Assembly: GCA_003697085.1 (NCBI GenBank)
Contig: RFFU01000076.1
Span: forward strand, 1-59,167
Source of the DNA: Candidatus Hydrogenedentota bacterium
GTDB taxonomy: Bacteria; UBA8481; J006
Length of the DNA: 59,167 bases
Reading direction: 5' to 3'
The stretch's first letter is position 1, and every line of letters begins with the position of its first letter. A program made the position numbers and the translations under genes. Below, in pieces: positions 1 to 59,167 of this stretch. The notes beneath the pieces were generated by a model. That model was not told where the DNA came from. It made no database searches and saw nothing but the letters and a program-made list of their open reading frames with translations.

Positions 1-83
1 CAGTTACATTTGGTTACAGGCCGGAGAGTGTCTGCCTGAAGAGGACTTTCACCTCTCTGACCATGTACGCTCATGGGCGCACG

Positions 84-232
84 GGCGCAGGTTCTTCAAC
101 CTGCGGGGGCCGATTGGCACTCGTGGGGGATTCCTCGTCGGCCTTCGGCCTTCTCGGAATGACAGCGTCTCTTGTCATTCCGAAAATCGCCGTAAGGCGA
201 TTGAGGAATCCCCTCGACGCGGTACCCCGAGG
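84..232. repeat. Composite dispersed repeat, copy 1
   Basis: Three modules can be seen. The first is a short hairpin, GCAGGTTCTTCAACCTGC, followed by GGGGGCCGATTGGCAC. The second is GGGGGATTCCTCGTCGG leading to CGGAATGACA. The third is an inverted version, TGTCATTCCG leading to GAGGAATCCCCTCGACG. The same modules occur at 11908-12058 in a different order. Arrangement in inverted pairs suggests mobile, hairpin-forming elements of MITE or REP type; no transposase is present in the window. Confidence 0.75.
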
Positions 233-234
233 GA

Positions 235-300
235 AGGGTAAGGGCAAAGGCAAGGGCAAGAAAAAGGGAATGGGGAAGGGAAACGAAAAAGGGAGCGGGA
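235..300. repeat. Purine-rich GGCAAA-type tract
   Basis: A run made of variants of AAGGGCAAAGG and AAAGGGAA, almost all purine on the plus strand. Similar tracts lie at about 11818-11872, 30555-30625 and 32762-32825, always between genes. Confidence 0.65.
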
Positions 301-497
301 AGCGTGTCCTGGTAGCGCGGGCATCCTGGCGTGCAAAAACGGATTCGTAGGAGGTTACCTTTCGGCCGCGCCGATCTTATGTACTGTTTCGCCCAGGAGT
401 GGACTGATACGATTCGGCAAAAGGTGGCCATTGTTCGCTGTGTACCCGTCTGTCGATGTTCCTTGCCGCCCCGATCCGCCCGGAGTATTCTTGCTAT

Positions 498-1013
498 GTG
501 ACGACGAGATTACGATACGATCAAACGATACGGCGCCTCGCGGTCTATCCCGGATCCTTCGATCCGATTACGAACGGTCACCTCGATATCGTTCGCCGCG
601 CCCTGGCAATCTTCGATACCGTCATCGTCGCCGTTTTGGTTAATCCGGCCAAGCAGACGCTTTTTTCCGCCGAGGAACGCGTCGCGTTGATCGAGGCTTC
701 TCTCGGAAACGAGGAACGTTCCCGGATCGAGGTGAGGACCTTTTCCGGGCTTCTCGTCGATTTCCTGGAATCCGTTCAGGCGGACGTTTTGATTCGGGGG
801 TTGCGTTTCGTCAGCGATTTCGAGTATGAACTCCAGATGGCTCTGATGAATCGCTCCCTTCGCAGCGGAACCGAAACGCTCTTTATGGTGGCCAATCCTG
901 AGCGGACGTTCGTTTCGTCGTCGCTCGTGAAAGAAGTATCCCGGCTCGGCAGGGATGTCGCACGGTATGTGCCTCCCGCCGTCGCAAGAGCATTGGAGGA
1001 GAAACGAAAATGA
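498..1013 (+). CDS. coaD: Pantetheine-phosphate adenylyltransferase (CoaD)
   Basis: Transfers AMP from ATP to 4'-phosphopantetheine, giving dephospho-CoA, the fourth step of CoA synthesis in the cytosol. The nucleotidyltransferase motif [12 protein letters not shown] lies at residues 17-28, RGLR at 100-103 and the C-terminal signature VSSSLVKE at 139-146. The GTG at 498 is chosen because a GGAG lies 12 nt upstream and the family begins just before the YPGSFDP strand; the open frame reaches an ATG at 456 with no ribosome site. At 171 residues it is close to the usual length of about 160. It overlaps the next gene by 4 nt (ATGA), so CoA synthesis and phosphotransacetylase are probably translationally coupled. 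Confidence 0.93.
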
Positions 1014-1996
1014 ATGTCATAGAAGAAGCAAAGAAGCAGGCGAAAAATGTCCGTTTGGTTCTTCCGGAGGGATGGGACGAGCGCATCCTTCGCGCCGCAG
1101 CGATTTTGGCCGGGGAACCGTATGTTCGCTCGGTGCAGCTGATCGCCGAGCGAGAAGAAGCCGCCCGGCTCTGCCCGGACGTCGATTTCTCCCGGGTCGA
1201 TTTTCTATCCGTAACCAAGGAAAGCGGCGACGAGGATCTCCGGGAATTTTTGAAGAGGAGGAAGAAGTTCGTGAATGCCTCCGAGGAGGAAATCACGAAG
1301 GCCCTCGAACAACCGCTCGTTCTCGGAGCGGCGCTCGTCGGAAGCGGACGGGGCGATGCCGTCGTCTCTGGAGCGGCCAGTACCACGGCCGACGTTCTTC
1401 GAGCCGCGCTCCGCGTCATCGGGATGGCGGAGGGCCTCTCGACCCTCTCCTCCGTCTTTTTCATGACCCTCGATGACGGCCGGTGGGGAGAAGACGGAAC
1501 GCTCGTTTTCGCCGATTGTGCCGTCGTGCCCAACCCCAATCCACGTCAACTCGCCAACATCGCCGTGGCTTCCGCGAGAACGTTCCGCAAGATTCTCGGG
1601 CGTGAACCGCGCGTCGCGATGCTCTCCTTTTCGACGAAGGGCTCCGCCGAACACGCAGACGTCGAGAAGGTGCGCAAAGCGGTCGAGTTGGCGAGAAACC
1701 TGGATCCCAATCTCTCTCTCGATGGAGAACTTCAGGCCGATGCCGCCCTCATTCCGTCCATAGGATCCCGCAAGGCTCCCGGCTCGGCCGTCGCTGGAAA
1801 GGCCAATGTTCTCGTCTTCCCCGATCTCGACTCCGGGAACATCGCGTACAAATTGGTCGAACGCCTGGCCGGAGCCCAGGCCCTGGGCCCGATCATTCAA
1901 GGACTGGCGAAACCGATGAGCGATCTTTCTCGTGGATGTTCCGTTGAGGATATCGTCGGCGTGGCCGCAATTACCGCGGCGCTCGCCGAGAGTTGA
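1010..1996 (+). CDS. pta: Phosphate acetyltransferase (Pta)
   Basis: Interconverts acetyl-CoA plus phosphate and acetyl phosphate plus CoA. The 328-residue protein is the catalytic PTA_PTB domain only, without the N-terminal DRTGG extension of the long enterobacterial form. Family signatures include [15 protein letters not shown] near the start, [19 protein letters not shown] at about 115-135, [12 protein letters not shown] near 240 and [19 protein letters not shown] near 275. It overlaps coaD by 4 nt, which makes sense because both enzymes act around the CoA pool. No acetate kinase gene lies in the window, so the direction of flux cannot be judged. A phosphate butyryltransferase is less likely given these signatures. 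Confidence 0.93.
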
Positions 1997-2014
1997 TTCC
2001 GGCTCGGCACCGAA

Positions 2015-2461
2015 ATGATCTATTCCTACCGCGCGCGCGATCCCATTGGTCGCATCGTTACCGGTGAACTCGAGGCGCCTGACGAGGAACGATTGCTGGC
2101 CGAACTCCGCGGCCGCGCCCTTCGACCAATTTCCTATCGGCCCATTGGAAGGGACGGTGTCGGAGGAGGAAGAGGATTCGGCTGGAAACGCCTCTCCGTG
2201 GGAAAGGGGTTTTCTCTTCCCACCAGAAAATACTCTTCCTCTCGGGCTCCCACGCCGCCTCCCTTCGACTTCGATGAGGATGACGAGGATGACGCCGATC
2301 TCTCCGTCGATGACCTGCTCCCGGAGGACCAGGCTTCCGGCGACGATGCTTCCGATTGGGATGCCGGTGCTTCCTCGACACAAGCGCGGAAGGCGTCTCG
2401 GATCCCCTGGTGGGCCGTCTTCCTTTTGATCTATTTCATTCTCAAGATATTGGCGTCTTGA
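2015..2461 (+). CDS. Orphan GspF/PilC N-domain-like protein with C-terminal membrane anchor
   Basis: 148 residues, function unknown. Residues 1-45 (MIYSYRARDPIGR, GELEAPDEERLLAELR, RALRPI) resemble the short N-terminal segment of GspF/PilC platform proteins. The PilC encoded at 34121-35341 begins in the same way (FKYKAVDG, GEIEA, LLRERGLRPF). The cytoplasmic helical repeats of GspF are absent. A basic/glycine linker is followed by a very acidic stretch (about 90-110, DEDDEDDADLSVDD) and one hydrophobic helix, WWAVFLLIYFILKIL, at the end. It starts 18 nt after pta and may be in the same transcript. A tail-anchored protein using this domain as an adaptor is an inference; the similarity needs a profile search. 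Confidence 0.7.
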   Translation: MIYSYRARDPIGRIVTGELEAPDEERLLAELRGRALRPISYRPIGRDGVGGGRGFGWKRLSVGKGFSLPTRKYSSSRAPTPPPFDFDEDDEDDADLSVDDLLPEDQASGDDASDWDAGASSTQARKASRIPWWAVFLLIYFILKILAS

Positions 2462-2754
2462 AATAACTCCGCCCCCGTCAAAAGAAAGCACAACCTGGGA
2501 GAGCAAAAATTCGTGAGGAAACGGTATCCCGGCAGCCCGTTTCATCCTGTCTGCAATAGAGCGTGGACTCTGCGGTCCGCGGATGCGCCACCGGCTCTCC
2601 AACCCGCGGCAACCTGCCGGGAACGCCGGTATCTTGCCTGCGGAAACGGATTCGGGGAGCCTCTTCTCCTGACCGGCCGGTTTTTCCTCTCCAAGCGGGT
2701 TCCGCCGTGGTACGACGAAAATTGTCCCGTTTTCGTCTCGTCCGGACGAACGAC

Positions 2755-2786
2755 GAAATTGACAAACTGTAAGAATGACACCTTTT
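2755..2786 (+). repeat. 32-nt dispersed repeat, copy 1
   Basis: This 32-nt segment begins GAAATTGACAAA and ends AAGAATGACACCTTTT. It matches the reverse complement of 18217-18248 at 30 of 32 positions. Here it lies about 50 nt before polC; the other copy lies directly after the stop codon of the Wzc-like gene. It contains TTGACA but no suitable -10 hexamer at 16-18 nt, so I do not call it a promoter. Confidence 0.8.
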
Positions 2787-2793
2787 TCCTTTC

Positions 2794-2822
2794 TTGACGG
2801 GGAGGAGAGGAGGAAGTAAATT
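2794..2822 (+). promoter_or_regulatory. Candidate sigma-70-type promoter of polC
   Basis: TTGACG (2794-2799), a 17-nt spacer and TAAATT (2817-2822). Transcription would begin about 2829-2831, only a few nucleotides before the polC start codons, so the message would be leaderless or nearly so. The GGAGG at 2824-2828 would then lie largely outside the transcript. Confidence 0.45.
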
Positions 2823-2837
2823 CGGAGGCGAGTGGAA

Positions 2838-5800
2838 ATGTCTGAAATTATCCGAATGAAACCGAAAGAGGGGGCGCTTCCTGAATTCTTCAAACCGATA
2901 ATAGCGGAGTTTTCCATCGGCGGCGTGGAAGGCGCGAGCCGAGGAGGGGACCTCGCTGATTTTTTGACGGAGATCGAGTTTCATCCCGGCGACAGCCGGC
3001 TCGTCCTTTACCTCGGTCCGACCGGGGCGCGAACGCCGCGTTTGGCGGAGCGGATTCGGGAGGTCGTATCCGAGCGCTTACCGGCGGTGACGGTGGCCGT
3101 AAAGCCGCCGGTTTCGACGGAATCTCTTCCCTCTCCGTCACCCGAACGTCTTTTGAAAGAGTTGAAGGTTCAACTCAATGCCGCGGCGCCATGGCTGGCG
3201 TCCTGCTGGATGCGCGTCGAGTCCTCCCGGATCGTTCTGGCCTGTCCGAATGAGATTGCGCGGGAGGAGGTTGAGCGGGCCGGGGCGCGCCGATGGTTGG
3301 AGGAAACAGCGCGGGAATTAGGAAGCGGATGGGGCGCGGAAATCACCGTGGAACCGCCTCGGGAAACGGCTCCTCCCCGCAAAGCGGTCTTCCGGCCCGT
3401 CCAAAAGAAGAAATCCAATGTCTTGTTGGGACGCGAGTCGGGCGTGACGAGTCCGCCTCTTCCTATCAACCAGATCGCGGGGCCGATGCGGAACGTGGTG
3501 GTGGAGGGGAGGGTCTTCGGAGTCGAGTGCCGAGAGTTGAAACGGCGACGGATACTCTCGCTGGGAATCACGGACTTTACGGATTCGATCCGCGTCAAAC
3601 TTTTTGATCCTCCGGCAACGGCGGCTTCGGTTCGTGAGGGGGAATACCTGCGGATCGCCGGTGCGGTTCAGCCGGATAAGTTCGAACAGAACGAAATCGT
3701 ACTCTCTCCAAGGCACATTCTCCGCGTCACTCGTCCGGAGAGAGAAGACTGCTCGGAACGCAAGCGCGTCGAACTCAATCTTCACACGAAGTGCTCGCGA
3801 CTCAACGGCCTGATCGATTTCTCGAGACTGTTGGAGCGCCTGCGGAGGTGGCGCTGGGATCGCATTGCGATCACGGATGATGCGGTGGTTCAGGCCTTTC
3901 CTCGGGCCTACGTCGCCGCGAAGAAAGCCGGCGTTCGGCTCGCTCTGGGATGCGAACTCAATGTCGTCGATGACCGGAGGGCCGTGGTGGTCAATGTTCC
4001 CCCCCAGAGAAGAGGAGAGTCTCTGCTCGAGGATGCTGTTGTGTTTGATCTCGAAACGACCGGCCTGAGCCCGTTGAGTCATGAAATCATCGAGATTGCG
4101 GCGTACAAGGTTCGCCGAAGTCGAATCGTCGATGAATTTCATTCCTTCGTTCGCCCGCGGGTTTCGCTCGATTCGAACATTCAGAAGATTACAGGCATTA
4201 CGGAATCGATGCTCCGAGAGGCTCCGGGGTGGCGGGAGGTCTTCCCGCGGTTCCAGAACTTCGTCGGCGACGCGCCGCTTGTGGCGCACAACATTTCCTT
4301 CGACGCCGGATTTCTCCGAGACGATTGGGTGCGTTCGGGCCGGAAGATGCCTCCCTTAATCGACACGCTCGAGATTTCGCGAGCGCTCTTTCCGAAATTG
4401 AAGAAGTTTCAGCTCGGGAGCGTCGCAAAGGCGCTCGGGGTCTCTCTCGTCAACGCGCATCGTGCTTCCGACGACGCGCGCGCCCTGGCGAAAATCTTTG
4501 TCGAAATCGTTTTGAAACTCAGGCGCCGCGGCGTCAAAACCCTGGGGGAATTGGAGGCGTGGCGCGGCGAGCGGGAAGCGAGAAAGATTCCGGCGAAGTC
4601 GGTCGTTGCCCTCGTTGCCGACCGGACCGGCCTGAAGAACCTCTACGAGTTGGTGACGGCCGCGCATCTGAACCATCTCTATATCTATCCACGTACGCCT
4701 TGGTCCTTAATCGAACACCATAAGGACGGGTTGATTCTGGGATCGGGTGCGCTGGAGGGACCGGTCATCGATGCGATATTGGCGAACGAATCCGAGGAGG
4801 AGATTCTTTCGATCGCCCGGCGGTTCGATTATATCGAGATCGCACCGCCGGATCTGTATCGACCTCTCTTAGCGGAGGGAACACTTCGTTGCGACGAAGA
4901 TGTGGACGCACTTATCCGGCGGGTCATCGCTATCGCCACGAAAGCGAAAGTCCCCGTCGTCGCCGTCGGCTGTGCTCATCACCTCGATCCGGAGGAGAGA
5001 GAGTATCGAAAGATTCTGCGGGAGCCGTTGGATCGCGACCGCGTCGAGCATCTTCCCTCGATGCATCTCCGCACCACCGACGAGATGCTTGAAGCATTCT
5101 CTTTTCTTGGGGAGGAAGTCGCGCGGCGGCTCGTTCTCGAAAATCCGGATCGCGTCTTCGAGCGGTTGGAGGATGTCGATCCTCTTCCACGAGGCTTTTT
5201 TCCGCCGATTATCGAGGGGGCGGAGAAGGACTTACGCAAGCGAACGATGGAAGCCGCGTTTCGGCTTTACGGACGAGAAAGAGAAGGAAAGGTCATTCTT
5301 CCCGGGAAAATCGAAGCCATCTTGAAGAAGGAACTCGATGCCATCATCGGAAACGGGTTCGCTGTGCTTTATCTCATCGCGATTCAACTTGTCCAAAACA
5401 GCAAGGAGGCCGGTTACGTCGTCGGTTCCCGCGGATCCGTCGGTTCCTCGCTCGTGGCCTTTTTGACCGGCATCACCGAAGTGAATCCCCTTCCCCCGCA
5501 TTATCGCTGTTCCGTCTGTCGAACGACGATCTTCGCGGACGAGGAAGGAGAGGAGAAAGGGAAGATATCCGGCCCCCGCAGGAAGAAGACGGGAAAGGGA
5601 AGAGACCGTCCGGAATGCGGCCCCGATCTTCCTCGGCGGGATTGTTGCGGCCGGGAGATGATCCGAGACGGCTATCGGATTCCTTTCGAGGCTTTTATGG
5701 GATTCGATGGGACAAAGGTTCCCGACATCGACTTGAATTTCGCGGGGGAGTATCAGGCGCGGGCGATGGCGGACATCGAGAAGACATTCGGGAAGGATCA

Positions 5801-7148
5801 CGTCTTTCGAGCCGGAACGATCTCAACATTGAAGGAACGGAACGCGCGCGGTTTTGTCCTCAACTACCTCGAAAAACGCGGGCTCAAACCCCGCCGTGCC
5901 GAGATCGATCGCCTCTCGCTCGGCCTCGTCGAGGTCTCCCGGACCACGGGGCAGCATCCCGGAGGAATGGTCATCATCCCTCGGGATCGTTCCATCACGG
6001 ATTTTATGCCGGTCCAACGCCCCGCCGATTCCGAGACCGCGGAATCCGTCACGACCCATTTCGATTTTCACGCCTACGAGGGAACGATCGTTAAGGTGGA
6101 TGTCCTCGGGCACGATTGTCCCACCGCGATCCGAATGCTGCGGGACATTACGGGGATCGATCCGATGGAGGTCCCGCTCGATGATCCCGCCGTCCTTTCA
6201 CTCTTTTCTTCGCCGGAGGCTTTGGGCTTGACGGAATCCCGGCTCGGCGCGCCCGTCGGAACCTTCGGGATTCCGGAATTCGGAACTCCGTTGTTGCTGC
6301 AGATCCTTCGAGAGACGCGTCCGAGAACGGTCGAGGAATTGATTCGTATCTCCGGGCTCTCCCACGGAGAAGGAGTCTGGAAAGGAAACGCGCAGGATTT
6401 GATCCGCAACGGAGTGGCGAGACTCTCGGAGGTGATTGCGACGCGCGAGGACATCATGAACAAATTGATCGGATACGGAATGGATCCCCGCGAGGCCTTC
6501 GGAATTATGGAGCGGGTCCGCAAAGGGAAGGGGCTGCGGCCGGAGGACGAGATCTCGATGAAGCGATGCAAGGTTCCTTCCTGGGTGATCGAAGCCTGTC
6601 GCAAGATTCAATATATGTTCCCGCGGGCTCATGCCGTCGCCTACGTCCTGATGGCGCTGAGAATCGCCTATTTCAAAGTCCATCATCCGCCGGCCTTCTA
6701 CGCCACGGCGCTGACCTTACGGGCCGCCGATCTTCCCCTGGAACCTGTGCTCGACGGCTTGAAATCCGTCCGAGCCGCTCTGGCGGAGATTCGAAAGAAG
6801 GAACGGGATCGTCTTGCCACGGCTCGCGAACAGGCCCAAGGCGTCGCACTGGATCTGGCGCGGGAGATGCTTCTGCGCGGAATCGAGATGAAGAGTGTCG
6901 ATCTGGAAAAGTCCGATGCCCTGCGTTTCCGGGTCGAGGGAACAACATTGCGCCCTCCGCTCGTTGCGGTGGACGGGCTCGGCGGGAAGATGGCGCGGCG
7001 CATTGCGAAGGAAGTGAAAGAGGGAAATCTGCTGTCGTTGGAGGATCTCGTCTCGCGAACCGGCCTCTCCCGCCCTCTTCTCCAGCGGCTAAAGGCTCTG
7101 GGCGCATGCGGCGCGCTTCCCGAATCGAACCAATTACGCCTCTTCTGA
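2838..7148 (+). CDS. polC: DNA polymerase III alpha subunit, PolC type
   Basis: Replicative DNA polymerase with built-in 3'-5' proofreading, 1436 residues, almost exactly the length of Bacillus PolC. Order of parts: N-terminal domain, OB fold (about 220-310), first PHP half (about 310-395), DEDD exonuclease (about 400-570, VVFDLETTGLSP, HNISFDAGF, HRASDDARAL), second PHP half, then the polymerase core with GSRGSVGSSLVAFLTG, PDIDLNFAGEYQ (catalytic aspartates) and RTTGQHPGGMVIIP. It ends with QLRLF, a beta-clamp-binding motif. The PHP half-site is altered: the usual HLHT is NLHT and ITDHAVVQ is ITDDAVVQ. The Zn-finger insert before PDIDLNF is also irregular, with a basic insertion. Start: ATG 2838, nine nt after GGAGG; GTG 2832 is the alternative. 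PolC is typical of Firmicutes and some other lineages, so its presence in an apparent diderm is notable. Confidence 0.95.
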   Translation: MSEIIRMKPKEGALPEFFKPIIAEFSIGGVEGASRGGDLADFLTEIEFHPGDSRLVLYLGPTGARTPRLAERIREVVSERLPAVTVAVKPPVSTESLPSPSPERLLKELKVQLNAAAPWLASCWMRVESSRIVLACPNEIAREEVERAGARRWLEETARELGSGWGAEITVEPPRETAPPRKAVFRPVQKKKSNVLLGRESGVTSPPLPINQIAGPMRNVVVEGRVFGVECRELKRRRILSLGITDFTDSIRVKLFDPPATAASVREGEYLRIAGAVQPDKFEQNEIVLSPRHILRVTRPEREDCSERKRVELNLHTKCSRLNGLIDFSRLLERLRRWRWDRIAITDDAVVQAFPRAYVAAKKAGVRLALGCELNVVDDRRAVVVNVPPQRRGESLLEDAVVFDLETTGLSPLSHEIIEIAAYKVRRSRIVDEFHSFVRPRVSLDSNIQKITGITESMLREAPGWREVFPRFQNFVGDAPLVAHNISFDAGFLRDDWVRSGRKMPPLIDTLEISRALFPKLKKFQLGSVAKALGVSLVNAHRASDDARALAKIFVEIVLKLRRRGVKTLGELEAWRGEREARKIPAKSVVALVADRTGLKNLYELVTAAHLNHLYIYPRTPWSLIEHHKDGLILGSGALEGPVIDAILANESEEEILSIARRFDYIEIAPPDLYRPLLAEGTLRCDEDVDALIRRVIAIATKAKVPVVAVGCAHHLDPEEREYRKILREPLDRDRVEHLPSMHLRTTDEMLEAFSFLGEEVARRLVLENPDRVFERLEDVDPLPRGFFPPIIEGAEKDLRKRTMEAAFRLYGREREGKVILPGKIEAILKKELDAIIGNGFAVLYLIAIQLVQNSKEAGYVVGSRGSVGSSLVAFLTGITEVNPLPPHYRCSVCRTTIFADEEGEEKGKISGPRRKKTGKGRDRPECGPDLPRRDCCGREMIRDGYRIPFEAFMGFDGTKVPDIDLNFAGEYQARAMADIEKTFGKDHVFRAGTISTLKERNARGFVLNYLEKRGLKPRRAEIDRLSLGLVEVSRTTGQHPGGMVIIPRDRSITDFMPVQRPADSETAESVTTHFDFHAYEGTIVKVDVLGHDCPTAIRMLRDITGIDPMEVPLDDPAVLSLFSSPEALGLTESRLGAPVGTFGIPEFGTPLLLQILRETRPRTVEELIRISGLSHGEGVWKGNAQDLIRNGVARLSEVIATREDIMNKLIGYGMDPREAFGIMERVRKGKGLRPEDEISMKRCKVPSWVIEACRKIQYMFPRAHAVAYVLMALRIAYFKVHHPPAFYATALTLRAADLPLEPVLDGLKSVRAALAEIRKKERDRLATAREQAQGVALDLAREMLLRGIEMKSVDLEKSDALRFRVEGTTLRPPLVAVDGLGGKMARRIAKEVKEGNLLSLEDLVSRTGLSRPLLQRLKALGACGALPESNQLRLF

Positions 7149-8815
7149 AGAGAGATACGAGGCCACGTTCCGCGCGGGCCGCGCCAATGTTCCTTGTTCT
7201 CGTGTTGCTCCTGGTCGCTTCCGCCCCCGCGCGCGCCGGATTCGTCACCGTGGCGCAGTACGCCGGACCTCCGAGCGGGTTTGCTGTCGCCGGAGGTTTT
7301 GTCTATGCCGCTCGCTCGAACGTCCCCAGTGTCCTCGTCTATTCCGCAACCAAAGGAACACTTCTGAGAGAGATCGGCCTTGCCGTCGTCTCCGCGATCG
7401 AGACCGCTCCCACCGGCGTGACTGCATTGGCGGCCGACGAGGACGGAACAGTCTTTGTTGGAACCGCTCCCGCCGGGGAAGTCTTCGCCATCTCTCAACT
7501 TAAACCGTTCTCTCTCGGACGCGCCGATGATCTTCCCGGCGGCGCTCACCCCGATTCCATCACCGCGCTTTTTCCCTCCTCAGACGGAAGACTTTATTTC
7601 GGCCCCCAAGCGGATATCGATACCACCACTATTCTCTTTCGGTCGGCGAAGACCTCGTTGAGTTCTGCGGAACCGATCGCGCTGCTCGATGATTCCCTGC
7701 CGGTGCGCGTCACAACTTTGGCGGGAACCACAGGGCTGGTCTTCGTCGGAACCGGCGACTCCCCGGCGGGAATCTCCGGAGGGCGCGCGCATCTTCTGCA
7801 CACGGCTTCCAAAAAAATCGTGAGGGTTTTTCTGGGCGATTCCTTCGTTACAAGCGCCGTCGCTCGCCCCGATTCCCTCTTCTTCGCAACTTCTCCCCGC
7901 GGGCGCGTGTATGATCTCTCCGGGAATCTTCGCTTCACGGTCGCCGAAACCGCCGTGCACGCTATGCTCTACGCCAACGACGGAAACGAGTCCGTCACCT
8001 TCCTGGGAAGCGAAACCGGACTTCTCCGCCGATGGCACAACGACGGATCAGTGGACACGGTGGGGATGGTCGATCCCAACGCGGCTTCCATCGTCGGGCT
8101 CGGTTTCGTTCGGGAACCCGAGCGGATCTTCGGAGTGGCGGTCTCGGCTGTCAACGGTGGAGGAATCGTCTTCTATTACGATGCCGTCGCTCCTTGGGTG
8201 ACGAACGTGGATATCTCGATCGATCCCTCGCTCAAACAACCTTCGACCCCCGAACCCTTTCCCCCTCGCATCACCTGGGGACAATACACATTCACGATTA
8301 CGACGAACGAACCTCTCAACGGCCTTCCCACGGTGAACCTGCGTTACCCCGACAACTCGCTTCAACAGATTCCGATGGCCGGCGCCGATACGACCTTCTC
8401 CGGAACGATTACGATCGATAAATCCCGGCCCGCCGGAACGGTGACGCTGGTCTTCGTCGGCGTTGACGACGCCGGCAATACGGGAACGACGATTGTCAAG
8501 GAATCGACGTTCACACTTGAATCCTTCGGACAGGTTAGGATCGCGAACAATCTCATCCGTCCCGCCTACGGCGAGTTTGCGACGATACGCTATGTCCTGA
8601 ACTCCCCTCAAAATGTCGCGATACGAGTCTTCAATATGCGCGGGTTGCTCGTGGCCGATCTCTCTCCCGGCTTCCGCGGGCCGGGTCAGCATCAAGATGT
8701 CACCTGGGACGGGCGAAATATGCGGGGAGAAAAGGTCGCCAGCGGCGTTTACCTCGTTCGTATCGAAGCGGGGACGGAGATCCAAGCGACCTTTCGCGTG
8801 ATGGTGATCCAATGA
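7106..8815 (+). CDS. Secreted beta-propeller-like protein with FlgD-type Ig C-terminus
   Basis: 569 residues. A hydrophobic export signal MFLVLVLLLVASAPARA lies at residues 28-44 if ATG 7106 is used. The arginine-rich stretch before it supplies the positive charge a signal peptide needs, so I prefer 7106 to ATG 7187. The middle has repeated short strands with periodic GLVFVGTG, GTVFVGTAPAGEV and LYFGPQADI motifs, as in NHL/PQQ-like propellers. The last 95 residues (RPAYGEFATIRYVLNSP, VAIRVFNMRGLLV, VASGVYLVRIEA) match the FlgD Ig-like/C-terminal sorting-type fold common in secreted proteins of FCB and allied phyla. It overlaps the end of polC and is overlapped by the gmd-like gene (ATGA). Function unknown, probably extracellular or cell-surface. 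Confidence 0.85.
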   Translation: MRRASRIEPITPLLKRDTRPRSARAAPMFLVLVLLLVASAPARAGFVTVAQYAGPPSGFAVAGGFVYAARSNVPSVLVYSATKGTLLREIGLAVVSAIETAPTGVTALAADEDGTVFVGTAPAGEVFAISQLKPFSLGRADDLPGGAHPDSITALFPSSDGRLYFGPQADIDTTTILFRSAKTSLSSAEPIALLDDSLPVRVTTLAGTTGLVFVGTGDSPAGISGGRAHLLHTASKKIVRVFLGDSFVTSAVARPDSLFFATSPRGRVYDLSGNLRFTVAETAVHAMLYANDGNESVTFLGSETGLLRRWHNDGSVDTVGMVDPNAASIVGLGFVREPERIFGVAVSAVNGGGIVFYYDAVAPWVTNVDISIDPSLKQPSTPEPFPPRITWGQYTFTITTNEPLNGLPTVNLRYPDNSLQQIPMAGADTTFSGTITIDKSRPAGTVTLVFVGVDDAGNTGTTIVKESTFTLESFGQVRIANNLIRPAYGEFATIRYVLNSPQNVAIRVFNMRGLLVADLSPGFRGPGQHQDVTWDGRNMRGEKVASGVYLVRIEAGTEIQATFRVMVIQ

Positions 8816-9783
8816 AAGCCTTGATCACGGGAATCGGTGGGCAGGACGGATATTACCTGACCCGTCTTCTTCTGAAGGAAGGCGTCACAGTGTTCGGAGT
8901 CGCCCGGGATCAGGAACGGGCACGCCGTTCCCTCGGGGAGGTCTCTTCCCAGGTGACGATTCTTTCCGGGGATCTCGCGCAATCGGGAGTCTGGCCGTCC
9001 CTTCTTTCCGAGGTGAAGCCGGATGAAATCTATAATCTCGCGGCGCAAACCTCGGTTCCCCGGTCCTGGCAGGATCCTGTCCTCTCCGCGCGCTCCACCG
9101 CCCTCTCCGTTCTCGAGGCTCTTGCCGCTATCCGAGATTCGGCCCCGAAGACCCGTTTCTTTCAGGCCTCGTCGAGCGCGATGTACGGCGAGGCGCGGGA
9201 AAGCCCGCAGACGGAAGAAACTCCCTTTTTTCCGAACACCCCGTATGGAACGGCGAAACTCTTCGCCCACTACGCCGTTATTAATTTCCGCGAGGGGGCC
9301 GGCTTATTCGCGGTCAATGGCATCCTTTTCAATCACGAATCCCCGTTTCGTTCCCCCAACTTCGTCACGCGGAAGATCACACTTGCTGCCGCGCGTATCG
9401 CCGCGGGAAAAGAGCGGAAATTGAAATTGGGACGGCTCGATACGATCCGCGATTGGGGTTTTGCGGGGGATTACGTCCGGGCGATGCGCGCGGCGCTCCG
9501 AGCCGACGCCCCCACGGATTATGTCATCGCCTCCGGCGAAACCCACTCGGTTCGAGAAGTCGTCGAGATCGCCTTCGGCCGGCTCGGGTTGAATTGGAAG
9601 GAATATGTCGAAACAGATTCCGCCTTCTACCGGGTCGCGGAAGCGGATCGTCTCGTCGGAGATTCCTCCCGCGCAAGAAGACTTCTCGGATGGAAACCGA
9701 CCGTGTCGTTTCGAGCATTGATCGAGATGATGGTCGATCGGGACGTGGAGCGGGTCGCGCGCGGGGAGGACGAGGCGGAATAG
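8812..9783 (+). CDS. GDP-mannose 4,6-dehydratase family protein with altered active site
   Basis: Extended short-chain dehydrogenase of 323 residues. GIGGQDGYYL (residues 7-16) is the NAD(P)-binding loop of Gmd enzymes. NLAAQTSV, FNHESPFR, FVTRKIT and RDWGFAGDYVRAM are all close to GDP-mannose 4,6-dehydratase. The catalytic Tyr145 and Lys149 (PYGTAK) are present. However, the active-site SSSEMYG-type motif reads SSSAMYG, so the catalytic glutamate is Ala123; the codon is GCG. It may be a Gmd with changed mechanism or an epimerase/reductase that acts on a related GDP- or CDP-sugar. ATGA overlap with the gene before and 1-nt overlap with the porV gene after place it in the polC-to-porV run. I leave the symbol empty because of the missing residue. 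Confidence 0.85.
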   Translation: MKALITGIGGQDGYYLTRLLLKEGVTVFGVARDQERARRSLGEVSSQVTILSGDLAQSGVWPSLLSEVKPDEIYNLAAQTSVPRSWQDPVLSARSTALSVLEALAAIRDSAPKTRFFQASSSAMYGEARESPQTEETPFFPNTPYGTAKLFAHYAVINFREGAGLFAVNGILFNHESPFRSPNFVTRKITLAAARIAAGKERKLKLGRLDTIRDWGFAGDYVRAMRAALRADAPTDYVIASGETHSVREVVEIAFGRLGLNWKEYVETDSAFYRVAEADRLVGDSSRARRLLGWKPTVSFRALIEMMVDRDVERVARGEDEAE

Positions 9784-10832
9784 TGTCGCGATATCTTTCG
9801 ACGATCGGCATTCTTCTCTGTATCTTTCCCTCCGGAATTGCCGGGGCGTCCGGGCCGGGAACGGCGTCGGGCGAATTCATCTCGATCTATTCCGATGCGC
9901 GACCGGCGGCCTTGGGAGGCGCTTACACGGCGCTTTCCGACAACGCCGCCGGTCTGGCCTTCAATCCCGCCGGCCTCGTCCGCCCCGATCGCAAGGAATT
10001 GACCGCCTCCCAGGTCTATTGGATCGAGAAATCGAAATTCCAACACATCTCTCTTACGTATCCCCTCGGGGGAGGCCGTGACGCCTGGGGCCTCTCGGTT
10101 CTCACATTCGACCCCGGGACCTTCGATCGCACAAATGAACTGGGACTCTTCACCGGCGAACGACTCTCCGCGCGGGACTGGCTCGTGACCTTCGGTTACG
10201 GTCGCGAACTGGGAAGGTTCTGGGCGCTGGGGATCAGCGGGAAGTACGTCATGCGAAAATTGTCCAACTACAACGCGTCCACCTTCGCCATCGACCTCGG
10301 TCTCCAGTACCGGCCGACATCGTCCCCTTTTCTTGTTGGGGTGGCCGTCCAGAATCTCGGAGGAACCCTCAAATTCATTCAGGAGAAGGAGCGTCTGCCG
10401 CTCACCCTCCGAGCCGGTGTCAGTTATCCCTTCTTCTGGAGGAGGATTGTCCTGACCGCCGACGCCGTCAAGGTCGTCGATGAGGACCTCAAGGTCTCGC
10501 TCGGAGCCGAATGGAGTGTTCTGAAGCCGCTGGCCTTGCGGCTGGGCTGGAGCAGTCAGGAAGGGTTGATCAAGGGAATTACCGGAGGAATCGGCGTTAC
10601 CACCGGCCCTCTTGTTCTCGACTACGCTTACGTGCCGTTCAACACCTTCGGCGGCACGCATCGTTTCACGGGAACCTTTCGGTTCGGCCGCCCGCGCCAT
10701 CCGGAAGTGAAACATCTGCCGAAGAGACCATTTCCGGACATCTCGAAGGAACCGGAGCCGCTTCCCGCGCCCCGTCCCCGGCCGAAGCGCCGCATCCGAG
10801 GAATCGAGGTGGAAGGCGAGGAGTCGGAGTGA
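9783..10832 (+). CDS. PorV/PorQ-family outer-membrane barrel protein
   Basis: 349 residues. The GTG at 9783 overlaps the stop of the gmd-like gene and gives a signal peptide (YLSTIGILLCIFPSGIAGA). The mature start, FISIYSDARPAALGGAYTALSDNAAGLAFNPAGL, is the hallmark of the PorV/PorQ/UPF0164 family of FadL-like barrels: a loop around ARPAALGGA, then NPAGL. Alternating short amphipathic strands follow, e.g. GLSVLTFDPGTF and ALGISGKYVMRKLS, ending in a strand near LDYAYVPF. In Bacteroidetes PorV shuttles type IX secretion cargo; in other phyla the role is unclear. This is the first of three paralogues in the window. No type IX core genes are visible. Confidence 0.88.
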   Translation: MSRYLSTIGILLCIFPSGIAGASGPGTASGEFISIYSDARPAALGGAYTALSDNAAGLAFNPAGLVRPDRKELTASQVYWIEKSKFQHISLTYPLGGGRDAWGLSVLTFDPGTFDRTNELGLFTGERLSARDWLVTFGYGRELGRFWALGISGKYVMRKLSNYNASTFAIDLGLQYRPTSSPFLVGVAVQNLGGTLKFIQEKERLPLTLRAGVSYPFFWRRIVLTADAVKVVDEDLKVSLGAEWSVLKPLALRLGWSSQEGLIKGITGGIGVTTGPLVLDYAYVPFNTFGGTHRFTGTFRFGRPRHPEVKHLPKRPFPDISKEPEPLPAPRPRPKRRIRGIEVEGEESE

Positions 10833-11026
10833 CGCCGGGACCGCGCGCTCTGCCGGCAGCCCTGACTCTTTCGGATCCCCGATGGCGCGGACGGCTCAAG
10901 GAACTGAACCGCGCCCGCGCCGCCTTTCTGGATACTTGTGAGAAAGGCTCGGAATTCGGTATCACACTCGAGGATAGGGAAGCCTGTTTTCTCAGGTTCG
11001 CGCCGGCGGCGCGCCGCCGCCGATGA
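10829..11026 (+). CDS. Possible small protein (65 residues)
   Basis: An open frame starting with GTG that overlaps the porV stop (GTGA). It encodes an arginine-rich peptide with a central KELNRARAAFLDTCEKGSEFG segment and two further blocks. I recognise no family. The overlap fits the close packing of the preceding genes, but the C-terminal APAARRRR and lack of a recognisable domain leave it uncertain. It could be a chance frame. Confidence 0.35.
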   Translation: MTPGPRALPAALTLSDPRWRGRLKELNRARAAFLDTCEKGSEFGITLEDREACFLRFAPAARRRR

Positions 11027-11125
11027 CGGCCTACTTCTTGGCCGCTTTGACGCCGTTTCTTCTTCTCTTTTCCGTAATCCCCTCACAGGCGATTGGGTGG
11101 CGGTCCGGTTATCAGACTTTTCCGT

Positions 11126-11757
11126 TCAGGGCAGAGACGCCAGCCGGGTCGATGCGGTCGCAACCAAGACCTTTCGTCCGTTCACCGTTCTGCGCCGAAA
11201 GCCGTCTTTCTTGTTTACGAGTTGAACGGCCGGAACCTTCAGTTTCTTTTGGAAATATAGAAGATTCTCGTCGATATTCTCGTCGCCCTCCCTGGCCTCG
11301 ATAATCAGAAACGGTCTGTTCTTCCGAGCGATCAGGAAATCCACCTCGCGCTTCTCCTTGTCGCGAAGATAATGGAGCGAAAAGTCGCCGACGTCCGAAT
11401 TGTTCCAGAATGTGACGGAGCGAAGCAGTTCCACGGCGACCATATTCTCGAGGCGTGCGGCGCTATCGTCGATCAGAGGATAATTGTAAAGATAGATCTT
11501 CTTCTCTTTCAGAATGGAGCGCGCAACTCTTTTCGACCACGGGGATAACCGAAAGGTCAGGTAGAAGTGATCGAGAAGAGAAAGCCACTCCTTTACGGTG
11601 TCGAAACTTACCTGGAGAACTCCCGCCCCGCCAGGGATTCTCCTCCTCTCCGGGATATGTCCAAGCGACCGCTTCCCAGCACAAGAAAGTGATATTCTCT
11701 TCCAAATTCGTCATAGATGCCCTTGAGATACTCCTTCCAGGGCCGACGCCTATCGGA
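11126..11757 (-). pseudogene. Broken AAA/DUF4143-type ATPase gene
   Basis: Two pieces in different frames. At about 11757-11625 the translation reads WKEYLKGIYDEFGREYHFLV then GSGRLD and GGESLAGR, the sensor region of an AAA_14 ATPase. In another frame, from about 11640 down to 11126, SFDTVKEWLSLLDHFYL, KKIYLYNYPLIDDSAARLEN and EVDFLIARKNRPFLIIEAR give the DUF4143 C-terminal domain. The N-terminal P-loop part is missing, with repeats in its place. About 100 codons between SLAGR and SFDTVKEW are also missing compared with the intact paralogue at 18551-19732. A deletion/frameshift relic of an addiction- or mobile-element-associated ATPase. Confidence 0.85.
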
Positions 11758-11817
11758 TACCGCCCGATCCGTTCGTCCGGATCCGCCGCCTGAAAAGGGT
11801 GGAACGGAGAGGGTAGG

Positions 11818-12058
11818 AGAAAGGCAAAAGGCAAAGGGCAAAAGGGAAAAGGAAAAAGGGGAAGAAGCAATCCCTGGTAGCGCGGGCATCTTGCCTGCAG
11901 GAACCGCGCGCAGGTTCTCCAACCTGCGGGGGCCGATTGGCACCCCCTATGTCATTCCGAGCGCCAGCGAGGAATCCCCTCGACGGGGTATCAGGCGCTG
12001 GGGGCCGATCGGCACTCGTGGGGGATTCCTCGTCGGGCTGCGCCCTCCTCGGAATGAC
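11818..12058. repeat. Purine tract plus composite dispersed repeat, copy 2
   Basis: Starts with GGCAAAAGGCAAAGGGCAAA-type DNA to about 11872, then GGTAGCGCGGGCATCTTGCC, the GCAGGTTCTCCAACCTGC hairpin, GGGGGCCGATTGGCAC, a TGTCATTCCGAG-to-GAGGAATCCCC unit and its inverted partner GGGGATTCCTCGTCGGGC to CTCGGAATGACA. Same modules as 84-300, reordered. It occupies the place where the N-terminus of the broken ATPase should be. Confidence 0.8.
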
Positions 12059-12210
12059 ACCACGGTTAGGTGACCGGCCGATCGCTCCTCACCCCTACCT
12101 GTCCTGCACCTCACGTCTTTCTTTTCCTCCTCCTTCCAGGTGGCTCACCATGTACCTGTGCATTTCCAGGACTTCCTTCTTTTCTTTTCCCTGTTTGGGT
12201 ACGGAGGCGG

Positions 12211-12216
12211 TATAAT
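12211..12216 (+). promoter_or_regulatory. -10 element (TATAAT) before the ComEA-like gene
   Basis: A perfect TATAAT, 39 nt before the TTG start. No good -35 hexamer at 16-18 nt, so an activator or weak promoter is possible. Confidence 0.45.
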
Positions 12217-12255
12217 AGAATGCTCCGAATCAGGGAGTGAGAAAGGAATGCGACG

Positions 12256-13407
12256 TTGACGGCTCTGAAGAAGGGAATCCTTGTTGCGGAGATCACGGCG
12301 CTTTTGGGGGGAGGAGCCGTGATTGCGCTCGTTCCGACGTCGTCCGGCCTACCGAAACCGGTCAAGATTTCCGCTGGAGAGAGGAAGGTTTATAAGGCAA
12401 CCGATCTGAAGGCGGAACCGATCGATCTTTTGACGCCTGAGGAGCGAAAGGAACTCGAAAACGAGCTGAAGGTCGATCTGAATACCGCCTCGGTCGAGGA
12501 GCTCCTCTTGATTCCGCGGGTGGGGCCCTCGATGGCGAGTGCGATTGTGAAGTACCGTGAGGAACACGGCCCGTTCAACTCGTATGATGAGGTGGACGAG
12601 ATTCCGCGGGTCGGGAAAAGTATGCTCGAGGTCTTCAAGAAATACACGAAATTGGGAGGCGCCGACCCGAGCAAGGTCAAGAAGAAGAGTGATGTCGTGG
12701 ACATCAACACGGCGACGGAAGAGGATCTCCAGCGTCTTCCGCGGGTGGGGCCGGCGATGGCGAAGGCGATCGTGGAGTACCGCGAGAAACACGGTCCGTT
12801 CACAAGCGTGGAGGATCTGACGAAGGTTCCGAGGATTGGCTCGAAACTTCTGGAGACGATTCGGGAGAAGATCGTCGTGTCAGGAGGAAAGACTGGTACA
12901 ACCGTCGCCTCATTGCAATCGGAGGCGGGGCTGGACTTGAACAAGTCGACCGCCGAGGAGCTGACGAAGATACCCGGAATCGGACCTTCGACGGCGGAGG
13001 CGATCGTGAAGTACCGAGAGGAACACGGGGATTTCAAATCGATCGAGGAATTGGACAACGTACCGCGGATCGGCCCTTCGAAGATCGAAAAAATCCGGCC
13101 GTATCTCCGCGTATCGGCCACGACGGTTCTGACGGGTCGCGGGGAGGCTGTCGCGCGCCGTGAGGAAGGGCGGGGAGCAACGAAAACACAACCCGGCTCC
13201 TCGGCTCCCGGCGCGCCGGTCAATATCAACACCGCTTCGGCCGCGGATCTCGAAAAGATAAAAGGAATCGGCCCCTCCACGGCGAAAGCGATCGTGAAGT
13301 ACCGCGAAGAGAACGGCCCCTTCAGCAGCCTCGAGGAACTCGACAACGTTCCACGCATCGGTCCATCGAAGATCGAAAAAATCCGTCCTTACGTGACCGT
13401 CGAATGA
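12256..13407 (+). CDS. Membrane-anchored ComEA-like protein with four HhH modules
   Basis: 383 residues. Residues 1-30 form a membrane anchor (ILVAEITALLGGGAVIALV). Four ComEA helix-hairpin-helix modules follow, at about 74-134, 150-208, 226-288 and 322-383, each beginning with VDLNTAS/VNINTAS-type motifs and carrying IPRVGPSMASAIVKYREE hairpins. Modules 3 and 4 are nearly identical over IGPSKIEKIRPY and AIVKYREE, in DNA as well as protein, so they arose by recent internal duplication. ComEA proteins bind double-stranded DNA in the periplasm during transformation and normally have one module. The TTG start has AAAGGA about 9 nt upstream; the nearby ATG at 12248 leads only to a stop. It overlaps the MBL gene by 4 nt. 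Confidence 0.88.
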   Translation: MTALKKGILVAEITALLGGGAVIALVPTSSGLPKPVKISAGERKVYKATDLKAEPIDLLTPEERKELENELKVDLNTASVEELLLIPRVGPSMASAIVKYREEHGPFNSYDEVDEIPRVGKSMLEVFKKYTKLGGADPSKVKKKSDVVDINTATEEDLQRLPRVGPAMAKAIVEYREKHGPFTSVEDLTKVPRIGSKLLETIREKIVVSGGKTGTTVASLQSEAGLDLNKSTAEELTKIPGIGPSTAEAIVKYREEHGDFKSIEELDNVPRIGPSKIEKIRPYLRVSATTVLTGRGEAVARREEGRGATKTQPGSSAPGAPVNINTASAADLEKIKGIGPSTAKAIVKYREENGPFSSLEELDNVPRIGPSKIEKIRPYVTVE

Positions 13408-14639
13408 CGTCCTCCTCCCGCCCGACAGATCCTTTCGAAGAGTATCGGTTGTCGCGTACGCCTCCGACCCGTCGCACCGGAATTCTCGAATGGATTCTAA
13501 TTCTGCTTCTTGGGCTTGCCAACGCGGGTGTGTGGATCGTTGCCGGTCCGCGTTTGGCGGCGAGGGAAGGCTCCGTTTCGGGGGTAAAAGCCCGCGGAGT
13601 GATGCCGGACGGCGTCCTGACCGTGGTCCAACTCGATGTCGGGCAGGGAGATGGAACCTTCATTCATACCCCCGGCGGCAAGAACATTCTCATCGACGCC
13701 GGAGAAGGGGAGCATCCGGAAAATCAGTATTCCCGGCAGTATCCTGCGACGAAGGAGGTCGTGATTCCGTTCCTGGCTCTGCACGGAATCGTCGATCTCG
13801 ATCTCGTCATCCTGACGCATCCCGATTCGGATCACGGCGGAGGTATGCCGGACCTCTTCGAATGGGTCCTTTCGAATGGAGGTCATGTGCGGCGGTTCGT
13901 CGATCCGGGAATCACGAAGGCGGCGCGCTTTTATCAAGACATCCTCGAGGCGATCGAGAAACTCGATATTCCCTATTACGCGGTCCTGGATCCTTCGACG
14001 GAAAAACCCGTCGAGTACCCGAAAGGGGTTTTCGAGGGATTTCCCGGAGGGACCTTGATCGGAAACGAGATCGTCCACGATCCGACAATTGCCTTCCAGA
14101 TTCTGGGGCCGCTCGGGCTCATCAACGAAGGGGATGCTGCGAACGATCATTCGATCGTGACGCGCATCCAATGCGGCGATATCTCCTTTCTCTCGGCGGG
14201 CGATGCCGAAGCCGCGGAAGAAGAGATGTTGGTCCGCTTCTGGGGGAAACGGCTCCATTCCACGGTCCACTTCCCTCCGCATCACGGCTCGAAGACCTCC
14301 CATCATCCGTTTTGGATCCGCATGGTGAATCCGGAGATCATAAGCACGTCGAGCCATCCCCCCGTTTTCGGGCATCCGGCTCCGGAAACTCTGGCGGCTT
14401 ACAAGAAGTTCTGTAAACCGCCGCCGCGGCTCTACCTCCGCACCGACCTCAACGGGGATATCTGGTACAGAACGGATGGAAAGAAACTGGCAATCCGCAC
14501 GCAGTTCAAATATCAAGGCGAAGAGAAGCAGTGGGAGCCGGGGAAGAGGGGAGAGTGGAAACTTTACAGGAGGTTTGAGGCCAATGCTCCGACGATCTGG
14601 GAAGACTGTCATCCGGTGCCGGGAACGGATGAACTCTAA
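13404..14639 (+). CDS. Membrane-anchored metallo-beta-lactamase-fold protein, ComEC C-terminal type
   Basis: 411 residues. One N-terminal membrane helix (ILEWILILLLGLANAGVWIV, about 31-50) is followed by the MBL domain. Motifs: VVQLDVGQGDGTFI with ILIDAG, the metal-binding THPDSDHGGG near residue 140, SAGDAEAAEEE near 270 and FPPHHGSKTSHH near 295. This set is typical of the nuclease-like domain at the end of ComEC, but the polytopic ComEC channel is absent. The helix should place the domain outside the inner membrane. ATGA overlap with the ComEA gene before it, and overlap with the ComEA lipoprotein gene after it, make a tight operon. Likely role: degrading or processing extracellular DNA held by the ComEA proteins; this is inferred. 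A C-terminal extension of about 80 residues is unassigned. Confidence 0.85.
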   Translation: MTSSSRPTDPFEEYRLSRTPPTRRTGILEWILILLLGLANAGVWIVAGPRLAAREGSVSGVKARGVMPDGVLTVVQLDVGQGDGTFIHTPGGKNILIDAGEGEHPENQYSRQYPATKEVVIPFLALHGIVDLDLVILTHPDSDHGGGMPDLFEWVLSNGGHVRRFVDPGITKAARFYQDILEAIEKLDIPYYAVLDPSTEKPVEYPKGVFEGFPGGTLIGNEIVHDPTIAFQILGPLGLINEGDAANDHSIVTRIQCGDISFLSAGDAEAAEEEMLVRFWGKRLHSTVHFPPHHGSKTSHHPFWIRMVNPEIISTSSHPPVFGHPAPETLAAYKKFCKPPPRLYLRTDLNGDIWYRTDGKKLAIRTQFKYQGEEKQWEPGKRGEWKLYRRFEANAPTIWEDCHPVPGTDEL

Positions 14640-15414
14640 AAAGACGGACATTCCGGTGTTGTCGAGGTTCGGGGATCATGTGCGGCCGATATGTCTTTTC
14701 GTTTTGGTCGCAGCGATTCTCATGGCGCCTCTGGGATGCGGTGGCGACAGTGGTTCCTTGCCGGGACTGAGCAACCGAGCTTCGAAGGCGGATGCGTCCG
14801 GATTCTCAAAAAAGAAGTCCCGGCGACGGCGCGGGGAGAAGCCAAAGGAGGCTCCGCCGCTCGAGGGACCGGTTCCGATCAACGAGGTGACAGCGAAGGA
14901 ACTGGATCGGTACAAGATTCCTCGTCTGGGAATCGCCACGGCGCGGAAGATCGTGGAGTATCGCGAGGAACACGGTCCGTTCCGGTCCTACGAGGATCTC
15001 GACAGGGCCCCGCGCGTCGGGCCTTCAATGCTGGAAGCCTTCAAGAAGGTAGGAGTCGATTTCGGTGAGGCGGCGGATTCACGGCCGGAAGAGGGAGCGG
15101 CGCCGGAGATTGAAACGAATCGGGAGGAATCAAGCGCGAGCCAAGCGACGGCGGATGCCAAGGCGAAAGCCGAGGTGAAGACCGAGAACCCCGGCGCAGC
15201 GAAAACCGGCTCGGAAGAGGAAAGGGTGAACATCAATACCGCGTCGAAAGAGGAATTGATGACGATAAAAGGGATCGGCCCGTCACTGGCTCAAAAGATA
15301 CTGGATGCTCGGGCGGAGAAGGGAGTGTTCCAGTCGTGGGATGACGTCGACGAGATTCCCGGCGTGGGGGAAAAGAAACTCGAGTCGCTCAAGAAGCAAA
15401 TGACCCTGGAATAA
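14629..15414 (+). CDS. ComEA-like lipoprotein with two HhH modules
   Basis: 261 residues from ATG 14629, which lies inside the end of the MBL gene. The start gives a lipoprotein-type signal (PICLFVLVAAILMAPLGCGG), cleaved before Cys37, although the residue at -3 is a proline rather than the usual Leu. A basic linker (KKKSRRRRGEKPK) leads to a first HhH module (INEVTAKELDRYKIPRLG), then an alanine/glutamate-rich spacer and a canonical second module (VNINTASKEELMTIKGIGPS). It probably sits in the inner leaflet of the outer membrane or the outer face of the inner membrane and binds DNA. The tight gene order with the four-module ComEA and the MBL protein argues for one complex. Confidence 0.85.
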   Translation: MNSKKTDIPVLSRFGDHVRPICLFVLVAAILMAPLGCGGDSGSLPGLSNRASKADASGFSKKKSRRRRGEKPKEAPPLEGPVPINEVTAKELDRYKIPRLGIATARKIVEYREEHGPFRSYEDLDRAPRVGPSMLEAFKKVGVDFGEAADSRPEEGAAPEIETNREESSASQATADAKAKAEVKTENPGAAKTGSEEERVNINTASKEELMTIKGIGPSLAQKILDARAEKGVFQSWDDVDEIPGVGEKKLESLKKQMTLE

Positions 15415-15434
15415 AAGATTTTCGGGCCAGGGGG

Positions 15435-15462
15435 TTGAAAAATCGGCGGAGGAGCGTATAAT
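15435..15462 (+). promoter_or_regulatory. Strong sigma-70-type promoter
   Basis: TTGAAA (15435-15440), 16-nt spacer, TATAAT (15457-15462). It gives a leader of about 65 nt before the 67-residue gene at 15534. Confidence 0.75.
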
Positions 15463-15533
15463 TTTGAGTAAGGACGTTTGGTGCGAAAGAAGATTCAAAA
15501 AAATTCGCCCAAAAAAAGCAGGGAGGGTTGGTT

Positions 15534-15737
15534 ATGCCAGGTATGTTGGAAGGGATTCCGGGAGCCCGTGCGTTCGATGAGGTGCTGGAACAGGGCGGAT
15601 TGGTCAAGCAGCGAAACTTGAATGGGGGAAAGCCCCCACAACCGCGGATCGTGCTGACGCCTCCGTCTACGCCGGAGTTTCGTTCGCGGGTGCTTCAGGC
15701 GCTGGGAGTGGGCAAGAACGTCGTGCTGGAGGCGTAG
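15534..15737 (+). CDS. Small conserved-looking protein of unknown function (67 residues)
   Basis: ATG 15534 follows GGAGGG by 7 nt and sits behind the strong promoter at 15435-15462, so this is likely a real, well-expressed gene. The peptide is soluble in character: no signal peptide or membrane helix. It reads LEGIPGARAFDEVLEQGGLV, then a KQRNLNGGKPPQPRIVL turn and a helix SRVLQALGVGKNVVLEA. I recognise no family. It stands alone between the ComEA cassette and the Wzc-like kinase and has its own transcription unit. A regulator, toxin/antitoxin component or modified-peptide precursor cannot be told apart from sequence. Confidence 0.7.
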   Translation: MPGMLEGIPGARAFDEVLEQGGLVKQRNLNGGKPPQPRIVLTPPSTPEFRSRVLQALGVGKNVVLEA

Positions 15738-15939
15738 AGCCTCCGCGGACGCCGATTTCAGGGGGAACAGAAGACCGTGTCCTGAACCGGGAGGGGAAGG
15801 TCTCCCTCCGGAGCCGTCCAGCGCAAGACTTTCGTCATAACAAGAAGGGCGGAATTCGTCGCGGTGGGAAAAAACTGCGTTCCGGCACCGCCCCCCGCCG
15901 TCTCGTGGAAAACTCACATCCGCTCCGATCTCTAATTTC

Positions 15940-15968
15940 TTGAGTCTGAAGGATTTTTCGCCGATAAT
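15940..15968 (+). promoter_or_regulatory. Promoter of the Wzc-like gene
   Basis: TTGAGT (15940-15945), 17-nt spacer, GATAAT (15963-15968). It lies 42 nt before TTG 16010 and 171 nt before the ATT candidate start at 16139. Confidence 0.6.
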
Positions 15969-16009
15969 CGAAGGGGATTCCGGTATGTCTGGGCGCGTGC
16001 CGGAAATCC

Positions 16010-18217
16010 TTGTCGGAACGATTCCGGGCGCCGGGGGGCGCGCGGGGATCGAGCGGGAAGGAAGCAGGAGAGGGGAGGAGAGAGAGCCTTCGGAAAGGCG
16101 AGAATCTTTCCGGAGAGGAGAGAAACAGGAGGCGCAGTATTACTCGACCCCAGAAAACCTACGAGCTGGATCTCGTCGATTACTGGCGGATTCTAAAACG
16201 GCGCTGGTGGATCGTGGCGTTGTCCTTCGTTGTCATAATGGTCTTCACCTATATTCATTTTCGCACATTGGTTCCGCTCTATCGAGCCCAAGCGAACCTC
16301 GAGGTGACGAAGGCGATCGCTACAGAAGGAATGGAACGGTGGTTTTACTACAAGGGGCATCCGATCGAGACGGCGATGAAACAGATCACGTCCCGCGCAT
16401 GCGTGGAGGCGGCCCTGCGGGATTTGGGAGAGATCACTGATTCTTCCTCGGAATACGAGATCAATGGAAAGGTTAACGCCGTGATAGGGGCGCTGAACGT
16501 GACCGAGATTCCGAATACGAACATCATCACGGTCTCGATGGCCGGTCCCGACAAGGACCGGCTCCCGAAGGTCGTCAACGCTATTTGTCGAGTGTATCAG
16601 CGCCTGGAGAAGGAGTGGGACCGCCGCTCGGATGACGAAGTCATCGAGTTTTTGGAGTCACGAATCGAGCAGTACCGAAAACGGCTCGAGGCCGCCGAGG
16701 CCAATATGGTCGCTTTCCAAGAGAAGAACCTGGATGTGGCCTTTTCGGATAATGTTCTGGCGCAGTTGAAACTGCGATCCGACCTCTCGATAGAGGCGGC
16801 GCGTCTGGAAGAAGAACTGCACGAAATGGAGATCGACCATCGGTGGTTGGAGAATTATCCAGATCCGGTTTTGGATTCCCTGAAGAATGAACGGAAGCGG
16901 CTGATGGGAAATCTCGAACGTCTGCGGAGAAATTTCACTGACTATCATCCTTCCGTCGCGGAATTATTGGAGAGGAAGAAGGAACTGGATCGACGGATCG
17001 AGGAACAGCGAAGGCGTTCTCTGGAAGAGAGGCGGCAGCGTTGGGAACGGGTTATTCGTCAGAAGAGGTCGCGTTTGGAGGAGGTGCGGCGGCAGCTGAG
17101 CGGAATCGAGGAGATGATGCAGAGTTTGCCGAAAAACCAGGTCATCCGAGCCAACCTCCAGATGGAACTGGACCTCTCGAAGAAACTCTACTCGATGTTC
17201 TGGCAACGGCTCGAACAACAGAAGATCATTCGGCAGTCGAAGAGCGGCGGCGTCGTCCTCCAGGGACCGGCGGGAGAAGCGGTCAAGATCTTTCCGAACG
17301 AAAAGACACATTTTTCGATGGGTGTGGCCTTGGCCTTGCTTGTCGGTCTTGCCGCGGCTTTCGTCTGGGAGGTCCTCGATACGTCGATTCGAACGATCGA
17401 AGAGGTGGAGGATTTCGTGGGACTCCCCGTGCTCGGGGTCATACCTCGGGTTCTTCTACGATACGTCGAGGTCGCGGAGGAGGACGAGGAACGGTTTCCG
17501 GGGAAGCCGCGGGCTCACGATGCTGGAACAGTAATCTACTACGAACCGCGTTTCCCGATCAGCGAGGCGTTTCGAGGTTTGGCTTCAAGTCTGGAGTTCA
17601 CCTTTTTCAACGAAGGACACAGAACCCTGTTGGTCGCCTCGGCGACACCGCAGGAAGGGAAGACCACCACCGTCTCGAATCTTGGGATTGCGCTGGCTTT
17701 TGCCGGTAAAAGAACGATCTTGCTCGATGCCAATCTGCGCCACCCGGGGATTACGAAATCGTTTCAGCTCTCCGGCCATACGGGATTGAGCGAAGTGTTG
17801 GAAGGCCTGGTGCCGTGGAAGGCGGCGGTCTATCCGACGATGATCGACAAACTCGATATTGTTCCCACCGGCTCCCTTCCCGGTCGCCCGGCGGAATTGC
17901 TCAAGACGGCACTGGAACATCTCCTGAAGGATCTGACGCTCGTCTATGACGCCGTCCTCGTCGATTGTCCTCCGATCCTCCCCGTCGCGGACGCTTCAAT
18001 CATTGCCGCAATGGCCGGCGGAACTCTGCTCGTTTATAGCCAGGGACACGCCCCGCGGGAGGTTCTGATCCGCGCCAGGGCAAAACTCGAAACCGCCCGC
18101 GGCCGCGTGATCGGAATCGTCTTGAACAAGGTCCCTCCCGAAGGCGAACTCGGAAAGAATTACTACTCTCACTATTACTATTATCCGACCGAAGGAGAAC
18201 AAAAACGCGCCTCCTGA
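16010..18217 (+). CDS. Wzz/Wzc-like exopolysaccharide tyrosine autokinase
   Basis: Combines a Wzz chain-length domain with a bacterial tyrosine kinase; controls polymerisation and export of capsule or exopolysaccharide at the inner membrane. Two membrane helices (about 63-82, WWIVALSFVVIMVFTYIHF; and about 438-457) flank a long periplasmic coiled coil with many Glu/Arg-rich heptads. The kinase part has Walker A SATPQEGKTTT (about 543), Walker A' LLDANLRHP and Walker B VLVDCPP. A C-terminal tyrosine cluster, YYSHYYYYP, is the autophosphorylation tail. In A' the second aspartate of the usual DxDxR is Asn. The only canonical start, TTG 16010, lacks a good ribosome site. An in-frame ATT at 16139, 6 nt after a perfect AGGAGG, fits the domain start better (see findings). 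Confidence 0.9.
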   Translation: MSERFRAPGGARGSSGKEAGEGRRESLRKGENLSGEERNRRRSITRPQKTYELDLVDYWRILKRRWWIVALSFVVIMVFTYIHFRTLVPLYRAQANLEVTKAIATEGMERWFYYKGHPIETAMKQITSRACVEAALRDLGEITDSSSEYEINGKVNAVIGALNVTEIPNTNIITVSMAGPDKDRLPKVVNAICRVYQRLEKEWDRRSDDEVIEFLESRIEQYRKRLEAAEANMVAFQEKNLDVAFSDNVLAQLKLRSDLSIEAARLEEELHEMEIDHRWLENYPDPVLDSLKNERKRLMGNLERLRRNFTDYHPSVAELLERKKELDRRIEEQRRRSLEERRQRWERVIRQKRSRLEEVRRQLSGIEEMMQSLPKNQVIRANLQMELDLSKKLYSMFWQRLEQQKIIRQSKSGGVVLQGPAGEAVKIFPNEKTHFSMGVALALLVGLAAAFVWEVLDTSIRTIEEVEDFVGLPVLGVIPRVLLRYVEVAEEDEERFPGKPRAHDAGTVIYYEPRFPISEAFRGLASSLEFTFFNEGHRTLLVASATPQEGKTTTVSNLGIALAFAGKRTILLDANLRHPGITKSFQLSGHTGLSEVLEGLVPWKAAVYPTMIDKLDIVPTGSLPGRPAELLKTALEHLLKDLTLVYDAVLVDCPPILPVADASIIAAMAGGTLLVYSQGHAPREVLIRARAKLETARGRVIGIVLNKVPPEGELGKNYYSHYYYYPTEGEQKRAS

Positions 18218-18248
18218 AAAGGTGTCATTCTTCCATTTTGTCAATTTC
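18217..18248 (-). repeat. 32-nt dispersed repeat, copy 2
   Basis: Reverse complement of the segment at 2755-2786 with two mismatches in 32. It overlaps the last base of the Wzc-like stop codon and lies in its 3' untranslated region. Confidence 0.8.
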
Positions 18249-18550
18249 AGAGCACTGAAAATAGTGGGGTTACGTCATTGTCCACCGCTTTGCCACCCGT
18301 AGCCACCCGTAGTGGCAACGCAAACACGGGCAGGCATGGGGGAACGACACAACCTTGTTTTCTGTGAAAAGCAGCGTCAGCGTAGCGGCTGCCCACGCTG
18401 TTGTGCCTTCCGACTCTGGGAACGTCGCCTACTTGGGTCTTGCCTTGTCTGCCTCCTAGCCGGCCGAGCGGAGGAGGAAGCGTTTCGGGGCGGAGCCGCC
18501 GGAACAAGAAAACTCCAGATGGGGGTGTTCTCGCGCGAGTCCCCGCCTGG
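18249..18550. other. Intergenic region between convergent genes
   Basis: Contains a direct and palindromic repeat at 18291-18316: GCCACCCGTA occurs twice and the second copy continues into GTGGC, forming GCCACCCGTAGTGGC. The rest has no convincing gene. No clear terminator with a T-run was found. Confidence 0.55.
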
Positions 18551-19732
18551 TTATGTCTCTCCGATAGGTCCGAGATCGTTCCAAGGAAGAACTTCCGTGC
18601 CGCAGTGCGTGAAACTCATGTCTCCGGCATGTACGAGGAAAGTCCGAACCTCTTCGGCCATGGCGAGATTTTTCATGGCGAGATTTTTCCAAGAGATGAG
18701 GTTTCGAAACATATCAAACGAAACGGTTCGTCCAGCCTTGATCTCCAATGCGTCGAGAGACGTGCCGCGGTCCAGGATGCAGTCAACCTCCCGTCCGGTC
18801 TTGTCCCGCCAGTAGTAGAGGTTGGGGCGCTTTCCGAGATTGAACCTTCGCTTGATAATCTCGGAAACGACCATGTTCTCGAAGAGAGCGCCGCGAAGGG
18901 GATGGGTCTCGACTTGGCGGGCGTTCTCGATTCCCAGAAGCGAGGACGCAAGGCCGGTATCGTAGAAGTAGAGTTTCGGGCTCTTCGTCAATCTCTTCCT
19001 GAAGTTCTTGAAGTACGGCTGGACGAGAAAGACGAGGAAGGCGGTCCTCAGGATACCGAGCCAGGATTTCGCGGTGTTGTGCGTGATCCCGCAGTCGTTC
19101 CCGATGGAGGAGAGATTGACCGTTTGCGCGATCCGCCCCGCGCAGATGCGGGTAAAGAGGCGGAAGGAATCGAGATTCTCGATGTTCTTGATCATGCGAA
19201 CGTCTCTTTCGACATAGGTCTCAACATACCCGGGGTACCATTCCGACGGTTCGATCCGTTGGTCGTAAAGCGGCGGATAGAAGCCTTGGAAGATCACGGA
19301 TTCGGGTGTGGAGGGAAAAAGAGATGAATGCCTCAGTTCGTCCACGGCAAACGGAAGAAGGTTCAGGATCCGGATTCGTCCGGCCAAGGTCTGAGAGATC
19401 GACTCGAGAAGCAGCAGATTATGGGATCCGGTCAGAATAAAAAGTCCATTTTTTCGCGACTCGTCCACGATCGTTTGGATGAAAGAGAGGAGATTCGGAG
19501 CGCGTTGAACCTCATCAAGGATCATTCCGTCCGGATGGCGTGCCAACAGGCCCCGAGGATCCGACAATGCGAAATTCCGAACGTCTGGATCCTCGAGCGA
19601 AACATAGGGTTTGTCCGAAAAGGTATGCTTCACCAAAGTGGTTTTTCCGGCCTGGCGCGGTCCGGTTACAGCCACGACCGGAAACTTTCTGCTCGCCTCT
19701 ACCAGTTTCTCCGACAATATGCGTTTCAGCAT
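18551..19732 (-). CDS. AAA_14/DUF4143 family ATPase
   Basis: 393 residues. P-loop VTGPRQAGKTTLVKHTF near residue 25, Walker B-like GMILDEVQRAPN, sensor region LTGSHNLLLLES with LAGR, then the DUF4143 domain with a winged-helix segment (THNTAKSWLGILRTAFL) and a nuclease-like core: LYYWRDKTGREVDCIL and ALEIKAGR. This family is widespread in accessory regions and archaeal/bacterial genomes; some members carry endonuclease-like domains and function is mostly unknown. A perfect 15-bp tandem duplication (18659-18688) gives LAMKNLAM. ATG 19732 is chosen because the promoter at 19739-19767 lies directly in front of it. A longer in-frame start at 19759 would overlap the promoter. A broken relative lies at 11126-11757. 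Confidence 0.9.
   Translation of the reverse strand: MLKRILSEKLVEASRKFPVVAVTGPRQAGKTTLVKHTFSDKPYVSLEDPDVRNFALSDPRGLLARHPDGMILDEVQRAPNLLSFIQTIVDESRKNGLFILTGSHNLLLLESISQTLAGRIRILNLLPFAVDELRHSSLFPSTPESVIFQGFYPPLYDQRIEPSEWYPGYVETYVERDVRMIKNIENLDSFRLFTRICAGRIAQTVNLSSIGNDCGITHNTAKSWLGILRTAFLVFLVQPYFKNFRKRLTKSPKLYFYDTGLASSLLGIENARQVETHPLRGALFENMVVSEIIKRRFNLGKRPNLYYWRDKTGREVDCILDRGTSLDALEIKAGRTVSFDMFRNLISWKNLAMKNLAMAEEVRTFLVHAGDMSFTHCGTEVLPWNDLGPIGET
18659..18688. repeat. Perfect 15-bp tandem duplication inside the ATPase gene
   Basis: The unit CATGGCGAGATTTTT occurs twice in a row. It is in frame and duplicates five residues (LAMKN type) near the end of the DUF4143 protein, suggesting slippage. Confidence 0.9.
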
Positions 19733-19738
19733 AACCAA

Positions 19739-19767
19739 AGGATACCACAAATAGGACAAATTGTCAA
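19739..19767 (-). promoter_or_regulatory. Promoter of the DUF4143 ATPase, probably leaderless
   Basis: On the minus strand TTGACA (19767-19762), 17-nt spacer, TATCCT (19744-19739). The gene's ATG begins 6 nt after the -10 hexamer, so transcription would start at or within a base or two of the start codon. Confidence 0.7.
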
Positions 19768-19933
19768 TGGCATTACCAATATGTCCACAAATTGTGATCC
19801 TCTAGTGGATGGGTGGACTTCCCGGCTCGGCCATACCCGCGCCGATTGGCCGACGTACTCGTTTTCCGGCTTTAACGCCGGAACTCCCACCGACCAACGC
19901 GTTCTTGTCCCGGCTCCGACGTGGCGATCTCCG

Positions 19934-20488
19934 TCAGTCGATTCGCGATGAAGGGGTGGACCTCGGCGCCGGCCCTTCTTCCCATTCGTCGAGAAGGCGG
20001 TCGAGTTTTTCGTAGAGTTCCTCAAAGGTTCCGTTGTTCTCGATAACCCTCCACGGCTCGATCAGGTCCACTTCGCGTTCCGTCACGTGGTTGCGGGTAT
20101 CCTCCGGGGCATCGAGGATCAAGGAAGAATCGCGGAGAATCAAGACGGTCCGAAAGCCGGCTTCCTCCGTCAAAATCCTGTGTTCCAAAAGCATCCGCAT
20201 ATCGTCCACGGCCACGGATCGATCGGCAGGAAGACTCTTGAGGAGACTATCGATCCAGAAGCGTTCGTTGTAATCGCGCACGACCGTTCCGATATCCTGA
20301 AGCAATTTACGACCACGCGCATCCTTTTCACCATTCCAGCCGACGACGCGGGCGATCGATTTGATCTGGTCCGCGAAGGCACAGACATAGAAACCGTATC
20401 GGCGTTCGAGATATCGTGCCGCCGTTGTCTTTCCGACCCGCATACGGCCCGCGATCCCAAGGCGAATTGTTGAGGAAGGGGATTTCAT
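19934..20488 (-). CDS. dNMP-kinase-like P-loop protein
   Basis: 184 residues. Begins with a P-loop GIAGRMRVGKTTAARYL (about 11-27). Then FADQIKSIARVVGW and GRKLLQDIGTVVRDYNERFWIDSLLKSL follow, resembling phage and bacterial deoxynucleotide monophosphate kinases and, less closely, dephospho-CoA kinase. A central VDDMRMLLEHRIL and the C-terminal helix ELYEKLDRLLDEWEE complete it. The likely reaction is phosphate transfer from ATP to a dNMP. GGAG lies 5 nt before the ATG. It is separated from the HAD phosphatase upstream by 87 nt and could share its transcript. A phage origin is possible but nothing else here is phage-like. Confidence 0.75.
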   Translation of the reverse strand: MKSPSSTIRLGIAGRMRVGKTTAARYLERRYGFYVCAFADQIKSIARVVGWNGEKDARGRKLLQDIGTVVRDYNERFWIDSLLKSLPADRSVAVDDMRMLLEHRILTEEAGFRTVLILRDSSLILDAPEDTRNHVTEREVDLIEPWRVIENNGTFEELYEKLDRLLDEWEEGPAPRSTPSSRID

Positions 20489-20575
20489 TTCTTCTCCGGC
20501 AACTCTAACAGAAACTTTTTCTCATTGCTTCTCTATTTTGTTGGTCCGTTCAAGGCTCCGGTCCTTCGTCTGGAC

Positions 20576-21289
20576 TCAAAATTTTTCGAGCCGAAGAAAG
20601 GACGCAACGAGGGGAGAAGAGAGCGTCTCGACGGCGAGAGCGGGAGCGGCTTTGCGAAGTTCTTCGGTGGTTTCGTTGCCAGTTGCGACGGCAATGATTC
20701 GTCCTCCTACGGCGTGAACGGCTTCGATGTCCCTCGTTGTGTCTCCGAAGAAGATTGCTCTTTCCGGCGGAACCGGTTCCCCGACCAGAGCGCTTCCCCG
20801 TTTGATAGCCGTGCGAAGGACATCAGATCGATTCTTTCCATCGGCTCCAAACCCTCCGAAGCGGAAACGATGCCAAAGTTTTCCTTTTTTCAGTTTCATT
20901 TCGGCGCCTTCCCGAAGGTTTCCCGTTCCCAGCCCCACGAGAACCCCGGCCTTTTCCAAGTGATCCAGAAGCGGAAGAACGCCCGGCAGAATCTCGTAAC
21001 GGCCGGTTCTTCGCGAGAGTTCCTCGGGAAGAAGGGCGAGGTATTCCCCGATCAGTTCGGCGGTTTCCGAATCCTTCGGGTTTCGACCAGTGATGTCGCG
21101 GAAGATTTCGCGAAAGATCAATGGATCGGTTTTTCCATGCGGTGAATATTCAGACAAATCGGGATCATTGTGAAGGCCCCGGTGATTCGGAAAAAGTTTT
21201 CGAAAGGCCCGAGCCAGGCTTCGCAAACCGGCCCCACCTGTTCGGATGAGCGTTCCGTCGATATCAAAGATGGCCAGACGAAATTCCAT
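20576..21289 (-). CDS. HAD-superfamily phosphatase, Gph-like
   Basis: 237 residues. HAD motif I FDIDGTLIRTGGAG at about 8-21 (nucleophile Asp and acid Asp), motif II GLGTGN near 123, Lys in the MKLKKGKLW region and motif IV FFGDTTRDIEAVHAVGGRIIAV near 195. The helical cap is of C1 type as in phosphoglycolate phosphatase. Substrate unknown. A -10 hexamer ends 7 nt before the ATG. Confidence 0.85.
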   Translation of the reverse strand: MEFRLAIFDIDGTLIRTGGAGLRSLARAFRKLFPNHRGLHNDPDLSEYSPHGKTDPLIFREIFRDITGRNPKDSETAELIGEYLALLPEELSRRTGRYEILPGVLPLLDHLEKAGVLVGLGTGNLREGAEMKLKKGKLWHRFRFGGFGADGKNRSDVLRTAIKRGSALVGEPVPPERAIFFGDTTRDIEAVHAVGGRIIAVATGNETTEELRKAAPALAVETLSSPLVASFLRLEKF

Positions 21290-21296
21290 AGGGGGA

Positions 21297-21302
21297 AGTA
21301 TA
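21297..21302 (-). promoter_or_regulatory. -10 element directly before the HAD phosphatase
   Basis: TATACT on the minus strand, ending 7 nt before the ATG; the -35 is weak. A leaderless transcript is likely. Confidence 0.4.
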
Positions 21303-21492
21303 ACGGAAGGGGAGAGGGAAGACAGGGGGAGAAGAGAGAGTACCGGGGCGTTTGGGAGGAGGTGCGTTTGTTCGCGGTTGAAAAAAAGAGAAGGAATCGT
21401 ATGATGAGGCGGCCGAGAGGCGCAGGGGGAAGGAGAAGGGGAGAAGGCGGCAAGCGGGAACGGAGAGAGGGGGCGAAGGAAAGGACGAGATC

Positions 21493-22443
21493 ATGGTGGA
21501 AAGAAAACGCGATCTTTCTATCCTGCCGCGGCAGAAACTCCTCAAGGCCGGCCTCGAAGCGATGGCAAAGCATGCGATTCAAGACGCGATGTACTATTTC
21601 GGAGCTGCTATTCGGAAGGCGAGACGAATACACCTTTGGGATATCGAGGCCGAATTCTACAAATTCGTAACGCTCTATCTCGAGGGTGATTACCGGGAAG
21701 CCGTTCAACGATGCATCGAATGCCTCGATGGAACAAAATTGATGGCTGATGCCGCCGCCGAGGACGGAGTCATCCTGCCCAAGGAGATTGTCGTGAATAT
21801 CTTGGAATCATGCCTCGTTCAGGCGATGGTGATGCGAGGAGACTCCTTTTTCCAGATGATCCAGCATTTTTGGCGTGTCGATGCGGGCGAATATTACATC
21901 AACAAACGGAGTTGCGGCCTCTTCTCCGCCATCGGTAAGGCGTGGTCCGCCCTTTCTCTCCGTCAAACGATCACCTTCGACCTTCTCCGAGAAGAGCTCA
22001 AACCCTTTTCCTCGTACCTCCACTCCCAACTCGAATCCGCCAAGGACATTCTGACCGAGATTGACCATGAAATCGAATCCGAACTAGATCGAGATACCCA
22101 ACAGAGTGTGGAAAAGAAGAAGGAACTTTCAGCGGAACAGAAAGAGAAGAAGATCACCGCGTTTCTCACCGAGTGCCGAAAGAAGGGGTACCTCAAACTG
22201 AACAACACCGATCTGGATCGACTTCTGAAGGTCTGTCGCGAAGCAAAAACCCAGAGCCATTTCATCGATATCTTCAACCTGATCGATATACTCGGTCCCA
22301 ATTCGAAGCGTCCTTACCTCGAAGCGCTTGCATCCAACGCGGCCTTGACAGCGAAGGACCAGGCGTTCACTGATCGCGATGCGGTGATGCTGCAGCGCGA
22401 GGTTCGGGAATTCCTGGAAAAACGCGTCGAGGAATCGGAGTAA
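21493..22443 (+). CDS. Helical protein of unknown function (316 residues)
   Basis: I do not recognise a family. The protein is almost entirely helical and highly charged. Residues 10-80 (ILPRQKLLKAGLEAMAKHA, YYFGAAIRKARR, LYLEGDYREAVQRCIECL) look like TPR or TPR-like helices. There is a charged coiled-coil stretch (ESELDRDTQQSVEKKKELS) near 195-220. No signal peptide or membrane segment. The start ATG 21493 follows a purine-rich region (GAAAGGACGAG) that can serve as ribosome site. It is transcribed alone on the plus strand between minus-strand genes. A scaffolding or regulatory role is only a guess. Confidence 0.8.
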   Translation: MVERKRDLSILPRQKLLKAGLEAMAKHAIQDAMYYFGAAIRKARRIHLWDIEAEFYKFVTLYLEGDYREAVQRCIECLDGTKLMADAAAEDGVILPKEIVVNILESCLVQAMVMRGDSFFQMIQHFWRVDAGEYYINKRSCGLFSAIGKAWSALSLRQTITFDLLREELKPFSSYLHSQLESAKDILTEIDHEIESELDRDTQQSVEKKKELSAEQKEKKITAFLTECRKKGYLKLNNTDLDRLLKVCREAKTQSHFIDIFNLIDILGPNSKRPYLEALASNAALTAKDQAFTDRDAVMLQREVREFLEKRVEESE

Positions 22444-22858
22444 ACGTTTCGCCCGTCGTCCGTTTCGCTGGCAATCGGCCAAAGAGCGCCAGATCAGAGG
22501 CACGGAATCCGAAACCCGCTACTTTACATAATATATCTTATCGGAACTATTGAAAATTCGTGATCCCTTATTCGTTTTCGCTCCAGCGTGTTGCCCGTCT
22601 TGTTTTCCGCCTCGCTCTTCATCCGTCAGTGTGAATGCATGGCCAAAAATGGGCCCCTTTTGCCGGATCGAGTCAGTTCCCTCCTGGGCGAAACCCTCCA
22701 TTTCCTCCCGGTCGCTGGAAGTCGACCCTCTATCTACAAACCCGTTTTCAAGATGCCTGTGGTCGCAGGGATGGCGCTCCTTGGCCGCACCGCCCTCCGC
22801 AGTTTGGAGAACCTGCGCTCCACGCCATCACCCTCTCAGGAGGTGAACCTCACCGAAA
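22444..22858. other. Intergenic region with repeat fragments
   Basis: No gene. About 22735-22830 carries degenerate modules of the dispersed hairpin family (GTCGCAGGGATGGCGC, GCAGTTTGGAGAACCTGC, GCGCTCCACG). The A+T-rich stretch at 22520-22560 shows nothing definite. Confidence 0.55.
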
Positions 22859-23989
22859 TTAGAATCCGCGGGGACGTCGGCGTCGCATAAGGTATCGTTC
22901 CCGCAGAGTCCGTTTCGGCATTGGAAAACGCGGCAATGCGACGTCATCTCCGAGGCGGTTCCGGACGGCCGGGGCGTTGAAGAAAATCACCATCGGAATC
23001 TTCTCTTTATAGCGGCGGCGATCCCGGATGGACAGGCGGACGGTCGGCGGTTTCCGCGGTCTGTATTTCCATGGATCGATCACGACCCAAAGGTTTCCGT
23101 CGGCATCGAGGGCAAGGCCCTCGGGCGTATGGACGGAGAATCGTTCTCCCGAGGGGCCCGAATATTCGATTCGAACTCGTCGAAAGCGCCGGATCGAGGC
23201 ATCGGTATCGGAGAGGTCCACGCGACAGATTTCATCGCGATCACGGTCGAGGAGGAGAAGACCGGAGCGGACGGCGGCCATTCCCGTCAGGGAGGCCATG
23301 CCGTAATGCTTCATATTATGTAAAGTAATAAGTTTCCCCGTTTTCCGATTGACGACGGCGAGATAGGGATTTCTTCCCCGGGAACCTTCAAAGCCGAGGA
23401 AAAACCATTTTCGACCGACGGCGATGGCTTCCAGCCCGCGATTGGGGCGGGAGTACTTTTTGAGAAGATGCCGAAGATGCGGAGAATCGAATACCGATTG
23501 AGGCAATAGGAGCGACCGGCCGGAAGGACGGAGCCGCCAAATTCGGGAAGGTCTTCCCTTTTCCCGCGGCTCGGAAACAGCATATGCAAGCGAGTCGAAC
23601 GAGTCCCAGGCGATGCCTTCGAGATCGAGGCGACGTTCGGCCTCTTCCGGTCTTCTGGAAAGTCTCAGCGGTACGACCCGAGGGTAAGGTTCGCCATACT
23701 CAAAGCGGAGAAAGAGTGACCAGACGGTTCCGTCGTCGTCCGCGAGGAGAAATTCACGTTCGGCACCCGCGTTTCGGACGAAACTTATCCCCGACGTTCC
23801 TTGCGGATGAAAACCGTCGGATTCGAGCCACAAGGTCTTCGACGCCCCGAGAGCGCCCAGGACAGGATAACGGGTAAGCGGATCGGGGTAGGCATTGGGA
23901 ACTCTCCCCTTCCCCGTGGTGGCGATACCGAGAAGAAAAAGAAGAAAAAACGTCGTGAAGGAACAAAGACGAAACAAACGCCGTTTCAC
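22859..23989 (-). CDS. Secreted propeller protein, esterase-like activity of phytase type
   Basis: 376 residues from GTG 23989, which overlaps the stop of the upstream gene (GTGA). A signal/anchor (LCSFTTFFLLFLLGIA) is followed by a six-bladed-propeller-like chain. LDLEGIAWDSFDSLAYAVSE and PNRGLEAIAVGRKWFFLGFEG are characteristic of the phytase-like/SdiA-regulated propeller domain, with GLALDADGNLWVVID as another blade. The C-terminus is basic (RERYLMRRRRPRGF). It is paired with the SbsA-like secreted gene and both probably act outside the cytoplasm. Substrate unknown; true phytase activity is not implied. Confidence 0.78.
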   Translation of the reverse strand: MKRRLFRLCSFTTFFLLFLLGIATTGKGRVPNAYPDPLTRYPVLGALGASKTLWLESDGFHPQGTSGISFVRNAGAEREFLLADDDGTVWSLFLRFEYGEPYPRVVPLRLSRRPEEAERRLDLEGIAWDSFDSLAYAVSEPREKGRPSRIWRLRPSGRSLLLPQSVFDSPHLRHLLKKYSRPNRGLEAIAVGRKWFFLGFEGSRGRNPYLAVVNRKTGKLITLHNMKHYGMASLTGMAAVRSGLLLLDRDRDEICRVDLSDTDASIRRFRRVRIEYSGPSGERFSVHTPEGLALDADGNLWVVIDPWKYRPRKPPTVRLSIRDRRRYKEKIPMVIFFNAPAVRNRLGDDVALPRFPMPKRTLRERYLMRRRRPRGF

Positions 23990-24900
23990 GGCAGGAGGAA
24001 TTCGGAAACGAAGCGGCCTCCGGGAGCCCCGTCCCCGGAAGGAAGGGACAACGCGCTTCCCTCCGCATCCAACAGACTTCCCTTTCGGGAAAGGATTCGG
24101 AAACCATCGAGTCGGAGGCGGCAGCGGGTATTCCGAGGCAGGGAAAGGTTTTTCGGAAATCGTATTCGCAACCGGGTGGAAGAAACCCAAGTAAGCGTCA
24201 AAGGAATTTGTTCGAATCGGGTATAGCCGGGACGTGTTCCACGCGTGCGAACGAGGATCTGGAGAGCGTCCTGAAGCATCTTTCGATTAATCGGGGAGGA
24301 GAAATCGAGAAGGAGGCCTTTGCGACGCAGGAAATCGCGGGAAAGGGAGGCTCCTTCGATCCAATTGACCTTCACGATGCGGCAGAGAGAGAAGGTTTCT
24401 CCCGCCGACTCCTCGCGGAATCCCGTGGCAGGAGGAGCGGAAGGAGTGGGAAGCGCGGAGGAATAGTTTCGCGGTTTCCGCGCGGACCGAGGGAGCCTCC
24501 AGGTAACCTGAATCTCCAAAAGACTCGAATCGCTCGAGGGAGGAAGGGCGAGGAGAAGGCGGGCCGGACCTTCCGAACTGTCGGAAGCGCTTCCAAGGAC
24601 GAGCGGAGGCGGGCCGTTTGCCTCGGAGAGTTTTCTTCTATCCGTCGTTCCTTTTTCGAGGCGCGCCGAGATCTTTTCCTCGGGCCGATTACTCCAGATG
24701 AGAGCCGAAACGATTGCGGAGGGAGGAAGCGTGAAATGAACGATCACTTCCCGGTCCTCTTGATCGGCCGGCACCGAAATCGAGATTCGCGTGGGATCTG
24801 AGAGTGATTTTTCCAGACGCAGGGCCGCGCCGACAGTCAACGGAGAAAAGAAAAGCAGGAAACAAAGGCAACAGAAACGAAAAAGCGAAGGAAACCTCAT
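23986..24900 (-). CDS. Secreted protein with SbsA Ig-like segment
   Basis: 304 residues from ATG 24900. Signal peptide FRFCCLCFLLFFSPLTVGA. The middle (LLLDFSSPINRKMLQDALQI and FPKNLSLPRNTRCRLRLDGF) resembles a bacterial Ig-like fold of SbsA/Big_5 type, with the usual plan of minus, edge and NPATVLSG-like strands, here diverged. The C-terminus overlaps the next gene. I see no catalytic motif. It may be a surface or periplasmic partner of the propeller protein. Confidence 0.65.
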   Translation of the reverse strand: MRFPSLFRFCCLCFLLFFSPLTVGAALRLEKSLSDPTRISISVPADQEDREVIVHFTLPPSAIVSALIWSNRPEEKISARLEKGTTDRRKLSEANGPPPLVLGSASDSSEGPARLLLALPPSSDSSLLEIQVTWRLPRSARKPRNYSSALPTPSAPPATGFREESAGETFSLCRIVKVNWIEGASLSRDFLRRKGLLLDFSSPINRKMLQDALQILVRTRGTRPGYTRFEQIPLTLTWVSSTRLRIRFPKNLSLPRNTRCRLRLDGFRILSRKGSLLDAEGSALSLPSGDGAPGGRFVSEFLLP

Positions 24901-25020
24901 TTCATCCCCCACAATTCCTCCCGCCGGATCAATTCTCACCCGACGAAGAACGGATCACCATTTCTCTCCCCTTCTCCGTCCCAGCTCCGCCTTCGTTCTC
25001 TTTCAACCGGATGCGCGGCG

Positions 25021-25377
25021 TTACTGCTCCTTCTCCGTTCCAGCCCAGCGCGATTTTGCAACGTTGATCTTGGCCTGTAGGGCCGTGATTCCCTCAAGAA
25101 TCGCCTGGCGTTTTTCTCCGACTAGCGCGGTACCACTTTCAATTTGGCGGGATAGCAGTTCTCGCGCCTCCTCGACCTTATCGAGAAGATCCTCGCCGAG
25201 ATCTCTGGCTTGATCCCGAAGATCATCGTATTTTTCCGCGAGTTCCCGTCGGGTTTCTTCGCCCGACTTTGGGGCGTAGAGAAGGGCCACCATCGCCCCG
25301 GCGGCGAATCCGCAGATGAAAACCACGATGTCCCTGATGGCATCAGCCCCTTCGCAACGACAGTTTTGCTCACTCAT
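25021..25377 (-). CDS. YtxH-domain membrane protein
   Basis: 118 residues. IRDIVVFICGFAAGAMVALLYAPKSGEETRRELAEKY is the YtxH signature: one membrane helix followed by LLYAPKSGEETR. The rest is a charged coiled coil (DLGEDLLDKVEEARELLSRQ). Start ATG 25377 follows GGAGGAAGG at good spacing; the open frame extends further upstream. The N-terminal CRC before the helix is unusual. Such proteins occur near stress-response genes, but their function is not defined. Confidence 0.88.
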   Translation of the reverse strand: MSEQNCRCEGADAIRDIVVFICGFAAGAMVALLYAPKSGEETRRELAEKYDDLRDQARDLGEDLLDKVEEARELLSRQIESGTALVGEKRQAILEGITALQAKINVAKSRWAGTEKEQ

Positions 25378-25713
25378 CGTTCCTTCCTCCTTGTCGATCC
25401 ACTTCCGTTTCACGAGTTGTTCCTCTCCCCTGAGTTCACGGCACCAAACTCCCGCGCCTCACTTTGAGGACTCGGCGAGATTCTACAGCATTTCCCTTCC
25501 CTGTCTAAAGGAAAATCCCGGGCCTACCGATAAGAGAGGATGCGATGTCAAGTTTGACGAAAATTCTACTTCTTCAGAAAAAAGCCTCCTTCCACAGGGA
25601 TGAGATTCTCGGCTTGGTTCTCTTTCTTTCCGTCGCCTCTGTCATCTTTCTTTTTTACTGATCGAAAAAGCAGTTTTTTGTGGCGCCCCGGTGCGATAGC
25701 ATAAAGGGAGTAT
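25378..25713. other. Intergenic region before tRNA-Gln
   Basis: Between divergent transcription units. A possible tRNA promoter (TTTTTT, 17 nt, TAGCAT ending just before 25705) is weak. I see no other feature. Confidence 0.5.
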
Positions 25714-25784
25714 TGGGGCGTCGTCTAACGGTAGGACACGGGACTTTGAATCCCGCGGTGGTGGTTCGATTCCACCCGCCCCAG
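25714..25784 (+). tRNA. tRNA-Gln (TTG)
   Basis: Cloverleaf: acceptor TGGGGCG pairs with CGCCCCA, discriminator G; T loop GGTTCGATTCC; anticodon loop CTTTGAA with anticodon TTG. No CCA is encoded. Confidence 0.95.
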
Positions 25785-25896
25785 AGCAAAGAGGCGACGC
25801 AGGTCATAGAATGGGCGTCCCCCGCCAATCAAGGTTCCGTTGGAGGTTCGAAAACCTTTATTCGATCCACGGGTGCGGACGGGAAAGACCACATTC

Positions 25897-25925
25897 CACC
25901 GCGGACTGGAGAGTCCGCGCTCCAT
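25897..25925. repeat. Palindromic GCGGACT/AGTCCGC repeat
   Basis: CCGCGGACTGGAGAGTCCGCGCTCC, same family as 43974-44000. It sits in the long open frame before the membrane protein gene and argues for the later start at 26032. Confidence 0.65.
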
Positions 25926-26009
25926 CTTCTCCCTTTTTTTCGTCCCCATGGAGTACAGATTTTACGGCAAGCCGCGCAATCCGCTGGAGAAGAATGACCG
26001 GAGCCGGAA

Positions 26010-26030
26010 ATCCTGTTATCTTGACAGGAT
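26010..26030 (+). promoter_or_regulatory. Inverted repeat over the ribosome site
   Basis: ATCCTGT (26010-26016) and ACAGGAT (26024-26030) form a perfect 7-bp stem with a 7-nt loop, ending one base before ATG 26032. It could sequester the AGGA ribosome site or be a protein-binding site. Confidence 0.45.
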
Positions 26031-26031
26031 A

Positions 26032-27093
26032 ATGCTGATTCCTTTCTTCTTTGCAGGTTTGATGTTGGGAAGCCAAGGAGCGGTTGTCGTTACCATTCTT
26101 CCCCAGACGCTTTCCATCCTCAAAGGCCCCTCCGTCGACCTCGTTTCGGTGGCGACCCTTCTCATCGTGGCCAGCGTCCAGCCGGAGTTTGGAAGACGCT
26201 CAAATCTCGTTTCGCGGGAACGTGCGCTTCGGGATTACTCGATATTAACCTCCACGGCTTATCTGATTTTTCTCCTGGCTCCGGTCGCCTTCTGGTTGAT
26301 TACGGCACTCATTCTCTGGGGGATCGGTGTGTCATTAACGTTGATCGCCGTCGGACGAGCGACCCTTTCCGCCCCGGATCGAACTGTCCGCTCCCAACGA
26401 AACAATCGATTTCTCGCGGGGGCAACCGTGGGAACGGCTCTGGTCAGGACGGTCTTTTATTTCGGCCTCTCCCCTTCCGTTGCGGCCTGGCTTGGGATTT
26501 TGGCGGCGTTACCGGAACTTCTCCTGGCAACGCGAGCCGCACATTTCAGCACTCCCTCCTTCCCTTCCCTTTCCTTCTGGGAATGGCGCGCCTTGTTTCG
26601 GGACAAGAAGTTCCTATTGGGAAGCGCGGCGGCATTTCTGGCGGGAGACGCCGCCGCGCTCCTCGTTCTCCACTCCGTTCATGTCGGCCCGGTGCTCGTT
26701 TCCGGAATGGTCGCGGTCTTTTTGCTTCACTTTTTCCGAACCAGTTTCCCTCCAACGTCCTTTACGGCCACCGTGCTCTTCCTCGCCAGTCTCTCGCTTG
26801 TGGCTGATCTGATGCTTTGGGACGAACTACGGCTGGCGCTCTTCGGGCTGCCCGCCATGATCGGTTCCGTCTATTCCCTCGTCCGCCTGGGAGGATTGGT
26901 TCCGGAAACGAATATAACGTTCGGTGAAAGAATCGCGCTCCAAAACGCGGCGTTCCTGACGGGAGCCGTCGTTCCGCCGGTCCTCTCCTTTCTCCCCTAC
27001 CCCGGCTCCCTCGGATTGATCCTTCTTGCTCTGGCGCTAACGGCGTGTGCACTTCTGATGCTGACTGTTCGTTCAGAGAGGAGAAAAGCGTAG
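26032..27093 (+). CDS. Multi-pass membrane protein, transporter-like
   Basis: 353 residues with about ten hydrophobic helices, e.g. FFFAGLMLGSQGAVVVTILP, ILTSTAYLIFLLAPVAFWL, ALILWGIGVSLTLIAVG, LVSGMVAVFLLHFF and PGSLGLILLALALTACALL. The organisation loosely recalls an MFS transporter, but I see no MFS signature. Start choice: an earlier open frame (25840) runs through a palindromic repeat, so ATG 26032 before the first helix is preferred. An inverted repeat covers its ribosome site. It is the only protein gene on the plus strand between 22.4 kb and the end. Confidence 0.75.
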   Translation: MLIPFFFAGLMLGSQGAVVVTILPQTLSILKGPSVDLVSVATLLIVASVQPEFGRRSNLVSRERALRDYSILTSTAYLIFLLAPVAFWLITALILWGIGVSLTLIAVGRATLSAPDRTVRSQRNNRFLAGATVGTALVRTVFYFGLSPSVAAWLGILAALPELLLATRAAHFSTPSFPSLSFWEWRALFRDKKFLLGSAAAFLAGDAAALLVLHSVHVGPVLVSGMVAVFLLHFFRTSFPPTSFTATVLFLASLSLVADLMLWDELRLALFGLPAMIGSVYSLVRLGGLVPETNITFGERIALQNAAFLTGAVVPPVLSFLPYPGSLGLILLALALTACALLMLTVRSERRKA

Positions 27094-27157
27094 TTTTCTC
27101 GTCTGCCGTTTCCTTGAACGCCGTTGTTCGGAGTATCGTGGATCGATCGGCGGAATC

Positions 27158-27979
27158 TTATCGAACATTTTTCACAGTGACGCGGTGTCCCGGGGCAATT
27201 CCAAATTTTTCCGCCGCGGAACCGCCGCGAACAGCGATTTCGAGAAACCCCTCGGAAGACGGGAGAGCGATTCCCGTTCCGTTTCGATCCTCGGCGTAGG
27301 CTCTGCCGTAAGGAACGGATTTCCCTCCGGCTTCCAATTCCACAACGGCACCGGCTGAAATCCACTCCGCCGGGATGTTTGTCTGAAGATTCCCGAAGGA
27401 ATCCACCGATGTGACCTCGCCGAAAACCCTCTCCCCTTCCCTGGCGGCACGAGGAACCTCCAGAAGAACCGGATCTGAGGCCGGAGGGCCGATTTTTTCC
27501 GGCGGGGTACCGGTCGCCAGGGCCGCCAGGGCCGGCACGAAGAGATCACGTCCATCGAAGACAATTCCCGCTCCGGCGGGAGCCTTTCTCCAGAAAGAAT
27601 CGATAACGAAGGCACGCCTTTGGGGAAACCTCGATAAAACCTCGGTCAGAACTCCGTTGTCCGGAGCCACGAAAAGGTCGCGGCCCGTATCGACGACAAG
27701 TCCCCGTCTGTCCGTGCCGACACCGGGATCAACGACGACAAGATGAAAGGATGCTCCCGGACAAGAACTCGGGAGATTGCGCACAACCGGCCAGGCTGCT
27801 CGAACATTTTGCCGGGGTATGTAGTGAGTAACGTCGAGGAGAACGAACCTGTCGAGATCCCCCCCCCGTTCGGCAAGTTCGCGATAGAAGCGGGATTTCA
27901 TCTCAAATACGTAGCGGTCTTTTTCTCCAAAATCGGTCGTCATCGTGATGAAGATCGGAGTACTTTTTTTCGTCAACAT
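27158..27979 (-). CDS. SAM hydroxide adenosyltransferase/halogenase-family protein with altered triad
   Basis: 273 residues of the DUF62 family, which converts S-adenosylmethionine to adenosine and methionine using water, or halides in fluorinase/chlorinase. Signatures: FITMTTDFGEKDRYVFEMK at the start, VVVDPGVGTDRRGLVV (Asp and Arg of the triad) and LFVAPDNGVLTEV. The family's FHGRD motif, which carries the triad His, reads FDGRD, with GAT coding for Asp. C-terminal domain: VFGEVTSVDSFGNLQTNIP. The ATG at 27979 has GAAGG 6 nt upstream; the ORF extends further without a ribosome site. It starts 10 nt after the PorV stop, so it is co-transcribed with it. True SAM hydrolase activity is uncertain. 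Confidence 0.87.
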   Translation of the reverse strand: MLTKKSTPIFITMTTDFGEKDRYVFEMKSRFYRELAERGGDLDRFVLLDVTHYIPRQNVRAAWPVVRNLPSSCPGASFHLVVVDPGVGTDRRGLVVDTGRDLFVAPDNGVLTEVLSRFPQRRAFVIDSFWRKAPAGAGIVFDGRDLFVPALAALATGTPPEKIGPPASDPVLLEVPRAAREGERVFGEVTSVDSFGNLQTNIPAEWISAGAVVELEAGGKSVPYGRAYAEDRNGTGIALPSSEGFLEIAVRGGSAAEKFGIAPGHRVTVKNVR

Positions 27980-27989
27980 TTTCGCCCTT

Positions 27990-28958
27990 CTATTTCCGTC
28001 GTCCTTCGCCAAAGGTCATACGAAAGGAAGCCGAGAGAAGAGAATTTCTTTGAGAGCCTCGGGAAGGAACGTAAGACAAATCGAAGAGGGCGCCGCGGAA
28101 ACGAGCACTGATTCCAAGGGTGTAACGGCCGCGGTACGGGTTTCCGCCAAACCGACCCGCCAAGCCGTCGAAGCCGGCTCGAACGCCAACGACATTGGCC
28201 CACCAATACTCAATTCCCGCGCGCGCCGTCCAATCCTTCCCTTCCAATTTCACTCCTTCGACCGATCCCGCAATATAGTGCGCCGTGTGGATGAGGCGGC
28301 CCTTGGAGATTCCAATCGTGGAAAGAAGCGGGAGATCGACGTTGCGGTCACCGCTGATCCGTGTTCCGAAATTTTCGATTTTTCCGCCGAGAACGAGTCC
28401 GAGTTTGGCGCTGTTATAGGAAAAACCGAACGATCCGTGAAGGCCGCGGTAACGTTCGTTGCCATAGAACGGCCCTTCCACGGAGAAATCAAGAAACCGC
28501 GCGGCGGCTCCGATGGAAAGGCCGCGAAAGAGTCTTCGAGCCACTCCCGCCTCGAAAATCCGGTCATCTTCGGGAAGTACCGCCGGAAAGAACCTGTAGT
28601 CTCCCGTGTTTCCGATCCGAAATCTGCCCACGTCTCCGTTCGGTTGGAAGGAGCGAACACCCAGAGCCAGTGTCGTTTTTCTTTGAAAAGGAATACCGAT
28701 GGAGGCGGCGAGAGAAAGGTCTCGCGGGTGCGTCCTGGTGGCGTCGAGGAAAACTTGATAATGGTCGAGGGCAGTCATCAAAGCGGGATTGCCGTAGAAG
28801 GCAGTGACATCATCGGAGAAGGCGGTGACGGCGTTCCCGAGTCCCTGAGAGCGAGCGCCGACATTTCCGAGAAGAAACGCGCCGGCTCGCCCGGACTCCG
28901 CCACGGCTCCCGAAGGAAGAACCGTTCCCAGCAAAAGGATGAGAAGGGAAGAACGCAA
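27990..28958 (-). CDS. PorV/PorQ-like outer-membrane barrel, directly downstream of tRNA-Arg
   Basis: 322 residues from TTG 28958. The signal peptide is SSLLILLLGTVLPSGAVA. The mature start GRAGAFLLGNVGARSQGLGNAVTAFSDDVTAFYGNPALM has the PorV pattern (GARSQGLGNA...NPALM). Repeated strand signatures: SIGIPFQRKTTLALGVRSF and FEAGVARRLFRGLSIGAAARF. The frame is open upstream through the tRNA, but translation there reads tRNA sequence. The TTG is 8 nt after the tRNA 3' end, and the GAGG that can serve as ribosome site includes the tRNA discriminator base. It shares a transcript with the SAM-hydrolase-like gene. Second of three paralogues. Confidence 0.82.
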   Translation of the reverse strand: MRSSLLILLLGTVLPSGAVAESGRAGAFLLGNVGARSQGLGNAVTAFSDDVTAFYGNPALMTALDHYQVFLDATRTHPRDLSLAASIGIPFQRKTTLALGVRSFQPNGDVGRFRIGNTGDYRFFPAVLPEDDRIFEAGVARRLFRGLSIGAAARFLDFSVEGPFYGNERYRGLHGSFGFSYNSAKLGLVLGGKIENFGTRISGDRNVDLPLLSTIGISKGRLIHTAHYIAGSVEGVKLEGKDWTARAGIEYWWANVVGVRAGFDGLAGRFGGNPYRGRYTLGISARFRGALFDLSYVPSRGSQRNSLLSASFRMTFGEGRRK

Positions 28959-28965
28959 CCAACCT

Positions 28966-29038
28966 CGCGCCCGGCAGGATTTGAACCTGCGGCCTTTGGT
29001 TCCGGAGACCAACGCTCTATCCACTGAGCTACGGGCGC
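28966..29038 (-). tRNA. tRNA-Arg (CCG)
   Basis: 73 nt. Acceptor GCGCCCG pairs with CGGGCGC, discriminator G; D arm GCTCAGTGGATAGAGC; anticodon stem TTGGT/ACCAA around CTCCGGA (anticodon CCG); T arm GCAGG/CCTGC with loop TTCAAAT. No CCA encoded. The next gene starts 8 nt downstream. Confidence 0.96.
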
Positions 29039-29052
29039 AAAAGGAGGAACTC

Positions 29053-29058
29053 ATCATA
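29053..29058 (-). promoter_or_regulatory. -10 element before tRNA-Arg
   Basis: TATGAT on the minus strand, about 14 nt before the tRNA 5' end. The -35 is weak. Confidence 0.35.
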
Positions 29059-29188
29059 ACGCTCCTGTTCGATGAAAAAAGAGGAAAAAATAGTGAAGCA
29101 CCATTTTTCACCACACCGAGGGTGCCGTTCAGCCGGGAGGGAACGGGGACCGACGACAGTGCCGACAACAAAGGAGGAGAAAACAATT

Positions 29189-30520
29189 TCATTTTATGCC
29201 GTACCTATTCAACTTTTCCACGAATGTCGTTCGTTTAACTCCCAATAAACGAGCCGCTTCCGCCTTATTTCCTTTTGAAATATCGAGGGCTTTTTTCAAA
29301 GCCCCCCGTTCGATCTCTTCGAGGAAATCCGGAAGCGGAGATCCGGGAAACCATTCCGGCAGCGAGGCGTTGACGTTAGGGCTTTCTCCATCGAGGAAGG
29401 GTTCCTCGAGGAGCGGCCCCCGGGAAAGAATCGCGGCGCGGGAGATGACATTTTCCAATTCCCGCACGTTTCCCGGCCAAGGATAGCGAAGATATGTCTC
29501 CAAAACGCGGGGCGAAACATCGGTAACGGGCCGCGAGGAGATGGAATATTTCCTCAAGAAATAGGCAACGAGTTCGGGAATGTCCTCGGTACGTTCGCGC
29601 AAGGGAGGGATATGGATCGGGACGACGTTGAGGCGGTAATAGAGATCCCGGCGGAAACGCCGTTCTTCGACATCGCGTGCCAGATCCCGATGGGTCGCGG
29701 CAAGGATTCGCACGTCGACATGAATTTCGCGGTTTCCGCCGACACGCCGAAAGGAACGTTCCTGGAGGAAGCGGAGGAGTTTGACCTGGATTTCCGGTGC
29801 AAGATCACCGATTTCGTCGAGGAAGATGGTTCCTCCGTCGGCCAGTTCCAACAGTCCTTCCCGGGACTTCATCGCGCCGGTAAAAGCACCCTTTTCGTGC
29901 CCAAAGAGTTCGGCTTCGACGAGGTGTGAGGGAATCGCCGATATATGGAGGGAGACGAGTCGAGCGGCGGCGCGGGGCGAGCGCCTGTGGATTTCGCGCG
30001 CAATGAGTTCCTTCCCGACCCCGCTTTCTCCAAGGAGCAGAACACTGGAGTCAGACGGCGCGACGCGTTCGATCAAGTCGTTGACTTCACGGAGACCTTT
30101 TTCCAGGCCGACAATCTCGGTCTGCTCCGCTCTGGCGGCGGCTAAGGCTGTCTTTTCGGATTTGAGACGGCGCGCGATCCGCTCCAACAAGGACTCCACC
30201 GTCTCGTTCGTAAACGGCTTTTGGAGAAAATCACATGCTCCTTCCTTCATCGCTTCGACGGCCATCTCCACGGTAGCAAAGGCGGACATCACAATGACCT
30301 CGCAGTGCGGATCCCGCCGCCGGGCCTCCTTCAAGACCTCCAAGCCGTTCTTTCCCGGAAGACGCACATCGGTCAGGACAACATCGAATTTTCTCCGCGC
30401 AATGCAACCCACCGCCTCGTCTCCCGACCCGACCGCCACGGTGTCATACCCTTCGTCCCGCGCCGCGGTTTCCAGAAAAGCGCGCAAGGTGGGATCGTCT
30501 TCCGCAATCAAAATCTCCAT
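29189..30520 (-). CDS. Sigma-54-dependent response regulator, PilR/NtrC type
   Basis: 443 residues. Receiver domain 1-120 with phospho-acceptor Asp51 (DVVLTDVRLPG) and Lys101. AAA+ domain with Walker A GESGVGK 164-170, GAFTGA 211-216 (contacts sigma-54) and Walker B TIFLDEIGD 231-239. C-terminal Fis-type helix-turn-helix: GNKAEAARLLGVKRTTF. It activates sigma-54 promoters when phosphorylated. The neighbouring kinase gene is upstream and the window carries a near-perfect sigma-54 promoter before the pilin genes, so a PilSR-like role is likely. The Asn-Cys-Ala segment usual after Walker A is LHISAI here. Confidence 0.9.
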   Translation of the reverse strand: MEILIAEDDPTLRAFLETAARDEGYDTVAVGSGDEAVGCIARRKFDVVLTDVRLPGKNGLEVLKEARRRDPHCEVIVMSAFATVEMAVEAMKEGACDFLQKPFTNETVESLLERIARRLKSEKTALAAARAEQTEIVGLEKGLREVNDLIERVAPSDSSVLLLGESGVGKELIAREIHRRSPRAAARLVSLHISAIPSHLVEAELFGHEKGAFTGAMKSREGLLELADGGTIFLDEIGDLAPEIQVKLLRFLQERSFRRVGGNREIHVDVRILAATHRDLARDVEERRFRRDLYYRLNVVPIHIPPLRERTEDIPELVAYFLRKYSISSRPVTDVSPRVLETYLRYPWPGNVRELENVISRAAILSRGPLLEEPFLDGESPNVNASLPEWFPGSPLPDFLEEIERGALKKALDISKGNKAEAARLLGVKRTTFVEKLNRYGIK

Positions 30521-30554
30521 CGTTCTTCCGAGGAGATGCTATTCCCGGATGCCG

Positions 30555-30625
30555 AAAGAGGGAAGGCAAAAGGCAAAAGGAAAAAGGCAAAAGGGAAAGG
30601 GAAAAGGGAGAAGGAAAAAATGTTA
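30555..30625. repeat. GGCAAAA-type purine tract
   Basis: Tandem variants of AAAAGGCAAAAGGG between the regulator and kinase genes; same family as the tracts near 0.24, 11.8 and 32.8 kb. Confidence 0.7.
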
Positions 30626-30669
30626 AAACTGAAACGGGAGACCTCGAGACTGTGGCGTTTTTCGTCTTT

Positions 30670-32679
30670 TCATTTTCCTTTCTTCCAGGGGTTTTCGTCG
30701 GATTTCGTTGGTGTTTTGTTCGGACGGGCAGCGCCGGCGCGGCCTTCCGTGGCCACCGGCCAGCCGAGGCGAAAACGTGTCTTTCCTCGTTCCGGGGTTC
30801 TCCCGATCCGCTCGTACCTCACGGTTCCTCCGATCTCCGCCAGAATTTTCCGGACGATCGCCAACCCCAACCCACTGCCGCTTTCCTTTCCGCTCACAAA
30901 GGGCTCAAAGATTCTCTCCCGAATCTCTTCCGGAACCCCGGGACCGGTATCCTCGATCTCGAACCAAAAGAGCGGATCTCCGCCGAGGATTCGGATCACA
31001 ACCTGGCCCTCGGGCTGCGCCGCCTCGACGGCGTTGCGGATCATATTCCCGAAGACCTGTTCGACGAGTCCAATATCGCCGCGGAGAAACATTCCTGCAG
31101 GCGGCGTCCCTTGCAGAACGGTCGTAACATTCACGCGCGGCGCCGTCGTGTTCCAGGGTTGGTTTTCGAGATACTCGATCACGGCTTCGAGGGAGAGAGA
31201 GCCCTGTTGAGCCGCGATAGGGCGGGAAAAAAGGAGCAGATCCTGCACGGTTTTTTCGAGGCGGGTGACGGCTTGAATCGCTTCCTCCAGATACCCCTGT
31301 AGTTCCGGCGAGGCCTTCTTTTTCGCCAGCCCGAGAAAGCCGAGGATTCCGCCGAGAGGGTTGCGGACCTCGTGCGCGACACGCGCCGCCAGTTCGCCGA
31401 CGGCGGCCAAGGATTCGGCGCGACGCAGAGTCGCTTCCAATCTCCGGATGTCTCGAAGATCTTCGATGACCAGGATCCATCCGGCCGGCTCCCCGGCCTC
31501 CGATTCCTTTCGGAACATACGCAAACGAACGGGGATCGTCTCGCCGGAGAACGTTTCCAATTCCATTTCCCGCGGCAGATTTTCCTCGAGGACGGAAAGC
31601 AGGATCCGCAAGGGAGGGTCCGAAGCCTGGGAACCGATGAGGCGACCGGTCCCTCCATCCAGCAATTCCATCGCCCGCCGATTGGCGGACGTGACGCGCC
31701 CTTCTTCATCCAAGGCCACGACCGCCGAGCGGATGGAATCGAGAATGCGTTCCTTTTCGGCCCGCATCGCCTCGAGCGAGGCGCGATCCGTTAGGCTCGA
31801 CCACACAAGACGAACCTTTTCGAAGAGAATCCGCACGATTCGAGCCTCGTCGGAACTCAAAGGCTCAGAACGGTAAATCCGAACCTCGTGCGGGGTGTCG
31901 CCCAGAAGAACCGGGACGGCGGCAATGCAGGGCGAAGGAATCGAAGAAGGCGGTTCGGATTGTCGAAACCGCTCCATCAAACAGTCTTCGTTCCGGAAGA
32001 ATCGCGCGCAATCAGCCTCGAGAAGATCCACGACGGCCGCCAATCCGATTTCCACGGCGTCCTCGGACACGGTAAGGTTCCGCAGGAATCGGGCGACTTG
32101 CTCGAGACCGGCCAGACGAAGGCTCTGCTGCAAGGCCTTGGCCTCGACGCGTCTCTTCGTTTCGGCAAGAAACCCGACCATAAGGGCGATGATCCAAAGT
32201 ACGATGATGCTGATGAGATAACGCGGAAAGTCTTCCGGATGATTAATGAAGGTCCCGTAGGCGACGGCGATCAGAATGGTGACAGCCACGGCTCCGCTGA
32301 GGCCGTACGACATCGCCGCCGTGAAAACAACGAAATAATAGACGAGGAAGAAGGGACTTTGAACCCCACCGCTATTGAGGAGAAGCACCTGGGCCGCGAT
32401 GAGATACACGGCAATAAGAACGACGTTGGCGGCGAATTGAGGTAATTTTTCTTTTAAGAGAGGATCGACGAGCCAGAAGATGGCGGAGAGGAAGATGAAG
32501 ACGCCGGCGATCGGAAGGATATCGGCTCCCAACGACTGATAGATGGTGATGAGAAAGACGAGAAGAGTGAAGGTGACAGCGAAGAGAGCCAGGAAGAGCG
32601 GAAGCCCCCACAACTCACCGCTGAGCCGCAGCGGACCTCTCTTCTCGGACAGTTTGAACCGCGGAATTTTCAGAGCCAT
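30670..32679 (-). CDS. Sensor histidine kinase, PilS-like
   Basis: 669 residues. Residues 25-185 hold about six membrane helices (LPLFLALFAVTFTLLVFLITI, PIAGVFIFLSAIFWLV, FAANVVLIAVYLIAAQVLLL and others), as in PilS. A GAF-like region (EIGLAAVVDLLEADCARFF), a PAS-like region (ILDSIRSAVVALDEEGRV) and the HisKA domain follow, with VAHEVRNPLGGI and the phosphorylated His near 435. The ATPase domain has NMIRNAVEAAQ (N box), DTGPGVP and GSGLGLAI. The C-terminus is basic and may be a late frame. It lies 149 nt upstream of the NtrC-type regulator, with only a repeat tract between, and together they form a two-component pair. Confidence 0.9.
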   Translation of the reverse strand: MALKIPRFKLSEKRGPLRLSGELWGLPLFLALFAVTFTLLVFLITIYQSLGADILPIAGVFIFLSAIFWLVDPLLKEKLPQFAANVVLIAVYLIAAQVLLLNSGGVQSPFFLVYYFVVFTAAMSYGLSGAVAVTILIAVAYGTFINHPEDFPRYLISIIVLWIIALMVGFLAETKRRVEAKALQQSLRLAGLEQVARFLRNLTVSEDAVEIGLAAVVDLLEADCARFFRNEDCLMERFRQSEPPSSIPSPCIAAVPVLLGDTPHEVRIYRSEPLSSDEARIVRILFEKVRLVWSSLTDRASLEAMRAEKERILDSIRSAVVALDEEGRVTSANRRAMELLDGGTGRLIGSQASDPPLRILLSVLEENLPREMELETFSGETIPVRLRMFRKESEAGEPAGWILVIEDLRDIRRLEATLRRAESLAAVGELAARVAHEVRNPLGGILGFLGLAKKKASPELQGYLEEAIQAVTRLEKTVQDLLLFSRPIAAQQGSLSLEAVIEYLENQPWNTTAPRVNVTTVLQGTPPAGMFLRGDIGLVEQVFGNMIRNAVEAAQPEGQVVIRILGGDPLFWFEIEDTGPGVPEEIRERIFEPFVSGKESGSGLGLAIVRKILAEIGGTVRYERIGRTPERGKTRFRLGWPVATEGRAGAARPNKTPTKSDENPWKKGK

Positions 32680-33005
32680 GAGGGACTTCTCACCACCGGG
32701 ACCACGGAAGACGCGGAAAGATTAGAAACCACGGAAGGCACGGAAAAACACGGAAAAAGAGAAAGGCAAAAATCAAAAGGCAAAAGGCAAATGAAAAAAG
32801 GCAAAAGGAAAAAGTGAAAAGGAAAGGTGGAGCGTAGACACTCTTGTCTGCGAAAGAACGGTCCGGGATTTCAAAGGAATCAGGCAAAGAAACGAAAAAC
32901 GGGGCACGAAAAGGCCACGGAAGAGGTGGAAAAGAGGAGAAGGCGGGGCCAAGAGAAACGCGGTGGAAGAGGGCGAAGGAGGTTCGAAGCGTCGTCGTGG
33001 GACCG
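32680..33005. repeat. Intergenic repeat cluster
   Basis: From 32696 to 32760 runs ACCACGGAAGGCACGG with related CACGGAAAAA units, a type of repeat common in several phyla. GGCAAAA-type purine DNA follows to 32825 and then GGAGCGTAGACACTCTTGTC near 32827-32848. More CCACGGAAGAGG-like units lie near 32915. No gene is seen. Confidence 0.7.
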
Positions 33006-33980
33006 TCAGATTCCGCTCTCGGCGATAACAGATGCCGGAAGAGTCGCGGCGTACTTGCGAACGGAATCGTAGTCGGAGTCGGAAGCGCGGACAAAACGTG
33101 CGACGTTCTTATCGTAGGTTCGAAGAGCCTCGACACCATCCGGACTCCGGTGCAATTGCGTGAAATAGTCGATCACCTTCTTGGCAAGATCAGCCCGTTT
33201 GGAAGCGAAATCGGGACTGATCGCCACCGGTTCGTTGTAAATCGGCTCGGTCCTCGCCAGAATCCGAATCGCAGATGCCCGCTCCTTTCCATAGAGTTTC
33301 TGCGCTCCTTCGAAGACGGCACCGGCGGCGTAACTGCGCGAGAGTACATTCAGAACGACGTTGTCGTGGCCATTGAGAAAGTCGTAGCGGATATCCTTGA
33401 GTGTCAAACCGTTGGAGAGCAGAACCCCCAGAGGAAAAAGGAAGCCCGATGTGGAGCCCGGGTCCACGAAGGCGATATTCTTTCCTTTGAGGTCGTGAAG
33501 GGAATGAATTGACGGATCGGCCGTGATGATGATCCCGACGTAAGTATCGGACCCGTGACGAACCGGCCGCAAGACAGCCTCGTATCCCGCCTTTTCGTGA
33601 GCCGTGATGTACTGGAACGGCGCGCAAAAGGCAAGGTCGTACGCGTTCCGCGTCATTTGCGAGGTGAAGTCGGAATAGTCGCGAGCGAAACGTACCTCGA
33701 CATCAAGATTGAGATTGTCTTCCAGGAGTGCGATGAGTGGTTCCATGCGTTCGAGGATATCGAGCGGATTTCCGCTGGGGACCCGTCCGAGAACCAGACG
33801 TTCCTTCCGCGCCTTGGAAACCGCACTGCTCGACGTCGTATTTCCGGTGGCTTGAGTTGTGGAGGACTTTTCCGATTTTCCCTGACCGCAAGCCGTTGCA
33901 AAGGCTCCGAAGATCAGCAAGGCTCCCGTGATACCCCAGACGACCCCTTCCGAGAAACGATTTTTGAGAAGACTCCTCAT
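33006..33980 (-). CDS. PhnD-type ABC substrate-binding lipoprotein
   Basis: 324 residues. A lipoprotein signal (GITGALLIFGAFATACGQG, Cys at about 31) is followed by a serine/threonine-rich linker, then a PhnD/PBP2 domain. LVLGRVPSGNPLDILERMEPLI, FARDYSDFTSQMTRNAYDLAFCAPFQYI, GIIITADPSIHSLHDLKGKNIAFVDPGSTSGF and AVFEGAQKLYG are the family pattern. PhnD proteins bind phosphonate, phosphite or phosphate. No permease or ATPase gene is adjacent; downstream is the kinase gene, so it might instead be a periplasmic sensor partner. The candidate -10 TATAAT at 34030-34035 lies about 50 nt upstream. Confidence 0.85.
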   Translation of the reverse strand: MRSLLKNRFSEGVVWGITGALLIFGAFATACGQGKSEKSSTTQATGNTTSSSAVSKARKERLVLGRVPSGNPLDILERMEPLIALLEDNLNLDVEVRFARDYSDFTSQMTRNAYDLAFCAPFQYITAHEKAGYEAVLRPVRHGSDTYVGIIITADPSIHSLHDLKGKNIAFVDPGSTSGFLFPLGVLLSNGLTLKDIRYDFLNGHDNVVLNVLSRSYAAGAVFEGAQKLYGKERASAIRILARTEPIYNEPVAISPDFASKRADLAKKVIDYFTQLHRSPDGVEALRTYDKNVARFVRASDSDYDSVRKYAATLPASVIAESGI

Positions 33981-34120
33981 CGCCCTTCCTTTCCTCCCTC
34001 TTCCCTCCCCTCTCCTTCTCTTCCCCTTAATTATACCCCATATTCACCATAGAGGATTTTCCATTTTCGTCAATCTTCTTTCTTCCCTTTGTTCGTCCCG
34101 CACCGAGGGGCCTTCTGGAA

Positions 34121-35341
34121 TCAAGCCTTGACGGCGCTTCCGAGTTCGAAGAGGGGGAGGAAGAGGGCCATTACGATGAATCCAACTGTGATTCCCATAA
34201 AGACGATCAGGGCCGGCTCCATCAGCGATGTCAATCCCTTGACGGCCTCTTCCACGATCATATCGTAATTGTCGGCGATGCGGACAAGCATCCTGTCGAG
34301 TGCGCCGGTCTCCTCCCCGACGGCGATCATATTCGTCACCATGGGCGCGAAGACTCCCATCCTATGGAGAGGTGCGGCCAGCGGTTCTCCTTCCGTGACC
34401 GCCGCGGCGACCTCATCCATCGCGTCCCCGATGACGACGTTTCCCGTCGTGTCTTTCACGATTGCCAGGGCTTGCAGAATCGGGACGCCGGATTGAAGCA
34501 GCGTTCCCAGTGTCCGCGTAAACCGCGCCGTAACCATCTTTCGGGTCAATTCGCCGAAGATGGGGAGTTTCAGAACCATCGTATCCCGCCATCGCTCCCC
34601 CTGCTCCGTTCTAAAGAAGGCCTGTGAACCGAAGTAAAGCCCGGCGATTCCCCCGAAGATCAGCCACCAAAAATCCTTCACGAAATTGGAAATTTCGATG
34701 AAAATGATCGTGGGCAGAGGTAGTGTCGCCCCCATCGACCCGAAGAGTTCCGTAAACTGGGGGATGACGAACGCCATCAGGATCGTAATGACGACAACGG
34801 CTACGACGACCATTATGATGGGATAAATCATGGCGGACTTGACCTTGGCCATCAGGGCGGCGTCCTTTTCGGCGAACCCCGCCAATCGATCGAGCACGAC
34901 TTCGAGGACACCGCCGACTTCTCCGGCCCGTACCATCGAGACGTAAAGTTTGCTGAAGACCTTCGGGTAGTTTCCCAGGGCGTCGGAGAAAGAGGCGCCG
35001 CCTTGTACGGCGTTCTTGATCTCCTCGATGATCCTCCGCAACGCCGGATTCTCGGATTGTTCCGTCAGCACAGCAAGCGCTCGTAACAGCGGCAGGCCGG
35101 CTTCGATCAGCGTCGCCAACTGGCGGGTGAAGGTCATCAAATCGCTGGCCTTGATCTTGCCTTTTCTTCTCCCTCTTCCAAGGAGTTTGGTCAAGGCATT
35201 GACGGTGACCTCGGAGAGTTCGAACGGACGCAGCCCTCGCTCACGCAAAAGCGTTGCAGCGAGTTTCTCGTTCGCCGCCTCGATCTCCCCCGCCACCTCG
35301 GCGTTACTGCCGTCGACCGCTTTGTACTTGAAAAGGGCCAT
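34121..35341 (-). CDS. pilC: Type IV pilus platform protein PilC (GspF family)
   Basis: 406 residues. Inner-membrane platform of the pilus machine. N-terminal MALFKYKAVDGSNAEVAGEI, two GspF repeats (about 60-185, FTRQLATLIEAGLPLLRAL; about 265-385, RFTRTLGTLLQSGVPILQAL) and three membrane helices (IMVVVAVVVITILMAFVIP, WWLIFGGIAGLYF, LIVFMGITVGFIVMALFLPLF). It ends shortly after the last helix as usual. The order pilB-pilT-pilC, with 50 nt before pilC, is the common pilus operon. Confidence 0.94.
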   Translation of the reverse strand: MALFKYKAVDGSNAEVAGEIEAANEKLAATLLRERGLRPFELSEVTVNALTKLLGRGRRKGKIKASDLMTFTRQLATLIEAGLPLLRALAVLTEQSENPALRRIIEEIKNAVQGGASFSDALGNYPKVFSKLYVSMVRAGEVGGVLEVVLDRLAGFAEKDAALMAKVKSAMIYPIIMVVVAVVVITILMAFVIPQFTELFGSMGATLPLPTIIFIEISNFVKDFWWLIFGGIAGLYFGSQAFFRTEQGERWRDTMVLKLPIFGELTRKMVTARFTRTLGTLLQSGVPILQALAIVKDTTGNVVIGDAMDEVAAAVTEGEPLAAPLHRMGVFAPMVTNMIAVGEETGALDRMLVRIADNYDMIVEEAVKGLTSLMEPALIVFMGITVGFIVMALFLPLFELGSAVKA

Positions 35342-35391
35342 CTAAAGCACCTTACCTTCGGAAAGCACGGAGCAATCGGGAGGCACCGGCA

Positions 35392-36516
35392 TCAAGTCCC
35401 GCTTACCAGTTTCTCGAATTCGTCCTTGCGCGCCGCCTTCTGTAATCCGGCTTCGTAGGTGATCAGGCCGCGCTGGTAGAGTTGGAAGAGTCCTTGCTCC
35501 AGCGTCTGCATACCGAGCTTCCCACTGGTCTGGATGGCCGAAACGAGACTCATAATCTTGTTCTCTTTGATCATGGCGCGGACGGCGTCCGTGGCGATCA
35601 TAATCTCGAACGCCGCCACCCGCCCCGTGCCGCGAGCACGCGGGAGAAGCGTCTGGCAGATGACGGCCTGGAGAGAGACGGAAAGTTGGGAGCGGATCAT
35701 CTCCTGTTGATCCGTCGGGAAGGCGTCGATGATGCGGTTGATCGTTCCGGGAGCGGTGTTCGTGTGGAGCGTGGCGAAGACGAGATGACCTGTTTCGGCC
35801 GCCGTGATCGCTGCGCTTATCGTTTCGAGGTCCCGCATTTCTCCGACAAGGATCACGTCGGGATCTTGACGCAAGCCGTGGCGGATGGCCATCGCGAAGG
35901 AGGGAGTGTCCGTTCCCAACTCCCGCTGCGTCACGATGCCCGTCTTGTGCGGATGATAGAACTCAATCGGATCCTCGATCGTAATGATGTGAGCATCCCG
36001 CTCGGTGTTGATGTAGTCGATCATCGAGGCCAAGGTCGTCGATTTACCGCTTCCGGTGGGACCGGTCACGAGGATCAATCCACGAGGAAGATACATCAGT
36101 TCCGTTATCTTGGCATGGGTCAGCCCGAGTTGTTCGAACGTAAGAATCTTGGAAGGAATGAGACGGAGACAAAGTTGAAAGAAACCGCGTTGCTTGAAGG
36201 CGGAAACTCTCCACCGGCAGAGGTCTCCAAACGGATAGGCGAAATCAGCCGCCCCCACCTCGGCGATCCGCTGCATATAGATGTCGGCGGTAATGGCGCG
36301 GACGTAGGCCTCCGTGTCCTTGGGTTCGAGCACGGGGGCATCGACGTCATGAAGCGAGCCGTCGATACGAAAAACCGGAGCGCGATTGACGGAGAGATGA
36401 ACATCCGAGGCGCCGCGCTCGTACGCCATCATCAGAAGTTCATTGATGTCATACCGCTGGGAAGACGGGGCCGCTTCGTACTGCTGATATTCCTGGGAAT
36501 AATCGACTCCAGCCAC
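35392..36516 (-). CDS. pilT: Pilus retraction ATPase PilT
   Basis: 374 residues. GASDVHLSVNRAPVFRIDG in the N-terminal domain, Walker A GPTGSGKST near 155, Asp box/Walker B DPDVILVGEMRDLET near 215 and His box GHLVFATLHTN near 245. The Walker B glutamate is followed by MRD and AIR motifs typical of PilT. Drives retraction of type IV pili, needed for twitching and DNA uptake. Starts 3 nt after the stop of the pilB gene upstream. Confidence 0.93.
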   Translation of the reverse strand: MAGVDYSQEYQQYEAAPSSQRYDINELLMMAYERGASDVHLSVNRAPVFRIDGSLHDVDAPVLEPKDTEAYVRAITADIYMQRIAEVGAADFAYPFGDLCRWRVSAFKQRGFFQLCLRLIPSKILTFEQLGLTHAKITELMYLPRGLILVTGPTGSGKSTTLASMIDYINTERDAHIITIEDPIEFYHPHKTGIVTQRELGTDTPSFAMAIRHGLRQDPDVILVGEMRDLETISAAITAAETGHLVFATLHTNTAPGTINRIIDAFPTDQQEMIRSQLSVSLQAVICQTLLPRARGTGRVAAFEIMIATDAVRAMIKENKIMSLVSAIQTSGKLGMQTLEQGLFQLYQRGLITYEAGLQKAARKDEFEKLVSGT

Positions 36517-36519
36517 CGT

Positions 36520-38262
36520 TTACTCCTTTTCCATCTTTGTCGAAAGTTCGCTCGGCGTGACCCGCATCACCTCGGAGAACGTGGTCATACCCAACTTGAT
36601 CTTCAACAAACCGTACTCGCGCAAAGTGTGCATCCCCTTCCGGCGGGCCAGACGGCGTATTTCGCCGGAGGACGCATTGGCCAGTATAAGATCTTTCATC
36701 TCCTCGTCAACGGTCATCAGTTCGAAAATCGTCGTCCGTCCCGCGTAACCGGTCATATTACAATCGGCGCATCCCTGACCGCGATAGAAGGTGTTTTCTT
36801 CCACGTCCTTCTCCGTCATATTGAACTCCTCCATCACGGCAGGATCCGGTTTTTCCTCGACCTTGCATTTTTCGCAGATGCGCCGGACGAGACGTTGGGC
36901 CATAATCGCGTTGACGGACGAGGCGACGAGAAAAGGATTGATCCCCATATCAATCAAACGGGTGACGGCGCCGGGGGCGTCGTTCGTGTGAAGCGTGGAG
37001 AAGACAAGATGCCCCGTCAAAGCAGCGCGAATCGCGATCTCGGCCGTCTCGAGATCGCGGATTTCCCCCACGAGAATGACATCGGGGGCCTGCCGGAGCA
37101 GGGACCGCAGTCCGTGCGCGAAATCGAGCCCGATGTCGGCGCGGATTTGCACCTGATTGATGCCGTCCAACTGATACTCCACCGGATCTTCGACCGTGAT
37201 CAATTTCCTGTCGGGAGTGTTCAGTTTGTTCAACGCCGCGTAGAGCGTCGTCGTCTTTCCGCTTCCGGTCGGACCCGTGACGAGAATGATGCCGTTCGGC
37301 TTCGCGATCAATTCCTCGAACTTCGCGATCGTCTCCGGCAGGAACCCGACCTGCTCCAGGCCCAACATAACCCCCGATTTGTCCAAAATACGCATCACGA
37401 TCGATTCACCGTAAAGGGAAGGAAGCGTGCTGAAGCGCAGGTCGATGTTCTTTGTCTGTTTTCCGACGCCCGTGGGGACCTTCATCTTGATTCGACCGTC
37501 CTGAGGAATCCTTCGTTCCGAAATGTCGCAATTGGCCATCAATTTCAAGCGGGAGATGATGGCGCCCTGAAGTCGTTTTGGCGGTGTCAAACGGTCGTGC
37601 AACACGCCGTCGATACGGTAGCGGATCACCATCCTTCGTTCCCGACACTCGACGTGAATGTCCGAGGCACGTTCCTTGATCGCCGTGTAGATCACCTGAT
37701 TGACGAGTTTGATGATAGGGGCGTCCTCGGCTCCTAGTTCCTGCCCCTCCTCCGCCTCGAGTTCTTCTCCCAAACCCTCCAGTGTCTCTCCGAGGTCGAT
37801 CGATTCGAGATCCTCCGTCAGTCCAGCGCCGTAATATCGCTCTAACGCGCCCGTGATGTCGTCTGGTGTCGCCAGCATCGCCTCGACATCCAAACCTGTC
37901 ATCGCTCGAAGCTCGTCTACAGCGCGAAGATTGAGGGGGTTGTCGAGAGCCACTCGAAGCACTCTCCCTTCTTTCCAGACAGGAACGACACGTTTCTCCG
38001 TTGCGAACTCATGATCCACCAACGTGATGACATCCGGTGGAATCTCCGCCTCTCCCAACGCGACCGTCTCCATCCCAAAGTAGTAGGCTAGGGCGTTGAG
38101 AATATCGTAATCGTGGCATCCCGTGATCCGCTGAAAGATCTGGCGGAGAGATTCTCCCGTAATGGCGTTCTCGCGCTTCGCCTGGATGATCTGCTCTTCA
38201 TCGACCAGTTGGTAGGTGCGCAAGGCTTCGATGAAGGTTTCCGGCTGTTCGACGTCGATCAT
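36520..38262 (-). CDS. pilB: Pilus assembly ATPase PilB, paralogue 1
   Basis: 580 residues. N-terminal MshEN/GspE-N domain (residues 1-140), Walker A GPTGSGKTT near 333, GERASDIHVECRERR-like N2 strand, Walker B DVILVGEIRD near 395, His box TGHLVFSTLHTNDAPG, and a zinc site CEKCK...CADCN near 475-510. Powers pilus extension from the cytoplasm. Second of two PilB-type genes in tandem; this one lies directly before pilT. A TATAAT sits about 16 nt upstream of the ATG. Confidence 0.93.
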   Translation of the reverse strand: MIDVEQPETFIEALRTYQLVDEEQIIQAKRENAITGESLRQIFQRITGCHDYDILNALAYYFGMETVALGEAEIPPDVITLVDHEFATEKRVVPVWKEGRVLRVALDNPLNLRAVDELRAMTGLDVEAMLATPDDITGALERYYGAGLTEDLESIDLGETLEGLGEELEAEEGQELGAEDAPIIKLVNQVIYTAIKERASDIHVECRERRMVIRYRIDGVLHDRLTPPKRLQGAIISRLKLMANCDISERRIPQDGRIKMKVPTGVGKQTKNIDLRFSTLPSLYGESIVMRILDKSGVMLGLEQVGFLPETIAKFEELIAKPNGIILVTGPTGSGKTTTLYAALNKLNTPDRKLITVEDPVEYQLDGINQVQIRADIGLDFAHGLRSLLRQAPDVILVGEIRDLETAEIAIRAALTGHLVFSTLHTNDAPGAVTRLIDMGINPFLVASSVNAIMAQRLVRRICEKCKVEEKPDPAVMEEFNMTEKDVEENTFYRGQGCADCNMTGYAGRTTIFELMTVDEEMKDLILANASSGEIRRLARRKGMHTLREYGLLKIKLGMTTFSEVMRVTPSELSTKMEKE

Positions 38263-38277
38263 CTTTCCGTGACCAAG

Positions 38278-38283
38278 ATTATA
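38278..38283 (-). promoter_or_regulatory. -10 element (TATAAT) before pilB paralogue 1
   Basis: TATAAT on the minus strand, 15 nt before the ATG, with no good -35. The leader would be under 10 nt but would still hold GGAAAG. Confidence 0.4.
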
Positions 38284-38439
38284 CGATTTTCCGCAAAAAG
38301 AAGAAACGTCCGGATGTCGTTCACCGGTATTGTATTCTCAACTCCTTCAGCCGGTTTCATTCCGATCCTTTTTCTTCTCCCCTCGCATCATCGGTCGTTT
38401 CATCACGAATTTCTTTCCTCTCGCCGGATGGGATTCCCC

Positions 38440-40173
38440 TCACGATTTCTTTGTCTGTAGCGGAACGTCGATCGGCGCGACGCGCAAAACCTCGTCCACG
38501 GTCGTGATTCCGGCCAAGGCCTTCTTCCAGCCGTCCTCGGCCATTGTCTGCATTCCCAAGCGGCGCGCCTCCTGATGAATGATATTTGCCGGACTCCGCT
38601 TCAAAACCAACTCCTGGATCTCCTCCGACATAAGCAGAAGTTCAAAGATCCCGGTACGCCCTTTGAAACCGGTTCCCGCACACTCCTCGCATCCTCTCCC
38701 CTGATAGAAGGTCGCCTTTACGGGATCGAAATCGGGGCCGCCCAGGATGCGAAGTTTCTCCGGCTCGGGGGTTACGATCTCCTTGCACATCGGACAGATT
38801 GTTCTCACCAGACGTTGCCCGCAGATCCCCAGAATCGTCGAGGTCAAAAGGAAGGGCTCGACTCCCATATCGATCAACCGCGTCAGTGTTCCGGCGGCAT
38901 CGTTGGTATGAAGCGTGGTGAGCACAAGGTGGCCGGTCAAAGAGGCCTGGATCGCGATCTGCGCCGTCTCGACATCGCGGATCTCACCGATCAGCACGAT
39001 GTCCGGATCCTGCCGTAGGATCGAACGCAGGGCGGATGCGAATGTCAGACCCACCTTTTCGCGGACCTGGACCTGCGTGATGGAGTCGACCTGATACTCC
39101 ACCGGATCCTCGACCGTGATCAACTTCAACTCCGGATTGTTGATCTTGTCCACGAAGGCATAGAGCGTCGAGGTCTTCCCGCTTCCCGTCGGACCAGTCA
39201 CCACAACGATGCCGTTGGGATTGTCGATGACTTTTTCCGTCTTGATGCGGACGTCCTCCTGAAGCCCGAGTTGATCGAGCGTAATCAAGGCGGCGGAACG
39301 GTCGAGCAGCCGCAGAACGACGGATTCGCCGAAGACGGTCGGAAGCGTCGAGACGCGGAGATCAATCTCCTTCCCCGCGAGGCGAAGTTTGATGCGTCCG
39401 TCTTGAGGCAAACGCGTTTCCGCGATGTTGAGGTCCGCCATAACCTTGATACGGGACGTCACGGCCGATTGAAGTTGCTTCGGCGGAGCGGGCATTTTTT
39501 GGAGAACACCGTCGATCCTCTGGCGTATCACAAACTCGTTCTCGAAGGGCTCCAGATGAACGTCCGAAGCGCGATTCTTGATCGCTTCGAGAATGATCAG
39601 GTTCACGTACTTGACGATCTTGTTGTCCTCCAGATCCTCGGCCGTCGTCTCCGTCAAGTCCGCCTCGTCCTTCACCAACTCCATGTCGTCTTCGGAGATG
39701 TCCTCGAGAAGCGATTGCATCGCCTCGGCTCCACCGAAATACTCGTCCAACGCGCGCTCGATGTCCGCTCTCCGGCTCAGGACGAGTTCGATCTCCTTTC
39801 CCAGAACCATTCTGGCATCGTCAAGAGCCCGGATGTTGTTCGGCTCGCAGGTCGCTATGACAATGCGATCCCCCAAGTCCTTGATCGGAAGAAGAAGATT
39901 GTTTTGCGCCAGACGCGCCGGTAAAAGATGCGGGATGTTCGGATCGATGATCTCGTCCTCGAGATTGATCACCTCGATGTTGAGTTGTTGGGAGAGGGCG
40001 TTGAGAAGATCGTCCTCGGTGATGTACCCCTTCTCGATCGCGATCTCGCCGATGCGCGCCCCCCCGGCCTCCTCAGTCTTCTGGTATTCGAGTATCTCCT
40101 CCAATTGTTCCGGTGTGAGATAGCCCGCCTCGACCAGAAGCTCCCCCAGGCGAAGTCGCTCTATACCGTACAT
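38440..40173 (-). CDS. pilB: Pilus assembly ATPase PilB, paralogue 2
   Basis: 577 residues, same architecture as paralogue 1. The N-terminus (RLRLGELLVEAGYLTPEQLEEILEYQ) is a typical MshEN domain. Walker A GPTGSGKTS near 330, Walker B DIVLIGEIRD, His box TGHLVLTTLHTNDAAG and zinc pair CPMCK...CEEC. The two paralogues share domain order but differ strongly in the N-terminus, so they may serve two pilus or secretion machines, or alternate under different conditions. An untranslated gap of 177 nt separates them. Confidence 0.92.
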   Translation of the reverse strand: MYGIERLRLGELLVEAGYLTPEQLEEILEYQKTEEAGGARIGEIAIEKGYITEDDLLNALSQQLNIEVINLEDEIIDPNIPHLLPARLAQNNLLLPIKDLGDRIVIATCEPNNIRALDDARMVLGKEIELVLSRRADIERALDEYFGGAEAMQSLLEDISEDDMELVKDEADLTETTAEDLEDNKIVKYVNLIILEAIKNRASDVHLEPFENEFVIRQRIDGVLQKMPAPPKQLQSAVTSRIKVMADLNIAETRLPQDGRIKLRLAGKEIDLRVSTLPTVFGESVVLRLLDRSAALITLDQLGLQEDVRIKTEKVIDNPNGIVVVTGPTGSGKTSTLYAFVDKINNPELKLITVEDPVEYQVDSITQVQVREKVGLTFASALRSILRQDPDIVLIGEIRDVETAQIAIQASLTGHLVLTTLHTNDAAGTLTRLIDMGVEPFLLTSTILGICGQRLVRTICPMCKEIVTPEPEKLRILGGPDFDPVKATFYQGRGCEECAGTGFKGRTGIFELLLMSEEIQELVLKRSPANIIHQEARRLGMQTMAEDGWKKALAGITTVDEVLRVAPIDVPLQTKKS

Positions 40174-40741
40174 GAAATTATGCGCCTCTCGTCAATTCAA
40201 TTCCTGTCCCGTCCGCCGGGGGCGAGAATACCGGAGTTCCCGAAATATGAGAACCCCATCCCACTGCCGTCCATGTTCGGTTGGCTCCACGTTTCCCTCT
40301 CCTCACCCGCTTCCGCGCAAGGTCTCTTCCTGAAATTCCTCCCGCGTTCGGGACGAGGTCCTCTCTCCAACCCGCAGAGACCGAAAGGAAACAGACTCGT
40401 TCCGATTAGAATCGGCTCTTCCGGCCCGGCTTTCTCTCTTTCTCCCACGTTTTTTCTCTTTAATAACGGAAAAAAGTACGTCCGCGCGCGTTTCGGCACG
40501 TTCCGCCATTCTCTCCACGCATTCTAGCAACGGACGGAAGAAAAGCAAGATTGAGAAGAAAAACTGTCAGAGGAAGGCGGAAAAGTAAAGAGGCTCTTCA
40601 GTGGAATTTGGGGGTTATAGAGTGGCAAAATTCGAAATCCGAAAATCGAAATCCGAAAGAAATTCGAAGCACGAAACCGATGATGTTATCCTTCATAATT
40701 TTTCCGAATTCGGATTTCGCGCTTCGATTTCTCCCTGGAGG
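40174..40741. other. Intergenic region with a CGAAATCCG-type repeat
   Basis: No gene. At about 40625-40735 CGAAATCCGAAAATCGAAATCC and its inverted form (TTCGGATTTCGCGCTTCGATTT) enclose a short A+T-rich centre. This inverted unit resembles MITE-like elements seen in many uncultured genomes. The rest (40174-40620) shows no structure I can support. Confidence 0.6.
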
Positions 40742-43468
40742 TCATTCCGGCGAAAGGGAATTGGAGATATCGGATACGATATGCGCTCCGGCCTGGAAAG
40801 GTGAGAAGAGTAAGTGGGACATTCGGCTCAACGGTGAGAGAAGCGTTCCGCGGCCGGCCTCGGACAACACCCGCTGCTTGTCCAGTATCAGTTTCGGTCT
40901 CTCCAAGGTTCCGGATACGAACCAGTAGAGGTGAGCGCGGTGGTTCTTGTCCTCGACCAGACGCAAGGCTTGCGCGACGCTCCGGCGTCCGGTCCGAGCG
41001 CGGAGAAGTCCGGGGGCGGAGCGTCGGAGTTCCGGGAGGAAGAGATCCAATTCGAGGGTTCCGGCCAGAGGATGAATCCGTTCTTGGCGGAGGAAGGAAC
41101 CGGTGAAGAGAAGAGCGGTCGAGTTATGACGGGCGGCCACCTTATCGATCACGATGCTGTCCCCGGCGGAGTGGATTCGCACCTGGGCCGCGAAAGGTTC
41201 GCCGGTTCGCTTTATCCAGGTATCTCCGAAGCGGAATCGGGCGCGCGCGGCATCCAGCTCGAGAGAAAAACGCCATCGAGTATCCGCGGCCTCGAAGAGG
41301 CCGGACAGGTTTCCCGTCCCTTGGGCTTCGATCTTCGCCAACGCCGGGCAGAGGCGTGAAGCGAGAAAGCCACGGAAACCGTTGAGCCCCGTCTGTCGCG
41401 ATTGGAATGATACGGTTTTCTGGCCGCGGCCGAACCGCGCGGTCAGTGAAAGAGAAGAGTCGTCGAGACGAAGCGCGCCGTCCTGAAGATCCCAGTTCTT
41501 ATCTTCCCCCATCAGGAGCCCCGAGAACTCGAAGCGTATTCCCGGTCGTTTTCGCCCGATGCCGTGCAACCGGATATCGCTCCGGAGGAGATCGAGGTCC
41601 ACCAGGACCGAAAGCGGTGTCGTTTCGGGTACGAAGGAACGGGAGACCAGGAATCGCCCCATCGCTTCGCCGGAGAGGAAGAGGCGTCTTCCGAAGAAGG
41701 AACGGACGATCGGGGAAAGGGTTCTCAGGTCGGAAAGCGCCAGATAGTCGCAATAGATATCGAACCAGTGCCGCCGGGGAGTGATGTTACCGGCGATAGT
41801 CAAGATGCTTCGGGAAATCGTGATGGCGGTGTTATGAAAGGAGATGGAATCGGGGCGGAGCGCGGCGTGGAGGGAAACCACAAGGGTCGTTTTCGGCGGT
41901 TTGATCAGAAACGGGGGAAGGGCGATCCGTGCCGTTGTCAAGTCGATCCGGCCGGCGAGGTCTCCCGAGGAATCGATGGTGAAATCCATCGTTACAGGGC
42001 CGGCGAAAGCGGTATCCGGAAGTAGATCTTGAAAGGCCAGGTGTTTCAAGATTTCGGAACCCTCCTCCTTCCGAAGAACGACCTTCCAAGCCTTCTTCTC
42101 GGCACTCAATGCAACGGCCTCGGCATTTCCCAGTGTCACATCGATTCGATCGGGACGCCGCCCGGCGATCCCATCGATCGAGATACGCCCCGTATCCCCG
42201 GGGTTTTTTCGAACCACGTCGCCATAACAAGCCGAAGCGGCATCCAGAACGACGGCGGCTCGAAGGAGCACGGGCGCCGGACGTTTCCGCGCGGAAGAGG
42301 CCTGTTCCAGCAAACAGCGGGCCTCAACGGGACCGGTCCCCGAAAATGCGGGTGTCGAAAGAAGAAAACCGATGTCCTCGACCCGCGCATTCTCGGTTCG
42401 AAAATCGAGAGAGAGGAAAGAAGTGTCGGAGTACCTTCGAGAAGTCCGTCCGGAAAACCGGATCCGGGATCTCTTCCAGAGGACGGTTCCCGTATCGATG
42501 ACCACCTCGGTATCCCCGTACCGGAAGGTGTAGGTAACGGCGGGGCGAACTTCCGTAAAGACCTGGTTCGTGAAGCGGTGGCGTATTGTTGCGGAGCGAA
42601 ATTGGACGGATCCGCTCGTCCGGATTCGCCGGCGGTCGAAGGTCATTCTATGGACCGCCTCGACCCGTCCGGATTCGATACGGAGCAGTTTGAGGAAGGA
42701 ATAGTAGGGAGCCATTTGCGTTATCTCCGCGTTATGGAAGAGAAGCGTCAGTTCGGCGCGGCGTCTCGCGGGCCGGACGGCGAGGAGGAAGTCGAACGTC
42801 CCTCCCCGGGAAAGGGGCACGCCGCGGGCGTTCATCAGAGTGCGGATTTCCGCGCCGTTGGAGAAGACCGTGTAGGAGATATCCACCGGAGCAAAAACCG
42901 TTCGGAACCCCGAATCACCGACGCGGGCATCGCTGAAATGAATCGTGGCCTTCCTGACGAGGAAAGGGAGCTGAAAGGTTGGAAGCGGTGCGCGTTCCTT
43001 CTTCTCGACCCAAAGATGCGTCGTGTTCCAGGGAAGAGTATCCCCACGCTCGAACCAGAATTCGGGTTCGGTGAGGGTCACGGTTTTCGGACGGAACGCG
43101 CTGGTATCGCCTCCCGTCATTCCGAAACGCATTCGAATTCGGGGAGCGTAAAGGAGAAGCGGGGCGCGGTAGCCGGACGGATTATGAACCTTGACGTCCT
43201 CCAGTGTCACCCAACCCAGGACATTGAACGAAGCCTTGCCGATCTCGATCTCGCGGTCATACATCCGCCGAAGAAAATGGCGTGCCAAGAGACGGTACCG
43301 GTCGGACTGGAATTCGTGGAAAGGGAGAAGAAGGGCGATGAAGAGGAGAAGGGCGCCGCCATAGAGGAAGTACCGGCGGAAGCGGGTCTTCCGCGCCCCC
43401 GGTTTCCTTCTTGCAATCCTCTTTCCCTCGAGAGAAAGAGCGCTTTCCCGGTCGTTTTGAAAAGGCAC
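40742..43468 (-). CDS. AsmA/TamB-like envelope protein
   Basis: 908 residues. One N-terminal membrane helix (YFLYGGALLLFIALLLPF, about 32-50), then a long beta-rich chain with alternating strands such as YLEITVKVHNPSGY-type DREIEIGKASFNVLGWVTLEDVKV, typical of AsmA repeat proteins. Periplasmic bridge-like lipid transport is the current view of the family. The chain has many one-strand blocks (LDFRTENARVEDIGFLLS, VDLDLLRSDIRLHGI) and a C-terminal helix with RMSHLLFSPFQAGAHIVSDIS. Start GTG 43468 lies 15 nt after the upstream gene's stop. Part of the outer-membrane lipid or barrel-maintenance set; no partner is adjacent. Confidence 0.78.
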   Translation of the reverse strand: MPFQNDRESALSLEGKRIARRKPGARKTRFRRYFLYGGALLLFIALLLPFHEFQSDRYRLLARHFLRRMYDREIEIGKASFNVLGWVTLEDVKVHNPSGYRAPLLLYAPRIRMRFGMTGGDTSAFRPKTVTLTEPEFWFERGDTLPWNTTHLWVEKKERAPLPTFQLPFLVRKATIHFSDARVGDSGFRTVFAPVDISYTVFSNGAEIRTLMNARGVPLSRGGTFDFLLAVRPARRRAELTLLFHNAEITQMAPYYSFLKLLRIESGRVEAVHRMTFDRRRIRTSGSVQFRSATIRHRFTNQVFTEVRPAVTYTFRYGDTEVVIDTGTVLWKRSRIRFSGRTSRRYSDTSFLSLDFRTENARVEDIGFLLSTPAFSGTGPVEARCLLEQASSARKRPAPVLLRAAVVLDAASACYGDVVRKNPGDTGRISIDGIAGRRPDRIDVTLGNAEAVALSAEKKAWKVVLRKEEGSEILKHLAFQDLLPDTAFAGPVTMDFTIDSSGDLAGRIDLTTARIALPPFLIKPPKTTLVVSLHAALRPDSISFHNTAITISRSILTIAGNITPRRHWFDIYCDYLALSDLRTLSPIVRSFFGRRLFLSGEAMGRFLVSRSFVPETTPLSVLVDLDLLRSDIRLHGIGRKRPGIRFEFSGLLMGEDKNWDLQDGALRLDDSSLSLTARFGRGQKTVSFQSRQTGLNGFRGFLASRLCPALAKIEAQGTGNLSGLFEAADTRWRFSLELDAARARFRFGDTWIKRTGEPFAAQVRIHSAGDSIVIDKVAARHNSTALLFTGSFLRQERIHPLAGTLELDLFLPELRRSAPGLLRARTGRRSVAQALRLVEDKNHRAHLYWFVSGTLERPKLILDKQRVLSEAGRGTLLSPLSRMSHLLFSPFQAGAHIVSDISNSLSPE

Positions 43469-43483
43469 GGACGAGGGCGGAGT

Positions 43484-43855
43484 TTAGGGGCGACAGCCGT
43501 GAACGGCTTCCGCGTGGAGTTGGAGGCCTTCTCCGAAAAGCATCTTTCTTCCGACGATGGCGCCGGGAGGAAGGGCCTGGATAGAAACGAAACCCTGGTT
43601 CTTGAGCCGGTCGTGGATACGTATCCGTGCGCCCCCGCTTGGGTTTCCAATGGTTACGAGGAAGCCGATCCGGCGATCCCGGTATTGGAGTGCGCACTCC
43701 GAAAATTCCTTTTCCCCGAAAAGCAACCGAAGATCGGGAAACGGCGGCGAAAGGTCCTCGTTTTCATCCGAACAGGGGATTGGTCCGCGAAGATATTTCA
43801 TCAACTCCAGGTTCCTCCGATCCGGTTTTCCGCCGCTCGGCGGAACGGAATCCAT
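43484..43855 (-). CDS. Hypothetical protein (123 residues)
   Basis: Family not recognised. The C-terminal half (SECALQYRDRRIGFLVTIG, GARIRIHDRLKNQGFVSIQ, PPGAIVGRKMLFGEGLQLH) is ordered and strand-rich; the N-terminus is charged. It ends 15 nt before the AsmA-like gene and is probably co-transcribed with it. Competing frames there are arginine/proline-rich and look like shadows. Confidence 0.55.
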   Translation of the reverse strand: MDSVPPSGGKPDRRNLELMKYLRGPIPCSDENEDLSPPFPDLRLLFGEKEFSECALQYRDRRIGFLVTIGNPSGGARIRIHDRLKNQGFVSIQALPPGAIVGRKMLFGEGLQLHAEAVHGCRP

Positions 43856-44093
43856 TCCCAGACGCGTTCCGTTCCGGAAGACGCGGGGTTCCGGAAACCG
43901 ATTCTAGCACGAAGACGGAAGGCGACGAAAAAGAAAAGGACGATCGGAGCAAACTTCGGGTGTTGCACTCAAGCCGCGGTCCGAAGAGTCCGCGCTCCGT
44001 TCGCGAGGTATCCCGCGTTGGGGATCGATCGGTCCCCCGTTGTCATTTCCAATCCCTCGCATTCGCTCGGCACTGGCTCCGTGGGGAACCCCT
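43856..44093. repeat. Short gap with palindromic GCGGTCC/GGACTC repeat
   Basis: At 43974-44000 CCGCGGTCCGAAGAGTCCGCGCTCC, related to 25897-25925. The rest shows nothing. Confidence 0.55.
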
Positions 44094-46016
44094 TTATCGC
44101 GGCAGGACCCGTTTCAACTCCTCGGCGACCTTCTCCGCAAGGTCTTTGATCTTCGAGACGGACCCGTTCACCTCGATCCGCGCGAGCGGTATTCCCGTCT
44201 CGGTATCGATGATCTTCCCGAGAAGAAAGAGATCACCGCCTTCGAGCACCGTCATCGTGGCACGGAGGTGGAAACGCGGCGCCTCCGCGTCAGTCGTCAT
44301 CAGCGCGGGATCGCCGGCGACGGCCGATCGGATTTCGTCCGCCAGCGCCTTCGAGAGATTCGTGGTCGTCATCGATGGATATTCGCGGACGGCATCGACA
44401 ACAATCACGGGTTTTCGGGCCTCTTCAGGCGGAGTTTGCGGAGTGGTAACTGCCACCGGTGCCTCACGCTTTTCTTCTTCGGGGTTCGGAGCCTCCCGTC
44501 GGGAGACGGCCGTTAGGGATACGGAGGGAGCGGGAGTGGCCGGAGGCGGAACCGAAATCGCGGACGAACGGGGCGGGCCTTCCGCCGCCGGGAGATTCAT
44601 TCCGAGCCCCCGTAAGCCGGCATTCACCTGCTTCTCCAACCGCTTCCAGGCGTCGAACGGATTGGAAGCGGGCCCCGTGACAGTGTACGTGTTGACGATG
44701 GTTCCGTTACGCTTGATGGAGGCCGAGATCAGGATCTGGTTGTCGAAGACCCAATAGTTGCCGTCAAGACGATAAAGCGGTGCGCTGACAACGCCGGGCA
44801 ACGACTCGTAAAGAATTCCATAGCGTTTCCAGTCGTGCCGAAAGACCTCGGCCGTGGCCGGTCCGATCCAGGAATAATCGGCCGGGCCGGACTGATACAC
44901 GAAGGAAGCCAGGGCGATTCCCCAGGGAGAAATTGTGAAGGTCGGTGTGGTGGCGGTTGCGGGAGGTCGCTGTTGCTCGGGTGCGGTTGTCGTCCGTTCG
45001 CGCCTTGACGCCTGCGTCTTCCGCGGAACGATCTCGGGACGGCGCCGCGGACCGAAGTCGTAAGCGAGTGAGATGAGGTTCTGGTCGCCCAGCGACCCGA
45101 AGGGAACATAGGCGTAATCGAGATTGAGATCGTTCCACTTGAACGCGGCCCCGACGGTGAAGCCGCGCCCGGCATCGTTGGCCGAATTTGCGCCCGCGCG
45201 AAACGCCAGATGCTCCGGCCAAACCCACACCTCGCCTCCGATCTTGCCCTCGAAATCTTGATTCTTGACCCAAACGACATCTCCCACCAGCCCCCAACGA
45301 CCTCCGGAGGATCGATACCCCGCGCCCAGACGAAGCGTGATCGGAAGGTCGTCCGACTCCCGCACGAACTTCAAACTCGTGCCGAGATTCGAAAGAGAGA
45401 GGCCCAGCGTCAGGCCGGGAACCGGTGGCCGCCACTTCGCTCCAAGGTCCACGGCGAAAGCAGAGGCGGAGTGGTCGGCAAGACGTTCGTTGAGAATCTT
45501 GACGGTGGCTCCGAGATCAAGAAAGTCGCGTAAGGTGCGGGCATACGTCGCGGAAAAGGCAAGATCCGAACCCTCGGCTCGTCCCAATGAGGCTGTTGGA
45601 TCTCCCGCCGCATCGACCTCCCGGCGATCCACTCCTCCAAGATCAACATAAAGCCCCGAAATCCCCAGGACTCCTCCGTGTGAGAGCGGAAGAAGATAAC
45701 CGAGGTAGTTGTAGTCAAGGTCGAGAAAGAGCGTGTTGTGAGTGAAACCGATCTGCTGGCGGGTGCGTGTCGCGATACCTGCCGGATTGAAATAGGGCCC
45801 GTAAATGTCGTCGGCCCAGGCAACCTGCGCTTCCCCTAGGGCCGCGGCTCGAGCACCGATTCCCAGTTCGAGAAAAGCCGCGCCGGTCGAACCGGCATCC
45901 CCGGAAGTGTCCGAACGAACGGCGGCGGGAAGAAGGAGGAGCGGAGAGAAGGCGAGAAGAACGGCGGCGGTCGTCGCCGTGAAGATCAGAGTGGAAAAAC
46001 GTGAGGAACAAGACAT
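44094..46016 (-). CDS. PorV-family barrel fused to FlgO/CsgG-like domains
   Basis: 640 residues from ATG 46016 (GAGGCG 7 nt before). Signal peptide LIFTATTAAVLLAFSPLLLL. Residues 45-330 are a PorV-type barrel: AAFLELGIGARAAALGEAQVA and PYFNPAGI, then LDYAYVPFGSLG. After a linker (PRKTQASRRERTTT) comes a domain with WIGPATAEVFRHDW and LISASIKRNGTIVN leading to KRLEKQVNAGLRGLG. After a Pro/Thr/Ala-rich linker a second domain follows: VIVVDAVREYPSM, TNLSKALADEI, DLFLLGKIIDTETGIPLARIEVNG, IKDLAEKVAEELKRVL. Both resemble FlgO/CsgG/LpoB-type periplasmic domains. A barrel that carries its own periplasmic domains is unusual. It follows the pilin operon. Confidence 0.82.
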   Translation of the reverse strand: MSCSSRFSTLIFTATTAAVLLAFSPLLLLPAAVRSDTSGDAGSTGAAFLELGIGARAAALGEAQVAWADDIYGPYFNPAGIATRTRQQIGFTHNTLFLDLDYNYLGYLLPLSHGGVLGISGLYVDLGGVDRREVDAAGDPTASLGRAEGSDLAFSATYARTLRDFLDLGATVKILNERLADHSASAFAVDLGAKWRPPVPGLTLGLSLSNLGTSLKFVRESDDLPITLRLGAGYRSSGGRWGLVGDVVWVKNQDFEGKIGGEVWVWPEHLAFRAGANSANDAGRGFTVGAAFKWNDLNLDYAYVPFGSLGDQNLISLAYDFGPRRRPEIVPRKTQASRRERTTTAPEQQRPPATATTPTFTISPWGIALASFVYQSGPADYSWIGPATAEVFRHDWKRYGILYESLPGVVSAPLYRLDGNYWVFDNQILISASIKRNGTIVNTYTVTGPASNPFDAWKRLEKQVNAGLRGLGMNLPAAEGPPRSSAISVPPPATPAPSVSLTAVSRREAPNPEEEKREAPVAVTTPQTPPEEARKPVIVVDAVREYPSMTTTNLSKALADEIRSAVAGDPALMTTDAEAPRFHLRATMTVLEGGDLFLLGKIIDTETGIPLARIEVNGSVSKIKDLAEKVAEELKRVLPR

Positions 46017-46274
46017 CGTTACGCCTCGCAGCCGCCGTTGAAGGAAAAAAAGCGGATAGAAAGGAAGAAGGAAAACATGCAAGCGGTTGCATTCATTGAT
46101 AATATTCTAATTCGAGAGGGTGGAAAAAGGCAAGAAAAAAAATCCGAACCAAGCCGGCACGGAAATTTGCTTCGGTTGGTTCCAGACTTATGGGGGGTTT
46201 TAGGAGAACGACAAGGGAAGCGTTTGAAAAATCGGCCGTGTCCCGAATAAATCACCGGAAGGAAGGAACCCGGT
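46017..46274. other. Intergenic region, nothing definite
   Basis: A+T-rich centre (46090-46110) with possible TATTAT/TAGAAT on the minus strand; the signal is weak. No gene. Confidence 0.4.
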
Positions 46275-48602
46275 TCAATAAATCGGATCCCATGCGAATC
46301 GCGGATAGCGCCGGCTGAATTCGCTGATGGGAAAGCGCACGACATCATCCTCAGACACCTCACGCCAGTAAACAATATTTCCCTTCGAATATCCTGGCTT
46401 ACGACGAACGACAGCAATAACACTCGAACGAGCCAATGGTGTATCGGCATTCGGATCGATATTTTGTCCTTGATAAACGTACCCCATTGCCCAGATGGTG
46501 AAATACCCAGTGGAGGTGGTGCGGAAGGTGTTGTCGAGATCGGTGAGGTTGGCGTTGAGCGCGGCTTTTTCCGAAGCGGTGAGCCCACTGGTCTTCGTGG
46601 CGATGTCCGACACGGATTCATAGTACCCGTCGTTGTAGGGGTTTGTGTCGTAGGTTGTGGGGGAGGTGGTGTTTGTGAGATACTGATAGACTTTTTCGGC
46701 GATGGCGCTGGCCTGAGAGGAAGTAATATCGGATTCGAGCGCGTATCGGAAACCGGCCGCCAAAACGGGCGTTTCGGCCATATTGATGTTGATCTTCTCG
46801 GCGTCGGTTTCGGAATAGCCGTAAACGGTGAAATAAGGATACCAGTATTTTCGGAAGGATGCGCCGGCCGGATGGATCAAATACTGGGACGAAGGACTCA
46901 GGAGTTTCGCGTTGGAAGCACCGGCGGATTTCCAGTTGGCGATCAGTTCGTTGCTGAGGTTGTTGATAGCCACGGAGGAATAGGCCGTGACACCCGTGAA
47001 GGGCGGCATCGGTTTGATGGCGAGGAGTTCGCGGAAGAGGGAGTCGGAAACGGTATTGGTGGCCTGGATGGTGTTCAGATTGACCTTGGCGGCCTCATCG
47101 AAGACGCGGACCCGGTAATAGATTCCCTCTCCGATCTGCGTCCACGGCGTGTCGTTCCATGGATACCATCCCAGGTCCGGAGCACCGTCGACTCCCGTCG
47201 TCTGGACGGAGAAGGCGATTCCGGGATCGGCCGTTCCCGTCTCCCAATTCGTCGCATCGAAGCCGTCGTACGGGGAGACGTTGTCATCGCTGACCTTCTC
47301 CGAGTGTCTCTTCCAGGAGGTATCGGTCCCTCCGGAGGGGATACCGTCCGGAAAGGCGACGCCGTACCATTGAGGCTTTGCTGCACCGCCATACCCGATC
47401 ACAATAATATCGCCCGTATCCTGAAGAGCATTCGTTGGATAGGTCGTTCCGTTGATCCGGCCGATCATCGTATCGGTGGGACCCGATCCGGAGGGACCGG
47501 TTCCGAACCAGCGGATGTCGGCCGTCGTCTTCCCGCTCATCTGCGCGATCTTGGCGGAATCGGCGTCGAGCGCGACGATCAGGCCGACTTCGTAGGGGCC
47601 AAGCGTATCGGCGCCGCCGTCGATGGGATAGAGATAGCGACGTTTCGCCAGCGGTGCGTTCGCATCGCCGACGACAATCCAGTACTGGTCGGCGACGAGA
47701 TCGATCGATTTCGAATCCGTATTCTGGATCTCGATGAATTCATTCCGGCGATCGGCGTTGGGGCCGGGAACGGGAGGGAGTTTGGGAGGGGTGGCGGAGT
47801 TACGCGGTGCGGTGTCGGTCGTGCTCCACGGAAAGAAGTCGCTTGCGTTGTCGTTGGAATCGACGATCGCGCCGTAGGCGTCGTCATTCTTGCGCTTGAC
47901 AGTGGCTTTGTTCACCGGGGCCGGTAAAGGCGTTCCTTCGCCAACCGTTCCGTTCCAACCGACGGCATCCACGATGGCTCCGCTATTTCCATAACGCAAC
48001 ACCACACCAGTGGTAGATGTGAGGCTCGTCGTTCCCTTGTATTTCGAATCGGCGACAACGTTGCCAGCGTAGAGAGCGGGATTATACTGAAGCCGCGCCA
48101 TAAGGTAGTAGGAATATGGGGCGATGACAGATGTATTCGGAAAATCGGATTTTGTGACTTTAGCCCCGTCTGAAGCCCGACGAAGGTTGAGGCCTTTGAG
48201 GGAAACCGTTTCCGACGTGGGATTATAAATCTCCACCCACTCATCCGTGGATCCGCCCGGGCCATAGGGGGTCACCTGACTGATCACCAGGGTATCCGGC
48301 AATCCTTCCGTCTTGGCTGCTTGAAAGAGCACTTCCGTGACGACGATGCGGCTGTCGGCGTAATCGGGGGTGACGACGTTGGTATCGGCGAGAAGTTCTC
48401 CGGCGACACGATAGATCGCCGCCGTCGCGGCACTGGCCGACTCGACTTCGCCCTTCTGGCGTGTTCCGCTTCCCGCGTTCGCTTGAAGAACGGAAGCGTA
48501 GGTCGTGACCATAAAGACCGCCATCACCATCAGCATCAGCGCGATCACCAGAGCGAACCCGGAATCACCGCGCTTCATCGTTCGGGGGCGAAAGAGACTC
48601 AT
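46275..48602 (-). CDS. PilX/GspK-like minor pilin with two lamin-tail-like domains
   Basis: 775 residues from ATG 48602, which overlaps the stop of the gene before it (ATGA). A prepilin-type N-terminus (RGDSGFALVIALMLMVMAVF, cleavage before FALV) is followed by a GspK/PilX-like chain. KVNLNTIQATNTVSDSLFREL is the usual GspK helix-hairpin segment near 535. Two segments match the lamin tail domain pattern: TLVISQVTPYGPGGS with EWVEIYNPTSETVSLKGLNL, and NEFIEIQNTDSKSIDLVADQ. Usual GspK is about 300-350 residues, so the protein is more than twice as long. The N-terminus of the surface-exposed tip pilin appears to carry extra adhesive or binding domains. Confidence 0.85.
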   Translation of the reverse strand: MSLFRPRTMKRGDSGFALVIALMLMVMAVFMVTTYASVLQANAGSGTRQKGEVESASAATAAIYRVAGELLADTNVVTPDYADSRIVVTEVLFQAAKTEGLPDTLVISQVTPYGPGGSTDEWVEIYNPTSETVSLKGLNLRRASDGAKVTKSDFPNTSVIAPYSYYLMARLQYNPALYAGNVVADSKYKGTTSLTSTTGVVLRYGNSGAIVDAVGWNGTVGEGTPLPAPVNKATVKRKNDDAYGAIVDSNDNASDFFPWSTTDTAPRNSATPPKLPPVPGPNADRRNEFIEIQNTDSKSIDLVADQYWIVVGDANAPLAKRRYLYPIDGGADTLGPYEVGLIVALDADSAKIAQMSGKTTADIRWFGTGPSGSGPTDTMIGRINGTTYPTNALQDTGDIIVIGYGGAAKPQWYGVAFPDGIPSGGTDTSWKRHSEKVSDDNVSPYDGFDATNWETGTADPGIAFSVQTTGVDGAPDLGWYPWNDTPWTQIGEGIYYRVRVFDEAAKVNLNTIQATNTVSDSLFRELLAIKPMPPFTGVTAYSSVAINNLSNELIANWKSAGASNAKLLSPSSQYLIHPAGASFRKYWYPYFTVYGYSETDAEKININMAETPVLAAGFRYALESDITSSQASAIAEKVYQYLTNTTSPTTYDTNPYNDGYYESVSDIATKTSGLTASEKAALNANLTDLDNTFRTTSTGYFTIWAMGYVYQGQNIDPNADTPLARSSVIAVVRRKPGYSKGNIVYWREVSEDDVVRFPISEFSRRYPRFAWDPIY

Positions 48603-49318
48603 TGCGTAATGTTCACCTCCCGTGCGCGGGGCCGAAGGACCACCACGATCGTCTCCGTGTCCTCGTCGATATTCGTTCCCAGGGTCAGCCTGACCAAGTC
48701 CGGGAGTTTGTTCTTGGCCTGCGCATCCCAGGTGGTGGCCCAGGTGCCCATCGCCGCATCGTAATACTCCCCGTCCAGCCGGCGCATATGGAAGGCAAAC
48801 GGCGTTCCCCCGCTCGATGCCACTGAAAAATCCATGATCGCATCCGTCGTCTTGGACGTGCGCTTCTCGCGTTGGATCTGCAGGGAAGTCCCGTCCTGTT
48901 TCAGCCAATAATACATTCTTTGAATCTCCGAACCGTAGTTTCCTGAAGCGGTTCCCTCATCTACGGAACGCGTGGCCGCGTGGAATTTGATCTCGTCTTC
49001 CTTCGAGTTCGTCAGCGTGGGGGTGTTGTTCAATCCGACAAAGTTGATCTCGTTGGCCGCATCTTCGTCGTAGGGAGGTACGGCCGAGCGAATGTCCGGG
49101 CCGATCGTCGCCAGGATGACACCGAGGTTCTCCTTCAGGCGCGTCTTGTTGAATCCCCTTCTCCACGAATCGGTCAGTCCCGTAAACATTTGGGTGAACG
49201 CAACCAGAATGATCGAGATGCAAACCATCGCGACCAATAATTCAATAAGGCTCAAGCCGCGTTCTTCGTTCCAACGCCGCCGCACCCCATCACGCGCGAA
49301 AGAAAACTTAGACGACAT
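48599..49318 (-). CDS. PilW/GspJ-like minor pilin
   Basis: 239 residues. Prepilin motif ERGLSLIELLVAMVCISIILVAF (cleavage after Gly, before LSLIE); the rest is a strand-rich globular pilin domain. Overlaps the PilX-like gene by 4 nt and overlaps the PilV-like gene by 11 nt. Confidence 0.87.
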   Translation of the reverse strand: MSSKFSFARDGVRRRWNEERGLSLIELLVAMVCISIILVAFTQMFTGLTDSWRRGFNKTRLKENLGVILATIGPDIRSAVPPYDEDAANEINFVGLNNTPTLTNSKEDEIKFHAATRSVDEGTASGNYGSEIQRMYYWLKQDGTSLQIQREKRTSKTTDAIMDFSVASSGGTPFAFHMRRLDGEYYDAAMGTWATTWDAQAKNKLPDLVRLTLGTNIDEDTETIVVVLRPRAREVNITQ

Positions 49319-49847
49319 TGTCGAAATCCACGACGTAGAAGGTGAGGTCCGGAGAGTTTACCGTAACGGCACCGCTGTTGTACGTGACACTGAGGACCAC
49401 CTCCTTCATGATCCCCGGGATCACCTCCTTTGAGGTGTAACTCCAGGTATATCCGGCTGCGACGGCCGGCGCGTTGGATCCGAGAAGCGAGGTGAAATCG
49501 CCGCTGTCCGACGGCAAAATCTGATCGTAACTGGTCGCCAGCAATTCCTCCTGCTTGGATTGGGCATAAAAGTCGATGTCCAACTGGACTCTCTGTTTCG
49601 TCGCCAAAACGGTCAACTGCGGCATCGTGTTGACCAGCGTTCCCAACCCGGCGAAGATCACCGCCGCCGCGATCAAAGCGTCCGCCAGAAGGAATCCCTC
49701 CCGCTTGGACCGACGGCGGCGTGCCGCTTTGCCTTTTCCTCTCGCTGCCGCCGCCGGCGCTCCCAGGCCTGTCACCTCCCGCAAAAGCCTCTTCCTCTCC
49801 GTTATCTTTCCCTTAATCAAAAATTCACGTCGGAGCATTTCTGCCAT
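49308..49847 (-). CDS. PilV/GspI-like minor pilin
   Basis: 179 residues from ATG 49847. Prepilin motif REGFLLADALIAAAVIFAGLG; then VQLDIDFYAQSKQEELLATSYDQ. The N-terminal 50 residues before the motif are basic and may be longer than real. GTG 49775 and ATG 49838 are other starts; the family motif usually lies within 10-25 residues of the start. Confidence 0.8.
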   Translation of the reverse strand: MAEMLRREFLIKGKITERKRLLREVTGLGAPAAAARGKGKAARRRRSKREGFLLADALIAAAVIFAGLGTLVNTMPQLTVLATKQRVQLDIDFYAQSKQEELLATSYDQILPSDSGDFTSLLGSNAPAVAAGYTWSYTSKEVIPGIMKEVVLSVTYNSGAVTVNSPDLTFYVVDFDNVV

Positions 49848-50413
49848 GTTCCCCACGGATTGGTTCCGAAACATCCCACCGGATAATTTTCGACACGTGC
49901 CGTCGCCGTTACCATAGTGATCGTTCGAAAGTTATAGTCGGGATCCGCTGAGGTATACGATCCGCCCTGGTTTCCGAAGTGGATCGTGTACGAGTTTACC
50001 GACGCGTTCTCTTCCGTCACCGTGCCCCAATAATCGAAACGAAACTTCGCCAGCCCCGTCGTCATCGGCGCCGTCGCATCTGCAATCGCTTCGATCTCCG
50101 CCCGCCCCGGATCCGAGGGGACCTTCGATCCAAACTGCGCTCCGTCCACCTCCAACCACACCTGCTCGTTGTCCAGATCCACCACCGCCCGCACCGGCTT
50201 CCGTAACGCCCGCGCTAATACCGGCGCCTCCCGCAACTTCGAGGCCACCGCCGTCTGAATCGCAACCAACGACGACGAACGGTAAAACTCGACGTAACTC
50301 GGAAACCCGACCGCAAGGACGATCGAAATCATAATCACCACCGTCAGCATCTCCAGCAGGGTAAATCCCGACTCGCCGTGACTTCCTGGCCGGGCGCGTC
50401 TGCCCGTCCCCAT
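49817..50413 (-). CDS. FimT/GspH-like minor pilin
   Basis: 198 residues from ATG 50413 (GGAGGAGG about 9 nt before). Prepilin motif SGFTLLEMLTVVIMISIVLAVG, typical FimT/GspH with FYRSSSLVAIQTAVASKL. First gene of the four-pilin operon FimT-PilV-PilW-PilX. Downstream of the sigma-54 promoter at 50661-50677. Confidence 0.87.
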   Translation of the reverse strand: MGTGRRARPGSHGESGFTLLEMLTVVIMISIVLAVGFPSYVEFYRSSSLVAIQTAVASKLREAPVLARALRKPVRAVVDLDNEQVWLEVDGAQFGSKVPSDPGRAEIEAIADATAPMTTGLAKFRFDYWGTVTEENASVNSYTIHFGNQGGSYTSADPDYNFRTITMVTATARVENYPVGCFGTNPWGTWQKCSDVNF

Positions 50414-50660
50414 CTCCGGGTTCCTCCTCCGCTCCCTTATAATACTCTCCGCACTCTCCGCCACCATCATCCTCTCGCTTCTCCCCTCATCGCCTCTCGC
50501 TCCCTTCCTTCTCCTGCTTTGACTCCTCTTTTCCCTTCCTTCTCTGCACGCCCCCTTCCGTACCTTCTCCCTATCTCCTCCGCTTCCGCGCCCTTCAGCA
50601 CTTCGCCGCCCTCCGCGGCGGAACTCACACAACTGAGGCCTATCCGCTCTGCTTCAAGTT

Positions 50661-50677
50661 TGCAAGCATCGTGCCAA
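50661..50677 (-). promoter_or_regulatory. Sigma-54 promoter
   Basis: Minus strand: TTGGCACGATGCTTGCA matches the sigma-54 consensus exactly at TGGCAC (-24), N5 and TTGCA (-12). It faces the four pilin genes with about 240 nt between. The GAFTGA regulator of the window is a likely activator. Confidence 0.85.
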
Positions 50678-50735
50678 GAAGAAAAAGTGATAATTCCTCT
50701 AAAATGAGGCATTTATATAGGAACAGAGCTTTATG

Positions 50736-50745
50736 CAAACGTTTG
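50736..50745. promoter_or_regulatory. Palindrome CAAACGTTTG
   Basis: A perfect 10-bp palindrome with flanks TG and TG that resemble LacI-family operators. It is about 60 nt upstream of the -24 element, where an activator or repressor could bind. Confidence 0.35.
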
Positions 50746-50857
50746 TGTAAAAAATTTTTCCTCCGCAGGTACCGACCCGATCCGCTGTCCTTGCCCCGCA
50801 ATGCTCCTCGTCATCCTCTTGCGGTTCCCCCAACTCCCGCCCCTCCCATCCCCCGTG

Positions 50858-53614
<2,757 letters not shown>

Positions 53615-54020
53615 GTTCGACTCCTTCTCGAAAAATTCGGCGAAGCGTAACAAGCAAACGCCGCGCTTTCAAGGAGTTCGCAACGTAACGCAGGCATCCT
53701 GCCTTCTGGTAGCGGACGCGGGGTCTCCAACCTGAGGCCGAGGCTTGGCCGTTTTCGAGCTGGAGGTCGCGAAAAAGAGGGGCCAATTTGGGCGGAAGGG
53801 AGAGTTCCTCGGTGTGCTGGGTTTCCGAATTCTCCGACGAAAGATCGGAGAAATTGCTTGCCGCCACACCTTCAAACCATAGTTCTTACCTCCTCAAATT
53901 CATCGTTATTGCTCGGCGGGGTGTCTCGCATTTTCGCGGTGCACGCGACGAAAAAAAGACGGGGGTGTAGGCCCTAAAGTCCATTACGCGTTACGAAAAT
54001 TCAAACACTCCTCACCTTCT
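53615..54020. repeat. Gap with repeat fragments
   Basis: About 53690-53760 carries GCAGGCATCCTGCC, GGTAGCGGACGCGGGG and CTCCAACCTGAGG, modules of the dispersed family. I see no gene. Confidence 0.6.
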
Positions 54021-55286
54021 TCACCCCTTCGGACGAAAGAGTCCGAAAGCACTCGTGTACCCGTGAATGTAGGTGGTTCCTTGAATCGGCCCGATCTCAC
54101 CGTTCGCAAAGAATCCTCCCACCGGAATGTTTCCGAGTTTCTCCCGAAAAAGATCGGTATCGTGATTCGGCCGCCCGTAAAGATACATCCCCCGCCCGAG
54201 GCAGGAAAAGAGAAGCGCGCCGCGAACAGACTCCGAAAGGGGCAACGTCGTGTAATGGTCCAACAAGAGTTCGAGATCCTGCGCGGAGGTCTCGGCGTCG
54301 CGAAGGTGAAATTGCACGATCTGTCCCACCTTCACGACCGCTCCGATCATCAACGCACCACTCGAGGGATCCACTCCGACGAGATTGCGGACAAGAAAAT
54401 CCCCCGGCCCGTACTCCTCTTCATAGGGCCTGGAGAGCAGGCCCAAGAAGAGCGAATTGCGGAAGAGCTCCCGATCCCTTGGATCCAGAGTTTCAAATAT
54501 CTCTTGCAGGACCAAAAGCGCCGGACGTCCGTCCAACGTCCGAATGACGTTGTTTCCTCCCGCCGTTACCGTCATCGGTACCCCTATCGGTCGGCACCCC
54601 TGAGCCACAATGGCATCACACTCGATCTTTCCCTTCAAAACGGCCAAGACCGCTCCCTCCTGAAACACCTCCTCATCCCGAAAGAGAACATTGTACCCCG
54701 TCACCTGTCCCCCCGAAGCGATCCCGCCGATCTTGATGGAACTGGGAAAGGCGTAATCCAAGCCTTGAATCAAGCGTTCCGCATCGCAACTGTACGGATC
54801 GGCGAAAAGAATGAAATGCTCGACGTCCTCTTCTCCTTCATCCGCTTCCTCCCTCTCACTCCGCCCCTCGAATCTCGACTCGTCCTCTCCCTTCACAAGC
54901 GCCCGCCATTCCCGCGGGCTGCAATCCAGCCCGGGAAGTTCCTCGTTGCGGATCCGGATCACATCGACGGAAACGCCGGGCAGAGCGGCCGCCGTCAGCG
55001 AAACCCCCGGTCTGTGTTCGACTTCCTCTCCTCCCCCGATCACTCCCCCCGCGGAACACCCCACGATCCGCGTCCCCGGGAACTCCGCTGCGAGAAGGCG
55101 CGCGACATTCGTGTATCCCGCGCGGTGGTGTTCCGAAGCGAAGGCGATGACGAGATCAGGGGGGCGGCCCCGCAACCCCTCCCGTATGCTCACCGCCGCC
55201 GCCGAAAGAGCCTCCGTCAATTCCGGATCGTCCGAGACCGACGAGGCCCACGTCATCTCGTTCCCGCCGTCATACGCAATCTCCAC
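54021..55286 (-). CDS. FIST-domain sensory protein
   Basis: 421 residues with both FIST halves: an N-terminal FIST_N pattern (TWASSVSDDPELTEALSAAA, DLVIAFASEHH, IVGCSAGGVIGGG) and a FIST_C pattern (LLFSCLGRGMYLYGRPNHDTDLF, PVGGFFANGEIGPI). FIST domains are thought to bind small ligands such as amino acids. GTG 55286 has GAGAGG at 7-nt spacing, while ATG 55256 fits the domain start better. It starts 19 nt after fabH and is co-transcribed with it. No kinase or diguanylate cyclase domain is attached. Confidence 0.88.
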   Translation of the reverse strand: MEIAYDGGNEMTWASSVSDDPELTEALSAAAVSIREGLRGRPPDLVIAFASEHHRAGYTNVARLLAAEFPGTRIVGCSAGGVIGGGEEVEHRPGVSLTAAALPGVSVDVIRIRNEELPGLDCSPREWRALVKGEDESRFEGRSEREEADEGEEDVEHFILFADPYSCDAERLIQGLDYAFPSSIKIGGIASGGQVTGYNVLFRDEEVFQEGAVLAVLKGKIECDAIVAQGCRPIGVPMTVTAGGNNVIRTLDGRPALLVLQEIFETLDPRDRELFRNSLFLGLLSRPYEEEYGPGDFLVRNLVGVDPSSGALMIGAVVKVGQIVQFHLRDAETSAQDLELLLDHYTTLPLSESVRGALLFSCLGRGMYLYGRPNHDTDLFREKLGNIPVGGFFANGEIGPIQGTTYIHGYTSAFGLFRPKG

Positions 55287-55305
55287 CGGCCCGCCTCTCT
55301 CCTCC

Positions 55306-56295
55306 TCAGTACTCCAATAGGATCGCGCCCCACGTGAATCCGCTTCCGAAGCCGCACAGAAGCACCGTATCCCCTCGCTTCAATCGCCCGGATTCCCGCG
55401 CCTGACAGAGGGCGATGGGAATCGAGGCCGCCGAGGTGTTACCGACCCGCTCGATATTGTTAAAGACCTTCTCCTCGGACAGTCCCAATTCCCGGCTCAC
55501 CATCTGGTTGATCCGGAGGTTCGCTTGGTGAAAAACATAGAGGTCGATATCCTCGGTCGAGAGTCCGTTTTTTTCAAGAATTCTCCGCGTCGTCTCCACC
55601 ATTCGCGTCACGGCATGCTTGAAAACAAACCGCCCGTTCATCGTCGGATAAATCCGCTTCTCCTCAAACATCCGCGGGCTGATCAGTCCCGAGCGTGTTC
55701 CCGGACACTCCACCATCAACTCGCGCGCGTATTCCCCCTGCGCGAAAAGCATTGCGTCCTTGATACCCGCACCGTCATCACTTCCTTCGATCACCACGGC
55801 ACCGGCCCCGTCTCCGAAAAGCACGGCGACGTGGCGTCCGTCGTCGGAATAATCGAGACTCCGCGAGTGAACCTCCGCACCGACCAACAACACACACCGC
55901 GCCTTCCCCGATCGGATGAAAGCGTCGGCCACGTCGAGCCCGTAGAGGAATCCGGAACATTGATTGCGCACATCCAACGCCGCCATCGGTTCGATCCCGA
56001 GCCTCTCCTGGACCAATCCTCCGGAGCCAGGAAAGTAGTAATCCGGAGACAGCGTCGCGAAGATGATCCTGTCGATCTCTTCCGGTTTCCTTTCCGCATC
56101 CTCGAGGGCCCGCATCGCCGCGTAAAATCCGAGATCCGCCGTCGCTTCGTTTTCCGCCGCGTAGCGGCGCTCCCGAATTCCACTTCGCTGAACAATCCAC
56201 TCGTCGGAAGTGTTCATCATCTTCTCGAGGTCCGCGTTCGTTACGATGCGCTCCGGAAGATAATACCCCATTCCGGTAATCACACTCCGCTTCAT
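55306..56295 (-). CDS. fabH: 3-oxoacyl-ACP synthase III (FabH-like)
   Basis: Condenses acetyl-CoA or another acyl-CoA with malonyl-ACP to start fatty acid synthesis. 329 residues with the catalytic triad Cys113 (RNQCSGFLYG), His256 (FHQANLRI) and Asn286 (GNTSAASIP). No other fatty acid genes are in the window, so it could also be a paralogue used for a specialised lipid or signal; a divergent KAS III is possible. Confidence 0.9.
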   Translation of the reverse strand: MKRSVITGMGYYLPERIVTNADLEKMMNTSDEWIVQRSGIRERRYAAENEATADLGFYAAMRALEDAERKPEEIDRIIFATLSPDYYFPGSGGLVQERLGIEPMAALDVRNQCSGFLYGLDVADAFIRSGKARCVLLVGAEVHSRSLDYSDDGRHVAVLFGDGAGAVVIEGSDDGAGIKDAMLFAQGEYARELMVECPGTRSGLISPRMFEEKRIYPTMNGRFVFKHAVTRMVETTRRILEKNGLSTEDIDLYVFHQANLRINQMVSRELGLSEEKVFNNIERVGNTSAASIPIALCQARESGRLKRGDTVLLCGFGSGFTWGAILLEY

Positions 56296-56363
56296 CCCTT
56301 CCTTCTCCTTTCTCCGAACCGACGCCGCATCGCAAGCGAGAATTCAGCTTCCTCCGTCTTCCC

Positions 56364-56957
56364 TCACGGATACAATCGCGTTGCGCTCCAGCCTCGCCCC
56401 TCTTGATCGCGCCGAAAAATGATGCGATCGTTGAGCCGAAACACTCCCTCGCTCCAAAACTCGATCGTCTCCGGAACCACGCGATACCCGCTCCAGAACG
56501 GCGGACGAGGTACCTCACCAGTGCCGAACCGCCTCGCTGCTACCGCCACCCGCCTCAAAAGCGTAAAGCGACTCTTCAAGGGTTGGCTCTGTTCCGAGGC
56601 CCAGGCGCCGAGACGACTGACACGAGGCCGCGTCGCGAAATATTCATCGGCTTCCTTTTCGCTCACCGGCTCCGCCCGCCCACGAATCCTGACCTGCCTC
56701 CGGAAACGCTCCCAATAAATCGTCAAAGCCACCGCCGGGTTTCCCTCCATCTGCCTCGCCTTCGGCGAGTTTGTGTTCGTATAGAAGACGAATCCGCGCT
56801 CGTCAAATCCCTTCAACAAAACAAACCGTGCGTCCGGTCTCCCCTTTTCATCCACCGTGGAGAGACACATCGCCTCCGGAACCTCCCCCCGAGGATCCCG
56901 ACACGCCTCCTCGTACCATTCCCGAAATCGGTCGAACGGATCTTCCGCCACCCTCAC
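56364..56957 (-). CDS. pdxH: Pyridoxine/pyridoxamine 5'-phosphate oxidase
   Basis: FMN enzyme making pyridoxal 5'-phosphate. 197 residues: MCLSTVDEKGRPDARFVLLKG, FVFYTNTNSPKARQM, ALTIYWERFRRQVRIRGRAEPV and RPPFWSGYRVVPETIEFW. The start is GTG 56957; a second GTG is two codons downstream. Confidence 0.93.
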   Translation of the reverse strand: MRVAEDPFDRFREWYEEACRDPRGEVPEAMCLSTVDEKGRPDARFVLLKGFDERGFVFYTNTNSPKARQMEGNPAVALTIYWERFRRQVRIRGRAEPVSEKEADEYFATRPRVSRLGAWASEQSQPLKSRFTLLRRVAVAARRFGTGEVPRPPFWSGYRVVPETIEFWSEGVFRLNDRIIFRRDQEGRGWSATRLYP

Positions 56958-57129
56958 GCCGTCCCCCCTCTCCCCGCGCTCCCGAATAGCCGCGCCGGAT
57001 CTCTTCCACTTTCTTTTTCCGATCCCTCCTTTGCCCCTTCCGGGATCGGAGCGCGAACGTTATGCAACAATGAAGTCCAACCGCGGAAGCCGTCCTTGAC
57101 ATTCTCTCGCCCCCACCGTCGCCGCCCGT

Positions 57130-57957
57130 TCATTGACGAAGCCACTTTCCGGTCAAAAAGACGAAATACAGCGCTCCCGTCGCCAGGACACACCAGAAGC
57201 CAACACCGGCGAGATCGAGGAGGAGGGGAAGGTCTCCCCTCCCCAGCATCGAATGCCGAAAGGCGTCGATCATATGGAAGATGGGATTGAAAAGCGCCAC
57301 GTTCGCCCATCGTCCGGGAAGATGTTTCGCGGAAAAGAAAACACCTCCCAGAAAAACGAGGGGCAGGAGCAGAAAATGCTGAATTCGAGCGATCTCGTCG
57401 AAATCCTTCGCCTTGATCGCGACCACGGCTCCGAGCGAGGCGAAAGTCACTCCGATGACCATCGCCGTTCCGAGCGCTCCGAAGGGATGAACAAGACGAA
57501 CGGGAATGAAGACCAGGGAAGAGAGATACGTTGCAACGCCCACGATCAAACCGCGAAGCATTCCCGAGAGTGCGAACGCCGCCGCCAATTCTCCCGGACG
57601 CATCGGCACGACCAGAAGGTCCGAGATGGTCCCCTGGTACTTGGCGATGATGATCGTCGAACTCGAATTCTGAAACGAATTCTGGATCAAGCCCATCATC
57701 ACCAACCCCGGAACCAGAAACTCCATATAACTGATTCCGGGCCAACTCGAAGCGCGGCGACTGATCGCAACGCCGAAAACCGCCAGATAGAGACAGTTCG
57801 TGACTACCGGAGCCAGAACCGTTTGGTTGATGACTTTAAGGAAACGCCAGATCTCTTTCCACAAAAGAGTCAAGAAACCGCGCGGGATAAAACCGGCCAC
57901 CGGAACAGGCCGAAGATGCTCCGGGAGAGGAAGCGCCTGCCTCGCCGCTCCGTTCAC
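57130..57957 (-). CDS. ABC-2 type exporter permease
   Basis: 275 residues. About six membrane helices, e.g. FLVPGLVMMGLIQNSFQNS, ALSGMLRGLIVGVATYLSSLV, ALGTAMVIGVTFASLGAVVAI and the LLLPLVFLGGVFFSAKHLP element usual in ABC-2 permeases. Starts inside the ATPase gene (4-nt overlap); the pair is a two-gene exporter for an unknown substrate, perhaps a drug or polysaccharide. Confidence 0.9.
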   Translation of the reverse strand: MNGAARQALPLPEHLRPVPVAGFIPRGFLTLLWKEIWRFLKVINQTVLAPVVTNCLYLAVFGVAISRRASSWPGISYMEFLVPGLVMMGLIQNSFQNSSSTIIIAKYQGTISDLLVVPMRPGELAAAFALSGMLRGLIVGVATYLSSLVFIPVRLVHPFGALGTAMVIGVTFASLGAVVAIKAKDFDEIARIQHFLLLPLVFLGGVFFSAKHLPGRWANVALFNPIFHMIDAFRHSMLGRGDLPLLLDLAGVGFWCVLATGALYFVFLTGKWLRQ

Positions 57958-58868
57958 GCCGCTTCCCTCGTCAGTCTCAGAAAGATGTCCTCGAGATCGT
58001 CCGTGTGGACGCGGAGATCACGAACCCTCAAATCCGATCCGGCGATAATCTTGAGCACACGGCCCGCTTCTCCGGGCGCGTAGGAGAGATAAAGACGGCC
58101 GTTCGCGACGCGGGGGCGGTACGGAACCAGAATCTCGGGAATCGAATGCGGAAGATCCTCCAGGAACAACTCGATCACCCGATCTCGGCCCATCTTTTCG
58201 ACAAGCAAGTCGGTCTCATCCAACGCCAGAATATGCCCTTCCGAAAGAATGCAGGTTCGGTCCGATAATTCCTCCGCCTCTTCGAGGTAATGCGTGGTGA
58301 GAAGGATCGTCGTTCCGGACTCTTTCAAACGCCGAACCGTCTCCCATAACGACCTCCTCAACTCGACATCCACCCCCGCCGTCGGTTCGTCCAGAAGCAA
58401 TACCGTCGGTCGATGAACCAGGGCGCGGGCAATCAAAAGCCGGCGGCGCATTCCTCCGGAAAGTTGCCGCGCCTTCTCGTCTCCCTTCTCCGCTAAGGCG
58501 AACGTCCGCAATAACTCCTCACAATAGGCTTGATCCGGCGGTAGGCCGAAATACCCGCGCGTCAAACGGAGAATCTCGCGAGGCGTAAAGAACGGATCGA
58601 AGGCGATCTCCTGCGGGACATACCCGAGACGCCGCCTTATGTCGTAGGGATCACGATCCAGGTCGACTCCCTCCACAAAGACCTTTCCCGCGGTCTTCTC
58701 GACGATTCCCGAAAGAATTTGGATCAGGGTCGTCTTCCCGGCACCATTTGGTCCGAGCAAGGAGAAGATTTCACCGCGGTGGATTGAAAACGTGACGTTG
58801 TCCACCGCACGAGTTCCTTGCGCGTAAACCTTCGTGACTTCCCTGAATTCAACGGCCTCCGGTATCAT
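57954..58868 (-). CDS. ABC transporter ATPase
   Basis: 304 residues. Walker A GPNGAGKTTLIQ near 40, signature QLSGGMRRRLLIARAL near 135, Walker B VLLLDEPTAGVD near 155 and the His loop LLTTHYLEEAEELSDR near 185. The C-terminal 90 residues are the extension found in Drr/CcmA-like ATPases. Energises the adjacent ABC-2 permease. The Gly-Gly in the signature confirms an active site. Confidence 0.92.
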   Translation of the reverse strand: MIPEAVEFREVTKVYAQGTRAVDNVTFSIHRGEIFSLLGPNGAGKTTLIQILSGIVEKTAGKVFVEGVDLDRDPYDIRRRLGYVPQEIAFDPFFTPREILRLTRGYFGLPPDQAYCEELLRTFALAEKGDEKARQLSGGMRRRLLIARALVHRPTVLLLDEPTAGVDVELRRSLWETVRRLKESGTTILLTTHYLEEAEELSDRTCILSEGHILALDETDLLVEKMGRDRVIELFLEDLPHSIPEILVPYRPRVANGRLYLSYAPGEAGRVLKIIAGSDLRVRDLRVHTDDLEDIFLRLTREAA

Positions 58869-59167
58869 CGCCCTTCCATAATATCATCCTGGTTCTCCGA
58901 AGAAAGTTCTGAAGAGGGAAAAGCGCGCAGTTTGGATTTGTAGGTAGGTTTGGACAGTCGCAAACGCCTTGGAACGGGTTCACGAGCCGTTGGAGATTCC
59001 CAGGGATAGACCTTGAGGCGTATGCCTCGGCGCGGTAGGGCGGACGAGGGCATCCGCCCCTCCATTGCTTGTCCACCGATGGAGGCCCCGGCGTCCTCGC
59101 CGGGACGAGCACGGACGAGAACAAGCGCGGTAGCGTCTTTTTCCGCCCCTACTCCTGCCTTCGCCCC
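58869..59167. repeat. Terminal intergenic region with repeat
   Basis: No gene. GCGGTAGGGCGGACGAGGGC followed by ATCCGCCC and GATGGAGGCCCCGGCGTCC CGCCGGGAC-type hairpins at about 59028-59110 belongs to the same dispersed family. Confidence 0.55.

Follow-up and report, generated by a model that had tools for sequence, protein, structure and literature searches.

The window analyzed here, a stretch of 59,167 nucleotides (contig C110) from a 3.2-Mb draft genome of 95% completeness, holds a cassette of three overlapping genes which encode, in this order, a membrane-anchored protein with four helix-hairpin-helix (HhH) modules of the ComEA type, a membrane-anchored metallo-β-lactamase (MBL) domain of the ComEC type, and a lipoprotein-like protein with two further HhH modules. 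With a probability of roughly 60%, the cassette represents the periplasmic half, now detached, of a variant machine for DNA import and would supply a nuclease in trans to a ComEC whose own MBL domain is dead. Recognizing in it the missing nuclease half of such a machine is the best reading because cassettes of this kind adjoin comEC in other genomes, and the ComECs concerned are those with a dead MBL. The argument draws on the gene structure, the metal ligands of the window protein, a clade of ComECs with dead MBL domains, the linkage of cassette and comEC, and the operon of a sister genome, all of them read from sequence, phylogeny included.

The MBL domain of ComEC is a Mn-dependent nuclease, and losing its ligands lowers or abolishes transformation (PMC8579336, PMC12455585); joining the HhH of ComEA to the ComEC MBL boosts nuclease activity (PMC12455585). 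In S. pneumoniae, the ComEC MBL lacks the ligands and a separate membrane nuclease, EndA, is used (PMC8579336, PMC12455585). Silale et al. (2021) reported that almost half of the ComECs have no nuclease domain, the removal of the non-transforming strand in these cases being an open question (PMC8579336). The reading proposed here offers a concrete and testable answer for one widespread group, namely that the nuclease has moved to a separate protein encoded together with DNA-gripping modules; if true, it would provide separable parts for the study of strand choice in DNA uptake, as well as a marker by which likely natural competence could be recognized in the genomes of uncultured phyla. No description of an arrangement of dead ComEC and trans MBL, or of HhH-bearing secretins, was found in the open literature, an absence that is no proof of novelty.

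Gene Organization of the Cassette

The three overlapping genes at 12256–15414, reported in the first-pass annotation, were confirmed by open reading frames and by profile matches with scores far beyond chance; the overlaps suggest translational coupling. Coordinates of all features are compiled in Table 1.

Table 1. Features of the cassette and of the pilus cluster in the window.
Feature	Position	Strand	Remark
Gene 1, membrane-anchored, four ComEA-type HhH modules, 383 aa	12256–13407	+	TTG start
HhH module 1 (gene 1)	12460–12642	+	HHH_3, 68.0 bits
HhH module 2 (gene 1)	12685–12873	+	HHH_3, 90.3 bits
HhH module 3 (gene 1)	12919–13110	+	HHH_3, 85.5 bits
HhH module 4 (gene 1)	13216–13398	+	HHH_3, 92.2 bits
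Gene 2, membrane-anchored ComEC-type MBL, 411 aa	13404–14639	+	ATGA overlap with gene 1
N-terminal tail motif DPFEEYR before the TM helix, common to anchored MBLs of other phyla	13428–13448	+	
MBL motif II HPDSDH (H139, D141, D143, H144)	13818–13835	+	alignment
Metal ligand D267	14202–14204	+	alignment
HHGS (H293–S296), equivalent to M. glycerini H725–S728	14280–14291	+	alignment; PMC12455585
H324 of GHP motif	14373–14375	+	alignment
Gene 3, lipoprotein-like, two HhH modules, 261 aa	14629–15414	+	overlaps end of gene 2
HhH module 5 (gene 3)	14869–15045	+	HHH_3, 55.2 bits
HhH module 6 (gene 3)	15217–15402	+	HHH_3, 72.5 bits
Type IV pilus genes: T2SSF/PilC, PilT-like, two PilB/MshEN ATPases	34121–40173	−	possible DNA-uptake pilus

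The four HHH_3 modules of gene 1 (E 2.9e-98) begin at residue 69 and are preceded by a single hydrophobic stretch at residues 8–26, in line with the anchored, four-module protein described at first reading. The match to the comEA family TIGR01259 reaches 277 bits against a curated cut-off of 152, a score to which the repeats add up. Gene 1 is thus ComEA-like by family membership, with binding of double-stranded DNA and a role in uptake as predicted properties. In gene 2, whose ATG overlaps the TGA of gene 1 (ATGA at 13404), an MBL domain (Lactamase_B, 3.6e-9) comes after a single transmembrane (TM) helix. The match to TIGR00361 (ComEC_Rec2) is confined to the MBL part, and its 103.6 bits fall short of the cut-off of 190 bits because the channel is absent; there is no match in gene 2 to PF03772, the competence channel domain expected of a ComEC/Rec2, and the TM helix is a single one. 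By its domains the protein is a ComEC-type MBL and not a ComEC, as the first-pass annotation had it.

Gene 3 contains two HHH_3 modules (E 7.2e-36) and scores 107 bits with TIGR01259, below the comEA cut-off of 152. Its start was placed at the ATG at 14629, which lies within the last part of gene 2, in preference to an alternative start at 14476. The two modules assigned early on were borne out, and the lipoprotein assignment has to be softened: the N-terminus is signal- and lipobox-like, with a hydrophobic stretch ending in APLGC (LMAPLGC), but the proline at position −3 is non-canonical and does not make a textbook lipobox. By its sequence, gene 3 encodes an HhH lipoprotein-like protein below the family cut-off for comEA.

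Metal Site and Fold of the Anchored MBL

According to the alignment, the window MBL keeps all metal ligands (H139, D141, D143, H144, D267, H293 and H324) plus S296, and these positions coincide with ligand and substrate residues of Moorella glycerini ComEC that were tested by mutation (PMC12455585). Modeling of the metal site had been proposed as a check in the first-pass annotation; a metal-free AlphaFold2 model places a TM helix at residues 27–54 and has pLDDT values mostly above 85 over residues 69–368. It superimposes on the crystal structure of the M. glycerini ComEC MBL (9ic4) with Z 32.8 and an rmsd of 2.0 across 259 residues; the phosphorylcholine esterase Pce comes second in fold similarity, with Z 27.2. 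By fold and ligands, the modeled domain fits the ComEC-type MBL nuclease domain, and Mn-dependent DNase activity is predicted. The metal site is intact in the sequence, and the early description of a DNA-holding and probably DNA-cutting unit outside the cytoplasm is supported.

ComEC Proteins with a Nuclease Domain Predicted to Be Inactive

The window genome encodes a full-length ComEC on another contig (C45), where its gene adjoins ndk. The channel and a DUF4131 (OB) match are still present in this protein, whereas its MBL domain carries NTSPED (N, S, E, D) in place of HPDSDH and AHGS in place of HHGS, and the last histidine is gone, so that it is predicted to be nuclease-dead. Since its MBL lacks the metal ligands, the host ComEC is not canonical; the view of the cassette as separate from a canonical ComEC therefore holds as far as a full-length ComEC is encoded elsewhere and fails in that the nuclease domain of this ComEC is inactivated. 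The genome further contains a second, channel-only ComEC (C96) and a second intact MBL (C46), which makes the partners of the cassette uncertain.

In a tree of the channel region, the C45 protein falls among 20 long ComECs with a dead MBL that form one clade without a single intact member (UFBoot/SH-aLRT 100/100, with a warning from the program that the bootstrap was not yet fully stable). With a profile of this clade, 18 of 386 genomes give matches below E 1e-145, and ordinary ComECs come no closer than about 1e-60 to 1e-82; genome G270, with a truncated reading frame at 4e-74, is probably a nineteenth, its dead motif being the sole ground for counting it. Twelve families and at least three phyla are represented, as the phylum of the window, that of genome G019 and the Lindowbacteria group are mutually distinct, the first two being represented by two genomes each in the genome set. 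Among the 22 clade ComECs checked, none has an intact metal site: H139 is kept in 1, D143 in 2, H144 in 6, H293 in 1, H324 in 0 and D267 in 17. Conservation is higher in the channel than in the N-terminal and MBL parts, and a model of the dead MBL domain from the Lindowbacteria ComEC (pLDDT 86) still shows the same fold (Z 31.8 to 9ic4). With a conserved channel and the fold of the dead MBL maintained, these comEC genes do not appear to be decaying. DprA is present in all 16 clade genomes tested, yet it is near-universal and occurs in most control genomes, too.

Linkage of the Cassette to comEC

The strongest single evidence tying the cassette to ComEC comes from G001, a genome of the same order. 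Its comEC is 54% identical to that of the window genome over 998 aa, the genes on its flanks match as well, and it is followed by a gene with three HhH modules, 48% identical to gene 1 over 282 aa. Across the same ATGA overlap a further gene opens with MSQADSSYIDAFERYRQSR, at which point contig C154 ends; the window MBL opens with MTSSSRPTDPFEEYRLSRT, and both starts carry the same tail motif. The cassette thus stands directly behind comEC in G001, whereas in the window genome the two lie on separate contigs. Given the order of dead comEC, HhH gene and anchored-MBL start in G001, the window cassette was most likely once the tail of a comEC operon and has become detached from it. An MBL on contig C163 of G001 was considered as the missing cassette MBL and rejected, as it groups with the C46 MBL of the window genome.

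Whether the three-gene order recurs, and whether homologues keep the metal-binding residues, had been raised in the first-pass annotation. The order comEC, anchored HhH gene, anchored MBL gene, lipoprotein-like HhH gene occurs in two pairs of genomes, each pair from one family: G019 with G060, and G030 with Lindowbacteria G312. Two-gene versions, with comEC followed by HhH and MBL genes, occur in G177, G078 and G120; in G232, comEC is followed by one HhH gene, the MBL gene and two further HhH genes, and in G067 an HhH–MBL pair immediately precedes comEC. These positions, next to ComECs with a dead MBL, contradict the notion of a cassette independent of ComEC. The ligands of the anchored MBL are all kept in the window, G030, G312, G177, G078, G120 and G232 despite large divergence, and are missing from the comEC-linked MBLs of three genomes. 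The one in G019 and G060 is dead itself, with other intact HhH-linked MBLs encoded there (L040, L041, L098), and that of G067 has motif II deleted, no other intact stand-alone MBL being found in what is a draft assembly with limited power to establish absence. The anchored MBLs of G030, G312, G177, G019 and G060 have tails resembling that of the window MBL. G095, on the other hand, has an intact ComEC with an HhH–MBL pair nearby, so that such a pair can also occur beside an active ComEC.

Of 20 clade comEC loci, 10 have a stand-alone MBL gene within 3 kb, and of 21 ordinary loci none does (p 1.6e-4); an HhH gene is near comEC at 12 of 20 versus 3 of 21 (p 0.004), a contrast that is indicative, since the ordinary loci mostly stem from a scan favoring intact MBLs and relatives were counted singly. 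In a sample of 116 genomes spread over families, where draft assemblies limit statements of absence, an intact stand-alone ComEC-type MBL is found in 7/9 genomes whose ComEC carries a dead fused MBL and in 8/49 with an intact ComEC (p 6e-4); assigning to the dead group two more genomes that have weak MBL remnants but no stand-alone MBL gives 7/11 (p 0.003). The p values err on the optimistic side because it was in part through cassette genomes that the dead group came to notice, and the counts are not independent because the clade shares one inactivation, a single evolutionary event. Genomes with a channel-only ComEC do not differ from those with an intact one (7/51 vs 8/49). The claim of an intact partner in every clade genome was dropped in view of the motif II deletion in G067, and the figure of 7/9 was recomputed accordingly. 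A single MBL family for all cassettes was likewise not retained (SH-aLRT of 82 only), the window MBL sitting on a long branch.

Proposed Mechanism and Alternative Explanations

In the mechanism proposed here, with nuclease activity, DNA binding and topology taken from homologues, ComEC would contribute the OB fold and the channel, its C-terminal MBL serving as a catalytically dead scaffold. The nuclease would be the separate MBL, held at the inner membrane by its one helix with the domain in the periplasm. The HhH proteins, of which one is anchored in the inner membrane and the other probably by a lipid, would hold duplex DNA as it enters and concentrate it at the anchored MBL. The latter may then act in trans on DNA held by the dead-MBL ComEC, degrading the non-transported strand or nicking the DNA to free an end, and ComEC would pass the other strand inward. 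At a little better than even odds, several candidate phyla possess a second DNA-import architecture of this kind, built from an ancient clade of long ComECs with a dead scaffold MBL, a trans-acting anchored MBL with flanking HhH proteins and, sometimes, an HhH-bearing secretin.

It is unlikely that the cassette is a nutritional unit which grips and digests periplasmic DNA for nucleotides or phosphate with no obligatory ComEC partner: extracytoplasmic anchoring and the nuclease fold would suit such a role, as would the unlinked position in the window genome and the pair beside an intact ComEC in G095, but its place beside comEC in the sister genome and in several families, and the association with dead-MBL ComECs, are at odds with it. 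Rather improbable is a DNA-handling scaffold that binds DNA and guides it to ComEC, MBL cleavage being secondary or lost in places and another nuclease removing the strand. The gene order kept in G019, G060 and G067 despite a dead comEC-linked MBL points in this direction; the full ligand sets of the window and the six other genomes listed above argue against it, as do the other intact HhH-linked MBLs in G019 and G060.

A defence unit destroying extracellular or phage DNA in the periplasm, a role entertained in the first-pass annotation, appears very improbable. Several antiphage systems have MBL nucleases like that of ComEC as accessory components, and the trypsin-MBL modules share with the cassette a separate MBL resembling the ComEC nuclease (PMC12799240). 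The cassette, however, differs from these modules in its membrane anchor and its neighbors: no trypsin-like protease gene or other defence partner adjoins it, its flanking genes encode HhH proteins, PADLOC returned weak MBL matches only, and the MBL is comEC-linked elsewhere. Equally remote is a substrate other than DNA, such as a cell-envelope phosphodiester, to which the fold match with Pce and a Wzz/tyrosine-kinase-like gene downstream might point; the ComEC nuclease domain is the best match by both sequence and fold, and the MBL is placed between DNA-binding modules in several phyla.

Comparison with Known Systems

The cassette is best classed with the ComEA/ComEC uptake machine, as a variant with a predicted trans nuclease. 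Gene 2 resembles the C-terminal MBL of ComEC/Rec2 (PMC8579336, PMC12455585) in fold (Z 32.8 to 9ic4), ligands, HHGS motif and extracytoplasmic placement; it differs in being a separate single-pass protein with neither channel nor OB fold, co-encoded with HhH proteins, so that its action, if any, would be in trans. With the ComEA receptor the cassette shares HhH modules, an N-terminal membrane anchor and a neighborhood of DNA-uptake genes, but a typical ComEA has one module, as compared with four in gene 1 and two in gene 3 on either side of the MBL gene. The pairing of an inactive ComEC MBL with a separate membrane nuclease follows the same logic as in S. pneumoniae (PMC8579336), where EndA belongs to another nuclease family, whereas the partner here is an MBL of the ComEC kind accompanied by HhH proteins. 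In the split ComECs of CPR bacteria and Chthonomonadales (L153, L155, L183, L184, L154), the MBL gene is likewise apart from the channel gene and adjoins it, but the channel bears no MBL remnant and no HhH genes intervene, in contrast to the dead MBL kept by the ComEC of the cassette. Single chains uniting an MBL with ComEA-type HhH (L109 from Planococcaceae, L142 from Halolactibacillus, L174 from Myxococcota and L041 of G019) combine the same parts in one polypeptide and not in a comEC-linked cassette.

Neighboring Genes

The type IV pilus announced for the same window was recovered as a gene cluster (Table 1) that may be associated with the cassette. HhH-bearing secretins are present in the window genome and also directly upstream of the comEC locus of G019. 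Together with DprA, the pilus genes and these secretins form a context that favors the proposed mechanism. Downstream of the cassette lies the Wzz/tyrosine-kinase-like gene already mentioned.

Other Arrangements of ComEC Parts and HhH Modules

The ComEC channel and its metallo-beta-lactamase-fold (MBL) domain are encoded by separate neighbouring genes in four loci of CPR bacteria (L153, L155, L183, L184), in one of Chthonomonadales (L154) and in one of genome G207 (L232), with no ComEA-type helix-hairpin-helix (HhH) module between the channel and MBL genes in any of them; these gene pairs are a simpler, split ComEC. A single chain carrying both a ComEC-type MBL and at least one ComEA HhH module occurs in Planococcaceae (L109), Halolactibacillus (L142), Myxococcota (L174) and genome G242 (L355).

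In the window genome, a second ComEC-family member consists of the channel only, and a second ComEC-family channel is also present in the sister genome G001, in G019 and G060, which share a family, and in G030. The second stand-alone ComEC-type MBL of the window genome has an ortholog in G001 (L043), and ≈ 1.6 kb upstream of it lies a gene for an HhH protein, behind a His_biosynth gene. The C88 secretin has four Secretin_N stretches and a Secretin domain, and its C-terminus carries four ComEA HhH modules. The G019 secretin is encoded upstream of that genome's ndk-comEC-cassette locus. Both secretins might be pores for DNA uptake across the outer membrane that carry their own DNA-gripping modules.

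Features in the window, elsewhere in the window genome and in G019
Feature	Location	Strand	Basis
Secretin with HhH, ~2800 aa	contig C88, L060:7886-16282	-	
G019 secretin with HhH match, 799 aa	L042:1-2397
Channel-only ComEC-family protein, 587 aa	contig C96, L035:7221-8984	+
Stand-alone ComEC-type MBL, intact ligands	contig C46, L033:7669-8709	+
DNA polymerase III alpha, PolC-like	window 2832-7145	+
Short ORF upstream of cassette	window 11126-11443	-	by-eye reading only
Full-length ATPase	window 18551-19759	-	by-eye reading only
Lamin Tail Domain protein, 877 aa	window 46278-48908	-

Surroundings of the Cassette

By eye only, the short ORF looks like the C-terminal remnant of an ATPase such as the full-length one, and may mark a past rearrangement near the cassette. 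The PolC-like polymerase combines PHP and an RNase_T exonuclease domain within a single chain.
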